NCBI GenBank assembly: GCA_004299235.1
Contig: SCQL01000009.1
Coordinates: forward strand, 1-64,000
Length of the DNA stretch: 64,000 nt
Origin: a bacterium
Lineage (GTDB): Bacteria; Chloroflexota; Dormibacteria; Dormibacterales; Dormibacteraceae
Reading direction: 5' to 3'
Position numbers and translations under genes: made by a program. Shown here piece by piece: positions 1 to 64,000 of this stretch. Each line of letters opens with the position of its first letter. The first letter of the stretch is position 1. Below the pieces are notes generated by a model. The model was not told where the DNA came from and did not search any database. It saw only the letters and a list, made by a program, of their open reading frames with translations.

Positions 1-322
1 TATCTTGGATTACCGTCGCCCCCTCGTACGCAGACACGTCGAGCGAGGATATGTTGGACGCGCCAAGAAGACTCAAGCACGGTTCTGCGTAGCCGTTGGC
101 GCTCTGCATTACTTCGTAAGCCTTACGCACCGACAATTGGACGCCCGCAACGCGCAACCGTTGCCTAAGCTCGCGCGGATTGAAGAACAGTCGTTGATGA
201 CCTATGGTTGCCGTGGCCTCAAAGGAAACGCCGAGCGCCTTTGCGGCCAAGAGAAAGGTCAGGCCATTCTGATCAATGCCCATATTTACTCGCGGCATTC
301 TGCCAGACTTGACCGCCTTCAC
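1..322 (-). CDS. class I SAM-dependent methyltransferase-like protein, 5' part only (runs off left edge)
   Basis: An open frame on the minus strand starts 30 bp after the flippase stop and continues past base 1, so only about 107 residues are visible. The visible part contains PRVNMGIDQNG near the N-terminus, then NPRELRQRL, then YAEPCLSLLGA and SLDVSAYEGATVIQD. From family memory, this order (N-terminal GxD motif, then FAEP-LGA, then a D-x-SDYEGA stretch) precedes the SAM-binding core of a methyltransferase family common in polysaccharide clusters. The SAM-binding and catalytic part lies outside the window, so the activity is inferred. I chose GTG at 322; ATG at 298 and ATG at 283 are in frame. 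It is the last visible gene of the leftward, lower-GC EPS operon and would modify a sugar or lipid carrier. Confidence 0.6.
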   Translation of the reverse strand, partial: MKAVKSGRMPRVNMGIDQNGLTFLLAAKALGVSFEATATIGHQRLFFNPRELRQRLRVAGVQLSVRKAYEVMQSANGYAEPCLSLLGASNISSLDVSAYEGATVIQD

Positions 323-352
323 TAGATTCGACGCTCGATTGGCCCATGTCTG

Positions 353-2026
353 CTATTTGCTCACATGGGCAGAAGCAAGATCCTCAATGAGATCGGCCGG
401 GACATGCTGTTTTGGGCCGAACGGGAATACGAACTTTGCAAGGATGGTCTCGAGGGTCTGGACCTCGGCGGGACAAAGCTTGCGACTGATCAGGACGTAA
501 ATGCAGAGGCTAGTGCCCGTGACGGCTGTCAGCCGAATTAGGGCGCCTAGCCTCGTCTGCGGCGTAAGCGGTCCTACTAAAACATAGACCGCCAGCAGCA
601 TGGCCAGCATCGCTAGGCTGCCTACCAACGGAGAGAACAAAGCCCTGGCTACGCTCTCCCATCCATAGCCCGGAATATGGCGCTTAGCTGCAAGCTGAAG
701 CACGATCCCCTGGGCGATCGACCCGCTCAGTGTCGCTAGGGCTAGGCCAACGAGGCCGAACCAGCGGACTAACCCAACAGCTGTGAGAACAAGAACGAAA
801 GTGTATACAAGCCATGACGCTAAGGCCCAGCGAGTCTGTTGGGCAGCATAGATCGCTGAGATCAGCATCCAATTAAGACCTGCTGCTGGAACGCTTGGTC
901 CGAGTGCGGCCAAAGGTCCAGCCACTTGGTGTATGGCATCAGCCGAAACGGCGCGAAATGAGAAGAGAAGCGTGCTCATATCTACGCTTGCGACGATCAT
1001 GATCATGCTCACGGGCAGGGTAAGAAAGAAAGTGGTCCTTGCGGCCATTGTTAACGTCTGACCCGCCGGTTGGTGTGCGACGAGCTCTCTACTTAGCCGA
1101 GGTAATAGCGGTTGGGCCAGAGAAGCGCAGAAGATAGTCACTGGAACGACGAAGATCCGTAGCGCGTAGGTCAGAGCGGTTATTCCTCCGGGGCCTAGAG
1201 TTGAGGCCAGCGCGCGAATCACCCATTGAGCCGCCTCGCCCAGGACGAGACCGGCCAGCACGGGCCCAGCTAACTTCGTCGCAGCCCAAATGTCGTTCGT
1301 GAGAACGGGGCGGGATAGCCGATAACGAATCAATTGCCGAACGGCAGGGATCTGAACGGCCAGCTGTAGTGTCGAGGCAGCAAGGATGGCCCACGTGATA
1401 AGGACTAAGTCGTGAGTCGGCCCCAAAATGAGTACTGCCGCCCAGGCCACGATATTGCTCAGGAGCCGGCCTATGGCGGGGAGCCCGAACCGTCCGTGCG
1501 CGTTGAGTAGTCCGCCAGTAAGGGCAGCGAATCCGACGAACGCAATCATTGGGAACGTGATGCGAAGCAGAGTTACCGTGAGCGCTGTGGTCTGTGGGCC
1601 TAATCCGGGTGCCTGGGCTTTAACGATCCATTCCGCCGCTGGAAACGCGAGCAGGGCCAGGGCAACCAGTAGGCCGGCGCCGAGAAATAGGACCTTGCTT
1701 GCAAAACTGTCTGCCGCAGCCCGATCAATTGCCAGAAGTCTGGCGTAAACGGGAACGATGACAGTGTTTAGAACTCCAGTCGCCGCAAGCGATGCGAGCA
1801 CCGTTGGCACGATCATCGCGATCAAGAATGCGTCCGTCGAGCTTCCGATGCCAAAGGCACTGACCAAGCTCAGATCCCTCCCAAGGCCAGCTATCAGAGT
1901 CAATGCAGTGAGTACGGCGATCAGCGCTGATGTGCGCGATAACGAAGTCGGCCGTGGGCGACCCTCGCTCTCAGCAAGGGCAGGGTGTGCGAGGTCCTGA
2001 TACATGGGCCTATTTAAACGGTTCAA
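353..2026 (-). CDS. MurJ/MviN-type (MOP superfamily) lipid-linked glycan flippase
   Basis: 557 residues, almost entirely hydrophobic, with about 14 predicted membrane segments after a 30-residue polar N-terminus. The N-terminal membrane region reads GLGRDLSLVSAFGIGSSTDAF, the pattern of MurJ/MviN proteins (R-x-x-x-x-x-x-FG-x-G-x-x-x-DAF), followed by a long run of helices to the end. MurJ flips lipid II; relatives inside EPS clusters are thought to flip other polyprenyl-linked oligosaccharides, and the setting among glycosyltransferases favours the latter. The start overlaps the stop of the upstream GT4 gene by 4 bp (ATGA), so translation is coupled. A housekeeping lipid II role cannot be excluded from sequence alone. 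Confidence 0.85.
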   Translation of the reverse strand: MNRLNRPMYQDLAHPALAESEGRPRPTSLSRTSALIAVLTALTLIAGLGRDLSLVSAFGIGSSTDAFLIAMIVPTVLASLAATGVLNTVIVPVYARLLAIDRAAADSFASKVLFLGAGLLVALALLAFPAAEWIVKAQAPGLGPQTTALTVTLLRITFPMIAFVGFAALTGGLLNAHGRFGLPAIGRLLSNIVAWAAVLILGPTHDLVLITWAILAASTLQLAVQIPAVRQLIRYRLSRPVLTNDIWAATKLAGPVLAGLVLGEAAQWVIRALASTLGPGGITALTYALRIFVVPVTIFCASLAQPLLPRLSRELVAHQPAGQTLTMAARTTFFLTLPVSMIMIVASVDMSTLLFSFRAVSADAIHQVAGPLAALGPSVPAAGLNWMLISAIYAAQQTRWALASWLVYTFVLVLTAVGLVRWFGLVGLALATLSGSIAQGIVLQLAAKRHIPGYGWESVARALFSPLVGSLAMLAMLLAVYVLVGPLTPQTRLGALIRLTAVTGTSLCIYVLISRKLCPAEVQTLETILAKFVFPFGPKQHVPADLIEDLASAHVSK

Positions 2027-3255
2027 CCCTTGAGTACGAACGAGTAAGCGGAGTTGACCGCTGCAGCCGTTTCAGCGAGAGCATGCGAAGTTCGCACGAA
2101 TCGATACCCTTCGTCGGCAAGTGAACGCCGCAATGCGGCATTCGTGGTCAGCTCCTTGACGCTGGCAGCAAAGTCTCGTGGATCGTCGGCGACGAGCAGT
2201 TCACGACCAGGAACAACGTCTAGGCCCCGATAGCCGGGCGTGGTCGCTATTACCGGCAGCCGATGTGCAAAAGCCTCGAGTATCTTTACGCGCGTGCCGC
2301 CGCCGGCAAGAAGCGGCACCGCGAGCATGGTTGCGGTTCGAAACACGTACTCCAGATCTTCCACGTAGCCCAGGACGCGGACATCAGAGTTCACTCTCGC
2401 TGCTGCCAACAGAGAATCCGGCGGGCGAGCTCCGACTATCAGGACCCGAAGTTGACTGTCAGTGCCCCGGAGCATTGGTAACACCTTGTTAAGGAACCAC
2501 ATTGCTCCGATAGCATTAGGGGGATAATACATCGTGCCGATAATCAGAACCGTCGACATCGCCACCTCGGGGCGTTCTACTTCATCACCAGTTACAGGCA
2601 TCGCGATCGGTACGACCCGTACGCTCTTGGCCCCCATTTCAGTAAACTGGGCCGCATCGGCCGTGTTGACGGCTAGAACCAGGTCCGCCTTGGCACAGAT
2701 CTCAGCCTCGAAACGACGCAGGCGTCTGGCGTCTCGGAGTGCAACAAGCCGCTTTGGTGACCACCATCGGTATGACGTTCCTACCTCGGCAACCAACGTC
2801 CAGACGACGTTGTGCTCATCTACGACCACTATGCGGCGAGCGGCCTTCGCAATCGGAAGGTAGCACGCCATGCTCAACTGGTCGATGTGAACAGCGACCG
2901 TTTCCGCCTCTTCGGCTGCTTCGCGAACCGCGCGTTCCATTGCTTCCGTCCAATCGCGAGCTACGAGAAAGGGAAGCCGAAGGAGCAATGACCGAGTCAG
3001 ATGCCAAACGTCGAGCCAGCGGGAACGCCACAACCAGACTGGGGTGACAACCAACTGGTCAGTAGTGAGGGCCATTAAACTGTCGTGTTCGTCCCGAGAT
3101 CTCACGAACGCTAAGAGCCGGATATCGTATGTGTCAAGAAGGGCTTGAATGATCTGCCGATTCCGACGCTTCGGGCCGCTGCCATCAGATGTCGGCGGAA
3201 CTTGGGCCACGAAAACGAGGCGGGGCCGACGGCTACCAGGCAATGGCGTCTTCAT
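2023..3255 (-). CDS. GT4-family glycosyltransferase
   Basis: 410 residues, cytosolic, GT-B fold. The N-terminal Rossmann half begins RPRLVFVAQVPPTSDGSGPKRRN, matching retaining transferases that bind the acceptor through a flexible Gly/Pro-rich loop. The C-terminal half carries VLIIGTMYYPPN, the VRVLGYVEDL strand and the nucleotide-sugar site GGGTRVKILEAFAHRLPVI, in which only the second Glu of the GT4 E-x7-E motif is retained, as in many Glyco_trans_1_4 members. Sugar specificity cannot be read. It overlaps the downstream flippase by 4 bp and the upstream GT4 by 23 bp, so it belongs to the same leftward transcript. Confidence 0.88.
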   Translation of the reverse strand: MKTPLPGSRRPRLVFVAQVPPTSDGSGPKRRNRQIIQALLDTYDIRLLAFVRSRDEHDSLMALTTDQLVVTPVWLWRSRWLDVWHLTRSLLLRLPFLVARDWTEAMERAVREAAEEAETVAVHIDQLSMACYLPIAKAARRIVVVDEHNVVWTLVAEVGTSYRWWSPKRLVALRDARRLRRFEAEICAKADLVLAVNTADAAQFTEMGAKSVRVVPIAMPVTGDEVERPEVAMSTVLIIGTMYYPPNAIGAMWFLNKVLPMLRGTDSQLRVLIVGARPPDSLLAAARVNSDVRVLGYVEDLEYVFRTATMLAVPLLAGGGTRVKILEAFAHRLPVIATTPGYRGLDVVPGRELLVADDPRDFAASVKELTTNAALRRSLADEGYRFVRTSHALAETAAAVNSAYSFVLKG

Positions 3256-4324
3256 AGACTCGTTCGGTAGCTCGCGCGCACGCGGACCAACTGAATTGTC
3301 CGCTCCTCTTCAGACCCCGTTGAACAAGGTCGCTACGGACGTCGGTCGAAGTGAGGATTGATTGAATTGCGGATGCAGCGGCGCCTGGATCGAATGGATC
3401 CACGGCAAGCGCTGCACCTCCGCTTGTCTCTTGGAGAACCCGGATTTTGGACATGACTACAGGTGCTCCACAAGCCATTGCCTCCAGCACCGGAAGGCCG
3501 AAGCCCTCACCAGTACTCAGGAACACAAGCGCGGCAGCTCCTCGGTAGAGAGTCGCGAGCTCTTCATGAGTGGGGCTCTGTACGATCTCTACTACTACCC
3601 GGCATCTTACGCTGGCATTCACGACGAGCTGAGACGCTCGCTCATTGGTGGCGACGACAACGACTTTAAGCTGAGATCTTACATCCTCGGACAGGGCGCG
3701 AAATGCGAGTAATACACCTTCAACGTTCTTCCGCGGATCGGACGATGCCAAGGCAAGCACGTACTTGCCCGATCGGGAGTTCCCATCTGGTCGGAACACT
3801 TGTCGCAACCCCGATCGCGTCACATGAACACGAGAGTCAGGAACGCCAAGGCGTCTCGTGATCTCTTCGGCAACCCAATCTGATGGAGCGATTATCGCGC
3901 GCGCCCGCCGTACTGCCGAGGAAATTGCTATCGCGCTGTAGGTGTTAGTCATCACGTGTGCCAACGATGAATGTGCTGGCGGCGGATCCAACTGCAATAG
4001 GTCGTGTAGCGTAATAACAAACGGCGTGGAGCAGCGCAATGGAGCGGTGTTACATAGGAAGTGGACCAGTTCGGGGGAATCGCGCTGGAGCTGCCTGCCC
4101 AGTGACCATTGCTCGCGCATGACTTGGCCCACCAACGGCAAGCGCAAGGGCGGCGTAAGGGGCATCACTTTCCATGCGTTGGCAAGCTGCGTGAGGTGAC
4201 TCGTATAGATCAGGTACTCGTGGCGCCCGATATCGAGAAGAGCCGAAACCAGGCCTTGTGTATAGGTGACGAACCCGCCCATCGTGGGGGTGCCTAAAAA
4301 GCGAGCGTCAATTGCGATTCGCAC
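3233..4324 (-). CDS. GT4-family glycosyltransferase
   Basis: 363 residues. It starts MRIAIDARFLGTPTMGGFVTY, the IDAR...GG-x-x-x-Y start typical of mannosyl/rhamnosyl GT4 enzymes. The middle has FVITLHDLLQLDPP, and the C-terminal donor site is GEGFGLPVLEAMACGAPVV with both Glu of E-x7-E. It probably adds one sugar to the lipid-linked repeat unit on the cytosolic face. It overlaps its upstream neighbour by 17 bp and its downstream neighbour by 23 bp, so it is part of a tightly packed operon. Confidence 0.88.
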   Translation of the reverse strand: MRIAIDARFLGTPTMGGFVTYTQGLVSALLDIGRHEYLIYTSHLTQLANAWKVMPLTPPLRLPLVGQVMREQWSLGRQLQRDSPELVHFLCNTAPLRCSTPFVITLHDLLQLDPPPAHSSLAHVMTNTYSAIAISSAVRRARAIIAPSDWVAEEITRRLGVPDSRVHVTRSGLRQVFRPDGNSRSGKYVLALASSDPRKNVEGVLLAFRALSEDVRSQLKVVVVATNERASQLVVNASVRCRVVVEIVQSPTHEELATLYRGAAALVFLSTGEGFGLPVLEAMACGAPVVMSKIRVLQETSGGAALAVDPFDPGAAASAIQSILTSTDVRSDLVQRGLKRSGQFSWSACARATERVYEDAIAW

Positions 4325-5411
4325 TTTCGGCTCGCTCTAAAAGACTGATGTAGGCATGCGCCCAACGCATGGCGTCGTGGTTGGATTCCGCAAATCGGCG
4401 CGCTGCGCGGCTGGCCGAATTTCGGAGGTCAGGCCGGTCGCGAAGCGATATCAAAGACCGGATGAACGCCGCTGGCTCGAGATTTGCCGGAGCGATTGCG
4501 TCGAGGCTTTCGTCACTGGCACAGACTTCAGGCATGTGCCCTACACGTGACGCAACGGGCGGCAATCCCGAGGCCAGCGCCTCAACGAGGCTATAGCTAC
4601 AGGCTTCCCAGCGACTCGGGAACACAAAGGCATCGCATGCCGCATACAGCTCGGCGATTCGGTCGTGATCTAATCCCACCAACTGGCGTGTGCGGGGATG
4701 TGCGTCATAACGTCGTGGTACTGCTGCGACGATAGTTATGTCCGCTGGCAGGCCGCGACTGATTTCGGTAAGAAGGTCGGTGCCCTTATGCCGCCCGGGC
4801 CGTCCTGTAAAGAGCGCGAGAAAACCGCTGGATTCCAGGCCGAGGTGGCGCCTCACAGTTGCACGATCACGAGGGTGATACTGGTCGATATCGACCGCAT
4901 TTAGCAGGACCGCGTCGGCAACCAAGCCGTATAGGCTTAGGAGTTCGTCAGCGGCACTGTGACTGACGGCCACGACGAGTCGTCGTCCAGCACTCCTCGC
5001 CTCAAACGGGCCGATGCCATATCGGGACTTGGCATACGAGAGCGACAATCTAGGCTGCACTGCGCTGCCGAAACCCGACCGGGTTCCGTGATACACAGTC
5101 AAGCCGGGCAGGTCAGGAACCCACCAGCCAGCATGCGAATTAACCACCATCAACTCACCGCTGGATCGGGTCTGGGATGCCTCCCGACCCACAGCGTATG
5201 ACTGCCAGATCTCCTCAAATCGGGCAAACCTAGCGACGGGTCGGGAGATGGAATCCCATCGACTCGCCGACGCCGTATTGGCTGCCTGAGACCGGTCGAT
5301 GACCCGGACCGACACTCCGCGTGTAATCAGGGCGTCACGCAGGGTGCGGACGAACATTTCCTCGCCGCCCGGCCCGCGCGTGTCGTTTGCTGACAGGATT
5401 CCCACGCGCAC
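4308..5411 (-). CDS. GT4-family glycosyltransferase
   Basis: 367 residues, GT-B fold. It opens MRVGILSANDTRGPGGEEMF with the acceptor-side glycine loop. The C-terminal half shows LALFTGRPGRHKGTDLL, the beta-alpha unit that starts the donor domain, and SRWEACSYSLVEALASGLPPV with the complete E-x7-E. It is probably one of four GT4 enzymes building the repeat unit of this operon. It begins 13 bp after the Wzy-like gene and overlaps the next GT4 by 17 bp. The acceptor and sugar are unknown. Confidence 0.88.
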   Translation of the reverse strand: MRVGILSANDTRGPGGEEMFVRTLRDALITRGVSVRVIDRSQAANTASASRWDSISRPVARFARFEEIWQSYAVGREASQTRSSGELMVVNSHAGWWVPDLPGLTVYHGTRSGFGSAVQPRLSLSYAKSRYGIGPFEARSAGRRLVVAVSHSAADELLSLYGLVADAVLLNAVDIDQYHPRDRATVRRHLGLESSGFLALFTGRPGRHKGTDLLTEISRGLPADITIVAAVPRRYDAHPRTRQLVGLDHDRIAELYAACDAFVFPSRWEACSYSLVEALASGLPPVASRVGHMPEVCASDESLDAIAPANLEPAAFIRSLISLRDRPDLRNSASRAARRFAESNHDAMRWAHAYISLLERAESANRN

Positions 5412-5424
5412 TGCTCTTGACGCC

Positions 5425-6915
5425 TTAAATCCGATTGCTACTTCGCTGTGGCCCGTCTGCAGTCATGGCTTCGGCTGAATCGGAGGCATGTGTGCAGGCG
5501 AGCGCCGCAGCCGCAGCTAGTAGTGCGTAAAAGGAGTACATGAGGCCCCGCTGGATATAGATATCCTGCGTAAGCAATGTAGGCACGTACGCAAGGATTG
5601 CTGCGGTGACGGCAACCGATTCCCAACTCTTGCTTCGGCGAAGTACACCCACTGCCAAACTCATGCAAATCCATACTTGAAGGCCGAAAAGGATGATTCC
5701 TACGGACCCTTGCTCCACGGCGATCGCAAACAAGGTGCTGTGGGCCGAGACCTCTCCAATCTGAAGCAAGCTGTTGTAGCTGCTGTAATAGAGCGGTTCG
5801 AAGGACGACAGACCATGTCCGAAGATCGGCGCTGTGAGGAATTCGCTTATCGCGAATGACCACAGATCCAACCTAGTATAGACCGACGTGTCGACAACAG
5901 TGCTGAAGCGGCCGAGGTAGGCACCGCCCGCAAGCAGATATGAAACCACCACAAGGCCGACTGCTGCGATCGCCATCAACTTTGAGCGAGCTCTCCATGG
6001 ACTCAGCCAAACTAAGAAGACAGCGCTGAGACTCGCGCCGAGAGCCGCCGCTCTTTCCTGGCTGACATATATCGCACATAGAGCCAGGAGGGCGAGGGCG
6101 ATAGTGAGCAACGTGGCCCACCGTCTCAGTGGGTGTCCGAAAACGTAAGCTAGGGCGCCCACAAAGGTCATTGCGGACGCCATACCAAACGCGAATGGCG
6201 AGTTAAACGTCGAACCCACACGCCATTCACTTACTCCTATGCCGATGAATACAGGTTGGCTGACCAGGCCTCCATTGAAACCGGGGATTTCAGTATGTGT
6301 GATCCCGAGATACGCCCCTAGCAACATCGGCGGCACTGTCCCGATTCCAAATGCCACGAGGACCTTTTGGAGATCAACGCGTCGGGTGGCGACCGCGACT
6401 ATCACGAGGAAGAAGGCAGTCGCCACAACAACTCGATAGAAGAGCTTGCCCGGATTGTTTAGAACGGACTCATCAAGGCTAATAGACGGGTTCTCCAGGA
6501 ACAGCAGCCCAACCCAACAGCTGTACACGAGGACGGCGACGATTGCAGGGACGGTTGGTCGCAACGACATTAAGCTGATGTGCCGGGTCCCGACGGCTAG
6601 GCCAACAGCTAGAATCGCCGAGGCTAAAACTAATTCGAAACCACTGCGTGATCCGAGACCAACTAAGTAGCTCGGATAGTCCAGAGGAAACGCTGCCAGC
6701 GCAGCTCCGACCAAGAGAATCGGCGCGCCGAGTCCCGCGACGAACACTATGAGCGCGAGTTCTCCTACAATTATGTACTCGCCCCGTCGCGTTACTGACG
6801 TGGCAATCCCCACGGCGGCGGCTAGAACACCGATCACCAGCGCTGGAATGAATGGATGAGGGGTTCGATGCTTTTCAGGAGCATCCGGGATCAGTTTGGC
6901 AGGTCGCGAGATCAT
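5425..6915 (-). CDS. Wzy/O-antigen-ligase-type membrane protein
   Basis: 496 residues with about 12 membrane segments. The C-terminal half has the Wzy_C/ligase pattern: YTRLDLWSFAISEF, then FGHGLSSFEP, then a large outward loop with GEVSAHSTLFAIAVEQGSVG, corresponding to the H-N/S-x-x-L-x-x-x-x-E-x-G region of WaaL/Wzy proteins. Such proteins polymerise or transfer polyprenyl-linked glycan on the outer membrane face. Polymerase and ligase roles cannot be separated by sequence; being beside a flippase and GTs, polymerase is the more likely. The next 175 bp upstream (6916-7090) hold no gene I can see. Confidence 0.83.
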   Translation of the reverse strand: MISRPAKLIPDAPEKHRTPHPFIPALVIGVLAAAVGIATSVTRRGEYIIVGELALIVFVAGLGAPILLVGAALAAFPLDYPSYLVGLGSRSGFELVLASAILAVGLAVGTRHISLMSLRPTVPAIVAVLVYSCWVGLLFLENPSISLDESVLNNPGKLFYRVVVATAFFLVIVAVATRRVDLQKVLVAFGIGTVPPMLLGAYLGITHTEIPGFNGGLVSQPVFIGIGVSEWRVGSTFNSPFAFGMASAMTFVGALAYVFGHPLRRWATLLTIALALLALCAIYVSQERAAALGASLSAVFLVWLSPWRARSKLMAIAAVGLVVVSYLLAGGAYLGRFSTVVDTSVYTRLDLWSFAISEFLTAPIFGHGLSSFEPLYYSSYNSLLQIGEVSAHSTLFAIAVEQGSVGIILFGLQVWICMSLAVGVLRRSKSWESVAVTAAILAYVPTLLTQDIYIQRGLMYSFYALLAAAAALACTHASDSAEAMTADGPQRSSNRI

Positions 6916-7090
6916 AGGATTGAGCGCTCGCCGTAGGGATGCAAGCAGCCGCCGGTGCAGTTCTCAAACCTGAGAGCTGGCAGGTGTGGCAGTGACACTG
7001 AATTGAAGCCGAAGCCTAGCTAGCCGTTTCGATCAGGCACAAGCCCGATCGGAGGATTTGCATCAAAAGGTCCAATGTGCCCAACGGAGA

Positions 7091-8272
7091 TCATTGTTTC
7101 CTTTGGACGATCCGCTCATACGCGCTTTCAATCGTATTGGTCGCCGCCTCCCAGGTGAAATCTCGCCGAACGCGATCCTTGCCGTGCTTGTGCATGAGCC
7201 GACCTAGCTCCGGATTCTTAAGAAGCGCCAAGACAGCTTGGCACAGTGCTTTTGGATCCTCTGCCGAAAGCGCTTCAGTCCCATTCTTCAAATCGAGCGA
7301 CTCTATCACGCGACGAGTCGCAACGAGTGGCACGCCAGCAGCCAAGGCCTCAAGCGCCTTGAACTGCGTGCCAGCTCCGACGGTAACGGGACAAATCGCT
7401 ACCGAAGCCTGAGCAAGATAGGGTCGAAGGTCCCTCACAAATCCTGTAACTGTGATGCCGGGTGCCTCACCAAGCGCCCAAACGTGGCGCGGAGGTGAGG
7501 CGCCAATGATGCTCAGGGTGGCGTTGGGTCGTTCGGCCCGAATTCTGGGCCATAAGGTTCGACAGAAGTCCACCACCGCATGCGCGTTCGCGTGATATTG
7601 AAGCCTGCCCCAGAACAGAACGCGATCGCCCTGCGGCTGCCATTGAGTTTGACCAAAGTAATCAGCATCAACCCCGTTTGGGACAAGGTCTGGCCTGACG
7701 CTTGGCGCCAGCGTGCTCAATGCCACTGCGTCGGCTCGCGAACTTACGGTGACTGCGTCGAACTCCGGGAGAAGAGCTTTCTCGTAGCGGCGGACCCTAC
7801 CGACCTGGAGCCTGGCCACGGCGCCGGAGCGGCCGCCCTCGAGCCTTGCTGCGCTCTCCCACAAAGCCGACATACAGTCAACAGAGTCGAAGAGGCGAGG
7901 GACGTCGCGGAACTGTAGCCCAACTCCCGCGACTCGAAGGTGCTCGAAATGGAGAACGTCGAAACGCCCCTCTGCTACAAGTGAGCGCACTATTCGGCGC
8001 AAGTCTGGGCAGTTGCAGTACGCCACATCGAGTGGTTCGGAGCCTGCCACGCTGAGGGCCGCACGGGCGACGGCCTTGGCGCGATTCGCGTGGATGACAA
8101 AAGGTGTCAGGCTTAGGTTAATCAGATCCTCAAGTGCTGCGTCGTCTCCACGGTTGACGCTCAGTACGGCCGCCGTTACCTCGTGGCCGCGACGGATGAG
8201 CTCCCGAAGAAGATTGAAGGGCCTAGGTCGAAGTCGAGAAGGGACGTACGGTGCGACGTAGAGGACTCGCAT
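7091..8272 (-). CDS. GT4-family glycosyltransferase (TIGR03087-like)
   Basis: 393 residues. The N-terminus MRVLYVAPYVPSRLRPRPFN followed by LLRELIRRGHEVTAAVL matches the sugar transferase group first noted with PEP-CTERM/EpsH systems (TIGR03087) by pattern, not by search. The donor domain has RVLFWGRLQYHANAHAV and GAGTQFKALEALAAGVPLVAT, with a single Glu in the E-x7-E position. Predicted cytosolic. It is separated from the Wzy-like gene by 175 bp and from the initiating transferase by about 115 bp, with an AAAGG-like site just before the ATG. Confidence 0.85.
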   Translation of the reverse strand: MRVLYVAPYVPSRLRPRPFNLLRELIRRGHEVTAAVLSVNRGDDAALEDLINLSLTPFVIHANRAKAVARAALSVAGSEPLDVAYCNCPDLRRIVRSLVAEGRFDVLHFEHLRVAGVGLQFRDVPRLFDSVDCMSALWESAARLEGGRSGAVARLQVGRVRRYEKALLPEFDAVTVSSRADAVALSTLAPSVRPDLVPNGVDADYFGQTQWQPQGDRVLFWGRLQYHANAHAVVDFCRTLWPRIRAERPNATLSIIGASPPRHVWALGEAPGITVTGFVRDLRPYLAQASVAICPVTVGAGTQFKALEALAAGVPLVATRRVIESLDLKNGTEALSAEDPKALCQAVLALLKNPELGRLMHKHGKDRVRRDFTWEAATNTIESAYERIVQRKQ

Positions 8273-8388
8273 CTAACCTTTCAGCTGGCCTTAAAGACGC
8301 CTGCTGTATCTCTAGCGGCGATAATGACATTGCCGAATGATTGAACGAAACCCGCGCCTTCTTGAGTCACCCCCTGTGAGCACTAGCT

Positions 8389-9861
8389 TCAGTACGCGTG
8401 CTTGCTTGTGAAGATCCGAAATGCTGTGGTCAGAATGATTTTCACATCAAACGCCAGGTTCCACCTCTCAGCGTAGTACAGGTCATATACCAGTCGATCC
8501 TCAATCGAGGTCATACCCCTCAAGTCGTTAACTTGAGCCCATCCAGTTACGCCCGGTCGAACCCGATGCCGTTCTGCGTAAGCCGGCATGCGGTTCCCGA
8601 AGTCAGTGGCGAATACTGGCCGCTCAGGTCGTGGTCCAACTAGACTCATGTCCCCCTTTAGGACGTTCCACAATTGAGGCAGTTCATCGAGACTGAACCG
8701 CCGTAGCAGTATCCCGATCGTCGTTCGTCTGGTGTCTCCGCTGGATGCCCAAACGGGACCAGTCATTCGTTCCGCATCGACTCTCATGCTCCTGAATTTC
8801 AACATCTGAAACGTTCGATCATTTAGCCCCACCCGCTCTTGCCTGATGAGAATCGGACCAGGTGAGGTGATACGGATGAGCAATCCAATGAGAGCCATTA
8901 AAGGAACAACCAGGACGAGTCCCAGGAGTGCCAAGATCATATCAAAAAGGCGCTTAGCCCTCATTTGCAGTGAGGCAGTTGCGAAGCTCCGACGAATCCG
9001 CAGAAGCGGGATGCCAGCTAATTCGTCCGGTTCAACTTGGGAGGCCAGCATCTCCAAAGTTGTTGGAACTACGCGAAACTCCACCTCGCGACGCCGATTT
9101 GAAGCGATCAGTTCTAAGACGCGTTCTTGGCGAACATGCGGCAGTGCGACAAACACAACGTCGATGTGATCCCTTTCGATGATCTTGGTAATCTCGGCAG
9201 AGGCGTCGCTTTGACTCAGGGATGCGTCGAGTTGATCCGCAACCATTGCGATCAACTGGTAACCAAAGTCAGGAAACATCTTGATTCTTTGGACAAGCTG
9301 ATCGGCCGCGTGGCCACGCCCGATCACCAAGCATCGTGCTGTGCCTACGCCGCGGGCACGTTGTCTTCGTTCGATTCGGCGGATTGCGTATCGGCTGAGT
9401 CCGATTAGGATGCCGGCTATCAGTATCCAGTAACCAAAAGTTAGGCGCGAATACACAAGGCGGTCGGGCGGATAGATGATCAGAGCTGCAAAGACAGCCA
9501 AGGCTGACGCCGCAAGAGCGCCGATAATGCCGAAGATTTCATCGGCAAAAAAGCTGCTTCGATGGTTCGAGTAGTTGCCCATAAGAGCGAAGACGAGCAC
9601 GAGGCACGCGGAAAGCGCTGGCGCTGCCTCAACGTAGGGCATGAGAGCGGGTAAGCCCGGGGGCGCTGGCACCGGTATGGCGTCAAACCGAATCCAATAT
9701 GCGAGAGCAAGCGCGCAGGTCGCCATGAAGTAGTCAGTCGCAACTCGCACCGGCACGGCTGGGATCGGTCGCGCATATTGCCGCTGTTTTGCTTTTGTCG
9801 CCTGGTCGCCACCCTGAATTGTTGGCCGATCACCAGCGATTTCGGCAATTGAGTCAGTCAC
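8389..9861 (-). CDS. polyprenyl-phosphate hexose-1-phosphate transferase (initiating sugar transferase, EPS_sugtrans type)
   Basis: About 490 residues. The N-terminal third has four to five membrane helices and is followed by a CoA-binding-like Rossmann segment (RCLVIGRGHAADQLVQRI). The C-terminal catalytic domain starts MRAKRLFDMILALLG and carries QERVGLNDRTFQMLKFRSM, then SLDELPQLWNVLKGDMSLVGPRP, then HRVRPGVTGWAQVNDLRG. These are the signature blocks of WbaP/WcaJ-type enzymes that load the first sugar phosphate on undecaprenyl phosphate. I chose GTG at 9861 because the stop of the 30-codon transaldolase remnant (TGA 9854-9856) overlaps this start, allowing reinitiation; an in-frame TTG at 9891 is the alternative. 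It heads the leftward EPS operon and is a paralogue of the gene at 44374-45873. Confidence 0.93.
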   Translation of the reverse strand: MTDSIAEIAGDRPTIQGGDQATKAKQRQYARPIPAVPVRVATDYFMATCALALAYWIRFDAIPVPAPPGLPALMPYVEAAPALSACLVLVFALMGNYSNHRSSFFADEIFGIIGALAASALAVFAALIIYPPDRLVYSRLTFGYWILIAGILIGLSRYAIRRIERRQRARGVGTARCLVIGRGHAADQLVQRIKMFPDFGYQLIAMVADQLDASLSQSDASAEITKIIERDHIDVVFVALPHVRQERVLELIASNRRREVEFRVVPTTLEMLASQVEPDELAGIPLLRIRRSFATASLQMRAKRLFDMILALLGLVLVVPLMALIGLLIRITSPGPILIRQERVGLNDRTFQMLKFRSMRVDAERMTGPVWASSGDTRRTTIGILLRRFSLDELPQLWNVLKGDMSLVGPRPERPVFATDFGNRMPAYAERHRVRPGVTGWAQVNDLRGMTSIEDRLVYDLYYAERWNLAFDVKIILTTAFRIFTSKHAY

Positions 9862-9946
9862 GGGGAGCAGTTTCGCTCTCGATTGCACCAAAGTCCGACC
9901 AGGCCCGGATTGCCTTGAGGTCAGCGGTGTCGGCGAAGATTTCCAT
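9854..9946 (-). pseudogene. truncated transaldolase/fructose-6-phosphate aldolase-like N-terminus (30 codons)
   Basis: A 30-codon minus-strand frame with ATG at 9946 and a good Shine-Dalgarno (AGGAG complement at 9954-9958, 7 nt spacing). The peptide MEIFADTADLKAIRAWSDFG matches the first strand and helix of the TalC/Fsa transaldolase family, where M-x-x-F-x-DTA-D/N-x-x-x-I includes the conserved active-site Asp of strand 1. The next expected block (VDGVTTNPTL) is missing; the frame diverges and stops at TGA 9854-9856, inside the start region of the sugar transferase. I read it as the stump of a gene interrupted by the EPS island. It may still be translated as a leader that couples to the GTG at 9861. 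Homology over about 20 residues is suggestive, not proof. Confidence 0.5.
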
Positions 9947-10378
9947 CGAAAGTCTCCTGGTACGACTTACCCTTCATAAACGAACGCCTTAAGGCCCACG
10001 TTGGAACCTTGCCGTCAGGAGTGCTTGTGTGGCGAGCCACGCGTGCTAAAATAGCCGATTGCTCAGGGCCCCCCAGATGGTCGACGACGGCGTGTAGCAC
10101 CCACTTGCCTCGGCCATAAGCTAACCGATCTGATCCAAGGATGCTCGACCTAGTAAGCCAAGTAATTATGGGCCTCACTGAACAAGTCACAACTCACTGC
10201 CCGAAAGGCAGCTTGCCTTGGACATGAGGATCCTCGGTCCCACGGTGCACGCTCGGGTCGCCTCCGATTCAGATGAGTCAAGCTCCACCTAGCGTCCGAG
10301 CCGCCAAGTCGCCGAGCCCAAGAGCCAAGTTGGCTCCAAGCTGGTGCTTGGGACCTCGCGACAACCCTGGGCGGGACG
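9947..10378. other. 432 bp intergenic region at the edge of the lower-GC EPS island
   Basis: No supportable gene. An 89-codon minus-strand frame (9921-10190) shows no family resemblance, and its last codons overlap the transaldolase remnant in another frame. Composition is close to the left island (52% GC at 9961-10020), and the transition to high GC comes at about 10,380, where the BY-kinase gene ends. The stretch includes a possible leftward promoter at 10165-10192 and probably carries the control region for the EPS operon. Confidence 0.5.
10165..10192 (-). promoter_or_regulatory. possible sigma70-type promoter for the leftward EPS operon
   Basis: Read leftward, TTGTGA (10192-10187) and CATAAT (10170-10165) are separated by 16 bp. 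It lies about 220 bp upstream of the transaldolase remnant and in the only sizeable spacer before the operon. Both boxes are close to, but not at, consensus, and the region is AT-richer than the genome, so a chance match is possible. Confidence 0.3.
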
Positions 10379-11812
10379 TTACGAGGTTTTGACTTGGGTC
10401 GAGGCAGGCTCTGGCTCGGAGGCCATTGAGCCATTCGATGCGGCCCGCCCGTTCGCGGGGGTGGTGTAGTAGCCATAGGTGTACGCATACGAGCCGGCGG
10501 ACGCACGCACCTTGTTCATCACGGCGCCGGCCGTGCGTGCTCCCACGCGATCGAGCATCTGCTTGGCGTGCCGCAGGGCCGGGAATGTGGTGCGGCCCTG
10601 TTCGACGACGACGATGGTTCCGTTTGCGAAAGCCGCAAGAATCAAAGCATCGGTGACCGCGTTGACCGGAGGCGTGTCGACGATCACGTAGTTGAAAAAG
10701 GACCGCAGGCGGTCCATCAGCTCCCTCATGCGAGCGGAGCCGAGCATTTCGGACGGGTTGGGGGGAGTGGGGCCCGACGTCAGCAGCCAGAGGTTGGCGA
10801 CCGAGTCCACCGGGGTCACAGCTTCCTCTTCGCCGACGTCTTGCACGATGAGATTCGTCAACCCGACGTTGCGAATCCGGCCGAAGATCCGGTGCTGCGA
10901 AGGCCGCCGGAAGTCGGCATCGATGAGGAGCGTCTTGTATCCCGAATGCGCCAGGGCCACGGCGAGGTTGGCGGCCGTCCGCGATTTGCCCTCACCTGCG
11001 CCGGCCGACGTGATGACGATTTCCTTGAGCTCTTGATCGATCGTCGAGTAGAGGAGGCTGGTTCGCAGCGCCTTGTACGCTTCGGCCGCGGGCGACTGAT
11101 CCACCAGCGTCACGAGCTCACCCCGTTTGCCGGTGCCCGCGGCCTGGTAGGCGATGTGGCCGATGGCAACGAGCCCCGAGCGCTCGGTGAGGTCTTCGTC
11201 GCTCTTGACCGATTGGTCGAGGTAGTCGAGGAGGAAAGCCAACCCGATCGCGAGCAACAGACCCGCGGCGAACGCGACTGCGATGTTGAGCGTCTTGTTC
11301 GGTGAAACCGGCCGATCCGGCAGGACGGCCGGCGAGGTGACGACCAGGTTGTCCGCCGTCGAGACCTGGGCCGCCTGCGCCTGGGTGCGCTTGACGGTGT
11401 CGGTGAAGTCCGAGACCAGTTGGTTGGCGATGTCCCGCGCGACCGCGGGATTGGTGTCCTTGACGGCGACGTCCAGCAGCAGGGTGTTGGGCTGGGGGGT
11501 GACCTTGATCTTCTTCAGCAGGTCTTCGTACCGCAACCCAAGCCCAAGCTCCGAGTCGACCGAGTCCAGGATCGGGCGCTGGGTCATCCAGTCCGCGTAG
11601 GTGCGCAGGACCTGGTCGCTCGTGAGAGCGGCGGTCGTGGGATCTGTGGAGGTGATCGGCTGGGCCGGTCTGACGTACAACGAGACGTGGGCCTCGTAGA
11701 CGGGCGGGAGCATATAACTCACAATCCCTGCCGCGGCCGCAGCGACGAGCGGGCAGACGACGATCATCCACAGCCGCTGGCGGATGACGCGGAGATATCT
11801 GGTCAGTTCCAT
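10379..11812 (-). CDS. fused Wzz/CpsC chain-length regulator and CpsD-type BY-kinase
   Basis: 477 residues. Residues 1-200 form a Wzz domain: a helix near 14-34, an extracytoplasmic region, the PVSPNKTLN proline motif at 168-176, and a second helix near 177-196. Residues 225-477 are a bacterial tyrosine kinase: Walker A GAGEGKS (271-277), Walker A' LLIDAD (295-300) and Walker B VIVDTPP (376-382). The tail has a tyrosine cluster, YAYTYGYY (442-449), as used for autophosphorylation. Such proteins control EPS chain length and export through cycles of phosphorylation and oligomerisation. Fusion in one chain is the proteobacterial Wzc arrangement; Firmicutes split it into CpsC and CpsD. It is transcribed leftward, divergent from a PHP phosphoesterase. 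Its GC matches the main chromosome, unlike the operon to its left. Confidence 0.92.
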   Translation of the reverse strand: MELTRYLRVIRQRLWMIVVCPLVAAAAAGIVSYMLPPVYEAHVSLYVRPAQPITSTDPTTAALTSDQVLRTYADWMTQRPILDSVDSELGLGLRYEDLLKKIKVTPQPNTLLLDVAVKDTNPAVARDIANQLVSDFTDTVKRTQAQAAQVSTADNLVVTSPAVLPDRPVSPNKTLNIAVAFAAGLLLAIGLAFLLDYLDQSVKSDEDLTERSGLVAIGHIAYQAAGTGKRGELVTLVDQSPAAEAYKALRTSLLYSTIDQELKEIVITSAGAGEGKSRTAANLAVALAHSGYKTLLIDADFRRPSQHRIFGRIRNVGLTNLIVQDVGEEEAVTPVDSVANLWLLTSGPTPPNPSEMLGSARMRELMDRLRSFFNYVIVDTPPVNAVTDALILAAFANGTIVVVEQGRTTFPALRHAKQMLDRVGARTAGAVMNKVRASAGSYAYTYGYYTTPANGRAASNGSMASEPEPASTQVKTS

Positions 11813-11879
11813 AAGTCGGTCCCTAAACGCGAACCCAAGTGAACGGTGATCGTAGCTCGCGCGATGGTATATCAGGGCC

Positions 11880-12536
11880 GTGCTTTTTGGTGCGCGGCGG
11901 GAATTGATCAGGGTCGACCTTCACGTTCACAGCTCGGCTTCTTTCGACTGCGGGGTCGAACCGGAGCAGGTGGCGGCGGCATGCCGGCGGCTCGGCCTTG
12001 CCCCCGTTTTCCTCACCGACCACGACTCCATCGAGGGCGCCCTTCGCTTGCGAGCCTGCGAACGGGTCGTTGTCGGGGAGGAGGTGCTGACCAGCGGCGG
12101 TGAGCTGATCGGCCTTTTCTTACGGGAGCGGATTCCGGCGGGCCTCTCTCCGAAAGAGACGGCGGCGCGGATCAAGCACCAGGGGGGCCTTGTCTACCTG
12201 GAGCACCCATACGACCCCACCCGGCGCCACCTCAGCGAGGAAGCGATCGAGGATCTCGCGGACCTCATCGACATCGTCGAAGTGTTCAACGGGCGTTCTG
12301 ATGGGAAGGCCAACCGCCGCGCCGAGGAGCTGTGCGGCATCCTGGGCGCGGCGCCGGGAGCCGGGTCGGATGCCCATTCCACCGCCGACCTCGGTTCGGT
12401 GTATGTCGAGATGCAGGACTTCGAGGGAGCTTCCGACTTCCTGGCCAAGCTGCGCGACGCCAAGATCGTCGTCGGTCGCAGCAAGCTGTTGCTTACCGCC
12501 CAGGCAAAACTAGGGCCTAAGATTCGGCGGCGATGA
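11880..12536 (+). CDS. PHP-domain metal-dependent phosphoesterase
   Basis: 218 residues. Metal-binding motifs in order are DLHVHS (about 13-18), TDHDS (about 45-49), EHPYD (about 104-108) and GSDAHS (about 161-166), the TrpH/YciV-like PHP set. It is shorter than YciV (about 290). Substrate is unknown: YciV relatives are nucleases or nucleotidases, while PHP proteins of the CpsB type remove phosphate from EPS tyrosine kinases. It is divergent from the Wzz/BY-kinase gene with a 67 bp spacer, so a cognate phosphatase role is tempting, but the sequence looks more like TrpH than CpsB. GTG at 11880 is taken as start; a TTG eight codons later would begin immediately before RVDLHVHS and is equally likely. 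Confidence 0.85.
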   Translation: MLFGARRELIRVDLHVHSSASFDCGVEPEQVAAACRRLGLAPVFLTDHDSIEGALRLRACERVVVGEEVLTSGGELIGLFLRERIPAGLSPKETAARIKHQGGLVYLEHPYDPTRRHLSEEAIEDLADLIDIVEVFNGRSDGKANRRAEELCGILGAAPGAGSDAHSTADLGSVYVEMQDFEGASDFLAKLRDAKIVVGRSKLLLTAQAKLGPKIRRR

Positions 12537-13633
12537 ACTCGCCTTTGTCGACGCGGTGGCTGGAGCTGGTCGCGATTCCGCTCGTTGCGCTCGTCATCGG
12601 CATCGGCGTGGCCGTCGCCTCGAGCCCCAGCTCGCTGGTTCGGGGTCTGCGCGCCACTGGTACGCCGGTCCTGCCGTCACCCACCCCGACGCCGGTAAGT
12701 GCGTCGCCGGCGCCGTCGGTCACCGCGCCTGGGGTTCTCGGCAAGGCCCCGATGCTGATCGCAGCTGGAACGCAGTCTCTGGCGGGCGTGACCCCCGGCC
12801 GGGCGGCGGCCTCGGCGGACGGCGGGAAGACGTGGAGCACTCTGGTGCCGCCGGCCGGGGCCTCGGGCATCGCGCTCGATCCCGGCAATCCGCAGCACGG
12901 GATCACCGGCGGATCCGCAATCCAGTTCACCGTCGACGACGGCGCCACCTGGAAGGCTGTGGTGGCGCCTCCGCCTGCCGGCGGCCCCTTCCAGGTGCTC
13001 GAGGTGAGCCCATTCGACGGCCGCGTCTGGTACTTCCTCCACCGGGGAAAGCTGCTCAGGACGCGCGACGCCTCCGCGACCTGGCGCGACATCCCGGGCT
13101 TGCCGCTGCTATCCAACCCGGTGCTGGCCGCGGGGCCGGTGTTCGGGGAATTCTTCCTGGCCTCGGGCGACCGGGTGTTCGATTTGATCGACAACGGGCA
13201 GCAGGTCACCGAGCGGCCGTCCCTGCCGAATGGGGTCGGCGTCACGGCTCTGGCCGCGATCGGCGGTGGACCGGCCAGCCTGGTCGCACGTGACGGTGAC
13301 GGCGCGTTGTATGTGCTCGAAGGCACGCAGTGGGTGGCGGTGAGCGGTGCACCCGGCGGCCCGATCGCGGCCGGCGGGAACGGCGCGATCCTCGCCGGCG
13401 ACGGCACCGGCAAGCTCGGATCACCCGGATCGATCAGCTTCAGCGTGGACGACGGCGCCACCTGGCATCCCGCCGCCGGACTCCCGTACGACCAGAGCGT
13501 CGAAGCTCTGGCCGGCCAGCCCGATTCGACCACCTTCTTCGCGTATTGCTACGGGGGGGACGTGTATTCGTCGACCGATGGTGGCCGCGATTGGACGCTG
13601 CTGGCGAGGGCGCTGCGCTCCAGCGCGGGTTAA
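12533..13633 (+). CDS. membrane-anchored Asp-box (BNR) beta-propeller protein
   Basis: 366 residues. A single N-terminal helix (about 10-30) is followed by a Pro/Thr/Ser linker (PSPTPTPVS) and then five Asp-box repeats: SADGGKTW, TVDDGATW, TRDASATW, SVDDGATW and STDGGRDW. Spacing is irregular, as in sialidase-like and YCF48-like propellers. No catalytic signature is visible. It is probably exposed outside the cytoplasmic membrane, binding a ligand or partner. Its ATG overlaps the PHP stop by 4 bp (ATGA), so the two are co-translated, which links this propeller functionally to the PHP enzyme and perhaps to the EPS machinery. I know no specific function. Confidence 0.75.
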   Translation: MNSPLSTRWLELVAIPLVALVIGIGVAVASSPSSLVRGLRATGTPVLPSPTPTPVSASPAPSVTAPGVLGKAPMLIAAGTQSLAGVTPGRAAASADGGKTWSTLVPPAGASGIALDPGNPQHGITGGSAIQFTVDDGATWKAVVAPPPAGGPFQVLEVSPFDGRVWYFLHRGKLLRTRDASATWRDIPGLPLLSNPVLAAGPVFGEFFLASGDRVFDLIDNGQQVTERPSLPNGVGVTALAAIGGGPASLVARDGDGALYVLEGTQWVAVSGAPGGPIAAGGNGAILAGDGTGKLGSPGSISFSVDDGATWHPAAGLPYDQSVEALAGQPDSTTFFAYCYGGDVYSSTDGGRDWTLLARALRSSAG

Positions 13634-13672
13634 GTCTTGATTAAGCGCGTGGCCTTTGCGGCTAGCGGCGAC

Positions 13673-13701
13673 TTGACACCCGGAGCGGATCATGCTTACA
13701 T
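13673..13701 (+). promoter_or_regulatory. sigma70-type promoter of the first LDxYGGxHPF repeat gene
   Basis: TTGACA (13673-13678), 17 bp spacer, TTACAT (13696-13701). The -35 is perfect consensus and the spacing optimal. It lies about 115 bp before the chosen start at 13818, which leaves a long 5' leader. A similar box pair precedes the GH18 gene at 16576. Confidence 0.6.
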
Positions 13702-13817
13702 CGGGCCCAATCCCACGTGTCCGGGAGATTGGTTAATGCGTATTGGGCCTATTTCCCCATGACTTGGTGCCCAGGACGAGATTCCGTAAGCGGGTGCTCT
13801 TTCAGGCGGAGGTGCTG

Positions 13818-14777
13818 ATGGTCAGGAAAGCTGTGAGACGGGGTTTACCCGGACTGTTCGTGACTGGCGTGCTGGCCGCTGCAGTCCTCCTTCCGGTGGG
13901 GTCGGCATTGGCTGGGCCAAGTCTGTGCTATGCCTACCCGCCGTGCCAGATCTACACGACCGAGGCCTTTGGCGGAGTGCACCCCGATGGGGGCAGCCCG
14001 GCGATCACCAACGAACCAACCTTCGGCTCGCCGTTGGCTCGGGCTTCGCACCCGATGCCGGGCACGCCTGGGGTCGGATTGGTCCTGGACGCGTACGGCG
14101 GTCTCCACCCCTACGGGACACCCGCGGTCACCCCTTCTCAGTATCCCTACTACCCCGGCGTTGACATCGCCCGCGACTTCGTCTTCGCCTCCGCCACCGG
14201 CGGCTACGAGCTCGACGGCTACGGCGGCATCCACCCGTTCTCGGTAAACGGGGGCGCGCTGCCGGCGGCTCCGGTCAATTACCCCTACTTCACCGGAAAC
14301 GACGTCGCCCGGAAGATCGTTCTTCTCGCTGATGGCAAGGACGGCTATGTGTTGGACATCCACGGCGGCATCCACCCCTGGGCAGCCTCCGGCGGTACAT
14401 TGCCGGTCGCACCCGCTCAGTACGGCTACTGGGCCGGCGCCAACGTGGCGCGAGACGTCTGGGTCGATCCGGCCGCCACGATCGCTGGGGCCAGCGGCTA
14501 CGTGCTGGACCTTTACGGCGGCTTTCACGCATTCTGGGGCGGCACCGCGGCTGCTCCCGCGGCGATCGTGAACTATCCCTACTGGGCCGGGAGCGATCTC
14601 GCGCGCGCGTTCTGGTTCTCTCCCGGTTCCATGCCGAGCGCAAGCTTCGGCTACGTGCTTGACGCCTACGGCGGCATCCACCCGTTTGCCGGTTCGGGGC
14701 AGGCCTTGCCGCCTCCAATCTTCCCGTTCGGCTACTGGAACGGCCGGGACCTCGCCCGCGCGCTCTTCGGCGGATAG
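13818..14777 (+). CDS. secreted six-repeat LDxYGGxHPF protein (stand-alone domain)
   Basis: 319 residues from ATG 13818, which has a GGAGG site at 13808-13812; an in-frame start at 13743 would add 25 residues ahead of the signal peptide. A signal peptide ends near residue 33 (LPVGSALAGPS). The rest is one domain of six repeats with cores EAFGGVHP, LDAYGGLHPY, LDGYGGIHPF, LDIHGGIHPW, LDLYGGFHAF and LDAYGGIHPF. Between cores sits a second conserved piece such as YPYYPGVDIARDFVF or YGYWAGANVARDVWV. The first repeat lacks this piece and the protein ends with one (FGYWNGRDLARALFGG), which suggests ring closure as in a six-bladed propeller. No enzyme motif. I know no named family for it. It is the minimal form of a domain found on three other proteins here, and is closest to the C-terminus of the 40781-43126 product (shared CQIYT and NEPTF pieces). 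Confidence 0.8.
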   Translation: MVRKAVRRGLPGLFVTGVLAAAVLLPVGSALAGPSLCYAYPPCQIYTTEAFGGVHPDGGSPAITNEPTFGSPLARASHPMPGTPGVGLVLDAYGGLHPYGTPAVTPSQYPYYPGVDIARDFVFASATGGYELDGYGGIHPFSVNGGALPAAPVNYPYFTGNDVARKIVLLADGKDGYVLDIHGGIHPWAASGGTLPVAPAQYGYWAGANVARDVWVDPAATIAGASGYVLDLYGGFHAFWGGTAAAPAAIVNYPYWAGSDLARAFWFSPGSMPSASFGYVLDAYGGIHPFAGSGQALPPPIFPFGYWNGRDLARALFGG

Positions 14778-14789
14778 CCTCACCTCTGT

Positions 14790-14817
14790 CCCGGGGCGAG
14801 AGCGATCTCGCCCCGGG
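14790..14817 (+). terminator. strong hairpin, probable terminator after the repeat gene
   Basis: A perfect 12 bp stem (CCCGGGGCGAGA / TCTCGCCCCGGG) with a GCGA loop, 13 nt after the stop codon. There is no T-run after it, so it may work as a hairpin-only terminator or an RNA-stabilising structure. The 16-nt core GCGAGAGCGATCTCGC recurs exactly at 16409-16424. Confidence 0.6.
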
Positions 14818-14845
14818 ATTGCACCCACAAGAGCCGACCGTCACC

Positions 14846-14854
14846 TGATATAAG
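14846..14854 (+). promoter_or_regulatory. possible extended -10 promoter element
   Basis: TGATATAAG (14846-14854) fits an extended -10 (TGnTATAAT with one mismatch), 15 bp before the ATG at 14870. No good -35 is seen at 16-18 bp upstream. A transcript from here would have a very short leader. Confidence 0.35.
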
Positions 14855-14869
14855 CTCAGGCCTCCCCAA

Positions 14870-16399
14870 ATGTCGCTCGCGCAAAGGGTCCGCCGCCTCG
14901 TGTCTTCGGAGGGATTCTCAGCGGCGATGGACGTTGAGCCCGCTCTCGCCAGCCGGGAATCCATCTGGCTGGTGCTGATTGGCTGCACGGTTGCCGTGCT
15001 CACCTTCATGGTCATTCAAGCGATCCCGACGCCCCTATTCCACCTGGGCCGTGAGTTGGAATTGAAAGCGACCGTCCAGACTTATCTGCAGACGGGCCTC
15101 CTCTTGGTCAAGCCGGCAGGCTCCGGTTCGTGGTACACGGCGATACCGGGCGCCACCGGTCTCATACCGGCGGCCTGGGATGATGACCCAGGCATCTACG
15201 TTGCCGCCTCGATTACGACCCGGCTCCTCGGCTCCGGCGATCCTCACCGCGGCCTCCAGGTGTTCATGGCTCTGCTCGCTGCCCTGCCCTGGATCTGGAT
15301 CCCGTTGACCATGGGCCGAGCCTTCAGAAGTTTTCGAGCCGGGGTCGCAAGCCTGGGGGCGCTGGCGGTGTCGGTGGGGCTTTCGCTTCCGCAATTGGTG
15401 CCGTTTGGGACCGACTACACGGCTTATGTGGAACCAAAAGCGGTTCCTGTGTATGCGGAATACGGCGCGGCGTCAGCGTGGCTCGTCCTTCTGGTTACGT
15501 TGCTTTTTCTGCTCTGGACGACGGCCCGGCGGCGGCCGATGTTGGCTCTCGCCCTGCTGAGCGTGGCGGCTGGCGTCGGGGCGGGGCTCGCGCACGGGAT
15601 GAGGTCTCTATCTGGCCTGGTCGTGATCGCAGCCGTTGGTGTTTTGATCTTTACGATCCCGAGGGGTCTGGCCTGGCGAGGCGCGGCCGTCGCGGTGGCG
15701 GTGCTTCTTGCCGCAGGTACGGTGTCGGCCTATACGTACGCGCTCAACGCCGGGCGTGCACGTGTCACACACATGAGCATGAGTAGCCTGCCAACGTCTC
15801 ATAACACCTGGCATCCTCTTTATCTCGGTCTCGCCTATACAGGCCCCGGGTTGGAGACGAACCCGCTCGGCATAATCTGGGACGACACCTACGCCTGGGC
15901 CCAAGCTCGGCAAGCCGATCCTGGGGTGGTGATCGGCAGCACGGAATATGACACGATCATCCGTCACCTCTATTTCCACGTCGTTCGCACGCACCCGGCT
16001 GTTGTGGCTTGGATGTACGTGCTCAAGGCTCGCGACACACTCCTGCAGGAATTGCGGCCCCTGATGGCTGCGCTCGCCGTCCTGGCCCTCGTATACCTTG
16101 CCGGTCGGCGCCGGCCACGTGAGCGCTGGATAGGTTCGGTGTTGGTGGCCGCCACCCTGCCCGGCGTCGCCTATGGGTTCGCTCCGCCGACACTCGTTAT
16201 GCCCCTCAGGTACTACTTCCTCGAGCTGACCGCATCGTTGAATGTGGTGCTGCTGGTGGGAGTGTCCTGGCTGGCCATTCAGGATCCACGGGCGGTCTTC
16301 AGTCGAATCGCCCGAGGGCTTACGCCGGGGCAAATACCAGGTGTGGCGGAAGAACGCGCCACGAGGGTTGCCGCCTCGGCGGACCGCACCAAGGTCTGA
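14870..16399 (+). CDS. polytopic membrane protein, GT-C-like, unknown function
   Basis: 509 residues with about 11-12 membrane helices; the first follows a 35-residue cytosolic N-terminus. A large polar segment after helix 1 includes RELELKATVQ and PAAWDDDPGIYVAAS, an acidic loop that resembles the catalytic-side loop of GT-C transferases in position, not in a recognised motif. A second outside loop lies at about 300-350. The C-terminus is cytosolic and polar. It could be a glycosyltransferase using a polyprenyl-phosphate sugar, given the surroundings, but I do not recognise the family. It is flanked on both sides by hairpins sharing the same core. Confidence 0.7.
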   Translation: MSLAQRVRRLVSSEGFSAAMDVEPALASRESIWLVLIGCTVAVLTFMVIQAIPTPLFHLGRELELKATVQTYLQTGLLLVKPAGSGSWYTAIPGATGLIPAAWDDDPGIYVAASITTRLLGSGDPHRGLQVFMALLAALPWIWIPLTMGRAFRSFRAGVASLGALAVSVGLSLPQLVPFGTDYTAYVEPKAVPVYAEYGAASAWLVLLVTLLFLLWTTARRRPMLALALLSVAAGVGAGLAHGMRSLSGLVVIAAVGVLIFTIPRGLAWRGAAVAVAVLLAAGTVSAYTYALNAGRARVTHMSMSSLPTSHNTWHPLYLGLAYTGPGLETNPLGIIWDDTYAWAQARQADPGVVIGSTEYDTIIRHLYFHVVRTHPAVVAWMYVLKARDTLLQELRPLMAALAVLALVYLAGRRRPRERWIGSVLVAATLPGVAYGFAPPTLVMPLRYYFLELTASLNVVLLVGVSWLAIQDPRAVFSRIARGLTPGQIPGVAEERATRVAASADRTKV

Positions 16400-16408
16400 A
16401 CTCCCGAT

Positions 16409-16424
16409 GCGAGAGCGATCTCGC
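16409..16424 (+). terminator. hairpin with core identical to that at 14796-14811
   Basis: GCGAGA-GCGA-TCTCGC, a 6 bp stem with 4 nt loop, 10 nt after the stop of the membrane protein gene and followed by a C/G run (16425-16436). The 16-nt core is identical to the core of the hairpin after the previous gene, but the outer stem is degraded here. It may be a terminator or a copied regulatory palindrome. Confidence 0.45.
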
Positions 16425-16508
16425 CCGGGGGCCCCCGATGTCGCGGCGCTCGAGGACTGAGTGGCCGGATCCTGCGTCAGGTCAGTCTCTCGGACCGGCG
16501 CGCCCGAT

Positions 16509-16537
16509 TTGACTCTCCTGGCGCCGTTGTGTACATT
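16509..16537 (+). promoter_or_regulatory. sigma70-type promoter of the first GH18/repeat gene
   Basis: TTGACT (16509-16514), 17 bp spacer, TACATT (16532-16537), 38 bp before the ATG at 16576. Box sequences and spacing resemble the promoter at 13673-13701, so the two repeat-protein genes may share control. Confidence 0.55.
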
Positions 16538-16575
16538 GGCAAACTCCTCAGGGTCGCCCGGAGTCACTGCAACGA

Positions 16576-19014
16576 ATGAGGTATTTCTTACTGGCACTCC
16601 TGACCGCAACCGTGTTCTCTGGGAATTTCCCCGGGACCGCTGCCGCGTCCTCCACGCCCTCACCGAGCCCCGACGCGGTCCGCCCGCTGATCACCCAGCA
16701 GGCGGCCAAGCAGGTGGCGACGACCAATGGAGGCTCCCTTCAGCCCTTCACCGCAACCGCGCCTCAAGCTGCCGTCGGAGGAGCGGGGGGGCCGATGCGC
16801 GAGATCTTCGGATTTGCGCTGGCGAGCAGCCTCAGCGATCCTACGATCGGCTATCCGACCTGGGATTTCTCCCTCCTGAGCACGGTTGCATTCTTTGGCC
16901 TGCACGTCCAGGACGACGGCACCTTCGCCGCGGACTCGGGTGACGCTGTCTGGAACTCCAGCCAGCTGTCCGGCCTTGTGAGCACCGCGCACTCGCACGG
17001 AACCAAGGTGGTTCTGACCATCATCTTGCAGGACTTCAGCGCGGGCACACCGCACATGTGCGCCGGCCTGGCGCACTACGCGACAACAGTCACCAACACA
17101 GTCAGCGAGGTGAGGGCCAAGGGTGTCGACGGCGTCAACGTCGACTACGAGGGGCTCAATGGGAGTTGCGGCACCACCGACTCATCGTGGGCTCGCCACA
17201 CCCTCACGGCTTTTGTGGCGAGTCTTCGGGCGGCGCTGCCGGGCGGGTCGTACCTGTCAGTCGACACCTATGCCAGCTCGGCCGCTGACCCGATTGGCTT
17301 TTTCGACGTCCAGGGTTTGGCCCCCAGCGTGGACTCATTTTTCGTGATGGCCTACGACCTCGAGTATTCGAACTACGGCCGTCCGCCAACCAGCTGTAGC
17401 AGCTTCTGCCTCGGACCAACGGCCCCGCTGGGTGGTTACTACTACAACGACACCACCGTCGCCGGCCAGTACATCGCCGCCGTGCCGGCATCGAAGGTGA
17501 TCCTCGGCGTGCCGTATTACGGCCGCAAGGCGTGCGTCGCGGCCGCCACGCCTAACGCATATCCGACCAGCGCGGTCGTGGCAGATACCTATCTCGATGC
17601 GGCGGGCGAAGCCGGCTCCAACCTGGTCCAACCTGGCACCTTCGTGACACATCGCGACGCCAACGACACGGGAGGCCAGGAGCGCTGGGACACGTGGTTC
17701 AACACGTCGATGAACTGCACAAGGGAGCTGTACTGGGACGACGCGGTGTCGCTGTCGCACAAATACGCGTTGATCAATTCCGACAACCTCCGCGGCGTCG
17801 GGATCTGGAATTTGAACTACGGAGGCGGTGCTCCGGAACTGTGGTCGGCGCTGAGCACCTACTTCGCCTGCCCGGTTTCGATCAACCTGCCGGCCACGGA
17901 AAGCACCACCCGGTTCAGCGTGCCGCTCTCGGCGGGCAGCTGCTCGGTCGCCTACTTCGACATCCAGCAGTACGACGGCACGATCAACGAGGGCTGGTTT
18001 GGGATGCCTTCGGTGGGGGCTTCGGGCGGCTCGTCCGGGAACGCGTCGGCCGAGGGCTTCCAGGGCCATACGTATACGTTCATGGCTCGCGCTCACTCGA
18101 GCGGAGGATTGGTCACCTCCTGGGCCCAGGCCAGCACGCAGGTCTCGCCGACGGCCACCAAGGCGCACGCCTGGAGTGGTCTGTACACGCTCGACGGATA
18201 TGGCGGAATCCATCTCGCCGACAGCCCGCCGCTGGACAATTCTCCCTACTGGCCGTGGCCGGCGGCACGAGCCGTCAAGGCGGCGCCGGGGCCCAACGCA
18301 CCCCAGGCTGGATTTGTCCTGGACGCCTTTGGCGGACTTCACCCGTACGGCGGACCGGCGCTCCAGGTCGGCCAGGTGCCGTATTACCCCAATCAGGACA
18401 TTGCGCGCGACTTCGTATTTCTACCCAACGCCAGCGGAGGGTACGAGCTCGACGGCTACGGGGGCATCCATCCTTTCTCGATCGGCTCCAACCCGATGCC
18501 GCCCGTGCCTGCAGCATTCCCCTACTTCGCAGGGAGGGACATCGCGAAGAAGATCACCTTGCTGGCGGATGGCAGCGGCGGTTATGTACTGGACGCCTAC
18601 GGCGGGTTGCATCCCTGGGCGGTGGCGGGCAGGCCGCTGCCGATAAGCCCCGCCGCTTATGGCTACTGGCCGAACCGGGACATCGCGCGCGACGTCTGGC
18701 TCGCGCCCGACTCCACCGCGACCTCTGTTCATGGCTACGTGCTGGACGCCTATGGCGGGTTTCATCCATTCTGGAGCGGAGCGGCGGCGGCCCCGGCGGC
18801 GATGGCAGCCTATGGGTACTGGCCGGGCCAGGACATCGCGCGAGGGATGTGGTTCGTGCCCAGCTCAACGGCGAATACCGCGACGGGCTACACGCTGGAT
18901 GCATACGGTGGGATTCATCCCTTCGCGGCGGGCAGCCAGCCGCTGCCGGCCGTGATCGGCCAGTACGGATACTGGCCGGGAAGAGACATCGCACGCGCGC
19001 TGTGGGGGGCTTAG
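16576..19014 (+). CDS. secreted GH18-like glycosidase with C-terminal six-repeat LDxYGGxHPF domain
   Basis: 812 residues. A signal peptide (about 1-24) is followed by a Ser/Pro linker. The GH18 TIM barrel spans about 75-435: motif DGVNVDYE (185-192) keeps the Asp (190) and the proton-donor Glu (192) of D-x-x-D-x-D-x-E and has Asn in the second position, as in YaaH-like spore GH18 enzymes. Further GH18 marks are FFVMAYD, KVILGVPYYGR and GVGIWNLNYGGG. Residues about 435-535 look like an Fn3-like spacer, and 535-812 are six repeats starting LDGYGGIHLADS. GH18 members cleave beta-1,4 GlcNAc linkages in chitin, peptidoglycan or amino-sugar EPS; the substrate here is not known. It probably acts outside the cell, with the repeat domain holding it to a glycan or surface. 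A paralogue follows 45 bp downstream. Confidence 0.85.
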   Translation: MRYFLLALLTATVFSGNFPGTAAASSTPSPSPDAVRPLITQQAAKQVATTNGGSLQPFTATAPQAAVGGAGGPMREIFGFALASSLSDPTIGYPTWDFSLLSTVAFFGLHVQDDGTFAADSGDAVWNSSQLSGLVSTAHSHGTKVVLTIILQDFSAGTPHMCAGLAHYATTVTNTVSEVRAKGVDGVNVDYEGLNGSCGTTDSSWARHTLTAFVASLRAALPGGSYLSVDTYASSAADPIGFFDVQGLAPSVDSFFVMAYDLEYSNYGRPPTSCSSFCLGPTAPLGGYYYNDTTVAGQYIAAVPASKVILGVPYYGRKACVAAATPNAYPTSAVVADTYLDAAGEAGSNLVQPGTFVTHRDANDTGGQERWDTWFNTSMNCTRELYWDDAVSLSHKYALINSDNLRGVGIWNLNYGGGAPELWSALSTYFACPVSINLPATESTTRFSVPLSAGSCSVAYFDIQQYDGTINEGWFGMPSVGASGGSSGNASAEGFQGHTYTFMARAHSSGGLVTSWAQASTQVSPTATKAHAWSGLYTLDGYGGIHLADSPPLDNSPYWPWPAARAVKAAPGPNAPQAGFVLDAFGGLHPYGGPALQVGQVPYYPNQDIARDFVFLPNASGGYELDGYGGIHPFSIGSNPMPPVPAAFPYFAGRDIAKKITLLADGSGGYVLDAYGGLHPWAVAGRPLPISPAAYGYWPNRDIARDVWLAPDSTATSVHGYVLDAYGGFHPFWSGAAAAPAAMAAYGYWPGQDIARGMWFVPSSTANTATGYTLDAYGGIHPFAAGSQPLPAVIGQYGYWPGRDIARALWGA

Positions 19015-19059
19015 AGAATAGGGGTCGAACAGGGGCGCTGCAGGGTATCCTGTGCCGGA

Positions 19060-21525
19060 GTGCCCGGCCGTTCCCTGGTGTTCCGGTTGTGCCACGTGTC
19101 GCTTGCGGTGCTGGTATTGGGCAGTGCGCCGCTGGCGCTGTCACCGCAACCGGTCCATGCGGCTCCCGTTCACACTAACCGTCTCAATCAGCTGGGCCCG
19201 CGCATCATGGACGAAGCCGCGAACCTGGCGGCGCTGCCGGCATCGCAAGTGCCCTTCACGCCGGCACATAGGGTGGTGGTGCGTCCGCTGACTGGGGTCA
19301 GACCGGGTCCGCAACGGGAAGTCTTCGGGTTCGTGAACGCAAGCAACATCGGCGATCCGAACGTCGGCTACACGCAGTGGAATTTCAGGCTGCTCACCAC
19401 CGTGGCTTTTTTTGGACTGCACGTGAACAGCGGCGACGGCAACCTCGTGACAACCGACACTGCTTGGGCTGCCTTTCACTCGGCGGCGATGGGCAACCTC
19501 GTGAACACCGCCCATGCGAACGGCGTGCGCGTGATCGTCTCGTTGAACCTGCACGACTTCAGCACCAGCCCGACCAACCAGGTCTGCCAGGGGCTCATCG
19601 CCGCCAACGCGCAGAACACGATCAATCAGGCGATTGCGCAAATGAACGCTGCCGGCATCGACGGCATCAACGTCAACTACGAGGCGACGAACACAACGTG
19701 CGCCGATGGACAGGCCAGTCGAGATGAGCTGACCGCCTTCGTCAAGAATTTCCGGGCGGCGATGCCAGCCGGCAGTTACCTGGCCATCGACACGTTCTCC
19801 GGATCCGCAGAGGACAACCTCGAGTTCTTCAACATCACCGGCCTCGCACCTTATGTCGATTCCTTTTTCGTCATGGCATACGACATGGACTACGCCAACG
19901 CCTCGGAAGCCCCGCTCTACTGCAGCTCGTACTGCTTCAACCCGATTTCCCCGCTGAATACCTACCGGTTCAACGTCTCGAAGTCGATCGCTCAGTACAC
20001 GGCGCTGGTTCCGGCCAGCAAGGTCATCCTCGGGCAGCCGTACTACGGGCGTCGAGGCTGCGTCCCTTCACTCAGCTCGGCCCATCAGTATCCGATTCCC
20101 AACACCAATTTCGTCACGACGACATATTTGTTCGCATCGACCATTCCGAGCCAGACCGGGGTCTCCAGCTTCTCGGCCCATCGCGACCCCGGAGACGGAG
20201 TGAGCAAGTGGGACACGTGGTACGACTCCGACTGGAGCTGCAACCGGGAGCAGTACTACGACGACACCTTCTCACTGGCTGCCAAGTACGACCTCATCAA
20301 CCGCAGCAACCTCGGTGGTGTGGGGCTCTTCACGCTCGACTATGGGGGCGGGGCGGCGGAGCTGTGGTCGCTGCTGGCGACGTACTTCTCCTGCCCGGTT
20401 TCGTTCAGCCTGCCGGCCACCGAGAGCACCACCCAGTTCAGCGTCCAGCTCTCGGCCGGCAGCTGCTCGGTCGCCTACTACGACGTCGACCAGTTCGACA
20501 TCACGCTCGGCGAAGGCCTGTTTGGTCTGGCACCGGTAGGGTCCTCGGGAAACGCCATCGTGGAGGGCTACCAGGGCCACAGCTATCAGATTCTTGCCCG
20601 TTCCCACTCGACCGGGGGCGTGGTGAGTGCGTGGGTGGCGGCCAGCACCCAGGTGTCCCCGACAGCCACCAAGTCCCACGCCTGGAGTGGTCTGTACACG
20701 CTCGACGGATATGGCGGGATCCACCTCGCCGACAGCCCGCCGCTGGACAACGCTCCCTACTGGCCGTGGCCGGCGGCGCGGGCGGTCAAGGCGGCCCCGG
20801 GGCCCAACGCGCCTCAGGGTGGGCTCATCCTGGACGCTTTTGGCGGCCTGCATCCATACGGTGGCCCGGCGTTGCAGGTTGGAGTGGAGCCGTATTACCC
20901 CAACCAGGACGTCGCCCGCGACTTCGTTTTCCTGCCCGACGCCAGCGGCGGCTATGAGCTCGACGGCTACGGGGGCATCCATCCCTTCTCGATCGGGTCG
21001 AATCCGATGCCGCCCCTGCCGGCTCAGTTCCCTTACTTCCCCGGTCAGGATGTGGCCAAGAAGATCACCTTGCTGGCGGACGCGTCCGGCGGTTATGTGC
21101 TCGACAGCTACGGCGGCATCCACCCCTGGGCTGTGGCGGGCAAGCCCCTGCCGGTCGCGATCTCGCAGCACGGTTACTGGGCGGGGGCAAACGTGGCGCG
21201 CGACATCTGGCTGGATCCGGCGGCGACCTCAGCTTCGGCCAGCGGCTACGTGCTCGACCTGTACGGCGGCCTTCACCCGTTCTGGGGCGGCACGGCTTCA
21301 GCGCCGGCCCCGGTTGCCGCCTACGGATACTGGGCGGGCCAGGACATCGCGCGGGCTGTCTGGCTGCTGCCCGGCTCTACGCCCAACACGGCGGCCGGCT
21401 ACACCCTGGACGCGTATGGCGGCATTCATCCGTTCGCGGCGGGCGGCCAGGCGCTGCCGGCCGGCATCAGCCAGTACGGCTACTGGCCGGGCAGGGACGT
21501 CGCCAGGGCCTTGTGGGGCGCGTAG
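19060..21525 (+). CDS. secreted GH18-like protein with six-repeat domain, catalytic Asp replaced
   Basis: 821 residues, GTG start, signal peptide to about residue 36. It is a paralogue of the preceding gene with the same order: GH18-like barrel (about 95-450), Fn3-like spacer, six LDxYGGxHPF repeats (about 545-821). The catalytic motif is DGINVNYE (201-208): Glu208 is kept, but the Asp two residues before it, which assists the acetamido group in GH18 catalysis, is Asn. FFVMAYD, KVILGQPYYGR and GVGLFTLDYGGG are present. Activity may be weak or absent, leaving a glycan-binding role. DNA identity with the upstream copy is much higher over the repeat domain than over the barrel. The 45 bp gap suggests co-transcription. 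Confidence 0.82.
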   Translation: MPGRSLVFRLCHVSLAVLVLGSAPLALSPQPVHAAPVHTNRLNQLGPRIMDEAANLAALPASQVPFTPAHRVVVRPLTGVRPGPQREVFGFVNASNIGDPNVGYTQWNFRLLTTVAFFGLHVNSGDGNLVTTDTAWAAFHSAAMGNLVNTAHANGVRVIVSLNLHDFSTSPTNQVCQGLIAANAQNTINQAIAQMNAAGIDGINVNYEATNTTCADGQASRDELTAFVKNFRAAMPAGSYLAIDTFSGSAEDNLEFFNITGLAPYVDSFFVMAYDMDYANASEAPLYCSSYCFNPISPLNTYRFNVSKSIAQYTALVPASKVILGQPYYGRRGCVPSLSSAHQYPIPNTNFVTTTYLFASTIPSQTGVSSFSAHRDPGDGVSKWDTWYDSDWSCNREQYYDDTFSLAAKYDLINRSNLGGVGLFTLDYGGGAAELWSLLATYFSCPVSFSLPATESTTQFSVQLSAGSCSVAYYDVDQFDITLGEGLFGLAPVGSSGNAIVEGYQGHSYQILARSHSTGGVVSAWVAASTQVSPTATKSHAWSGLYTLDGYGGIHLADSPPLDNAPYWPWPAARAVKAAPGPNAPQGGLILDAFGGLHPYGGPALQVGVEPYYPNQDVARDFVFLPDASGGYELDGYGGIHPFSIGSNPMPPLPAQFPYFPGQDVAKKITLLADASGGYVLDSYGGIHPWAVAGKPLPVAISQHGYWAGANVARDIWLDPAATSASASGYVLDLYGGLHPFWGGTASAPAPVAAYGYWAGQDIARAVWLLPGSTPNTAAGYTLDAYGGIHPFAAGGQALPAGISQYGYWPGRDVARALWGA

Positions 21526-21552
21526 GAATCCTTCGACAGGCGGCTGGGCCCA

Positions 21553-22710
21553 TCAGGCGCCGCCGTGGACGATGAGATGCTCGAGACCGAACACCACCGG
21601 AAGCACGAGCCAGTAGACCATCGGGGCCAGCCAGAGCGCTGCTGTGCCCCACAGCAAGGGCTTCGCCGGCCGGGGGATGTAAGGCACGGCAAGGGCGGCG
21701 GCCAGGGCGATCGGCACCGTGACCCTGCCTGAGGACGAGATGTCGGCGAAGCTCGGGTTGGCCAGGAAGGCCATGTACAAGAGAGTGTTGGCCAGCAGCG
21801 CCCAGATCTCCAGCCTGCGCACGCCGGCCGCCAGAGCCAGGATCGCCGCGGCCAGGAGCAGGAACCCGGGGATGACCACCGTCCGCAGCTGCTCCTGCTC
21901 GATCTCGTGCCGGATGAGGTAGTAGACGCCGCCAAACGGCACCGGGGAGAGCACGCCCTCGAGCCCGAGCGAGCCCATCGAGACGAGCAGGAAGGCTTTC
22001 CAGACCAGCAGCGGCCCGGCGGCAAACGCGACAAACACCAGGAACCGCTTCCAGTTGGTCGCCGTCCTCGCTCGCGGGCTGCCGCCTCCGGCCAGCAGGA
22101 TGCCGAGGGCCCAGATGCCGGCGAAGACAAGCGTGGTCTCGCGCGTCAGCGCGGCCAGGGCGAAGCAGGCCGCGGACAGGACGAGCCGGTAACGCGGTCC
22201 GTAGTCGAAGAGGTAGATGGCGACGATCGCCAGCGAGTAGGCCATGGCCTCGCTGGTGTCGCGCTGGAGGGTGATGAAGATTCCCGGGTAGAAGCCGTAG
22301 ACGAGGGCGAACCACGCTGAGACACCGCGCCGCCGCAGCCAGGCGCCGAGGACCAGAGTTCCGAGGGCGATCATCGCGAGGTTGACCGCGATCAACGTGT
22401 AGGGGACCAGGTTCGGATCGTGATTGCCGAGCGCGCCGGCCACCAGCGGGTAGAGGATCCGCGTGTAGCGGTAAGGCGGGTAGTCGACATAGTCGCGCGC
22501 GTGGACGGGGTCGAGCGCGATGAAGTACATGAACTGCCCGTCGTAGCCGATCGTCCCGTCGAAGGGGCCGGAATAGCTGCTGATGACCGCGCTCGCATGG
22601 CTTCGCTCGACGAAGGAGCGGCCGGCGTGAATGAAGTCCTGGGCGGGTGAATTGGCCAGGGTGAGCAGGGTCCAGGCGACGTAGAAGAAGGTGATCGCGA
22701 GCCCGACCAC
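21553..22710 (-). CDS. polytopic membrane protein, GT-C-like (cell-surface glycopolymer formation type)
   Basis: 385 residues with about 9-10 helices. After helix 1 an outer loop has GYDGQFMYFIALDP and YPPYRYTRILYP. The GYDGQF-Y...DP and Y-x-RYxRILYP pattern is the hallmark of a group of membrane proteins tied to surface glycopolymer formation (AZOBR_p60025-like), by memory. The Asp in GYDGQ sits where GT-C enzymes keep a catalytic acid. It would transfer a sugar from a polyprenyl donor outside the membrane. Start GTG 22710: the frame stays open upstream for about 35 codons but offers no ATG/GTG/TTG. It is convergent with the GH18 gene and is the last gene of a leftward set beginning near 27382. 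Confidence 0.78.
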   Translation of the reverse strand: MVGLAITFFYVAWTLLTLANSPAQDFIHAGRSFVERSHASAVISSYSGPFDGTIGYDGQFMYFIALDPVHARDYVDYPPYRYTRILYPLVAGALGNHDPNLVPYTLIAVNLAMIALGTLVLGAWLRRRGVSAWFALVYGFYPGIFITLQRDTSEAMAYSLAIVAIYLFDYGPRYRLVLSAACFALAALTRETTLVFAGIWALGILLAGGGSPRARTATNWKRFLVFVAFAAGPLLVWKAFLLVSMGSLGLEGVLSPVPFGGVYYLIRHEIEQEQLRTVVIPGFLLLAAAILALAAGVRRLEIWALLANTLLYMAFLANPSFADISSSGRVTVPIALAAALAVPYIPRPAKPLLWGTAALWLAPMVYWLVLPVVFGLEHLIVHGGA

Positions 22711-22820
22711 GAGCCACGAGCGGGGCCCGTCGAGGGCGGACCGCAGCCTCGCCAGTTGCCTGGTCTTGGGCTCTATGGCCTTCGCTCGCTGGACCGGATC
22801 AACCCGGCCAGCCTAACAAC

Positions 22821-24035
22821 TCAGCGGCTGCGTGGAACCTTTGTGGAGGCGGCCTCGAGCACAGAGCTGTATGCCGCCTCGATCCTGCCGATCACCTGGC
22901 GCCAGCTGAACCGGCCCTCCACCTCGCCGAGTCCCCTTGCACCCAGCGACGCGGCCAGCATTGGGCTGGACAGCAGGCGCTCGAGGGCGCCCGCCAGCTG
23001 CTCAACCGACCCCGGGTCGACCAATAGACCCGTCTGGCCGTCGGTGATGACCTCGCCCACCGTGGGGATGCGGGCTCCGATCACCGGCTTGGCCTTCGAC
23101 CACGCCTCGAGGTAGACGCGGCCGAACGCCTCGTGGCGGGAGGGCAGGCACACCACGCTCGACGCCTCGATCGCGTCCCACTTCGTCTGCTCATCGACGG
23201 TGCCCAAGACGTGCACCCATGGCGCCTGGCGCCGCGAGAAGAAGCGGGTCGAAAACGGAGTCGCGGGGCCGACGAACGCGAGCTCGGCCTTCACGCCTCT
23301 CGAACGGATCGCGGCGACAGCCTGGAACAGGTCGGCCACGCCCTTGTATTCGAACTGCTGGCCGAGGAAGAGGACCACCTGCCCGGTCGAGCCGCGGAGG
23401 CGAGCGCGGAAGCGAGCGGCGTCGGCGGGGAGCGGGGGATCGGCGGCGCCGCCGATCACGTGGATGCGGTCGCCGCTCACGCCGAGCCGCTGAAGCTCCG
23501 CCGACTCGAACTCCGTGAGCGCGAGGACCGCATCGGCGGCGCGATACACCTCGAGCCAGCCGCCGTACCGGTAGCCGCGCCACTTCGGATGGTGGTGCGC
23601 GGTGAGCACGAAGGGCATGGCACGCTTTCGCGCGACCATCAACGAGGTCTGCGCGAGGAACTCGCGGCCGATCCTGTGGTTGTGGATCAGCGCATGTTCT
23701 GGCTGAACCACTTGCTCCAGGTAAGGAACCATCTGCGCCGCGATCCGCCGAGCCGCCACAGCGGGGTACGCGTAGTAAGACAGCACCCAGGGCAGCATCC
23801 GGGCCCTGGCACTCGAGCTCCAGCCGAGCGTCGTGACCCCGGGCGACGGCTGGGCCAGGTCCCCCGTGAGCCTGAGCGTGGTCCCGAGCAGCCAGTCGGT
23901 GCGGTTGCGCAGCCAAAGGGTGAGGACGTCAGCCTCGAAGGTGGTCAGGCGGGCCGCCAGCTCGGCCACGTGCGCCTGCACGCCGCCGGTGGATGGGGGA
24001 TAGGCGGTCGTGGTCAGCAGGACGCGGGGCTTCAA
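22821..24035 (-). CDS. GT4-family glycosyltransferase
   Basis: 404 residues from TTG 24035, which overlaps the stop of the WecG-type gene (TTGA). The longer frame to 24158 lies inside that gene and reads as low-complexity, so it is rejected. The N-terminus KPRVLLTTTAYPPSTGGVQ has the GT4 glycine loop. The donor domain has VVLFLGQQFEYKGVADL and SRHEAFGRVYLEAWSKAKPVI with the complete E-x7-E. Cytosolic, sugar unknown. Co-translated with the GT26 gene, so it probably acts on the same lipid-linked intermediate. Confidence 0.88.
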   Translation of the reverse strand: MKPRVLLTTTAYPPSTGGVQAHVAELAARLTTFEADVLTLWLRNRTDWLLGTTLRLTGDLAQPSPGVTTLGWSSSARARMLPWVLSYYAYPAVAARRIAAQMVPYLEQVVQPEHALIHNHRIGREFLAQTSLMVARKRAMPFVLTAHHHPKWRGYRYGGWLEVYRAADAVLALTEFESAELQRLGVSGDRIHVIGGAADPPLPADAARFRARLRGSTGQVVLFLGQQFEYKGVADLFQAVAAIRSRGVKAELAFVGPATPFSTRFFSRRQAPWVHVLGTVDEQTKWDAIEASSVVCLPSRHEAFGRVYLEAWSKAKPVIGARIPTVGEVITDGQTGLLVDPGSVEQLAGALERLLSSPMLAASLGARGLGEVEGRFSWRQVIGRIEAAYSSVLEAASTKVPRSR

Positions 24036-24802
24036 GGGTTGAGCTCGTATCTCCGGATGCCCAACCGCTGCAGCGCCAGGGACCAGACGAACCAGGGGTT
24101 GTTGATGAGATAGCGGCGCCACAGCCGCCGGGGCTCGGTCAGCAGGCGGAACAGCCACTCGAGGCCAGAGCGTTGCATCCAGCGGGGAGCCTGGCGGATC
24201 GTTCCGCTGTGAAAGTCGAAGGCGGCGCCGACGCCGATCAGGACTGGCGCCTCCAGGAGCGGACGCATCTTCGCCATCCAGCGCTCCTGCTTCGGCGAGC
24301 TGATGCCGACCCAGACCACGTCGGTTTTAGTGGCGTTGATGGCCGCAGCCGTTTCCGCGGAGGCGAGCTGGTCCAGCGGCGCGAAGGGCGGCTCCAGGGT
24401 GCCGGCGACCTTCAACCCCGGAAAGCGTGCCCGCATGCCGGCCGCCAGCCGCTCGCTGACGCCCGGCCCCCCTCCATAGAGGAAGTGACGGTGGCCGGAC
24501 GTTGTCGATCGCCGAAATTCGGCGAGCATGAGGTCGGGGCCGTAGACGCGGGTGACTCGCGGATCGCGTTCCCTGGCGAGCCAGACCAATGGCATGCCGT
24601 CCGGAGTCACCATGCCGGCGGAGTTGAAGATTCGGCGCAGCTCATCCGAGCGCTGGCACTCCATCACGCCGTGGACGGAACAGACGCAGACATAGGTGCC
24701 GTCGCCGGCTCGGACGGCCCGGTCGATCTCGTCGAGCGCGCGGTCCATGTTGACCAGGCTCACACCGACGCCGAGGACGTTGATTCGCTCCGGCCTGCTC
24801 AC
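24032..24802 (-). CDS. WecG/TagA/CpsF-family glycosyltransferase (GT26)
   Basis: 256 residues from GTG 24802, which overlaps the preceding stop by 4 bp (GTGA). Family marks in order are INVLGVGVSLVNMDRAL, VCVCSVHGVMECQR, AGMVTPDGMPLVW, RVYGPDLM, HFLYGGGPGV, VWVGISSPKQERWM and VLIGVGAAFDFHSGT. GT26 enzymes add ManNAc or ManNAcA to polyprenyl-PP-GlcNAc or transfer related sugars early in repeat-unit assembly. The VGxxxPKQE block is the diagnostic one. Peripheral membrane or cytosolic. A 20-residue upstream extension in frame lies within the neighbouring GT4 gene and is unlikely to be real. Confidence 0.92.
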   Translation of the reverse strand: MSRPERINVLGVGVSLVNMDRALDEIDRAVRAGDGTYVCVCSVHGVMECQRSDELRRIFNSAGMVTPDGMPLVWLARERDPRVTRVYGPDLMLAEFRRSTTSGHRHFLYGGGPGVSERLAAGMRARFPGLKVAGTLEPPFAPLDQLASAETAAAINATKTDVVWVGISSPKQERWMAKMRPLLEAPVLIGVGAAFDFHSGTIRQAPRWMQRSGLEWLFRLLTEPRRLWRRYLINNPWFVWSLALQRLGIRRYELNP

Positions 24803-25872
24803 GAAGGCACGGCAGCCGCCGCAAGCACTTCCTTGTAGACCTCGGTGGTCCGCTGTGCACATTTATCCCAGGTGTACAGCCGGGCTTGCCGCGCGCCCGA
24901 GCTTCGTAACCGGCCGCGCACCTCCGGGCGCGACAACACCGCCTCAAGTGCCTCACCAAGGGCCCTCGGGTCGGTTGGATCGATCAACAACGCGGCGTCG
25001 CCGAGAACTTCGGGCAGCGACCCGCGATCCGAAGCGACGACCGGCGTACCCACGGCCATGGCTTCCAGTGGCGGAAAGCCGAAGCCCTCGTACAGAGATG
25101 GGTACACCACCGCCGAAGCGCTCGCGAAAAGCGAGGGCATCTCGGAGTGTGGCGCCTGTCCGAGCCAGCGAACGCGCGATCGGAGTCCGAGGGCATGCAC
25201 GAGCTTGGAGTAGGAGGGGAAGTCCTCCTCGCGCGCACCGGAGATATCCAGGGTGGTCCGTGCGAGCAAGCTGTCCTGGTTCGCCGCGGCCATGCACCGC
25301 AACACGGAATCGAGGTTCTTGCGACCGATCGGCGCGCCTGGAAAGAGCAGTGTCCCGCCCCCCTCCGTCGGTGGCCGACTCGGGCTGAAGTTGAGGAAGC
25401 GAGAGTCCACGCCGTAAGGTACCGCCACCACACGATCGGGTTTCAGGCCAAATGCCTCGATCACCTCACGGCGGCCGAACTCGCTGCCGGTGATCACGCG
25501 CGCTGCGGCCCGAAGCCGGCGTGGCATGAAGGCGTCGACGTACACACGCCATTCGAGTGGGTGATCGCCGGGGAAGTGCTTCGAAGCTGCGTCGTGGACG
25601 GTGACGACCACCGGGACTTTGATTGCCCAAGGCGTAACGAAGCTGGGGCAATGCAGGATGTCAGGCGGTTTTTCAGCGACCGCCTTGCCCCCGCCTCGGA
25701 CCAGCCAGCGAATGGTGCCGACGAAATTCGATCTCCGGGGGCCGGCGATCACCCATGGAACGGTTTCGTCTCGCTCGCGCAGCGAGGCCAGCAGCGATCG
25801 GGCGTAGGCGCCCGACCCCCCCTGGTTTCGGTTCGCGAAGGTCATGTCGAAGGCCACGGATGTAAGCGGCAT
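24799..25872 (-). CDS. GT4-family glycosyltransferase
   Basis: 357 residues from ATG 25872, 13 bp after the Wzy-like gene; the frame continues to 26010, but that part overlaps the neighbour and looks non-coding. The N-terminus has [21 protein letters not shown], a GT4 acceptor loop. The middle has [15 protein letters not shown]. The donor domain has [19 protein letters not shown] and [20 protein letters not shown] with both Glu residues. Similar to mannosyl/rhamnosyl transferases of the IDAR group. It overlaps the GT26 gene by 4 bp. Confidence 0.88.
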
Positions 25873-25885
25873 TGCCCAGCGCAGC

Positions 25886-27382
25886 TTAAGCCACGGGTCT
25901 GATCGGCCACGCCCTTGAGGCGGTCCTCGATCGCCGCGCCGCGAGCGTGGCGCTCGCACCAGCAGCCCACGAGAAAAGAAAGGTGACTGAGAGGTCGCCC
26001 CAAACATCACTCGTGACGGTGACCGGAAGCAGGGCGAGGCCGCCGACCAGGGCGGTGATAGGCAGTGCCACGGCGAGGGATTGCTCCGCGGCCGAACGAT
26101 ATGCGCGATAGCCGTTCCAGAGCGCCAGTACGTAGAAGGCGACGTACAACGCCCCCCCGACGACGCCCAGATCTCCGAACATCCCCAGCAGGGCGCTTTC
26201 GCCGGTGCCGACCAACTGACCGTACCGGGCGGTTGAAGCGCCCGTCCCGAGACCCAATGGATTGTGCAGGTCGACCTTGATATCGGCCACCAGAAAGTCG
26301 GAGTGCTCCTGGGCGGAGCTGTCGTTGCCGGAAATCGCCCCCTGCCAGTGGCTCCGCGCCACCTCGCTCAGATTCCGGTCCACCGCCGGCCCAAGCGAAG
26401 CGTATGGATACAGCATCAAAATCGAGGCCGCGATCAGGGCTGGGACCAGCGCTACGATCCAGGCCCGGCGGAGCAACAGTGACAGGACCATGGCCTCGCC
26501 GATCAAGGCAAACAGGGCCAGGCGCGTCAACGCGAACATGACGCCGATCACCACCAGCGTGAGGGCAGCCATCGCGAACCACTTCACCTTCGTTCCTGCG
26601 CGTTGGCGGTCGACAAGCAGCACACCCATCGGGAAGAGCAGCAGCCCCGTATACGCGACGCCCAGCGGGCTGATGTAGGTCGACACCATGCGTCGCAGCA
26701 GAGTGCCGTCGGGCAGGGTGACGAAGAAGTTCGGTGGCAGCCCTCGAGGTCCGTTGTAGTTGAATCCGAGAAAGTGCGTGTAGAGGTTGACGCCCCAATC
26801 GAGCCAGGTCCGAGTCGGTACCAAGAAGAGCTCGAGGAGGCCGAACACCGTCACGACAGACCCCGCGCCGATGCAGAGCCACAACACAGTTCGGAGCTCT
26901 GATTCACCGGCTGGGTCCAGCCGTCGAGCCACGAAGTAGATCAGCGGAATCAACGCGGCGACGCGAAATCCCACCAGGCGTTGGGCGAGACCCGTCCCCG
27001 AGTGGAGGATCGACTCCGGCAGCAGGAAATAGACGGTGGCGATGACGGCGAAGCCGAGGGCCACCCAGTCGGTGAGGACGAGCTTACCGGCCTGACCATT
27101 TCTCCGCGCTTGCCAGAGCCGCATCAGAGCGATGGCTGTGAGCAGGGCGATGAGAGCTTCCTTCCAGCCCTGGAAGGCGCGAACGAGAAGGTACGGGGTG
27201 CCCAGGCGTAGCAGGACCATCAGCACGAAGCTGTGGAAGGCCATACCGGCAACCAGCAGCCCGAGACCGATGAAGGGGCGCCGCCACGCCCACCACATCC
27301 CGAAGACCAGCAGGCCGAGCAGAACGACAGCTAGGACGCTACCCACCAGGCTCATCTGGGCGACGCTCATTTGCTGGTCCAC
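25886..27382 (-). CDS. Wzy/O-antigen-ligase-type membrane protein
   Basis: 498 residues, about 12 helices. A long outer loop around residues 340-390 contains HSDFLVADIKVDLHNPLGLG followed by GTGESALLGMFGDLGVVG, the layout of Wzy_C proteins, where a His or Glu in this loop binds the polyprenyl-glycan. This is one of three Wzy/ligase-type proteins in the window. It heads the leftward set 27382-21553 and is divergent from the flippase at 27536. Polymerase or ligase function is not separable from sequence. Confidence 0.8.
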   Translation of the reverse strand: MDQQMSVAQMSLVGSVLAVVLLGLLVFGMWWAWRRPFIGLGLLVAGMAFHSFVLMVLLRLGTPYLLVRAFQGWKEALIALLTAIALMRLWQARRNGQAGKLVLTDWVALGFAVIATVYFLLPESILHSGTGLAQRLVGFRVAALIPLIYFVARRLDPAGESELRTVLWLCIGAGSVVTVFGLLELFLVPTRTWLDWGVNLYTHFLGFNYNGPRGLPPNFFVTLPDGTLLRRMVSTYISPLGVAYTGLLLFPMGVLLVDRQRAGTKVKWFAMAALTLVVIGVMFALTRLALFALIGEAMVLSLLLRRAWIVALVPALIAASILMLYPYASLGPAVDRNLSEVARSHWQGAISGNDSSAQEHSDFLVADIKVDLHNPLGLGTGASTARYGQLVGTGESALLGMFGDLGVVGGALYVAFYVLALWNGYRAYRSAAEQSLAVALPITALVGGLALLPVTVTSDVWGDLSVTFLFSWAAGASATLAARRSRTASRAWPIRPVA

Positions 27383-27390
27383 GTGACGGC

Positions 27391-27402
27391 GACAACGTTG
27401 TC
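27391..27402. promoter_or_regulatory. 12 bp palindrome in divergent promoter region
   Basis: GACAACGTTGTC is a perfect palindrome, 9 bp upstream of the Wzy-like gene start and within the 153 bp divergent spacer shared with the flippase gene. It is a candidate operator for a dimeric regulator. A single site; no second copy was found by eye. Confidence 0.35.
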
Positions 27403-27535
27403 CCGATCAGGGGGTTGGTCAGGAGATGCTCGGACGCGTTAGGGGCGGGTACAACGACACCTTAAGACTCTATATCGTCAGCCGGGCGCCAGGTCGACCG
27501 GGATCCGGCTGCGGCCATTGATACCATCGATCGCT

Positions 27536-28840
27536 ATGGACCGCGGCCTGGCTGCCTTGCTTCCCCGGGTGAATGCCTATCGCCTGCGGAACAGCCGTCT
27601 CTTGCGGAACAACGCGATCTACCTGGGCGGCGGCGTAGCGGTAGGCATCCTTGGCTACGTCTTTCATTTCGTGGTTGGGCGCCTGTTGGGGCCCGCATCG
27701 TATGGCATCGTTGCCGGCTCACTGTCAGCGCTGTACATCCTGACTCTCCCCGCGCTTGTCGTCCAGATCGTGAGCACGCGCTTTACGAGCCTTGCCGCGG
27801 GCCGCCATGAGCTCGGCGGCGTGCGACCACTGCTGATGCAGATCAGCGGCTTGAGCCTCGTCATCGGACTGCCAATCGCGATCGGGCTGATTGTTTTTGC
27901 GCCTGAAGCGAGTCGCTACTTGCAGGTATCGGACAATCGCGTCATCTACGTCCTCGCGGCGACGACCCTTGCCACATTGCTGGTGGCTGCCAATCGCGGG
28001 GCGCTGCAGGGCATGCGTCGTTTCATGTCACTCGTCGGCAACCAGGCGATTGACATGGGCAGCCGGGTCCTGTTCGGCGGCGCCCTTGTGGCGGCGGGGT
28101 TGCATGCGCTTGGGGCGGTCGCCGCGCTGCTGTTGGGACCGCTGTTCGCGTACGCACAGAGCGTCGTGCTGATGTTGAGAGTGAAGGGACAACCGGCCGC
28201 TGAGCGGACGCCGCTCGCGAATGTCGGTCGATACGCCATCTCTGCCGCGATCGCGGCGATGGGCGTCACCTATCTGTTCAACGCCGACCTGGTGCTCGCG
28301 AAACACTACCTTTCGTCAAGTGAGGCCGGAATTTACGCGGCCGGTTCCGTGCTGGGCAGGGTGGCGTACTTCCTTGGCGTCACGGTGGCATCGGTCATGT
28401 TTCCCGAGGTCGCCACGCTGCATGCCCGCGATGAGAACCACTTTCACGTGGTCGATGCGTCGCTGCTGTTGATGCTGGCGTTGTCCGCGGCACTGATCGC
28501 CGGCTACTTCCTCGTACCACAGCTGGTTCTGCTGCCTTACGGTGCGAGCTTCGCGCCCGTTCGGCCTTACCTTGGCCCGTTTGCGATAGCGCTGGGCTTG
28601 CTCGCGGTGTCGAATTTGCTGGTCAATTACTTTCTGTCCGTCAACAGCCAGCGCTTTGTCGCTCCACTGATCGGCGCGGGCGTGTTGGAAACCATCCTGA
28701 TCGCGGTCTTTCACTCAGGAATTGGGCAGATAATCGCGATGCTCGCCACTTCGATCGGAGTGCTGGCGCTGTCGCTTGGCGGGCTTTACGCGGTTGAACG
28801 GTTCCGGCCCGCTCGCTCAGGTGAATTGGTAGACGGATAG
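27536..28840 (+). CDS. Wzx-type oligosaccharide flippase (polysaccharide biosynthesis protein)
   Basis: 434 residues from ATG 27536; a TTG at 27518 is in frame but adds little. About 12-14 helices. The N-terminus LLRNNAIYLGGGVAVGILGYVFHFVVGRLLGPASYG matches the start of RfbX/Wzx proteins, where FxxxRxLGPxxYG is the usual mark. It would flip lipid-linked repeat units across the membrane. It is transcribed rightward, divergent from the Wzy-like gene, and overlaps the 3' end of the next gene (convergent, 24 bp). It is a second flippase distinct from the MurJ-like one at 353-2026. Confidence 0.87.
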   Translation: MDRGLAALLPRVNAYRLRNSRLLRNNAIYLGGGVAVGILGYVFHFVVGRLLGPASYGIVAGSLSALYILTLPALVVQIVSTRFTSLAAGRHELGGVRPLLMQISGLSLVIGLPIAIGLIVFAPEASRYLQVSDNRVIYVLAATTLATLLVAANRGALQGMRRFMSLVGNQAIDMGSRVLFGGALVAAGLHALGAVAALLLGPLFAYAQSVVLMLRVKGQPAAERTPLANVGRYAISAAIAAMGVTYLFNADLVLAKHYLSSSEAGIYAAGSVLGRVAYFLGVTVASVMFPEVATLHARDENHFHVVDASLLLMLALSAALIAGYFLVPQLVLLPYGASFAPVRPYLGPFAIALGLLAVSNLLVNYFLSVNSQRFVAPLIGAGVLETILIAVFHSGIGQIIAMLATSIGVLALSLGGLYAVERFRPARSGELVDG

Positions 28841-30538
28841 CCGGCCGTCGTCGGCGACCCTCCGGTTTTGCCCGGCGAGGTCGGTCTGCATGCATCGGAG
28901 CAGGTTGGTCAGCGAGTCGTCCACGATCACGTAACGGACGCCGAACTGTCTGATCTCAGCGAGGGTTGTGCAGTCGGGATGGGCGAGCCACCGCTCGTAG
29001 TCCTCTGACTGCTGAGCCAGCTCGCACGTGTCCGCGAGCGGTTTGTCGTACTGGGGCTGAAGCAGGCACGAGCGTACGGAGGGGAACCGGCCTAGCGCGA
29101 GCGGCGACGGGATGTACTGGAAGACGGGTCCTGGCGGTTGAGTTCGCAGGGCGGCCAGCGCCGGAGACTGTGGCAGGCGATTGACGGCTTCCGGCGGGCG
29201 AGCGAACAGATCAATCCATACGAGCGAGGCGACCACCAGGATGAAAACCGGAACTCCCCGCCGCGGCACCTTCTTCAGGATGACGCTCACCCCGAGTCCT
29301 GCCAAGACGGCCATGCCCCCCATTAACGGCATGACGAGGCGTTGGCCGGCCCGAAACGCGGGCTGGACGTGGATCACGATGTCATCAGGCATCGGGATTG
29401 AGTGAGCGTGAAACGCCAGGCGCGGTGGCAGCGAGAACAAGAAACAAATCGCGACGACCGTTGCCGCCATCAAGGTGGCCAGGACGAGCCCCGAGCGTAA
29501 GGCGGTTGTTCGCTGCTGCCGTAGAGTCCTGGCGGTGGTGGCCAGGGCGACAAGACCGAGCGCCATCACCGTATAGCCGACGTAGAGATTGGCGTATCTG
29601 GCCCGCGGCACATGCCGCACCAGGAAGTCATCCGGGCCATTGCCCCATACGGAATGCCAGCCGGGGATGACGAACATCAGCGGTTGGGCGGATTCCTGAA
29701 ACGCGTCCTCCACGGACCTTGTCGGGACTCCCCCGAAATGAGACAGCGCGCCAATCAACACGTAGACGGCGAGCCCGCAAGCCGGAATGATGACGGCCGG
29801 CGCGAATTGAAGAAGGCGCCGTCCACCGACGTCTCGAAGCATGATCGTGCTTGCCGCCAGCACCACCCCGCATGCGAACGCGACCAATAACGCGTGCAAA
29901 GCGAAGTAGGGGGTCCAGAACATTGCAGGCAGCGGGGTCAGGCCGGCGATCGTGCCGTTGCGGACGCTTGGAGTGAGGGCGAGGTTGTAAAAGCCCCAGA
30001 TTGGCAGCAGGATCATCCACATCCAGGTGTAGGTCGGGGCTGCCCATCCCATGAGATACAGGTGCGGGAAGAAGCCGAAGGCGAGGCCGGCGATAAACCC
30101 GGCTGCCAACGATCCGGTGACCCGGCGGACGAAGAGGCACGTGACGACCGCCGTCACCACCATTCCAAGGAAGTACAGCAACGAATGGGTGGCTATCGAC
30201 CCCAGCAAGAGCGTGCTGATCCAGAGATACAGCGTGTTGAGCCAAGCGACCCGGTCGACCGTCGGATCGAGCGTGACGCCGTTCGGCCAACCGATCGAGG
30301 AAAGGTGAGACGGGAAGAATGGGTTTTGCTGCTCGCGCACAAGAGCTTGAAATTTGGAGACGCTGCTGGCCACATCGGCGTGAAGGGGTGCTGTCAGCGT
30401 GTGGCTGGGATCGAGGATGAATGGAAAAGTGACCCCGAGGGCGATCGCGACGTAGACAAGGATCACAACCCTCAGGCCCGGATTGGTGAGCCAGCGCGGA
30501 GCACGCTTCCGGGTATCCCGCACCGCTGATCCGACCAT
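28817..30538 (-). CDS. large polytopic membrane protein, GT-C/YfhO-like
   Basis: 573 residues from ATG 30538; the frame up to 30703 overlaps the divergent GT2 gene and looks non-coding. About 11 helices, then a soluble C-terminal stretch ending FGVRYVIVDDS...LSVYQFT. An outer loop after helix 1 has LHADVASSVSKFQAL and SSIGWPNGVTLDP. Its layout mirrors the product of 31440-33209, which has GYGVKYVLVHRGD near its end. Such proteins resemble YfhO and related GT-C-type proteins that move sugars from polyprenyl donors outside the cell; I cannot assign a substrate. Convergent with the flippase. Confidence 0.72.
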   Translation of the reverse strand: MVGSAVRDTRKRAPRWLTNPGLRVVILVYVAIALGVTFPFILDPSHTLTAPLHADVASSVSKFQALVREQQNPFFPSHLSSIGWPNGVTLDPTVDRVAWLNTLYLWISTLLLGSIATHSLLYFLGMVVTAVVTCLFVRRVTGSLAAGFIAGLAFGFFPHLYLMGWAAPTYTWMWMILLPIWGFYNLALTPSVRNGTIAGLTPLPAMFWTPYFALHALLVAFACGVVLAASTIMLRDVGGRRLLQFAPAVIIPACGLAVYVLIGALSHFGGVPTRSVEDAFQESAQPLMFVIPGWHSVWGNGPDDFLVRHVPRARYANLYVGYTVMALGLVALATTARTLRQQRTTALRSGLVLATLMAATVVAICFLFSLPPRLAFHAHSIPMPDDIVIHVQPAFRAGQRLVMPLMGGMAVLAGLGVSVILKKVPRRGVPVFILVVASLVWIDLFARPPEAVNRLPQSPALAALRTQPPGPVFQYIPSPLALGRFPSVRSCLLQPQYDKPLADTCELAQQSEDYERWLAHPDCTTLAEIRQFGVRYVIVDDSLTNLLRCMQTDLAGQNRRVADDGRLSVYQFT

Positions 30539-30627
30539 CAGTTGAGACCTTAACCGCTCATGTGCGCATGGCGAGACGGTGTCGAGGCCGGCTGGCATGG
30601 CTGGTTCGACGCCGCCGAGGTCGTCTA

Positions 30628-30648
30628 CCCCAAAGGTACAATTTGGGG
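30628..30648. promoter_or_regulatory. inverted repeat enclosing a -10-like box before the GT2 gene
   Basis: CCCCAAA-GGTACAA-TTTGGGG: perfect 7 bp arms with a 7 nt centre, ending 4 bp before the ATG at 30653. TACAAT (30637-30642) overlaps the centre and would serve as a -10 for a nearly leaderless transcript. It could be an operator or an RNA hairpin at the start codon; no clear -35 is seen. Confidence 0.4.
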
Positions 30649-30652
30649 CCGC

Positions 30653-31432
30653 ATGGACCTGTCGGTCATCGTGCCGGCCTATCGGGAAGGGCCCCGCATC
30701 CACAAGAACCTTCTTAGGCTCCTGGCTGAGCTCGATCAGCTTGGCGTCTCGTACGAGGTGATCGTCGTCTCGGACGGCAATACCGACAACACCTCATCAG
30801 AGGTGGAACGACTGGGATCGCCTCAGGTGAAGGTTCTGTCCTACGCGATCAACAAAGGAAAGGGCTACGCGCTCGGATACGGAGTCGGCCGCTCTATCGG
30901 TCGCCTTGTGACATTCATCGATGCGGACATGGAGCTCGACCCCCGCGACATCAGGTCGTTCATCGATCTCATGCAGGAGCATGAGGCGGATATCGTCATC
31001 GGCTCCAAGCGCCATCCTCTCTCAAAGGTTGCCTACCCCGCATTCCGACGTCTCGAGAGCGTCGTCTACCAGCTGCTGATCCGGGTGATCTTCAACCTCA
31101 ACGTTCGTGACACTCAAACCGGTCACAAACTGTTCAGACGCGAAGTGCTCGCGGACGTGCTCCCACTCCTGGCGGTGAAGCGATTTGCGTTCGATCTCGA
31201 GCTGCTGGTGGTGGCTCACCACCTGGGTTACCGCCGCGTGGTCGAGGCCCCGATCACCCTGGACTACCAGTTCAACAGCACCGTGCGCCCTGGCGCCGTG
31301 TTCAGCATTCTGTGGGACACAGCAGCGATCTTTTACAGGCTTCGCGTCCTAAGGTATTACGATCGCCGCCGCCAGGAGCTCCTGCAGCTCGCGGGCGGGA
31401 AGCCGGACGCGATCAAGGGCGATCAAATTTGA
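30653..31432 (+). CDS. GT2-family glycosyltransferase (dolichol/polyprenyl-phosphate sugar synthase-like)
   Basis: 259 residues from ATG 30653; the longer frame from 30560 reads through the promoter-like palindrome. GT-A fold: LSVIVPAYREGPRIHKNL, VIVVSDGNTDNT, NKGKGYALGYG, and the DXD-type FIDADMELDP. It resembles DPM1-like enzymes that make polyprenyl-phosphate mannose or glucose. No C-terminal membrane helices, so it is cytosolic or peripheral. It sits 7 bp before a GT-C-like membrane protein and between two of them, which fits a pair making and using polyprenyl-P-sugar. Confidence 0.87.
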   Translation: MDLSVIVPAYREGPRIHKNLLRLLAELDQLGVSYEVIVVSDGNTDNTSSEVERLGSPQVKVLSYAINKGKGYALGYGVGRSIGRLVTFIDADMELDPRDIRSFIDLMQEHEADIVIGSKRHPLSKVAYPAFRRLESVVYQLLIRVIFNLNVRDTQTGHKLFRREVLADVLPLLAVKRFAFDLELLVVAHHLGYRRVVEAPITLDYQFNSTVRPGAVFSILWDTAAIFYRLRVLRYYDRRRQELLQLAGGKPDAIKGDQI

Positions 31433-31439
31433 CTACCGG

Positions 31440-33209
31440 GTGAGCGTTCGATCCGGAGCCGAGCCGGCCGAAGCGGTGATGGCTCCACGCGACGGCACGG
31501 TGCCGGGGCTCGCAATCTCGCGCCTGGTTTCGCTCGTGCGCGAGCACACGGCCATCGCGGTTTTTGCGATCGCCACCGTGTGGGGGCTGGTGGTCACCTG
31601 GCCGGTGGCGATTCATTTCGGCGACTACATCTACGGCACGCCCGGAGATGCCACCGGGGCGGTTAGCACTTTCTGGTGGTGGGGATATGCCCTCACGCAC
31701 GGCAAGCCGGTTCTCGACAACACGCTTCAAGGCGTGCCGATCGGTTCCGAATGGGATCTGATCGCGTTCTCGCCGCTCTCGGTGTTCATCTTCACGCCGC
31801 TGGATCTGGTCATGGGGCCGATCGCCAGCTACAACGTGCTGATCCTCAGCAGCTTCCCGCTGACGGCGTGGGCGACCTATCTGCTGGCGCGCGCGCTCGG
31901 GATCAGCCGCCTGGGCGCCGCGTTCGCGGGCCTCGCGCTCGCCTTCATCCCCTACCACATCGAAAAGGCGACCGGGCACGGTAACCAAACCCACCTCGAG
32001 CTGCTGGCCGGCATGCTGCTCTTCTTGGTGCGCTGGCGGCAGACTGGCCGCCGGCGAAACCTGGTGGGCGCCGGCGTGCTCGCCGGGTTGCAGGCGTGGT
32101 TGGAGCCATCTGTCTTCTACGTCATGGCTTTCGCTCTGCTGACCTTCTTCGCGGTCAGCGCGGCTCTGCCCGAGCAGGGAAGGAGCAGGCGAGCCTGGAT
32201 CGGCCATCACCTGGTGGGCGGTGTGCTGATGGCCGCCGTCGTCGCTCCGTTCATCCCGGTTGCATTGGTGTTCTTCCATCGACCGGGCAGTTCGTCATCC
32301 CTGTCATCACACCTGACGCACGCGCAAACCAGCGGGGAGGCGCTTATCTACTCCGCCCGCCTGCGCGAGTACTTCGAGCCTTGGTACGCCAACCCACTGG
32401 TCCCGGACGCGATCAAGCATCTGGAGTTCCTCCGCCTCCACGGCAGCAACTTCGTGGAGTCGTCCCTCGCCCTTGGCTACACGGTCCTCGCGCTGGCGGT
32501 CACCGCCGTGGCCTGGCATCGGCGGCGGTTCGTCATCGCCCTGTGTCTGGGCCTGATGTTCGTCGGGGTGCTCGTGTCCTTGCCCCCCGATCAGAAGGTC
32601 GGTCCATTCGTCGTACATCCCCCGACCTACTACCTGACGCAGGTGGTCACCATCTTCCGCGTCTACGCCCGCTTCGCCATGATGGTGCAGCTCGGCGTTT
32701 GTCTTTTGGCCGGACTGGGACTGGCCGGGCTCCAGGCTCGGCTGGGCGGAGGGCGGCGGCAGTTCCTCCTCGCGATCCCTTTCCTGCTGATGGCGGTTGA
32801 ATTCAACAACCTGCCACCGACTCATGTCACCCAGATCCTTCCCGCCCCGGCCGAGTACGTGTGGCTGCGCGATCAACCACAGGGGGTGGTGATGGAATAT
32901 CCCGCCAAAGCAGGTGGCGAGACGCTGCAGCAGGAGATCCAGATCCGGCAGGACCTGCTTTACCAGATGGTTCATCTGCACCCGACGTTCTTGACCGAGG
33001 TCACCAACGGAAAGGTTGGGGCTGCGGCGAAGGAGCTCGAGCCGTACTACGGTGCCGGAGTGGCCGACCGGCTAAAGGGGTACGGGGTGAAATACGTCCT
33101 CGTCCATCGGGGCGATTACGTCGCCTATGGATACGACGTACCGCATGACGTGCCGGGTTTGACCTACGTCACTACCCTGGACGGCACCGACATCTTCACC
33201 GTGAACTGA
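31440..33209 (+). CDS. large polytopic membrane protein, GT-C/YfhO-like
   Basis: 589 residues, GTG start 7 bp after the GT2 gene. About 11 helices with an outer loop after helix 1 containing GDYIYGTPGDATGAVSTFWW, in which Asp residues sit where GT-C catalytic acids do, then a soluble C-terminal region with MEYPAKAGGETLQQ and GYGVKYVLVHRGD. It is the same general architecture as the 28817-30538 product, though clearly diverged. It probably uses the polyprenyl-P-sugar made by the upstream GT2; this is inference from adjacency. Confidence 0.72.
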   Translation: MSVRSGAEPAEAVMAPRDGTVPGLAISRLVSLVREHTAIAVFAIATVWGLVVTWPVAIHFGDYIYGTPGDATGAVSTFWWWGYALTHGKPVLDNTLQGVPIGSEWDLIAFSPLSVFIFTPLDLVMGPIASYNVLILSSFPLTAWATYLLARALGISRLGAAFAGLALAFIPYHIEKATGHGNQTHLELLAGMLLFLVRWRQTGRRRNLVGAGVLAGLQAWLEPSVFYVMAFALLTFFAVSAALPEQGRSRRAWIGHHLVGGVLMAAVVAPFIPVALVFFHRPGSSSSLSSHLTHAQTSGEALIYSARLREYFEPWYANPLVPDAIKHLEFLRLHGSNFVESSLALGYTVLALAVTAVAWHRRRFVIALCLGLMFVGVLVSLPPDQKVGPFVVHPPTYYLTQVVTIFRVYARFAMMVQLGVCLLAGLGLAGLQARLGGGRRQFLLAIPFLLMAVEFNNLPPTHVTQILPAPAEYVWLRDQPQGVVMEYPAKAGGETLQQEIQIRQDLLYQMVHLHPTFLTEVTNGKVGAAAKELEPYYGAGVADRLKGYGVKYVLVHRGDYVAYGYDVPHDVPGLTYVTTLDGTDIFTVN

Positions 33210-34212
33210 TTCCGCCCAGCAGATCCATCGGACGCATCTCGGTCCCTGAGGTCAGAATCGCGTGCGCGAGGCGCAGCGCCGCCACTCCATCCTCGCCGGT
33301 CACGATCTCGGCACCCTTACCGCCTACCGCAGCGACGAACGCCTGGAGCTCGAGCTTCAATGGTTCCTGGCGGTCGATGGGATATCGAGTCATGGCGCCC
33401 TCACTGACCCCTCGCAGGATCTGGAGGTGGTCCCATTGCGAGTCGGCGGCGTGCGCGTTTTCGTAGAAGTAGAGATCCTGCGTCAGGTACTCGGCACGGA
33501 ATAGGCCGCGTTCGCCGGTCACGGTGACGTCTCGAATCTTGGTGGGCGTCAACCAGCTGACGTCAAGGAGCCCGATGGCGCCGCCGGCGAAGCTGAGGAG
33601 GGCGCTGGCGATGTCTTCCCTCGAGGCGTGCACCTCCCGGCGCGTCTCGGCGAACACGCGGGTGACTTCACTTTCCATCAAATACCTCATCACGTCGACG
33701 TCGTGCGTCGCCAGGTCGAGGGTGACACCGACATCGCGGACGCGCTCGGGAAACGGTCCGAGGCGGCGGGTGTGGAGCTGGTAGATGCGTCCCGCCTGGC
33801 CCTCCTTCAGGCGGCGCTTGAGCTCACGAATCGCGGGGTTGTGCCGTTCGACGTGGCCGGCGGCGAGGATCCGGCCCGCCGCTTTGGCGCGCTTGACCAA
33901 GTCTTCGGCCTCGTCGACGGTTGCCGCCAGCGGCTTCTCGACCAGGACATGGCACCCGGCGGCCAGAGCGTCAATCGCGATCGGATGGTGAAGAGTGGTC
34001 GGCGCCGCGATCGTCACCGCGTCCACCCGCTCGGAAGCGAGGAGCTCCTGGTGACTGGTGTAGTGAGGGATGCCGTAGGCCCGTCCAAGGCTCTCCGCGT
34101 TGGGTGCATCGGAATCCGCCACGGCGACCAGGACCACACCCGCGAGGTCGCGAAGCACGCGCAGATGATTGCGCCCCATGCTGCCGCCGCCGATGACCGC
34201 GACCCGCGTCAC
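33196..34212 (-). CDS. Gfo/Idh/MocA-family sugar-nucleotide dehydrogenase (WlbA/WbpB-like)
   Basis: 338 residues from GTG 34212 (GTGA overlap with the aminotransferase stop). N-terminal Rossmann VAVIGGGSMGRNHLRVL, then ADSDAPNAESL, then the Gfo/Idh mark EKPLAATVDEAEDLV with Lys in EKP, and a C-terminal half with THDVDVMRYLM supplying the catalytic His. With the next three genes it matches the set that oxidises UDP-GlcNAcA at C3 (WlbA/WbpB), aminates it (WbpE), acetylates it (WbpD) and epimerises C2 (WbpI). It is last in a five-gene leftward operon and convergent with the GT-C-like gene (14 bp overlap). Confidence 0.87.
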   Translation of the reverse strand: MTRVAVIGGGSMGRNHLRVLRDLAGVVLVAVADSDAPNAESLGRAYGIPHYTSHQELLASERVDAVTIAAPTTLHHPIAIDALAAGCHVLVEKPLAATVDEAEDLVKRAKAAGRILAAGHVERHNPAIRELKRRLKEGQAGRIYQLHTRRLGPFPERVRDVGVTLDLATHDVDVMRYLMESEVTRVFAETRREVHASREDIASALLSFAGGAIGLLDVSWLTPTKIRDVTVTGERGLFRAEYLTQDLYFYENAHAADSQWDHLQILRGVSEGAMTRYPIDRQEPLKLELQAFVAAVGGKGAEIVTGEDGVAALRLAHAILTSGTEMRPMDLLGGISSR

Positions 34213-35285
34213 AGGCTGTTGACCGCGTCGACGATCTGCAAAAGGTCTTCTTCCGTGAGCGCGGGATGAACGGGCAGGGAGATGACCTCTTTCGCCAGGC
34301 CTTCGGCGACCGGAACCCTGATTGGTCCTTTGGTGGCTGCGCGGACGTGGGGAATGTCGGTCAACGGGTGTGGGTAGAAGATGCCGGTGCCGACCCCGGC
34401 CTCGTTCAGCCGGCGCACGGCTGCCTCGCGGTCCCGCGGGCCGACTCGAATCGTGTACTGGTGCCACACGTGGTCGCGATTCTGGCTCACCTTCGGGACC
34501 TGAAGCGCCGTGATTCCTCCCGACAGGCGTTTCGCATTGGCCTGGCGGGTGAGTGTGAACTCCTCGAGGCGATCGAACTGCGCCACCGCGATGGCTGCTT
34601 GCAGATCGGTCATGCGGAAGTTGTAACCGAGACTTACGTATGAGTACCGCTCCCGCATGCCGTGGTTCCGGAGTAGCCGTACACGGTCGGCAACCGTGTC
34701 GTCGTCGGTGGTCACGATGCCTCCTTCAGCTGACATCAGGTTCTTGGTGGCGTACAGGCTGAAGGTGCCGGTTCCAAACGATCCGACTGGGCGGCCGTTG
34801 AAGCGCGCCCCGATCGCCTGGGCGCTGTCTTCGATGATGGCGAGGCGATGAGCTGTCGCGATGTCGGTCAGGCGGTCCATGTCACAGGGCTGCCCGTAAA
34901 GGTGGACGGGCATGATCGCCTTGGTGCGGGGACCGATCAGGTCCTCGAGCTGCGACGGGTCCAGGTTGAACGTGCCTGGATCGACATCCGCGAAAACGGG
35001 TGTCGCCCCGACTGAAATGATCGAATTCGCGGTGGCCACGAAGCTGAACGGGCTGGTGATCACCTCGTCGCCAGGCCCGATGTCATGGGCTTGAAGAGCG
35101 AGCTGAAGCGCCGCGGTGCCTGAGGACACCGCCACCGCGTGCCGGACGCCGATCAACTCGGCGATGCGGGCCTCGAGCGCGCGGACCCTCTCGCCCTGGA
35201 CCAACATGCCGGAGTCGAGAACCGCCATGACCGCGGACTTCTCCTCATCGCCGATGATTGGCTTGGAGATCGGAATCCGGTTCAT
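34209..35285 (-). CDS. DegT/DnrJ/EryC1-type PLP sugar aminotransferase (WbpE-like)
   Basis: 358 residues from ATG 35285 (ATGA overlap). It begins [17 protein letters not shown], the usual start of sugar aminotransferases. PLP contacts include [25 protein letters not shown] and the Schiff-base Lys in [14 protein letters not shown]. The substrate strand [25 protein letters not shown] is present. In WbpE-type enzymes glutamate donates the amino group to the 3-keto UDP-uronic acid. The upstream in-frame extension to 35546 overlaps the acetyltransferase gene and is not used. Confidence 0.9.
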
Positions 35286-35881
35286 TTCCTGTGGTCCGGA
35301 TTCAAGACGACGGAGCTGCCACAGGAAGCGCATCGAACGCTCCGCTGCTCTAGGACACCAGACCCGGCCGGCAGCTTGGTTCCGCAAAAGCACACGTGAC
35401 CGGCAGGCCGCGCGGGATTCCCGTACACGAGGCCGTGGTCGGGCACGTCCTTGGTCACGACCGCGCCGGCGCCGACCATCGCGAACCGGCCGATCGTCAC
35501 CCCCGGCAGCACCACGCTGCCTCCACCCACCGACGCCCCCCCGCACACGCGGCCCTGGCTGACGGTCCAGTCGGCGGCTCCTTTGGGCGAACCGTCGCGG
35601 TTGATCGCGCGCGGCAGCTTGTCGTTGAGCAGGAGCACTCCCGGCCCCAGGAAGACCCCGTCCTCGACGGTGAAGCCATGGTAGACGCAGACCTGGTTCT
35701 GGATCTTGCAGCGGTCTCCGACGACTACTCCCGCGTCGATGTAGGCGCCAGTTCCGATGATGCAGTCGGATCCGATCTCCGCCCCTTCGCGGACCTGGGC
35801 GAAGTTCCAGATCGAGGTCCCGTCGCCCAGCTTCGCCCCCTTCGAGACGTCCGCGGTGGGGTGGATCTTCGGCGGGGCCAT
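35282..35881 (-). CDS. left-handed beta-helix N-acetyltransferase (WbpD-like) with C-terminal Cys pairs
   Basis: 199 residues. Hexapeptide repeats run from residue 5 to about 160 ([20 protein letters not shown], then [16 protein letters not shown], and [20 protein letters not shown]). A loop with [20 protein letters not shown] matches 3-N-acetyltransferases of the WbpD/WlbB type that use acetyl-CoA. After the helix there is an extra tail with CFCG and CASCG, four cysteines in two pairs, looking like a zinc ribbon as seen on some acetyltransferases in such operons. It abuts the epimerase stop with a 1 bp overlap. Confidence 0.9.
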
Positions 35882-36975
35882 CAGGCCGCGAATCCTCGCG
35901 CGATGAGGTCCTCGACGATCATGTCGGATGGGGAGTGGGGGGGAAGGTCGTGCTGCCTCCGGAAGCGCGAAGGCTCGCGCAGGAAGCCGTGCACGACGCC
36001 CATGTCGTAGCTCGAGATCACGACGTTCTCTCCCACACCCTCAGGGTGCTCGGTCTTGCCGCGGTGGATCAGGCATGGGATGTCCATGTAGTAGGTCTCC
36101 TCCTGGCTTCCGCCGCTGTCGGTGACCACGAAGGCGCTGCCCCGCTCCAGCTCGACGAACTGCGAGAAGATCAGCCGCGGGATCCTGCGGAGGCCGCCGG
36201 CAAAAAGCCTGTCGAGACCAAATGTCGAGATTGCGGCTGCGGTCACCGGGTGATCGATGAACAGCATGTTGTGACGGCCGGCATTGTCAGCCAGGGCCTG
36301 GATGGTCGCGGTCAGCAGCGCCCGATTGTTGAGCAGCTCGAAACGGTGAAGGCTGACGAGGCCATAAGGGCCATCGGGTAACGGAAAGGGCAGCGGCTGA
36401 GTGGTGCGGATCATGTCGAGACTGTCACGGATCGTATTCGACCCTGTATCGATGATCACGCCGCCTCGCAGGTTGGCCGTGGCATAGGCGCCGGGCGCGT
36501 AGTGAATAGTCGCCAGTTTGGAGGTCACCCGGCGATTCAACTCTTCAGGGAACGGTTGGCGAAGGTCATGGCTCCGCATGCCGGCTTCGACGTGAGCGAC
36601 TGGCAGACCTAGCAACCGGCCCATGGCGGACCCGATCATGGTGGTCAACGTATCGCCGTGGACGAGAACGAGGGGCCTGCCCGGGCCGGCTTTGAGTCGC
36701 CGTCGCAGCCCGCTGGCCGTGCGGCTGAAGTTCGCGGCGACCGACGCGAACCATCCGGGCACCTGCCGGTTGGTCCGCAAGTCGCGTCCGTGGGCACCGT
36801 GTGCAAGCCAGATGTCGGGCTGGGGGAGGTCGAAGGATTCGAGCAGGTCGGGGATCTGCTCGACCTGCTGGGCTGTGGTCACCGACACGTAGCCGATGCC
36901 CCGGCGCCGGAGTCGATCCAGCACGGGGAGAAGCTTGATGAGCTCGCCGGTGGTCCCATACATAACGGCGATCAT
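35881..36975 (-). CDS. UDP-N-acetylglucosamine 2-epimerase family protein (WecB/WbpI-like)
   Basis: 364 residues from ATG 36975 (ATGA overlap with the GT2 stop). GT-B-like fold: [14 protein letters not shown] at the N-terminus replaces the GTRPE of WecB; then [21 protein letters not shown] with the catalytic Glu, PFPEELNRR, and [11 protein letters not shown] near the end. In Wbp/Wlb clusters the enzyme at this position epimerises UDP-2,3-diacetamido-glucuronic acid to the manno form. Whether this one acts on that sugar or on UDP-GlcNAc cannot be decided by reading. Confidence 0.88.
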
Positions 36976-38024
36976 CGCGGCGCCTGGCGATGACGCCTGG
37001 TGACCATCATGTCGAGCCCCTTCCACATGCCGGCCCCATGGACCACCGCGTACAAGGGAGCGAGAGCGGCGAATGACACGGCCTCATCCGTCGGGAATCG
37101 TCGAAAGCGCAGCCCTCCCGCGACCACGGCCATGCCAGCCACGAGAAGTCCAGCGACGAACCGCGGACGGCGCACGACCAATGGAACCATCGCAACGCTG
37201 ATGGGATAGAACGCCACGACCGCGGGGAAGAACCTCGATTCGCGGCGTCCGTGGCCGTCGAGAAACACGATCCCTCGATGGAATGCGTGGCGCACGAAGG
37301 CTTGAAGCGTTGTCCGGGGCATGTACGTGCAGGCGAATTGAGGTGAGATGTGGATCCGCTTCTGGGCGGCGATCCCGCGGATGATCGACGTGTCGTCGTT
37401 CGTGTATCGCTCGTCTGCGTAGTAGGTGCTGAGGCCGGAGAAGCCCTGTCTCAGGAGTTCGGTGGGGGCGAGGAATCCTGTGGTGCCCTTTGGGTAGCGG
37501 TCGAAATCCTCGGTCCCGAAACTGGTGGTGCGAGGCTGGGCGAGATAGTCGGACCAGGCCAGGTGGGTCAGTACCTTCCAGAACTTGCCGTATGGGTTAC
37601 CGGAAGTCTCGATGGTTACGTGTGAGTTCCAGACGTCCTCCCCGTGTTCCAGCCGCCCGTGAACGAACGACAGGCCACCAGGCTCGAGCCGGACGCGGCT
37701 GTCAAGAAACAAGGTGTACTCACCCTTGGCGGCCGCCAAGCCGGCTCGCCTTGCTGCGACACGACCTTGATTCGGCTGGCGGACTACGCGGACCGGCACA
37801 TCCATGCGGAGCGACTCGGCGATATCACCCGAACCGTCCTTGGAACCGTCGTCGACCACCACGAATTCGGTTTCGAAGCCGCTTCCCGAAGCCGCCGCGG
37901 CGGCTTCGTGGATCGTCCGGGCGATGTGACGGCTCTCGTTGAACACCGGAATGACGATGCTCAGAGTGTGCGGACGTCGCACGGGAGGGGTCGGCTCGCG
38001 TTGGGTACGGCCTCGGATCGGCAT
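36972..38024 (-). CDS. GT2-family glycosyltransferase with C-terminal membrane helices
   Basis: 350 residues from ATG 38024; the frame to 38186 overlaps the divergent FkbM gene and is dropped. GT-A domain: SIVIPVFNESRHIARTI, EFVVVDDGSKDGSG, and FLDSRVRLEPGG, where the usual DXD reads DSR. Later TEDFDRYPKGTTGFL and YTNDDTSII (possible catalytic Asp). About three helices lie near residues 260-340. It heads the five-gene operon, so it may transfer the diacetamido-uronic acid made by the other four genes. The 27 bp divergent spacer to the FkbM gene has no clear boxes. Confidence 0.83.
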   Translation of the reverse strand: MPIRGRTQREPTPPVRRPHTLSIVIPVFNESRHIARTIHEAAAAASGSGFETEFVVVDDGSKDGSGDIAESLRMDVPVRVVRQPNQGRVAARRAGLAAAKGEYTLFLDSRVRLEPGGLSFVHGRLEHGEDVWNSHVTIETSGNPYGKFWKVLTHLAWSDYLAQPRTTSFGTEDFDRYPKGTTGFLAPTELLRQGFSGLSTYYADERYTNDDTSIIRGIAAQKRIHISPQFACTYMPRTTLQAFVRHAFHRGIVFLDGHGRRESRFFPAVVAFYPISVAMVPLVVRRPRFVAGLLVAGMAVVAGGLRFRRFPTDEAVSFAALAPLYAVVHGAGMWKGLDMMVTRRHRQAPR

Positions 38025-38051
38025 CGCGAACAAAGGGTAAGGTAACTTGCC

Positions 38052-39062
38052 ATGGCCACCCTCAAGACGAGGCTTGCGGAAGGGCTGGCTCGCCTGCCAG
38101 GCAGGCGGGCGCCGGTCAAGGGCTGGTCGCTGGTCACCGAATGGCTGCATCGCCACGCCCATCGCCAGTCGGTGGACGTCGTGCATCAGAGCGCATACCG
38201 AGTGAAGCTACGTCTGGACCTACGCGACTACACGCAGCGCGGCATGTTCTATGACGCGTACGAGACCCAGGAGCTCAACTTCATGGAAGAGGTGCTGCGG
38301 CCGGGAGACGTGGTGATCGATGTCGGCGCGAACATCGGCCTTTTCACGCTGGTGGCGGCGAGGGCCGTCGGTCCGAGCGGCTCCGTCCATGCATTCGAAC
38401 CAGTCCCCGGCAACTGCGAGCGACTCGAAGAAAACGTGCAGCTCAACGGCTTCACCAACGTCCGGCTCAACAAGAGCGCAGTCCGGGACCGCGCCGGCAC
38501 CGTGGCTCTCGCCATCGACGCCGAGATGGCGCGCACCAGCGGCGCAAGCACGAGCAGCTTCTTCACCGTGACCCAGCTGGCGGATCCAGTCAGGGAAGTG
38601 ACGGCACAAGCAGAGACGATCGACGACTATTCGACCCGGGAGGTGGCGAATCGAAGCATCCGGCTGGTCAAGATCGATGTCGAGGGGTCAGAACCGGCTG
38701 TCCTTGCGGGTATGTCGGATGTACTTAAATCGCATCGGGTCGACGTGTTGATGCTCGAGGTCAGCCTTTATGGGCTCGCTCGCAGCGGATCCAGGATTCT
38801 TGACGTCGTGGAACCCCTGCGGACTGCGGGCTACGACCTGTACCGGCTGGGCGTCGGTGGTCTTCTAACGCGATGGTCTTACCTTGGCGAACCGTCGATA
38901 CCAGAGCGAGGAGGTGGAGAAGCGGGCATGATTCGCGGTCTCTACAAAGGGCTCCAGGATCTCAGCCGCCTGTTCAACCTCGTCGCCATCCGCAGCGACC
39001 ATCCGGCGATGACCGGCCGTCCGAGATTCATGTCAGCTGGGAAGCTACGACGGTCAGCATGA
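38052..39062 (+). CDS. FkbM-family SAM-dependent methyltransferase
   Basis: 336 residues. The SAM-binding motif I is VIDVGANIGLFTLVAARAVG (about 93-112), then HAFEPVPGNCERLEENV with the acidic ribose-binding residue, and VKIDVEGSEPAVLAGM, the VDVEGxE mark of the FkbM family. It probably O-methylates a sugar of the EPS repeat or a lipid-linked intermediate. The N-terminal 60 residues form the family's helical cap. The next gene (Nudix) overlaps its stop by 4 bp. Confidence 0.9.
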   Translation: MATLKTRLAEGLARLPGRRAPVKGWSLVTEWLHRHAHRQSVDVVHQSAYRVKLRLDLRDYTQRGMFYDAYETQELNFMEEVLRPGDVVIDVGANIGLFTLVAARAVGPSGSVHAFEPVPGNCERLEENVQLNGFTNVRLNKSAVRDRAGTVALAIDAEMARTSGASTSSFFTVTQLADPVREVTAQAETIDDYSTREVANRSIRLVKIDVEGSEPAVLAGMSDVLKSHRVDVLMLEVSLYGLARSGSRILDVVEPLRTAGYDLYRLGVGGLLTRWSYLGEPSIPERGGGEAGMIRGLYKGLQDLSRLFNLVAIRSDHPAMTGRPRFMSAGKLRRSA

Positions 39063-39622
39063 GCGACGATCCTCACTGGAGGGTTCGCGCTCGCAAGTCT
39101 GAGTTGCATCGACCGCCGTGGCTCGAGGTGCTACGAGAGAGCATCGAGCTCCCCGACGGTCGGGTCATCGACGATTTCTATTCGGTCCAGATGCAGGATT
39201 TCGGCGTCGTCGCCGCTTTCACCGACAAGCGCGAGGTCGTTGTCGAGCGCCTTTACCGGCACGGTCCCAACCGGCTGACCTGGTCGCTGCCCGCGGGCTA
39301 CGTGCAGGAAGGCGAGAGCCCCCTCGAGGCCACCGTCCGCGAGCTGCGCGAAGAGACGGGCTACGAGGCGGGGGAGTGGATCCCAGTCGGGAGCTTCGTC
39401 GTCGACGGCAATCGCGGGTGTGGATGGTGCCACTGCTATGTGGCGCGCGGCGCGCGCCAGGTTCAGGAGCCGAAAAGCGATGACCTTGCCGAGGTCGAAG
39501 TCTCTCTGGTGCCCTGGGCTCGATTGATAGAATTATTGGCTGCCGGCGAGATCACCGAGCTTGCGAGCGCGGCCACCATTGGCCTGGCCTGCACTCGCCT
39601 CGGGCCGCAAGTTTCAATTTAG
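39059..39622 (+). CDS. Nudix hydrolase (ADP-ribose pyrophosphatase-like)
   Basis: 187 residues from ATG 39059 (ATGA overlap with FkbM). The complete Nudix box G-x5-E-x7-RE-x2-EE-x-GY is present: GYVQEGESP...RELREETGY (about residues 80-102). The N-terminal fold (LPDGRVIDDFYSVQ, VVVERLYRHGPNRLTWSLPAG) matches ADP-ribose/sugar-nucleotide pyrophosphatases. It hydrolyses a nucleoside diphosphate linked to a sugar or similar group. Being co-translated with an EPS methyltransferase, it may adjust an NDP-sugar pool. Confidence 0.9.
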   Translation: MSDDPHWRVRARKSELHRPPWLEVLRESIELPDGRVIDDFYSVQMQDFGVVAAFTDKREVVVERLYRHGPNRLTWSLPAGYVQEGESPLEATVRELREETGYEAGEWIPVGSFVVDGNRGCGWCHCYVARGARQVQEPKSDDLAEVEVSLVPWARLIELLAAGEITELASAATIGLACTRLGPQVSI

Positions 39623-39663
39623 GAATCTTTTGATCTCGGTCGCCTAATTGTCAAGGAGTCTCT

Positions 39664-40716
39664 GTGAACTGGTCTGGTAAGCGCGTACTCGTCACCGGCG
39701 GTGCCTCATTCATCGGTTCGCACCTGGTGGATCAGCTGGTGGAACGCGGCGCGAGCCACGTCCGCGTCGTCGACGATCTCAGCTCCGGGGAGATCGAGAA
39801 CATCCAGGGACACCTGGACGCGAGCCGGGTTGAATTCATTGAGAGGGACCTGCTCGACCAGGACGTGGCGGCCGAATCAGTCAAGGGCATCGATACGGTG
39901 TTTCATCTCGCGGCCATCCACGGGGGACGGGGTTACGTCGACCTCCACCAGGCCGAGTGCGCCAAGAACCTGACGCTCGACGGGATGCTCATCAAAGCGG
40001 CGCAGGAGGCGGGTGTCGACAAGTTCGTGTTCGCCTCCTCCGGCTGCGTGTACCCCAACTACGTCCAGCAGGACGTGTCGCAGGAGCTGTACCTGACCGA
40101 GGACATGGTCGGCCCGCCTTACGACTCGGACGGCATGTACGGCTGGGCCAAGCTGATGGGGGAGAAGACGCTCCAGGCCTTCCACAAGACCTACGGCATG
40201 AAGGCGGCGTCCTGCCGGTTCTTCACCGTCTACGGGGAGCGCGGGGTTGAGAACCACGCGGTGATCGCCATGATCGCGCGAGCATTCGTCGGCCAGGACC
40301 CGTTCGAGGTGTGGGGCGACGGCACCCAGGTCAGGAACTGGACCTATGTCGGCGACATCGTCGACGGGATGATCCTGAGCGCGGAGAAGATCGACGACGG
40401 GACGGCTGTGAACCTCGGAACCATGGAACGGACCCGCGTCATCGACGCGGTCCGGGAGGTCCTCAAGTACACCGGGCAAGAGGCGGAGATCAAGTTTCTG
40501 ACCAACATGCCGACGGGACCGATGAACCGGGTGGCGAGCAACGACCTCGGCAAGAAGCTGCTGAGCTGGGAACCGAGGATGAAGTTCATGGACGGACTCC
40601 ATCGCACCATCGACTGGTACTTCAGCACCAAGGACAAAAACCAGGTTCGCGGGTATCTTGACCGGATGCTCACCGAACGTGGCGAGCGAAAGCCGAGCCG
40701 AGCCGCCGCCAAGTAA
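39664..40716 (+). CDS. extended SDR NDP-sugar epimerase (GDP-mannose 3,5-epimerase-like)
   Basis: 350 residues, GTG start with AAGGAG at 39653-39658. NAD-binding GGASFIGSHLVDQL, then VDDLSSG, HLAAIHGG, and the catalytic segment FASSGCVYP with YGWAK. The Cys after the catalytic Ser is found in GDP-mannose 3,5-epimerases, where it acts as acid/base, so this is a better match than plain GalE. FFTVYGERG and EVWGDGTQVRNWTYVGD follow the family. It would supply an NDP-sugar for the EPS. The C-terminus is rich in charged residues. Confidence 0.87.
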   Translation: MNWSGKRVLVTGGASFIGSHLVDQLVERGASHVRVVDDLSSGEIENIQGHLDASRVEFIERDLLDQDVAAESVKGIDTVFHLAAIHGGRGYVDLHQAECAKNLTLDGMLIKAAQEAGVDKFVFASSGCVYPNYVQQDVSQELYLTEDMVGPPYDSDGMYGWAKLMGEKTLQAFHKTYGMKAASCRFFTVYGERGVENHAVIAMIARAFVGQDPFEVWGDGTQVRNWTYVGDIVDGMILSAEKIDDGTAVNLGTMERTRVIDAVREVLKYTGQEAEIKFLTNMPTGPMNRVASNDLGKKLLSWEPRMKFMDGLHRTIDWYFSTKDKNQVRGYLDRMLTERGERKPSRAAAK

Positions 40717-40726
40717 GACACCGCTT

Positions 40727-40743
40727 GCCTCGCACCGCGAGGC
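40727..40743. terminator. hairpin between the epimerase and the quinoprotein-repeat gene
   Basis: GCCTCGC-ACC-GCGAGGC, a perfect 7 bp stem with 3 nt loop, 10 bp after the epimerase stop. No T-run follows. It may be a weak terminator or attenuator before the gene at 40781. Confidence 0.4.
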
Positions 40744-40780
40744 GACCGGAAACCTGGGGTTCGTTCGTTAAGGAGATCGA

Positions 40781-43126
40781 ATGAAGCACGCACGTGCTCC
40801 GTTGCTGATCGCCCTTGCCGTCACCCTGGTCCCCATGCCGACCGCCGCCGCGCCGCGCGCGCCGGCCGCGGTCAGGTCGATCGTGACCCCAGGCGCGGCC
40901 GCCTCGTTTGGCGCCGGCTGGACGACCTATCACCATGACAACGCTCGCACCGGGTATGACGCGACCGCGCCCTCGATCACCTCGCCGAGCCCTTCGGCGC
41001 AATGGAACACAGGGCTGGACGGCAACGTTTACGCCGAACCGCTGATCTGGAACGGCGTGGTCATCGCCGTGACTGAAAACGACAGCATTTACGCCCTGGA
41101 CGAGGGCTCCGGGGCAGTCGTGTGGCACAAGGTGGTCGGCGCCAGCGTGGCGACACACTACTGCAGCTCGGAGATCAACCCGGTCGGGATCACCAGCACC
41201 CCGGTCATCGACCCGTCAACCAGCATTGTCTATGCCGTTGGGTTGGTCGGCCCCATCTCGTCGCCGAAGTACCAGATGTTTGCATTGAACCTGTCGGACG
41301 GAAGTACCGTGGCCGGTTTCCCGGTGGACATCACGCCGACGGCGCAGGGAGGCACGGTCACCCTCGACCCCGCCGTGTCGGAGCAGCGTGGAGCCCTGGG
41401 CCTGGCCAATGGCCACGTGTACGTGCCGTTCGGCGGCTGGCTCGGCGATTGCGGCGACTACCACCCGTGGGTTGTGGGTGTGCCGGCCACCGGCGGCGCT
41501 GTCAGCAACGTGTACGAGCCTCAAACCTCGAGCCAGCGTGAGGCCGGGATCTGGGCGGCCCAGGGGATGTCAATAGACGGCTCGGGCAATGTCTACGTGG
41601 CCACGGGCAACGCCGGCTCCGGCAGCTCGTCTCTGCCTTGCAATGCGAGTCTGTACGACCACGGCAACGGAGTCTTCAAGCTCTCGAGCACGCTGGTTGA
41701 GCTGAGTTACTTCGCCCCCTCAGACTGGTGCACACTGAGCCAGGCCGATCAAGACGTCGGATCGATCGCGCCTTCGCTGCTCAACAACAGCATCGTCTTT
41801 CAAACCGGCAAATCGGCCCAGGTCTGGCTGTTGAACGCCGGCGCGCTCGGCGGCTTCGGCGGTCAGGCGAACCCGAACACAGCGATCAGCACATGCTCCT
41901 CTGGCGACGCCGTCTTCGGCGGGGCGGCGTACGTCGCTCCCGACGTTTACATCGCATGCAACAGCTCAGGCAGCCTGCAGGCGCTATCGGTGAACACGGG
42001 CTGTCCACCGCTGGGCTTCACCACTCACTGGACCGCGGGTGGATTCACGCCCGGGCCGCCGATCGTGGAAGGCGACCTCATCTGGACCCTGTCGATTGGC
42101 GGTTCACCTTCGACTCTCTACGGCTTCGATGCGGCTGGGAGTCTCGTGGTGACGGCGGGCCTGCCGCAGGGCGTGCATCACTTCGCCACGCCGGCCGCCG
42201 ACGGGGGCTGGATTTTCGTCCCTCAGTCCACGAGCATCACCGGGCTCGACTTCGCGACCTATCCTCCTCCGACCTGCGGAGCGAACCCCTGCCAGATCTA
42301 CACGGTCGACGCCTACGGCGGCGTCCACCCCGATGACTTCAGCCCAGCGATCAGCAACGAGCCGACCTTCAGTTCGCCGCTCGCCCGAGCCGCGCACATG
42401 GCGCCCGGCACGCCGGCGGTGGGGCTCGTCCTCGACGCCTACGGCGGCCTTCACCCGTACGGCACACCCGCGATCGTCCCTTCTCAATTTCCCTACTACG
42501 CCGGTGTCGACATCGCGCGTGACTTCGTCTTCGTTCACGGAGGCACCGGAGGTTACGAGCTCGACGGCTATGGCGGAATTCATCCGTTCTCGGTGAATGG
42601 GAACCCCCTGCCGCCGGTCCCGGTCAATTACCCCTACTTCCCCGGCAATGACGTGGCCAAGAAGATCACGCTCTTGGCGGATCAGTCAGGCGGCTACGTG
42701 CTGGACGTTTACGGTGGCATTCATCCCTGGGCGGTGAGCGGGCATGCACTGCCGGCCGCCATCGCCCAGTACGGCTATTGGGCCGGTGCCAACGTGGCTC
42801 GTGACATCTGGCTGGATCCGGCCGCGACGGCGGCTTCAATCAGCGGCTACGTGCTGGACCTTCATGGCGGCTTCCACCCGTTCTGGGGCGGCTCCGCTCC
42901 AGCTCCCGCGGCGGTTGTGAACCACCCGTACTGGACGGGACGCGACCTCGCCCGCGCGCTGTGGTTCTTGCCCAGCTCGAACCCGTCGGCAGCCACCGGT
43001 TACGAGCTTGACGCATACGGCGGCATCCATCCCTTTGCCGCCTCGGGACAGTCGCTGCCGAACCCGATCAGCCAGTACGCCTACTGGAGCGGCCAGGACC
43101 TGGCGCAAGCCCTGTTCGGAGGGTAG
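40781..43126 (+). CDS. secreted quinoprotein-like beta-propeller with C-terminal six-repeat LDxYGGxHPF domain
   Basis: 781 residues, AAGGAG at 40770-40775. A signal peptide ends near residue 24. Residues about 45-505 look like a PQQ-type propeller without enzyme residues I can name: WTTYHHDNARTGYD (the usual W-x-x-x-H/R-x-x-x-xTG start), then DSIYALDEGSGAVVWHK, STPVIDPSTSIVYAVG and similar blades. Residues about 510-781 are six repeats with cores VDAYGGVHPD, LDAYGGLHPY, LDGYGGIHPF, LDVYGGIHPW, LDLHGGFHPF and LDAYGGIHPF, ending DLAQALFGG. The repeat part is closest to the stand-alone protein at 13818. Probably extracellular and binding. It sits between EPS sugar genes and overlaps the convergent ligase gene by 59 bp. 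Confidence 0.78.
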   Translation: MKHARAPLLIALAVTLVPMPTAAAPRAPAAVRSIVTPGAAASFGAGWTTYHHDNARTGYDATAPSITSPSPSAQWNTGLDGNVYAEPLIWNGVVIAVTENDSIYALDEGSGAVVWHKVVGASVATHYCSSEINPVGITSTPVIDPSTSIVYAVGLVGPISSPKYQMFALNLSDGSTVAGFPVDITPTAQGGTVTLDPAVSEQRGALGLANGHVYVPFGGWLGDCGDYHPWVVGVPATGGAVSNVYEPQTSSQREAGIWAAQGMSIDGSGNVYVATGNAGSGSSSLPCNASLYDHGNGVFKLSSTLVELSYFAPSDWCTLSQADQDVGSIAPSLLNNSIVFQTGKSAQVWLLNAGALGGFGGQANPNTAISTCSSGDAVFGGAAYVAPDVYIACNSSGSLQALSVNTGCPPLGFTTHWTAGGFTPGPPIVEGDLIWTLSIGGSPSTLYGFDAAGSLVVTAGLPQGVHHFATPAADGGWIFVPQSTSITGLDFATYPPPTCGANPCQIYTVDAYGGVHPDDFSPAISNEPTFSSPLARAAHMAPGTPAVGLVLDAYGGLHPYGTPAIVPSQFPYYAGVDIARDFVFVHGGTGGYELDGYGGIHPFSVNGNPLPPVPVNYPYFPGNDVAKKITLLADQSGGYVLDVYGGIHPWAVSGHALPAAIAQYGYWAGANVARDIWLDPAATAASISGYVLDLHGGFHPFWGGSAPAPAAVVNHPYWTGRDLARALWFLPSSNPSAATGYELDAYGGIHPFAASGQSLPNPISQYAYWSGQDLAQALFGG

Positions 43127-44225
43127 GAACCTGGGCATCTGAACCGGGTGCGGCCCATTGGCGGCCGGCGCACGTGAGCCCGATCAGGATCCAGAACAAA
43201 AGGCTCAGATCGTTCTTGAAGTAGGGCACGTCCACCATGCCGTGAACCACGACGGCGACAAGGGCCAGCAAAACGCCCAGGTGGTAGGCGGGCCAGCCGC
43301 CGGACCCCTGGCGCCATCCACGCCAGGAAACCTGAAAGCCGACGACCATGATCCAGGCGAAAGCAATCAGGCCGACCAGGCCGGTCTCGACCCAGAAGTT
43401 GAGCACGATGTTGTGCGGATCGATGAAATTCGCCGCCGTGTGCAGGTGCGTGTAGTAGGGGGCGGACATCTGCTGAAATCCCGACAGACCCGCGCCGAAC
43501 AGTGGGCGGTGCCGGATGAGCTTGACCGCCGCGGTCCAGAGGTCGATGCGGCTCTGGATCGTGTTGCCGTACACGTTGTGGGTCTCGATGAGGATCCGGT
43601 GCCGGATCGGCGGAACCACGGCGAGGGCCGCCAGCCCGACGACCGCCACACCGAGCATAAGCAGACGCCGGCGATGTAAGACGACCGCGCCGAGCACCAC
43701 GGCGGCGAGGGCGAGGTAGCCACCTCGGGAGAAGCTGAGCGCCGCGATGATGGTGCCGGCGACCACGAACGCGGCGGCGCCGAAGCGTTCTTCTCGGCTG
43801 CCGTAGAGGGCGACGCTGATCGCCAGGGCGACGATGGGCACGACATAGAGCGCGACCGCGTTGGCGGTCGAGTAGATGACCACGGGTGGCGTCAGGGCGA
43901 CGTCGTACGTGTGGTTGATCAGCCCTGACAGGACGACGAACGAGTTGGCAAGGCCTGCCACGGCGGCGCCCGCCGCAAGCCCGCCGGCAACGAGCGCGGC
44001 GCGGCGCGAGGTGCGAATGACATTGGCCAGCACGAGGCCGAAAGCGATCGGCTCGATGATGTATGCCCGATAGAGTCCGAGCCCAGCGGTCCGGTTTGGC
44101 GCCGCGACGACCGCGATCGCGCCGGCGATGATGAACAGCAAGGCCGGCAACACGAACGGGCCGCGCCACACCAGGGGCTCGTGTGAGAGCACAAGCTCGA
44201 CCACGAAGACGGCCAGCGAAACCAA
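43068..44225 (-). CDS. Wzy/O-antigen-ligase-type membrane protein, N-terminus uncertain
   Basis: 385 residues from TTG 44225, about 9-10 helices. Wzy_C marks include IQSRIDLWTAAVKLI, FGAGLSGFQQM, and the loop DPHNIVLNFWVETGLVG (H-N-x-x-x-x-x-x-x-E-x-G). The frame stays open upstream for about 45 more codons and encodes a convincing first helix (FACALTCALAPAYVI) with YPTTLLESAILV after it, but without ATG/GTG/TTG; CTG at 44327 or 44306 are the only plausible starts. I keep TTG 44225 as the formal start but expect the protein to be about 34 residues longer. It lies 47 bp beyond the end of the initiating transferase gene if CTG 44327 is used. Confidence 0.78.
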   Translation of the reverse strand: MVSLAVFVVELVLSHEPLVWRGPFVLPALLFIIAGAIAVVAAPNRTAGLGLYRAYIIEPIAFGLVLANVIRTSRRAALVAGGLAAGAAVAGLANSFVVLSGLINHTYDVALTPPVVIYSTANAVALYVVPIVALAISVALYGSREERFGAAAFVVAGTIIAALSFSRGGYLALAAVVLGAVVLHRRRLLMLGVAVVGLAALAVVPPIRHRILIETHNVYGNTIQSRIDLWTAAVKLIRHRPLFGAGLSGFQQMSAPYYTHLHTAANFIDPHNIVLNFWVETGLVGLIAFAWIMVVGFQVSWRGWRQGSGGWPAYHLGVLLALVAVVVHGMVDVPYFKNDLSLLFWILIGLTCAGRQWAAPGSDAQVPTLRTGLAPGPGRSSRRTG

Positions 44226-44373
44226 GATGGCGCTTTCGAGCAGCGTGGTCGGATAGAACCCGATGTGCCATCGGATGACGTACGCGGGCGCAAGCGCGCA
44301 CGTCAGCGCGCATGCGAACGTCGTCAGCCGATAGGGCGACGGGTTGATTTGAGCGGTACCCGGTACCGCGCGC

Positions 44374-45873
44374 CTAGTAAGCGTGGCGCTGGAAGAACAG
44401 ACGGAGCGCGGTCAGCATGATGATCTTGATGTCGAGGACCAGCGACCAGTGCTCCACGTAGTAGACATCGTAAACAGTCCGGTCCACGATCGGCGCCGCG
44501 CCTCTGAGATCGTTGACCTCGGCCCAGCCGGTCAAACCCGGCCGGACCTGCTGGCGTTCCAGATATCGCGGCACCTCAGCGCTGTATTGCTCGTCAAAGA
44601 ATGTCGGCTGTGGTCGCGGACCGACCAGGCTCATGTCGCCCTTGAGCACGTTCCACAGCTGCGGGAGCTCGTCGATGCTGAGCTTGCGCATGAAACGGCC
44701 GAAAGGGGTCGTGCGTGGATCGCCAGGCAGGGCCACCTTCGGCCCAGTTGCCGCCTCCGCATCAGGGATCATCGTGCGGAATTTGTAGACGGCGAACGGC
44801 CGGCGACGCATGCCGATTCGTTCCTGCTTGAAGAGCACCGGTCCGCTGGGAGAGGTGATCTTGATGATGAGGGCGACCACGAGCATGGGCAGGACGAGGA
44901 CCCCAAGCGCGATCGCGCTGACCACGATATCCGTGGCTCGCTTCAAGACTGAATTCGCGCCGGTGAGGCGGCTGTGGCGTACGCCCACGAGCGGCAGGCC
45001 GTCGAGGGAGTCCACCTCGGTGCGCGTGCTCATGATGTCGAGCAGGTCCGGGATGACCTTGAACTCGAGCCGCTGGTCCTCGCACTGTTTGATCAGGTGA
45101 ATGACACGACGGCGATCGTGACCCGCCATGGCGATGAAGACCTGGTCGGCCCCCAGCTCACGTGCTCTTGATGGCAGATCATCAACCCGCCCAACCACCG
45201 GAGCGCCCGCGAATTGAGATCCCGTGGCGCGGTTGTCGTCGAGCACGCCGCGGACCTGAAAGCCATATTGCGGAAACATCGCCATCCGGCGCAGGAGCAT
45301 CTCGCTCCCCGGGCCGGTCCCGACCAGCAGCACCTTCTCTGTGCCGATGCCTTGGCGTCGGAGCCTTGTCTCGTACTGGCGCAGGAAGTAGCGCTCCGTG
45401 GTCATCAGCACAGCCGTCAGCAGGACCGCGTACGTGATCGTGAGGCGGGAGTACTCGATTCCCAGGTTGCCCAACGAGATGGCTGCCAGGACCAGCACCG
45501 CCGCGAGCCCTATGCCGCTGTACAGCCCCAGCACAAGGTCCATCAGCGTTCGACCCCGCCACGACTGGTACTGGTGGTTGATGGCCAGTGAGAATAGATA
45601 GATCGCGATCGCGACTGGAATCGCGGCCAGATACGGCGCAAGTGGAAGCGCCGCTCCAGCCGCCCGCCTCAGCGGGTCGACGTTGACGTAGTACCAGTAA
45701 GCCGCGACCACAGAGGCCGCCACGATCACCGCGTCGCCAACCACGAGCGCCAGGGGCAGCCAATCGGGAGGCAGGACTACCAGCCGGCTGGGTTGTTCGC
45801 CGGCATGAGCCGCCGGTGGCTTCTCGTCGGGTGTGGCGGGCGTGGCCGTCTCGATCGGCCCTCGACGTGCCAT
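44374..45873 (-). CDS. polyprenyl-phosphate hexose-1-phosphate transferase (initiating sugar transferase)
   Basis: 499 residues. About five N-terminal helices, a CoA-binding-like Rossmann part (EKVLLVGTGPGSEMLLRRM), then the catalytic domain: ATDIVVSAIALGVLVLP helix, KQERIGMRRRPFAVYKFRTM, SIDELPQLWNVLKGDMSLVGPRP, and QVRPGLTGWAEVNDLRGAAP, ending RLFFQRHAY. It loads the first sugar phosphate onto undecaprenyl phosphate. It is the same architecture as the gene at 8389-9861, including the final HAY, but with higher GC, so the window has two initiation enzymes. Divergent from folE. Confidence 0.93.
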   Translation of the reverse strand: MARRGPIETATPATPDEKPPAAHAGEQPSRLVVLPPDWLPLALVVGDAVIVAASVVAAYWYYVNVDPLRRAAGAALPLAPYLAAIPVAIAIYLFSLAINHQYQSWRGRTLMDLVLGLYSGIGLAAVLVLAAISLGNLGIEYSRLTITYAVLLTAVLMTTERYFLRQYETRLRRQGIGTEKVLLVGTGPGSEMLLRRMAMFPQYGFQVRGVLDDNRATGSQFAGAPVVGRVDDLPSRARELGADQVFIAMAGHDRRRVIHLIKQCEDQRLEFKVIPDLLDIMSTRTEVDSLDGLPLVGVRHSRLTGANSVLKRATDIVVSAIALGVLVLPMLVVALIIKITSPSGPVLFKQERIGMRRRPFAVYKFRTMIPDAEAATGPKVALPGDPRTTPFGRFMRKLSIDELPQLWNVLKGDMSLVGPRPQPTFFDEQYSAEVPRYLERQQVRPGLTGWAEVNDLRGAAPIVDRTVYDVYYVEHWSLVLDIKIIMLTALRLFFQRHAY

Positions 45874-45958
45874 CGGCTAAAGGTTAGCGGTCGGAATGGA
45901 CGATACGGCGGCGACGTACATTGTTGCGAACCGATCTAACTGCTGAAGGAGACCGTTC

Positions 45959-46609
45959 ATGTCCACACTCGCGTTTGATCCCGAAGAGACCACCCAGTGG
46001 GAGAAGACCCGGCCCCGCACCATCAGCCCTGAGAAGTGGAAGAAGTTCGAGGGCCACGCGGCCGAGATCTTCGAAGCCTTCGGCATGGACCTCGACACGC
46101 CCGGGACCCGGACCACGCCCACCCGCTTTCTCCGCGCGCTCTTCGACGCCACCGCGGGCTACGAGGGCGATCCCAAGCTCCTGACCGCCTTTCCCACCGA
46201 GTGCCACGGCGGGCCCGACTGCAACATCAGCCAGGTCATCGAAGGGCCGATCGAGTTCTTCTCCCTGTGCGAGCACCACGCGCTGCCCTTCCACGGCCAC
46301 GCGTACATCGGTTACATCGCTCACGAGGAGATCATCGGCATCTCCAAGCTGACTCGACTCGTGCGCGTGTTCGCCCGCCGCTTCACCGTCCAGGAGCGCA
46401 TCGGCGTCGAGATCGCCGACGAGCTCGTCCGCGTCCTCCAGCCCCACGGCGTCGCGGTCCACCTGAACGCCATGCACCTGTGCACGCAGATGCGCGGCGT
46501 GCGCGAGGGCCACTCGCGGACCTGGACCTCCTTCTGGCGCGGGAACTACGAGGGCGACCCCCAGCTCCGCACCGAGTTCCTGCAGGCAGTCGCCCAGTCG
46601 GACCACTGA
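45959..46609 (+). CDS. folE: GTP cyclohydrolase I (FolE)
   Basis: 216 residues, AAGGAG at 45946-45951 with 7 nt spacing. Zn ligands Cys104, His107 and Cys175 in FSLCEHHALPFHG and HLCTQMRG; GISKLTRLVRVFARRFTVQERI is the GTP-binding helix region. It converts GTP to 7,8-dihydroneopterin triphosphate, the first step of folate (and pterin) synthesis. The N-terminus is slightly longer than in E. coli, and the C-terminal tail is polar. It lies 4 bp before a RibD-type reductase, so the two genes form a pterin/flavin-related pair. Confidence 0.95.
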   Translation: MSTLAFDPEETTQWEKTRPRTISPEKWKKFEGHAAEIFEAFGMDLDTPGTRTTPTRFLRALFDATAGYEGDPKLLTAFPTECHGGPDCNISQVIEGPIEFFSLCEHHALPFHGHAYIGYIAHEEIIGISKLTRLVRVFARRFTVQERIGVEIADELVRVLQPHGVAVHLNAMHLCTQMRGVREGHSRTWTSFWRGNYEGDPQLRTEFLQAVAQSDH

Positions 46610-46613
46610 GCGC

Positions 46614-47411
46614 GTGGACCCTTTCGAGGTCCTTTACGAGGCGAATCTGCCGGGCCACCCCTTGCCGGCCGGCCTCGAACGCCTCTACGGCCGCCTGGGC
46701 TTTGCCTCGCCGGTCCTGTACTCGAACTTCGTCTCCTCGGTGGACGGGGTGGTCACGCTCGGCTCGACGCAGTCGGCCGGCTCGGTCATCAGCGGCAAGT
46801 ACCCCGCCGACCGCTTCCTCATGGCGCTCCTGCGCGCCTGCGCCGACGCCGTCGTCATCGGCGCCGGCACGCTGCGCGCCACCCCAGGCCATCTGTGGAC
46901 GCCGTCACACGTCTTTCCCAGCCTGGCGTCGAGCTTCGCCGAGCTGCGGCAGAGCCTCGGGCGCAGCCCGGAACCGCGGCTCGTGGTGCTCACCGCCGGC
47001 GGCGAGCTGGACTTCTCGCATCCCGCTTTGGTCAAAGGCGCCCTCGTCGTGACCACTGCGGCCGGCGCCCGGGCGATCGGCGGCGGGCTGCCGCCGGCAT
47101 CGCGCGTGGTGACGATGGGGAAGGGGAAGAGCTTAGACGTCGGCCGGACGCTCGGGGAGCTGCGGTCCCAGGGCTATGAGGTCCTGCTGACCGAGGGCGG
47201 TCCGCACCTGATGGGCGAGCTCATCCGCCAGCGGCTCCTCGACGAGATGTTCCTGACAGTCGCGCCGGTGGCGGCCGGGCGCGCTCGCGAGCGGCGGCTG
47301 GGGATGGTCGAAGGCGCCGAGCTCCTGCCCCAAGCCGGGGTCTGGAGCGATCTCCTGAGCGTCCGCCGCCACCGCGACTACCTGTTCCTGCGCTACGGCG
47401 TCAGGGCGTAA
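46614..47411 (+). CDS. RibD C-terminal-type (dihydrofolate reductase-like) reductase
   Basis: 265 residues, GTG start 4 bp after folE. NADPH-binding DHFR-like fold: YSNFVSSVDGVVTLG near residue 40, SGKYPADRFLMALLRACADAVVIGAGTLRATP, and LLTEGGPHLMGELI, which is the RibD_C hallmark TEGG-x-x-L. It lacks the deaminase domain of RibD, so it is a stand-alone pyrimidine reductase or a pterin/folate reductase. Pairing with folE makes a reductase for dihydropterins possible; which substrate is used is open. Confidence 0.87.
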   Translation: MDPFEVLYEANLPGHPLPAGLERLYGRLGFASPVLYSNFVSSVDGVVTLGSTQSAGSVISGKYPADRFLMALLRACADAVVIGAGTLRATPGHLWTPSHVFPSLASSFAELRQSLGRSPEPRLVVLTAGGELDFSHPALVKGALVVTTAAGARAIGGGLPPASRVVTMGKGKSLDVGRTLGELRSQGYEVLLTEGGPHLMGELIRQRLLDEMFLTVAPVAAGRARERRLGMVEGAELLPQAGVWSDLLSVRRHRDYLFLRYGVRA

Positions 47412-49904
47412 TCACGAGCGGTCGAAGGCCTGGGCGCGCAGGGCTCGCGCGACCGCATCCCGCGACTCGAGCAGCGATCGCCGCACCGGTCCCGGCAGCA
47501 CGCCCGCCAGCACCGAGTCGGTGGCGTCCACGACCTCGTGGGTCACCACCGCCCGCGGGTACATCCACCGGATGATCGAAATCGCCTCCTCCGCGTCGTG
47601 CGACTCCCAGACCGGCATCAGGCTTTCGAAGTAGGGCTGGACGAAAGCGTCGAGCAGGTCCAGCTGGTCGGGGCGGTGAAAGCCCGCGGCGACGGCTCGC
47701 CGCGTCGCCATCGCCGCCGCCTCGTCGTCGACGGCCACCTTCCAGGCCGCCTGCTTGGCCTCCGCCAGGGGCTGGGCCGCGCGCGCTGACGCGGCCGCGC
47801 GGCGGCCCTCGTCGGTCGGGTCGCGCTCGAGCTCGGCGGCGATGAGGTCGTCGCCCGCCGCGCCGATCGTCGCCAGCGCGTCGACGGCGCCCCAGCGGAC
47901 TTCGAAATCGACACTCAGGCCCTTGGCCTCGGCCGTGCCGTCGAGCAGGCCGCGCACCCAGGCGACGGCGTCGGGGTCGCGGGCGGCCCGGATCAGCGCC
48001 CTCGCCCACAGCAGCTGCACGTCGCCCCCCGGCTCTGAGCGGTCGAACCGCCCCCTGGCCGCGAGTGCGACCAGGGAGCGTACCGAGGGCCGGTGCGCGG
48101 GGTCGCTGAAGCTCTCGATGACCCGCTCGATCCGGCCGATAAGCGAAGACAGGGTCATCGCGTCGGTCTCGACGCCGATGTTGTCGAGCGCGATCGTGAG
48201 GTAGTCGCGGGCGCGGAGCTGGGCGTCGCGCACCATGTCCCAGAGCGCCTCCCAGGCCAGCGCTCGGGCGAGCGGGTCGTCGATGTCGCGCAGGTGTCGC
48301 GCGAGCGTCGAGAGCGAGCCGGAGTCCAGCGCGGCCTTCGCGTAGGTCAGGTCGCCGTCGTTCACCAGCACCAGGTCAGGCACCGGCTCGCCGGCCATCT
48401 GCGGCACCGCGGTCGCGGCTCCATCGACGTCCAGCTCGATCGCCTTGCGCCTCCTGAGACCGGATCCCGACAGGTCGAACAGCCCCAGTCTCAGGCGGTG
48501 GGGGCGCAGGGTCGGATGGTCCGCCGGCGCCGCCTGCACGACGGTCGCCCACCGGATGCGCCCGCCCTCGGCCTCGATCAGGGCTTGCAGCGTGTTGACG
48601 CCCGCCGCCTCGAGCCAGGCACGCGACCACGAGCCGAGGTCGCGGCCCGACGCCTGCTCCAGCGCCCGCAGGAAGTCGGCGAGGTCGGTGTTGCCGTAGG
48701 CGTTGGCTTTGAAATAGGCCTCGACCCCCCTGAAGAAGGCGTCCTCGCCGACCCAGGCGACCAGCTGCTTGATCACGGCGGCGCCCTTGTTGTAGGTGAT
48801 GCCGTCCAGGTTGAGGGTGACCGACTCCACGTCCGGGATATCGGCCACGATCGGATGCGTGGTCGGCAGCTGGTCCTGGGCTTTGGCCCCGGCCTCGGTC
48901 GCGGTGGCGAAGTCGATCCAGGCGGTTTTGAACCGGGTCGCCTCGGCCGCGCCCAGGTAGCCCATGTACTCGGCGAAGGTCTCGTTGAGCCACAGGTCGT
49001 CCCACCACCTGGGCGTGACCAGGTCGCCGAACCACATGTGCGCCATCTCGTGGAGGATCACGACGGCGCGGTCCATGCGCTCCGCCTCGGTGACCCGAGA
49101 GCGGAAGAGCCTCTTCTCGTGGAAGGTGACGCAGGCCGCGTTCTCCATCGCGCCGGCGGAGAACTCGGGCACGAAGAGCTGGTCGTACTTGCCGAACGGA
49201 TACGGATGGCCGAACCGCCTCGCAAAAAAATCCAGGCCCTGCTGCGTGATCTCGAAGAACTCCTCAGGATCCAGGTAGCGCGCCAGCGACCGCCGGCAGT
49301 ACAGGCCGAGCGGGATGCCCCGATGGTCCTGGTGGACCGCGTGGTACGGCCCGGCCACCAGGGCCGTGATGTAGGTCGACAGCAACTTGGTCGGGGGGAA
49401 GGTCCACACGCCGTCATCGCCAAGAACACCCCCGGTGTTGGAGACCACCACCCAGCCGTCCGGAGCTTTGACGGTGAAGCCGAACGTCGCCTTGAGGTCG
49501 GGCTGGTCGAAGCATGCGTAACCGAGATAGGCCGCGTGCTCGCCGAACTGGCTGTGCAGGTAGACGCGGCCGTCGACCGGGTCCTCGAACCGGTTCAGGC
49601 CAGTGCCGTCGTTCGAGTAAGCGCCCGTCGCCTGAAGCCTCAGCGTGTTCTCGGCCGCAAGGTCGCGCAGCGGGAGCCGGCCGCCGGCGAACCCGTCGAT
49701 CGGGATGACTCGTCCGTTGAGCTCCGCCCGGTGGATCGCGGGGCCGCCGAACTCGATGAAGGTGGCGGCGCCCGGGCGCCGGCATCTGAACGTCACCGTG
49801 GTCTCGGAGCCAAACGTCTCGGCCCCGGTCGTGAGGTCGAGCCGGACTTCGTAGTGCAGGCCCGAAAGGACCTCGGCCCTCGCCCGAGCCTCCTGGCGGG
49901 TCAG
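47412..49904 (-). CDS. M1-family aminopeptidase N (actinobacterial PepN type)
   Basis: About 830 residues. Substrate motif GAMENAACVTFHEKRLF; zinc site HEMAH-x18-E (VILHEMAHMWFGDL and NETFAEYMGY); a C-terminal ERAP1-like helical domain of about 330 residues. It removes N-terminal residues from peptides in the cytosol. The family N-terminus (NLTRQEARARAEVL then YEVRLDL) is encoded upstream of the first GTG (49796), so that GTG cannot be the real start. No ATG/GTG/TTG exists between it and the in-frame stop; CTG at 49904 is taken. It is convergent with the reductase (ends abut) and 16 bp below the pseudokinase gene. Confidence 0.88.
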   Translation of the reverse strand: MTRQEARARAEVLSGLHYEVRLDLTTGAETFGSETTVTFRCRRPGAATFIEFGGPAIHRAELNGRVIPIDGFAGGRLPLRDLAAENTLRLQATGAYSNDGTGLNRFEDPVDGRVYLHSQFGEHAAYLGYACFDQPDLKATFGFTVKAPDGWVVVSNTGGVLGDDGVWTFPPTKLLSTYITALVAGPYHAVHQDHRGIPLGLYCRRSLARYLDPEEFFEITQQGLDFFARRFGHPYPFGKYDQLFVPEFSAGAMENAACVTFHEKRLFRSRVTEAERMDRAVVILHEMAHMWFGDLVTPRWWDDLWLNETFAEYMGYLGAAEATRFKTAWIDFATATEAGAKAQDQLPTTHPIVADIPDVESVTLNLDGITYNKGAAVIKQLVAWVGEDAFFRGVEAYFKANAYGNTDLADFLRALEQASGRDLGSWSRAWLEAAGVNTLQALIEAEGGRIRWATVVQAAPADHPTLRPHRLRLGLFDLSGSGLRRRKAIELDVDGAATAVPQMAGEPVPDLVLVNDGDLTYAKAALDSGSLSTLARHLRDIDDPLARALAWEALWDMVRDAQLRARDYLTIALDNIGVETDAMTLSSLIGRIERVIESFSDPAHRPSVRSLVALAARGRFDRSEPGGDVQLLWARALIRAARDPDAVAWVRGLLDGTAEAKGLSVDFEVRWGAVDALATIGAAGDDLIAAELERDPTDEGRRAAASARAAQPLAEAKQAAWKVAVDDEAAAMATRRAVAAGFHRPDQLDLLDAFVQPYFESLMPVWESHDAEEAISIIRWMYPRAVVTHEVVDATDSVLAGVLPGPVRRSLLESRDAVARALRAQAFDRS

Positions 49905-49920
49905 GTTGTTGTGGATCGGC

Positions 49921-51930
49921 TCAGCAGGTGTCGCCGCCCAGCATCAGCGGGGCTGAGGCGGCGCCGGCGGGGGTTGAGGTCACGGCCACGATCGCGGCGG
50001 ACCTGGCTCCCGCCGGCAGCGACACCGTCGCGTCGATGAAGACGCGAATGTAGCCCGGCGGGGTGTAGTGGCCGCCCGGGAGGTCGGTCGTCGTTCCCGT
50101 GCAGCGATCGAAGAACTTCAGGATGAAGGCCACATCGCCTCGCTGGACGGAGGCGAACCTGACCTCCACCTCGACCTTGCAGGCGCCCGCCAGGTCGCAG
50201 CTGGTGCCGCTCTCGGCATTGCTCGGCGGGTTGGGGCAGGGCGCGGCCGCGGTGCAGATGGCCACGCCGGCGACCGGGTCGGCGGCCGCGGGCGCATACG
50301 CCGGCACCGCCAGCGGGCCCTGGAGCCCCGTCGGGCTGGGGCTGCCTTTGGTCGAGGGCTTGGGGCTCGGGGAATGCGTCGACGCCGTGGCGCCGCCGGA
50401 CGTCCCGCCCCGGTTGGCCAGGATGATCGCCCCGCCTCCGCCCAGGAGCAGCAGGAGGACGACCGCGATCACCGCCGGGATCAGCCACGGCGGCCTCTGG
50501 GTCGGGCCCTCGTCCGCGGGGCGGCCCACGGTGGGCCGGCGGGCCGGGAGGCGCGGTGGCGTGGGGGCCACCGGAGCCGGCACCGAGGGTGCGGCCGTCA
50601 CGGCGCTTGGCGGCGGAGTCACTACGGGACCCGGCGTCCAGGCCGGAGGGGCGACCGGCGTCCAGTTCTCCTCGGCCGCCGGCGGGGCCGGGGCGGGGAC
50701 CGGCGGCTTGGTCGCCATGGCGGGCGGGGGAGGCGGCGCCTCGATCGGCTTGGGCGCGGCCGGCGCCGGCTCCCAGGTCGGAGCGGGCGCCGCAGACGGC
50801 GGAGACGGCGGAGCGGCCGGGGATGGAGGGCTGGTCGGAGCCGGGGTGGGAGGCGCCGCGAAGGGCGGCGGCGTCCTGGCCGGCGCATCCGACCACTTGG
50901 GGGTCCCAGGCGCCGCGAAGGGCGAGGGCGTCCCGGCCGGCGCATCCGACCACGTGGGCGGCCCAGGCGGGCTGGGAGGGCGTTCTGGAGCCGGCGCCGG
51001 GGGAGTGGGGGGAGTCGGGGGGGCCACCGGCGCCGGGGTGGGCGGATAGCTCTGGAGCGAGCGCGGCGGTGCGTCGTAGGACGCGGGCGCCCGGACCGGC
51101 GTCTCCTCGCGCGGCGCCGGCGGCACGTGGGGGGCGGGGGCGGGAGGCGGCGGCAGGGGAGCCGGGGCCGGGGCCTCGGTCTGGGGCAGGAAGGGGGTGA
51201 TCCCGGGCGTCTCCCGCCCCCCCGCCCTCAGGGCCAGCTCGGACTGGGCGGCGACCATCCGGTCGGGCGCGAGCAGCGCCGCCGCCATCTCTCTCAGCGC
51301 GTCCTGCGCCCGGTCCGCCGCCGGGCCCATGGCGCCGCTCGCCATCGACCGCATGGTCACGACGAGGCCGGGCGGGACGTTGGGCGGGGCGGGGGCGCCG
51401 GCGGGGTCGACGCCGAACGCGGCGCACACCGCCATGCCGCACGACCGGACGTCCGCCCGCAGGTCGCTCTGCGAAGGTGCGCCGCGAACGGCGGCCGCCG
51501 GATGGCCCGCGAGCCTCACATCGCCGTTGCCGGTGATGCGCACCGCCGAAGCGCCGAAGCCGCCCATGGCGATCCCCGCCTCGTGCAGCGCGCCGACGCC
51601 TGAGAGCACGGCGGTGCCCAGCGCCGCCGCGGCCGCCGGCGTGAAGGGCCCGCGCGACAGGATGGTGGCGAGCGGCGTGCCCTCGTCGGGCTCCACCGCC
51701 ACCCAGATGCCCTTCGGATCGGTGCCCCACGCGAGGACCGGCGAGAGAGCGGGGTGCCGGTGCTCCGCGAGCCGCTGGATGCGCGGCACCGCGGCGGCGG
51801 CTTCGGCCGGGGGGACGGGGATCTCGTGGACGACGGCCGGCCGCCCGTTCTTGAGCACGGCCTTCCAGCCGTGGCCGGCGCCTGCAGACACGAGCTCGAC
51901 GAGCTTCGGCTTGGGCTCGCTCTCCGCCAT
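49921..51930 (-). CDS. membrane pseudokinase-like protein with Pro-rich linker and extracytoplasmic domain
   Basis: 669 residues from ATG 51930; the 36 upstream codons overlap the ferredoxin start. Residues about 1-225 resemble a Ser/Thr kinase fold: WKAVLKNGRPAVVHE (beta strands), ALSPVLAWG, and GALHEAGIAMGGFGASAVRIT where HRDLKPxN would be; the catalytic Asp is absent, and the DFG position reads LAG, so it is a predicted pseudokinase. A Pro/Ala linker follows (about 280-490), then one helix (WLIPAVIAVVLLLLLGGGG) and a roughly 150-residue outer domain with two to three disulfide-like Cys pairs. Such proteins in other bacteria bind partners of cell-wall or signalling complexes; here the function is unknown. 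Confidence 0.75.
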   Translation of the reverse strand: MAESEPKPKLVELVSAGAGHGWKAVLKNGRPAVVHEIPVPPAEAAAAVPRIQRLAEHRHPALSPVLAWGTDPKGIWVAVEPDEGTPLATILSRGPFTPAAAAALGTAVLSGVGALHEAGIAMGGFGASAVRITGNGDVRLAGHPAAAVRGAPSQSDLRADVRSCGMAVCAAFGVDPAGAPAPPNVPPGLVVTMRSMASGAMGPAADRAQDALREMAAALLAPDRMVAAQSELALRAGGRETPGITPFLPQTEAPAPAPLPPPPAPAPHVPPAPREETPVRAPASYDAPPRSLQSYPPTPAPVAPPTPPTPPAPAPERPPSPPGPPTWSDAPAGTPSPFAAPGTPKWSDAPARTPPPFAAPPTPAPTSPPSPAAPPSPPSAAPAPTWEPAPAAPKPIEAPPPPPAMATKPPVPAPAPPAAEENWTPVAPPAWTPGPVVTPPPSAVTAAPSVPAPVAPTPPRLPARRPTVGRPADEGPTQRPPWLIPAVIAVVLLLLLGGGGAIILANRGGTSGGATASTHSPSPKPSTKGSPSPTGLQGPLAVPAYAPAAADPVAGVAICTAAAPCPNPPSNAESGTSCDLAGACKVEVEVRFASVQRGDVAFILKFFDRCTGTTTDLPGGHYTPPGYIRVFIDATVSLPAGARSAAIVAVTSTPAGAASAPLMLGGDTC

Positions 51931-51957
51931 TACGGGTGCATGGTACCCTTGCGGCAC

Positions 51958-52206
51958 GTGGCATACGTAATCGCGCAACCGTGCGTGGGCGTCAAGGACG
52001 CCTCCTGTGTGGAGGTCTGTCCGGTGGACTGCATCCACACCGACGACGCGGCGGACATGTATTACATCGACCCGGACGAGTGCATCGATTGCGGCGCATG
52101 CGTGGATCCTTGCCCCGTCGACGCCATCTTCCCCGAGGATGAGGTCCCGGAGCAGTGGCGCGACTTCATCAAGATCAACGCCGACTACTTCAAAAACCGG
52201 CAGTAG
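51958..52206 (+). CDS. seven-iron-type (3Fe-4S/4Fe-4S) ferredoxin
   Basis: 82 residues from GTG 51958 (an ATG at 51940 is in frame, but homologues begin MAYVIA). Cys residues: C9-x7-C17-x3-C21-x3-C25 and C42-x2-C45-x2-C48-x3-C52-P. The first cluster with x7 and the CVEVCPVDC/CIDCGACVDPCP pair are typical of bacterial 7Fe ferredoxins used as general electron carriers. It overlaps no gene. The dehydrogenase follows 2 bp after its stop. Confidence 0.93.
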   Translation: MAYVIAQPCVGVKDASCVEVCPVDCIHTDDAADMYYIDPDECIDCGACVDPCPVDAIFPEDEVPEQWRDFIKINADYFKNRQ

Positions 52207-52208
52207 CG

Positions 52209-53300
52209 TTGGCGCGGCATGCGGTAACCCTGGTTCCAGGGGATGGCGTCGGACCTGAGATCTGCGACGCGGCCGTTCGCGTCCTCGAGGCGACCGGCGT
52301 GGAGTTCGACTGGGACGTGCAACCGGCCGGCGAGAGCGCCATCCAGCAGTACGGGACGCCGCTGCCGGAGCAGGTGCTCGCTTCGATCCGCAAGAACAAG
52401 GTCGCCCTCAAGGGACCGATCACGACCCCGGTCGGCAGCGGGTTCCGCAGCGTCAACGTGGCGCTGCGCCAGGAGCTGGACCTCTACGCGCTGGTGCGCC
52501 CGGTCAAGGCCTACAAGGGCGCCCGCAACCTGCGCGACGACCTCGACTTCGTCATCGTGCGCGAGAACACCGAGGACATCTACAGCGGCATCGAGTTCGA
52601 GCGCGGGACCGAGAACTGTGAGCACCTGATCGACGAGATCTCGAATCTGGCCAAGAAGAAGATCCGGCCGGACAGCGGCCTATCCATCAAGCCGATTTCG
52701 GTCACCGGGTCCGAGCGCATCGTCCAGTTCGCCTTCGACTACGCGCGCCACAACCAGCGCCGCAAGGTCACGGCGGTGCACAAGGCGAACATCATGAAGC
52801 ATACCGACGGCCTGTTCCTGGCCGTCGCGCGCCAGGTCGCCGAACGCAACACCGACATCGAGTTCGAAGACCGCATCGTCGACAACATGTGCATGCAGCT
52901 GGTGCTGCGGCCCAGGGAGTACGACGTGCTGTGCTGCCCCAATCTCTACGGCGACATCATCTCCGACCTCGGCGCCGGGATGATCGGGGGCCTGGGTCTG
53001 GCGCCGGGCGCCAACATCGGCGCCAACGGAGCGGTGTTCGAGGCGACGCACGGGAGCGCGCCGAAGTACAAGGGACAGAACAAGGTCAACCCGATGGCGG
53101 TCATGCTGTCGGGGGTGCTGATGCTGCGTCACCTCGAGGAGGTGGCCGCGGCCGACGCCCTGGAGGGCGCGATCGCGAACGTCATCGCCCTAGGCCAGAA
53201 TGTGACGTACGACTTGAAGGAGAAGCGCAACGACCCCACCGCGGTGGGCACCAGTCAGGTGGCCGACGCCGTCGTGGCGCACCTGAAAGCGGGGGCTTGA
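52209..53300 (+). CDS. isocitrate/isopropylmalate dehydrogenase family protein (NAD-type IDH-like)
   Basis: 363 residues from TTG 52209; the longer frame from 52155 lies within the ferredoxin gene. [18 protein letters not shown] at the N-terminus, [50 protein letters not shown], and the signature [20 protein letters not shown]. The SGFRSVN segment (Ser then Arg) and the TEDIYSG loop point to isocitrate rather than isopropylmalate specificity, by comparison with known enzymes. It oxidises isocitrate to 2-oxoglutarate with NAD(P)+. A small ORF overlaps the stop by 4 bp. Confidence 0.9.
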
Positions 53301-53617
53301 GGGGACTCACCCCCGAGGTCGTCCGGCTGCGCCGCCTGTGGGACGAGCACATCCACCAGCCGTTTCCCGCCGCCGGCGACGACCCGCGCGTGCAGGAGGT
53401 CGCCCTTTACGCCTCCTGGCTCGGCAGCATCGTCGAGGTCGCGCTGCAGCGCGGCGCGCTCGACCCGCATCACTTCCGGATGCTCGAGGCGCGGCGCGCG
53501 GAGGGTAACCAGGGCCTGTTCCGCGCCGGCGGCGAGCTCGGCGAGCCGGTCCGCTCATACGTCGCCCGCCTGATCGCAATCGAGGAGGTCGTGGCAGCAT
53601 TACCCGTCGATAAGTGA
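53297..53617 (+). CDS. small conserved-looking protein, unknown function
   Basis: 106 residues from TTG 53297, which overlaps the dehydrogenase stop (TTGA), and whose own stop overlaps the CapA start (GTGA at 53614-53617). Helical, charged, no signal peptide or membrane segment. It contains VQEVALYASWLGSIVEVALQ and RMLEARRAEGNQGLF. I do not recognise a family. The double 4 bp overlap is the best evidence that it is expressed. Confidence 0.6.
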   Translation: MRGLTPEVVRLRRLWDEHIHQPFPAAGDDPRVQEVALYASWLGSIVEVALQRGALDPHHFRMLEARRAEGNQGLFRAGGELGEPVRSYVARLIAIEEVVAALPVDK

Positions 53618-54816
53618 AGGCCGCCGCCGGCTTGCTCGCCGCCACGCTCCTGCTCGCCGCCTGCAACGGCGGCGCCCCGCCGGCTGGGATCACCGCCGCC
53701 TCCAGCGTCCGGGCCCTGGTCGCGGCCCCCGACCCGGCCGACCAGCCTTCCTTCGCCGCCCGCACCGGCCGCCCGCCCGCCCTGAGCCTGCAGGAGCTCT
53801 TCCACCCGACCTACAGCGTCCCCATCGACCCGAGCAAGGTGCGCACCCTCCTGGTGACCGGCGACATCATCCCGGCTCGGGGCGTCAACTACTTCGCCAC
53901 CGTGCGCCACGACTTTTTGTGGCCGTTCCGCCCGACCGCGGACTACACGAGAGATGCCGACATCACCTACATCAACCTCGAGGCGCCGCTGTTCGCCGGC
54001 TGCCCGGTCAGCCCCGCCGAGAGCTTCACGTTCTGCGGCGACGCCCGCTTCGTCAACGGCCTGACGTTCATGGGCGCGGACGTCGCCAACCTCGCCAACA
54101 ACCACCTGTCCAACTACGGGGCGGAGGGGATCACGGCCACCGACCAGCTGCTCCAGCAGCACGGCATCAAGACCTCGGGGCTGGGGCCGGTCGCCGTCAT
54201 CGACGTCCGCGGGCTGAAGTTCGGCTTCATCGGTTTCAACGGGGTCGGGCGGGCGATCGACAGGACGGCGCTAAAGGAGGGCATCGCCCGCGCGCGCCAG
54301 CTCGCCGACATCGTCGTCGTGCAGTTCCACTGGGGCAAGGAGTACGAGCGCCAGCCGATGGCCGATCCACACGTGCCGACCCCCGACGACCCGGTCGCCA
54401 TCGGCCACGCCGCCATCGATTGGGGCGCCGACATCGTCATCGGCAACCACCCGCACTGGTACCAGGGCGTCGAGGTCTACCACGGCAAGCTCATCACATA
54501 CGCGCACGGCAACTTCGTCTTCGACCAGATGTGGTCGGAGGAGACACGCGAGGGCGTGATCGGCACCTACACCTTCTACGGCACGCAGCTCGTCGCGGCG
54601 ACGTGGAGGCCGGTGCGGAGCTACGACTACGGGCAGCCGGTGTTCATGAACCCCAACGATTCAGCCGCGGTGCTGCAGACGATGGAAGCCGCGAGCGATC
54701 AGCTCGCCGCACGCCTGGGTGAACCGGCGACGGCGCCGCTCCCGTCATTCCCACCGCCGCTGCCCTACGCGCCCGAGCACGCGCCGCCATCCTCCGCCGT
54801 CAGCGCGCCCGGTTAG
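53614..54816 (+). CDS. CapA-family (PGA_cap) metallophosphatase-like lipoprotein
   Basis: 400 residues, GTG start. Lipoprotein signal with lipobox LLAAC (Cys17), so it is anchored outside the cytoplasmic membrane. The CapA fold spans about 68-340: LVTGDIIPARGVN, NLEAPLFAG, LANNHLSNYG, VQFHWGKEYERQP, GNHPHWYQG and YAHGNFVFDQM, keeping the metal-binding Asp, Asn and His residues of the calcineurin-like family. CapA proteins attach or export poly-gamma-glutamate in some bacteria and are of unknown role in many others. There are no capB/capC neighbours, so no PGA function is claimed. The C-terminus is Pro-rich. Confidence 0.88.
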   Translation: MKAAAGLLAATLLLAACNGGAPPAGITAASSVRALVAAPDPADQPSFAARTGRPPALSLQELFHPTYSVPIDPSKVRTLLVTGDIIPARGVNYFATVRHDFLWPFRPTADYTRDADITYINLEAPLFAGCPVSPAESFTFCGDARFVNGLTFMGADVANLANNHLSNYGAEGITATDQLLQQHGIKTSGLGPVAVIDVRGLKFGFIGFNGVGRAIDRTALKEGIARARQLADIVVVQFHWGKEYERQPMADPHVPTPDDPVAIGHAAIDWGADIVIGNHPHWYQGVEVYHGKLITYAHGNFVFDQMWSEETREGVIGTYTFYGTQLVAATWRPVRSYDYGQPVFMNPNDSAAVLQTMEAASDQLAARLGEPATAPLPSFPPPLPYAPEHAPPSSAVSAPG

Positions 54817-54841
54817 AATCACCCCAGCTCAACTCAGGGGG
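54814..54841 (+). promoter_or_regulatory. -10-like box and Shine-Dalgarno before the D-Ala-D-Ala carboxypeptidase
   Basis: TAGAAT (54814-54819) overlaps the CapA stop. AGGGGG (54836-54841) follows and sits 7 nt before an in-frame GTC (54849) but 82 nt before the first TTG. If the site is used, translation begins at GTC or a start codon has been lost. Confidence 0.35.
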
Positions 54842-54923
54842 TCCCACCGTCGCAGCTTACGTCCCAGAACCAGGGCGCTCACGAACGCGCGGCCGGCGTC
54901 GACGCCGGCGAGATCGTTTCACC

Positions 54924-58316
<3,393 letters not shown>

Positions 58317-58318
58317 CC

Positions 58319-58561
58319 GTGTCGGCGTACACGCTGCTGCAGCTGTTCGAGGTGCTGGTCGCCGGTGGCATCCTGGTGGCCGGCGTCCTGGCGCGATCGC
58401 CGTCGATCACCCTGCTCGGCGGCGGCTTTCTGATCGGCAAGGCCGTGCTCAACATCCTCGCCCCCGAGGGCGGCACTGTCTACCGCCGCTCTCTGATCGG
58501 CTACACCCTGGGTGCGGTCTTCGTCGTCGCCGGCAGCGTCATCGTCCATTTCGCGAACTGA
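58319..58561 (+). CDS. small membrane protein, unknown function
   Basis: 80 residues, GTG start 2 bp after the previous stop. Three hydrophobic segments at about 5-24, 27-45 and 57-77, with short polar turns. No family recognised. It sits between two sulfur amino acid genes. It has no C-terminal Gly-Gly and is therefore not a CysO-type sulfur carrier. Confidence 0.6.
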   Translation: MSAYTLLQLFEVLVAGGILVAGVLARSPSITLLGGGFLIGKAVLNILAPEGGTVYRRSLIGYTLGAVFVVAGSVIVHFAN

Positions 58562-58603
58562 GCGCGCGGGCGAATGGGCCGGGTTTCTATCCTTGATAGG
58601 CAC

Positions 58604-59527
58604 ATGACCCAGGGCGTCGTCACTCCAGGCATCACGCGGTTGATCGGCAACACGCCGCTGCTGCGCGTCCGCCTGTTCGAGCGCGAGTTCCCCGGCGTCG
58701 AGGTCTACGCCAAGGCGGAATGGTTCAACCCCGGCGGTTCGGTCAAAGATCGGGCCGCACTGTCGATGATCGAAGACGGCGAAAGGCGCGGAGCGCTGAC
58801 CCGCGACAAGATCATCATCGACTCGACCTCCGGCAACACCGGCATCGCCTACGCCCTGGTCGGCGCGGCGAAGGGCTATCGCGTCAAGCTCGTCATGCCC
58901 GGCAACGTGAGCGCCGAGCGCAAGGCGCTGGTCGTGGCCTACGGCGCCGAGATCGTGTACAGCGATGCGCTCGAGGGCTCGGACGGCGCGATCCGTCTGG
59001 TGCGTGAGCTGGTCGATGAAGAGCCGGATCGCTACTTCTACCCCGACCAGTACTCCAACGCAGCCAACGTGCGCGCGCATTACGAGGGCACGGCGGTGGA
59101 GATCCTGCAGCAGACGCCCGGACGGCTGACCCACTTCGTCGCCGGCCTCGGCACCACCGGGACGTTCGTCGGCACCTCGCGCCGCTTGAAGGAGCACGAC
59201 GCTTCCATCCGCACCATCGCCGTGCAGCCCGACGATTCCTTTCACGGCCTCGAGGGCTTGAAGCACCTGCCGACGGCGATCGTGCCGAGGATCTGGGATC
59301 CAGGCATCGCCGACGAGGTGTGGGGAAGCCCGACCGAGCCCGCCTACGACCTGGCGCGGGCGGTGGCGCGCACCGAAGGATTGCTGGTCGGTCATTCGAG
59401 CGGCGCCGCGCTGTGGGCGGTGCGGCGGATCGCCGAAAAGACCCCTCACGCCGTCGTCGTCACCGTCTTCCCGGACTCGGGTGACCGCTACCTGTCGACC
59501 GGCCTGTACGGCGCGCGCCCGAGGTGA
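58604..59527 (+). CDS. cysM: cysteine synthase (CysM/CysK-type, fold-type II PLP enzyme)
   Basis: 307 residues from ATG 58604; an ATG at 58574 would add ten residues. LIGNTPLLRV, then the Schiff-base Lys48 in FNPGGSVKDRAAL, the STSGNTGIAYAL substrate loop, and AGLGTTGTFVGTSRRL. It makes cysteine from O-acetylserine or O-phosphoserine with sulfide or a sulfur-carrier thiocarboxylate. The next gene is a JAMM protease overlapping by 4 bp, as expected for the mycobacterial CysM-CysO-Mec pathway, which favours CysM, though no CysO is visible. Confidence 0.9.
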   Translation: MTQGVVTPGITRLIGNTPLLRVRLFEREFPGVEVYAKAEWFNPGGSVKDRAALSMIEDGERRGALTRDKIIIDSTSGNTGIAYALVGAAKGYRVKLVMPGNVSAERKALVVAYGAEIVYSDALEGSDGAIRLVRELVDEEPDRYFYPDQYSNAANVRAHYEGTAVEILQQTPGRLTHFVAGLGTTGTFVGTSRRLKEHDASIRTIAVQPDDSFHGLEGLKHLPTAIVPRIWDPGIADEVWGSPTEPAYDLARAVARTEGLLVGHSSGAALWAVRRIAEKTPHAVVVTVFPDSGDRYLSTGLYGARPR

Positions 59528-59934
59528 GGATCGTTCGAGCCGCGTTCGAGGCCATCCAGGCGCATGGCGCTGAGGGCTACCCGCACGAGATCTGCGGGAT
59601 CATGGTCGGCCCGCGCGGCGAAGGCGTCGTGAGCGAGGTGAAGCGCGCGCGCAACATCATCGTCGAGCGGGCTCGTGACCGCTACGAGATCGATCCGCGC
59701 GACCACATCCGCATCCAGAAGGAGGCGGACGCCGCGGGCCTCGACATCGTCGGCTACTACCACAGCCACCCGGACCATCCCGCCCAGGCCTCGCGGTTCG
59801 ACACCGAACGCGCCTGGGCCGGATACGTCTACCTGATCGTGTCCGTCGAGAAGGGCAAGCCGGTGGACGCCAACGGGTTCGTGGCCGCCGACGACGGCGG
59901 CCCGTTCCGGCCGGAACCGCTGGAGATCGTCTGA
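59524..59934 (+). CDS. mec: JAMM/MPN-family zinc protease (Mec-like)
   Basis: 136 residues, GTG overlapping the cysM stop (GTGA). JAMM motif: Glu22 in PHEICGIM, then H80-S-H82-P-x9-D93 (HSHPDHPAQASRFD). In mycobacteria Mec cuts cysteine off the CysO C-terminus after CysM has added it. Here cysM and mec are neighbours, but CysO is not in the window, so the substrate carrier must be encoded elsewhere or another ThiS/MoaD-like protein is used. Length is typical. Confidence 0.87.
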   Translation: MRIVRAAFEAIQAHGAEGYPHEICGIMVGPRGEGVVSEVKRARNIIVERARDRYEIDPRDHIRIQKEADAAGLDIVGYYHSHPDHPAQASRFDTERAWAGYVYLIVSVEKGKPVDANGFVAADDGGPFRPEPLEIV

Positions 59935-60109
59935 GCCCGACGCTCGCCAATCGGCCTGAGAGCGGCGCCACCGGCCGGTTCTCGAGCCTCCTCGCCGGCG
60001 CCTTGTAGGGCTTCGTCAGCCCGGTGGCTGGGCTCGTTTTGAGCGGCGCCGGGCGGGATCGCGACCGGGTTCCTGTGCACCGGGCCCCGGAAACGGTCTA
60101 ATTGACAGC

Positions 60110-61486
60110 ATGGCTCGTCCAATCGTCGCCATCGTGGGTCGTCCGAACGTCGGCAAGTCGACGCTGTTCAACCGCGTCCTCGGCTGGCGCAAGGCGATCG
60201 TCGACCCCGAGTCCGGCCTGACCCGCGACCGCTTGTACGGCGTCGGCGAGTGGCGCGGGCGCGAGTTCACGGTGGTGGACACCGCCGGCCTGGACCTGGA
60301 TTCCGCCAAGGACGAGTCTCGCGCGGCCATCGAGGCGCAGACCAAGATCGCCATGGACCAGGCCGACGCCATCGTGCTCCTGCTCGACGTCCGGCAGGGG
60401 CTGACGCCGATCGACCGCGAGATCGCCCGCCTGCTGCGCCGCTCCGGCCGTCGCGTCCTGGTCGCCGCCAACAAAGCCGACTCCCCCAGCGAGCGTCATT
60501 TCGCGCACGAGATCCTCGAGCTCGGCTTCGACGAGCCCAGCCTCCTCTCCGCCCAGCACGGCATCGGCGTGGGCGACTTCCTCGATCGCGTGCTCGAGGC
60601 CCTGCCGCCTCCCGAGGCCGAGCCGGCGGCGGAGGAGAAGGCCGACCGGCTCGCCATCATGGGCCGGCCGAACGTCGGCAAGTCGTCGCTGCTCAACGCC
60701 CTTCTCGGCGACGAGCGCGCCCTGGTCAGCGCCGTTCCCGGCACCACGCGCGACCCCATCGACACCGAGCTCGTCTTCGACGGCATCCCGGTCGTGCTCA
60801 TCGACACCGCCGGCATCCGGCGCAAGTCCTCCAGCCGTGACCGGCTCGAGCGCTACAGCCTCATGCGCGGCATCCATGCCATGGAGCGCGCGGATGCGGT
60901 GCTGCTGGTGATCGACGCTTCGGCCGGGGTTCTCGCTCAGGACCAGCACGTCGCGGGCTACGCCCTCGAGGCGGGGAAGGGTCTGGTGATCGTGGTCAAC
61001 AAGATCGACCTGGTCGAGCCCGCGCAGCGCCGCGCACCCTACTGGCGCGAGACGCTGGGCAAGGACTTCAAGTTCGCCACGTTCGCGCCGGTGATGGCGG
61101 TCTCCGCGCGCACCAAGGAGGGCATCGGCTCGATCGTCCCCGCCGCGCTCGAGGTGGTCGGCCAGCGCCGCATCAAGATGCCGCCGAACGAGCTGAACCG
61201 CCTGCTTCGCGAGGCCTTCCTGGAGCATCCGCCGCCGAGCTTCAAGGGCCGCCGCCTCAAGCTCGACTTCGCGACGCAGGCCGGCTCGGAGAGTCCCACC
61301 GTCGTGATGTTCGTCAACGACACGGGGCTGCTGCACTTCTCTTACCGCCGCTACCTGGAAAAGAAGATCCGGGACCGTTTCGGGCTGACCGGCAACCCGC
61401 TGAAGCTGGTGCTGCGGGCGGGTACGGGGCGCTCCGCCGCCACCGCCCGCCCTTCGGCCCGCCCCGCCCACAAGACGGGCAGGTAA
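60110..61486 (+). CDS. der: ribosome-associated GTPase Der (EngA)
   Basis: 458 residues. Two G domains in tandem: G1 at GRPNVGKST (residues 10-18) and GRPNVGKSS (about 185-193); each has DTAG ([19 protein letters not shown]) and NKxD (NKADSP, NKIDLV). A KH-like C-terminal domain has [23 protein letters not shown] and [14 protein letters not shown]. It acts in 50S ribosome assembly. The last 20 residues are Arg/Ala-rich. The upstream 175 bp (59935-60109) hold no gene I can see. Confidence 0.96.
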
Positions 61487-61575
61487 GGCGCGCAGACGTA
61501 TCGGCCGGCGGCGCGTTTACATTTCCCTCATGCCCAGCCGACACCGGTCTGATGCGATGGTGATGTATTGACGCT

Positions 61576-62277
61576 ATGGCGGCGGCCTTGAGCTCCAAGA
61601 TCCTGGTGGTCGACGATGAGGACCACATCGTGGAGCTGGCGCGCCTCTACCTGATGCGCGAGGGCTACGAGGTGGAGGGATTGGGGGACGGGGCGCAGGC
61701 GGTCGCCAGGTTCGGCCAGGTCAGGCCCGACCTGGTGATCCTCGACATCATGCTTCCCGGCACCGACGGACTGACCATCTGCAAGGAGATCCGCAAGCAG
61801 AGCCAGGTGCCGATCATCATGCTGACCGCGCGCGACGAGGTCACGGACAAGGTGGTCGGCCTCGAGGTGGGGGCCGACGACTACCTGACCAAGCCCTTTC
61901 ATCCGCAGGAGCTCGTCGCGCGTGCCAAGGCGCTGCTGCGCCGGGCGCGGCTCGAGCCCGACCAGCCCAGGCTGATCCGGGCCGGCAACCTCGAGGTGGA
62001 CCTCGAGCGCCACGAGGTGCGCCACGGCAAGGCGAAGGTCCAGCTGCGGCCCAAGGAGTTTGACCTGCTCGCCCTGCTGGCACGCCATCCCGGACGCGTC
62101 TTCCAGCGCAGCGAGCTGCTCGACCTGGTGTGGGGCTACGACTTCCCCGGCTACACGCGAACGGTCGACGTCCACGTCCAGCAGCTGCGCGAGAAGCTCG
62201 CCGCGGCGACCATCACCGACCCGAGCATCCAGACCGTCTGGGGTGTCGGCTACCGCCTGGAGCTGGCGGGGAGCTGA
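61576..62277 (+). CDS. OmpR/PhoB-family response regulator
   Basis: 233 residues. Receiver: acidic DDED at 13-16, phospho-Asp57 in VILDIMLPGTDG, Thr in MLTARDEV and Lys in LTKPFHPQEL. The winged-helix DNA-binding domain spans about 130-233 (LRPKEFDLLALLARHPGRVF, TVDVHVQQLREKL, VWGVGYRLEL). It forms a two-component system with the kinase that follows. Target genes are unknown; a PhoB-type phosphate or envelope role is possible but not shown. Confidence 0.94.
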   Translation: MAAALSSKILVVDDEDHIVELARLYLMREGYEVEGLGDGAQAVARFGQVRPDLVILDIMLPGTDGLTICKEIRKQSQVPIIMLTARDEVTDKVVGLEVGADDYLTKPFHPQELVARAKALLRRARLEPDQPRLIRAGNLEVDLERHEVRHGKAKVQLRPKEFDLLALLARHPGRVFQRSELLDLVWGYDFPGYTRTVDVHVQQLREKLAAATITDPSIQTVWGVGYRLELAGS

Positions 62278-63734
62278 CTCTCCGACTTCGTCTTCTCGCC
62301 GCCGCCGCCGGCATCGTCGCCGTGAGCCTGCTGCTGGCAGGCGCCCTGACCTGGGTGCTGGTCCGCGACCTCGAGTTCCAGGGCGCGCAGGACCAGCTCG
62401 ACCGGACCGCCCAGACCGCCGTCGTACTGGTGCGCCATCAGGAGTGCCTCTTCCGGCCGCTGCTGCCCACCAACCCGGGCGGCGCCGGGTGCCGGCTCGA
62501 CACCGCCGTCGACTTCCAGGCTCGCCTCGCCAGCCTCGCCCAGGCCCTCAACGGGAACCGGCTGATCCTTTTGAACCGGCAGCGCCGGGTGGTCTTCGAC
62601 AGCGCCGGCCCGGCGACCGACGGCCAGCTCATCTCGATCGAGACGTCGAGGCGGATCGCCGGCGTGGCCGAGGCCCGCACGCCCCTGGGCGACCAGGCCT
62701 ATCTTTTGGCCGCCGCCCCGCTGGCGCCCGCTCGTGACCCGCTGGGAGCGGCCTATGTGGTGCTGGCTCAGCCGCAGGCGTCGATCGCGACAGCGGCGGC
62801 GGGAGAGCTGGCGGCGCGCCTGCTCGAAGCGGGCGGCGCGGCTCTCGTGGTCGCCATGCTGCTGATCCTGCTCGTGAGCCGGTCACTGACCCGCCCGCTC
62901 ACGCAGCTCGCCGGCGCCGCCGAGGACGTCGCCGCCGGCAACTACTCGCGGCGCGTCGGCATTCGAGGCGGGGACGAGATCGGGATGCTGGGCTCAGCCT
63001 TCGACCGCATGGCCGAAGCGGTTGAGCGCGCCCGCAAAATCCAGCGCGACTTCCTGGCCAACGTGTCGCACGAGCTGAAGACTCCGCTCACGAGCTTGAT
63101 CGGGTTCAGCCAGGCCCTGGTCGACGGCAGCCTGAGGAGCGAGGCCGAGCGGGCGCGCGCCGCGACCATCGTTCACGAGGAGTCGGAGCGCGTCCTGCGC
63201 ATGGCGCAGGAGCTACTCGACCTGGCGCGCGTGGAGGCGGGCTCCATCTCCATGCACATCACGGCGGTCGACCTGGGCGTGCAGCTCCGGCAGGAGCTCG
63301 AGATCGTCCGGCCCCGCGCCGACGCCCGCCGGCTGGCGCTCAGCCTGAGCGTGCCCACGGACATGCCGCCCGTGGCGGCGGACCCGGAGCGCCTCCACCA
63401 GATCCTCGACAACCTGCTGGACAACGCCGTCAAGTACGCGCCCGAGGGGTCGACGGTCAGCGCGGTGGCGCAGTGCAGCGGCGGCTGGGTCGAGACCGTG
63501 GTCTCCAACCCCGCCAACACCCACCGGCCCGACCCGGACCGGCTGTTCGAGCGCTTCTACCGCGCGGATCCGTCGCGGTCCGCGGCGGCGGGAGGCGTGG
63601 GTCTCGGGCTCGCCATCTCACGCGAGCTGGCGGCGGCGATGAAGGGGCGGCTGTGGGCCGACCTCGACGCCGAGGACAACCTGCAGCTCCACCTCGAGCT
63701 GCCCCTTGCGGGCGGAGCTAGACGACCAGCGTGA
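62274..63734 (+). CDS. sensor histidine kinase (PhoR/BaeS-type), probable CTG start
   Basis: 486 residues if started at CTG 62274, which overlaps the regulator stop (CTGA). The in-frame extension back to 62130 lies inside the regulator gene. The helix at about 5-31 starts right after this CTG (TLRLRLLAAAAGIVAV), so a later start would remove it. Extracytoplasmic region about 32-185, second helix about 186-202, HAMP 203-255, phospho-His266 in FLANVSHELKTPLTSLIG, N box DNLLDNAVKYAP, G boxes RSAAAGGVGLGLAI. It senses an outer signal and phosphorylates the neighbour. It overlaps the convergent E2 gene by 17 bp. Confidence 0.92.
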   Translation: MTLRLRLLAAAAGIVAVSLLLAGALTWVLVRDLEFQGAQDQLDRTAQTAVVLVRHQECLFRPLLPTNPGGAGCRLDTAVDFQARLASLAQALNGNRLILLNRQRRVVFDSAGPATDGQLISIETSRRIAGVAEARTPLGDQAYLLAAAPLAPARDPLGAAYVVLAQPQASIATAAAGELAARLLEAGGAALVVAMLLILLVSRSLTRPLTQLAGAAEDVAAGNYSRRVGIRGGDEIGMLGSAFDRMAEAVERARKIQRDFLANVSHELKTPLTSLIGFSQALVDGSLRSEAERARAATIVHEESERVLRMAQELLDLARVEAGSISMHITAVDLGVQLRQELEIVRPRADARRLALSLSVPTDMPPVAADPERLHQILDNLLDNAVKYAPEGSTVSAVAQCSGGWVETVVSNPANTHRPDPDRLFERFYRADPSRSAAAGGVGLGLAISRELAAAMKGRLWADLDAEDNLQLHLELPLAGGARRPA

Positions 63735-64000
63735 CCGGGTTTTCGATCAGGCGCCTGACCTCGGCCATGAACTGAGCCGCGGTCGCGCCGTAGAAGACGC
63801 GGTGGTCCACCGACAGCGTCATGCGCATCACCTTGCCGGGCACGATCCGGCCGTCCTCCACGACCGGCACGTCCTTGATCGCGCCGACCGCGAGGATCGC
63901 CGCCTCGGGCGGGTTGATGATGGCGACGAACTCGTCGACGCCGAACATGCCGAGGTTCGAGATCGAGAAGGTCGCGCCGCTCAGGTCGCCCTCGCCCGGC
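63718..64000 (-). CDS. 2-oxoacid dehydrogenase E2 (dihydrolipoamide acyltransferase), C-terminal part only
   Basis: The minus-strand frame runs off the right edge; 93 residues are visible. FSISNLGMFGVDEFVAIINPPEAAILAVG and MTLSVDHRVFYGATAAQF are the closing blocks of the E2 catalytic domain, with the catalytic His in DHR and a Tyr where Asp usually stands (DHRVFYGA for DHRVVDGA). It transfers acyl groups from lipoyl to CoA in pyruvate or branched-chain 2-oxoacid dehydrogenase. The N-terminal lipoyl and subunit-binding domains are outside the window. Convergent with the histidine kinase gene. Confidence 0.88.
   Translation of the reverse strand, partial: PGEGDLSGATFSISNLGMFGVDEFVAIINPPEAAILAVGAIKDVPVVEDGRIVPGKVMRMTLSVDHRVFYGATAAQFMAEVRRLIENPVTLVV

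Follow-up and report, generated by a model that had tools for sequence, protein, structure and literature searches.

A secreted repeat domain predicted to form a six-bladed propeller of an unnamed family recurs on diverse enzymes of Dormibacteria and Acidimicrobiia

The stretch of Dormibacteria DNA analyzed here (64,000 nt, hereafter the window) carries four copies of a six-unit repeat domain that is predicted to fold into a closed six-bladed beta-propeller and that, judged by sequence, appears to be a new and as yet unnamed family of a known, common fold. We rate at about even the chances that this closed propeller acts as a secreted binding or retention module, holding unrelated enzymes at a common extracellular ligand. 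The domain is probably a general-purpose attachment module.

Results

Six repeat units in the protein 13818-14777

The gene 13818-14777 (+) encodes a 319-aa protein consisting of a signal-peptide-like start and six repeats, with no other part. The features of this protein, each unit comprising a core and a second piece, are as follows.

13818..13916 (+): signal peptide-like N-terminus (MVRKAVRRGLPGLFVTGVLAAAVLLPVGSALAG), by direct sequence reading; GGAGG 5′ of the ATG
13953..14078 (+): unit 1, core TEAFGGVHPD and degenerate second piece TFGSPLARA; from sequence, strand in the model
14079..14204 (+): unit 2, LDAYGGLHPY ... YYPGVDIARDFVF; from sequence
14205..14345 (+): unit 3, LDGYGGIHPF ... 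YFTGNDVARKIVL; from sequence
14346..14498 (+): unit 4, LDIHGGIHPW ... YWAGANVARDVWV; from sequence
14499..14651 (+): unit 5, LDLYGGFHAFW ... YWAGSDLARAFWF; from sequence
14652..14774 (+): unit 6, LDAYGGIHPF ... YWNGRDLARALFGG, the second piece being the final strand of the ring; from sequence and model residues 280-285

The plus frame was taken to be coding because GGAGG precedes its ATG, GC at the third codon position reaches 80%, and third codon positions are enriched for substitutions among the four window copies of the domain. A minus-strand ORF (13845-14828) was dismissed as a high-GC shadow frame, given that both codon-position GC and the substitution pattern favor the plus frame.

The six units measured 42, 42, 47, 51, 51, and 41 aa, and five D-x-[YHF]-G-G cores were counted, compared with at most two in 2000 shuffles. 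Thus, the six-fold repeat proposed in the initial annotation is real, and the chain does, as stated there, have a core at its start and a second piece at its end. The same annotation had held that the first unit lacks a second piece; this proved wrong, as TFGSPLARA is present though degenerate and corresponds to a strand in the model (residues 41-47). This piece is intact in relatives, e.g., AYWPGWSIARA, and its W position was aromatic in 39/39 aligned six-unit sequences. The protein therefore has six cores and six second pieces.

Five residues (core D, core H, W, D, and R) are kept across all blades of the propeller family, the core D being present in about 94% of alignment cells. They would most likely form an internal hydrogen-bond scaffold, and folding alone can suffice to explain their conservation in all blades. 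Blade-specific marks had also been claimed, namely HPW in blade 4 and HPFW or HAFW in blade 5; these are common to the four window copies and do not extend to the wider family, where blade 4 has W at that site in 4/39 aligned members.

Four copies of the domain in one gene cluster

A whole-genome search found the domain at exactly four sites, all inside the window, with the other three copies 56-75% identical to that of 13818-14777, which is the sole stand-alone copy among them.

18124..19011 (+): six-unit domain, C-terminus of GH18 protein 16576-19014
20635..21522 (+): six-unit domain, C-terminus of GH18 protein 19060-21525
42260..43123 (+): six-unit domain, C-terminus of PQQ-like propeller protein 40781-43126

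Six-unit copies generally lie at the extreme C-terminus of the host protein. This location at chain ends, together with the structural look of the repeated motif, would suit a repeat with no specific ligand, serving as a protease-resistant spacer or cap. We consider such a role very improbable, as a stand-alone secreted copy would then be purposeless, and the four copies have been held at 56-75% identity with substitutions biased to third positions.

In the product of 40781-43126 (+), a PQQ-like propeller is joined to the unnamed propeller, so that two propeller families stand in tandem. Directly upstream of 13818-14777, the gene 12533-13633 (+) encodes a secreted-looking protein with BNR/sortilin-type repeats, which from its sequence is probably also a propeller, belonging to a different family. 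The tandem GH18 proteins 16576-19014 and 19060-21525 carry DGVNVDYE in one and DGINVNYE in the other, versus the usual catalytic motif DxxDxDxE; the Asn at the altered site is reminiscent of GH85. Since the DGVNVDYE/DGINVNYE pair is also kept at a locus of another genus (L055), the change looks selected rather than a decay.

Naming and spread of the family

No Pfam match was obtained for the window protein or for the 51 aligned members, and NCBIfam, PHROGs, and PDB sequence searches returned no named family, which bears out the earlier statement that none was known. The Pfam hit DUF2507 (E 0.011) was dismissed as covering 12 aligned residues and falling far under the cut-off, and PDB sequence matches to a methionyl-tRNA ligase (E 0.37) and a plant virus coat protein (E 0.16) were regarded as chance. 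A literature text search for the repeat motif found no paper. In the available text of a survey of highly repetitive propellers, 17 sequences were left "UNKNOWN", and these could include this repeat (PMC9218822).

A family scan using one genome per species yielded 164 encoding stretches, and 75 loci were retained. Nearly all of these are labeled Dormibacterota/Chloroflexi or Acidimicrobiia/Actinomycetota, with odd labels, e.g., Myxococcaceae, occurring too. Within the class of the window bacterium, at most 38/85 genomes matched the profile, an upper figure that includes some weak, spurious matches. Those weak matches (E 1e-6 to 1e-3) that were read proved to be C-termini of M23-peptidase-like, YVTN-like, and penicillin-binding-like proteins. 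Of 201 genomes sampled across the phylum, 14 matched; 13 of these belong to the class of the window, and the remaining one matched at E 9e-4. The domain was not found in the plasmid and phage collections, and IMG/VR gave four weak loci only, each on a viral-collection contig (L128-L131, 27-34% identity); four cores were detected in L128. Two contigs labeled Bifidobacterium breve (MAG) bear the domain (L080 and L096), a label that looks like a misassigned metagenome bin.

A closed six-bladed ring is predicted

From an input alignment of 51 natural sequences, AlphaFold2 modeled the six-unit domain with a pLDDT of 94.9 and a pTM of 0.92. By VIA-align, the solved structures that matched best were six-bladed YWTD propellers, superposed along the full chain: LRP6 8dvm (Z 17.4, rmsd 3.7, 239 aligned) and nidogen 1npe (Z 16.4); the designed Pizza6 gave Z 15.8. 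Foldseek alone returned weak E-values (best 2.6e-4) to mixed propellers, so that the resemblance to YWTD propellers lies in shape.

As expected of the beta-propeller fold, the predicted structure has radial blades in a closed ring that superposes on a YWTD propeller at Z 17.4, and the family tolerates circular permutation, with core-first and second-piece-first arrays both found. Finding a single repeat in two circular phases provides an independent argument that the ring is closed. The six-bladed ring of the initial annotation thus stands, on the confident model, the whole-length superposition, and the relatives in opposite phase. Its account of closure was right in substance, in that the C-terminus supplies the final strand, whereas the argument that unit 1 misses its second piece fell away. 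From the pTM and the whole-length superposition of the model, we infer that the chain closes the ring via this C-terminal strand.

Each repeat would form four strands: A, the second piece (DIARxxxL); B, GYVLD; C, GGIHPF; and D, which is short and lies on the outside. Blade 1 of the window proteins would be built from both chain ends, with B, C, and D coming from the N-terminus and the closing strand A from the C-terminus; in the strand list of the model, B of this blade comes first and A (residues 280-285) last. Up to three strands permuted to the N-terminus are described for propellers in the available text of PMC6805158, the same arrangement as in the 13818-14777 model.

YWTD, NHL, and WD40 propellers are usually protein-interaction platforms. 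With protein-binding propellers as the nearest solved folds, the domain might likewise be a platform on which proteins of the secreted EPS machinery or matrix interact or assemble. In about half of the six-unit members, the position following R in units 2-4 shows a D/K/D pattern specific to the blade, which might label a particular channel or face, and protein-protein interaction fits the subtilase and PQQ fusions equally well. Such a variety of unrelated fusions, scattered widely among genomes, is however hard to square with a dedicated partner, and we judge this explanation unlikely.

Ring size and circular phase vary by lineage

Cores and second pieces were counted by a threshold-based census, in which single arrays may be miscounted and taxa were taken from record titles; arrays of Dormibacteria/Chloroflexi mostly had six cores, with the core first and the second piece last (39 arrays, plus 9 with the final piece undetected), and arrays of Acidimicrobiia/Actinomycetota mostly had five cores and occurred in both phases, 16 running from second piece to core and 11 from core to second piece. 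Five complete core/second-piece pairs were unambiguous in L067, L063, and L125. The five-unit domain of L067, which has the reverse phase, was predicted with strands for five blades (pLDDT 91.9, pTM 0.90), and its best VIA match was 3qqz (Z 14.5).

Long arrays of 10-15 units were seen in L111 (7350-9251; ten units), L103, L101, and L076, apparently representing two or three tandem rings per protein, as read from their sequences. The array of L114 (3966-5297) had three clear units, short of one ring, and is possibly completed by oligomerization or fragmentary.

Fusion partners and linkage to exopolysaccharide genes

Among 93 parts, the fused domains were GH18 (14), S8 (7), CHAP (7), C39 (6), M23 (3), amidase (3), and CAP (3), along with GH43, GH25, GH5, and PQQ-like domains. 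These partners make glycan or surface binding plausible. Because the partners are diverse and unrelated, a shared ligand is favored over a substrate-specific module. As GH18 is the most frequent partner, and GH43, GH5, and GH25 are seen too, the domain could instead be the carbohydrate-binding module (CBM) of the attached enzyme, directed at an external substrate such as chitin or fungal wall; the five-bladed tachylectin-2 does bind GlcNAc. We regard this as not very likely, since subtilase, CAP, PQQ-like, and metallopeptidase partners share no external substrate and a stand-alone copy exists. The linkage of GH18 fusions to exopolysaccharide (EPS) clusters, described below, also suggests an endogenous role.

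The cluster in the window is of the EPS type, with two PF02397 priming transferases, a Wzz/kinase, a Wzy-like ligase, and a MurJ-family flippase; it also encodes WecG/TagA and many glycosyltransferases.

8389..9891 (-): EPS priming sugar transferase (PF02397), flanking the domain proteins on one side
22821..27382 (-): EPS genes (glycosyltransferases, WecG/TagA family), whose homologues adjoin GH18-propeller genes in two other genera
44374-45873 (-): second EPS priming sugar transferase (PF02397), flanking the domain proteins

In these two other genera (G010 and G002), GH18-propeller genes adjoin homologues of window EPS genes, those of 24032-24862, 24799-26010, 25886-27382, and 44374-45873 being 48-75% identical; G010 also carries two GH18 genes in tandem that match the window pair at 60-63%. 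Counting the window, three genera thus have GH18-propellers within EPS clusters and flanked by homologous genes. At least two EPS homologues were found in the fetched flanks of 6/13 GH18 loci versus 3/62 others (Fisher p 0.0005, for related loci that are not fully independent), indicating that EPS linkage is a trait of the GH18 fusions and not of the domain. The link with EPS genes suggested for the domain was accordingly upheld for the window locus and its GH18-fused relatives, but not for the family at large (3/62 non-GH18 loci).

Discussion

In the reading we prefer, retention at a common extracellular ligand, the module would retain unrelated secreted enzymes, i.e., chitinase-like GH18 proteins, proteases, and peptidoglycan hydrolases. 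The ligand would most likely be a polysaccharide from the wall or exopolysaccharide of the producer itself, and it may be bound by variable loops or the channel of the propeller. As a counterpoint to a ligand on the producer's own surface, distant copies of the domain lie mostly away from EPS genes. More tentatively, the domain may be a surface-retention propeller that is fused widely in Dormibacteria and Acidimicrobiia, with a role like that of LysM or SLH elsewhere, a ring size that differs by lineage, and two closure phases; this wider formulation we hold to be possible but somewhat doubtful.

The domain is a recurrent accessory part in two mostly uncultured groups, and it tags a large number of secreted enzymes that would be difficult to interpret without it. 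Binding of the domain to envelope polysaccharide, if it occurs, would show by what means hydrolases are kept at the surface of these bacteria. The occurrence of five- and six-bladed rings and of two phases inside one family is notable, and such variation among relatives offers a natural system for studying blade gain and loss; if the surface-retention reading is true, the change in blade number could be traced among homologues.

Comparison with known propellers

Like the YWTD propellers (LDL-receptor class B: LRP6, LDLR, and nidogen), the domain has six blades and superposes on them over its whole length (Z 16-17). It differs from them in that identity is 8-13% and that it is bacterial, secreted, and fused to hydrolases; for the YWTD repeat signature, there was no Pfam match in the 51 members and no PDB sequence match. 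The designed Pizza6 shares with it six similar short blades (Z about 15.8). NHL propellers such as PknD have a different repeat motif, with no NHL sequence match obtained, and the WD40 profile had no Pfam match in the 51 members. The Asp-box (BNR) motif SxDxGxTW is absent from the 13818-14777 protein, which has no BNR match, whereas the neighbor 12533-13633 does match BNR.

The five-unit relatives have the same blade number as tachylectin-2 and a similar blade length. The DxDxDG motif of tachylectin-2/VCBS-like propellers is absent from the 13818-14777 protein, with no Pfam or PDB sequence match, and tachylectin was not among the structural matches listed, which excludes nothing. VCBS-like propellers are typically carbohydrate-binding, according to the available text of PMC9218822.

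Highly repetitive bacterial propellers are described, in the available portions of two surveys, as arising by blade amplification, with several blade numbers and velcro closure by circularly permuted strands (PMC9218822, PMC6805158). The present repeat is not described in those portions, and the family resembles the propellers surveyed there in its amplified blades, varied blade number, and closure by a permuted strand.
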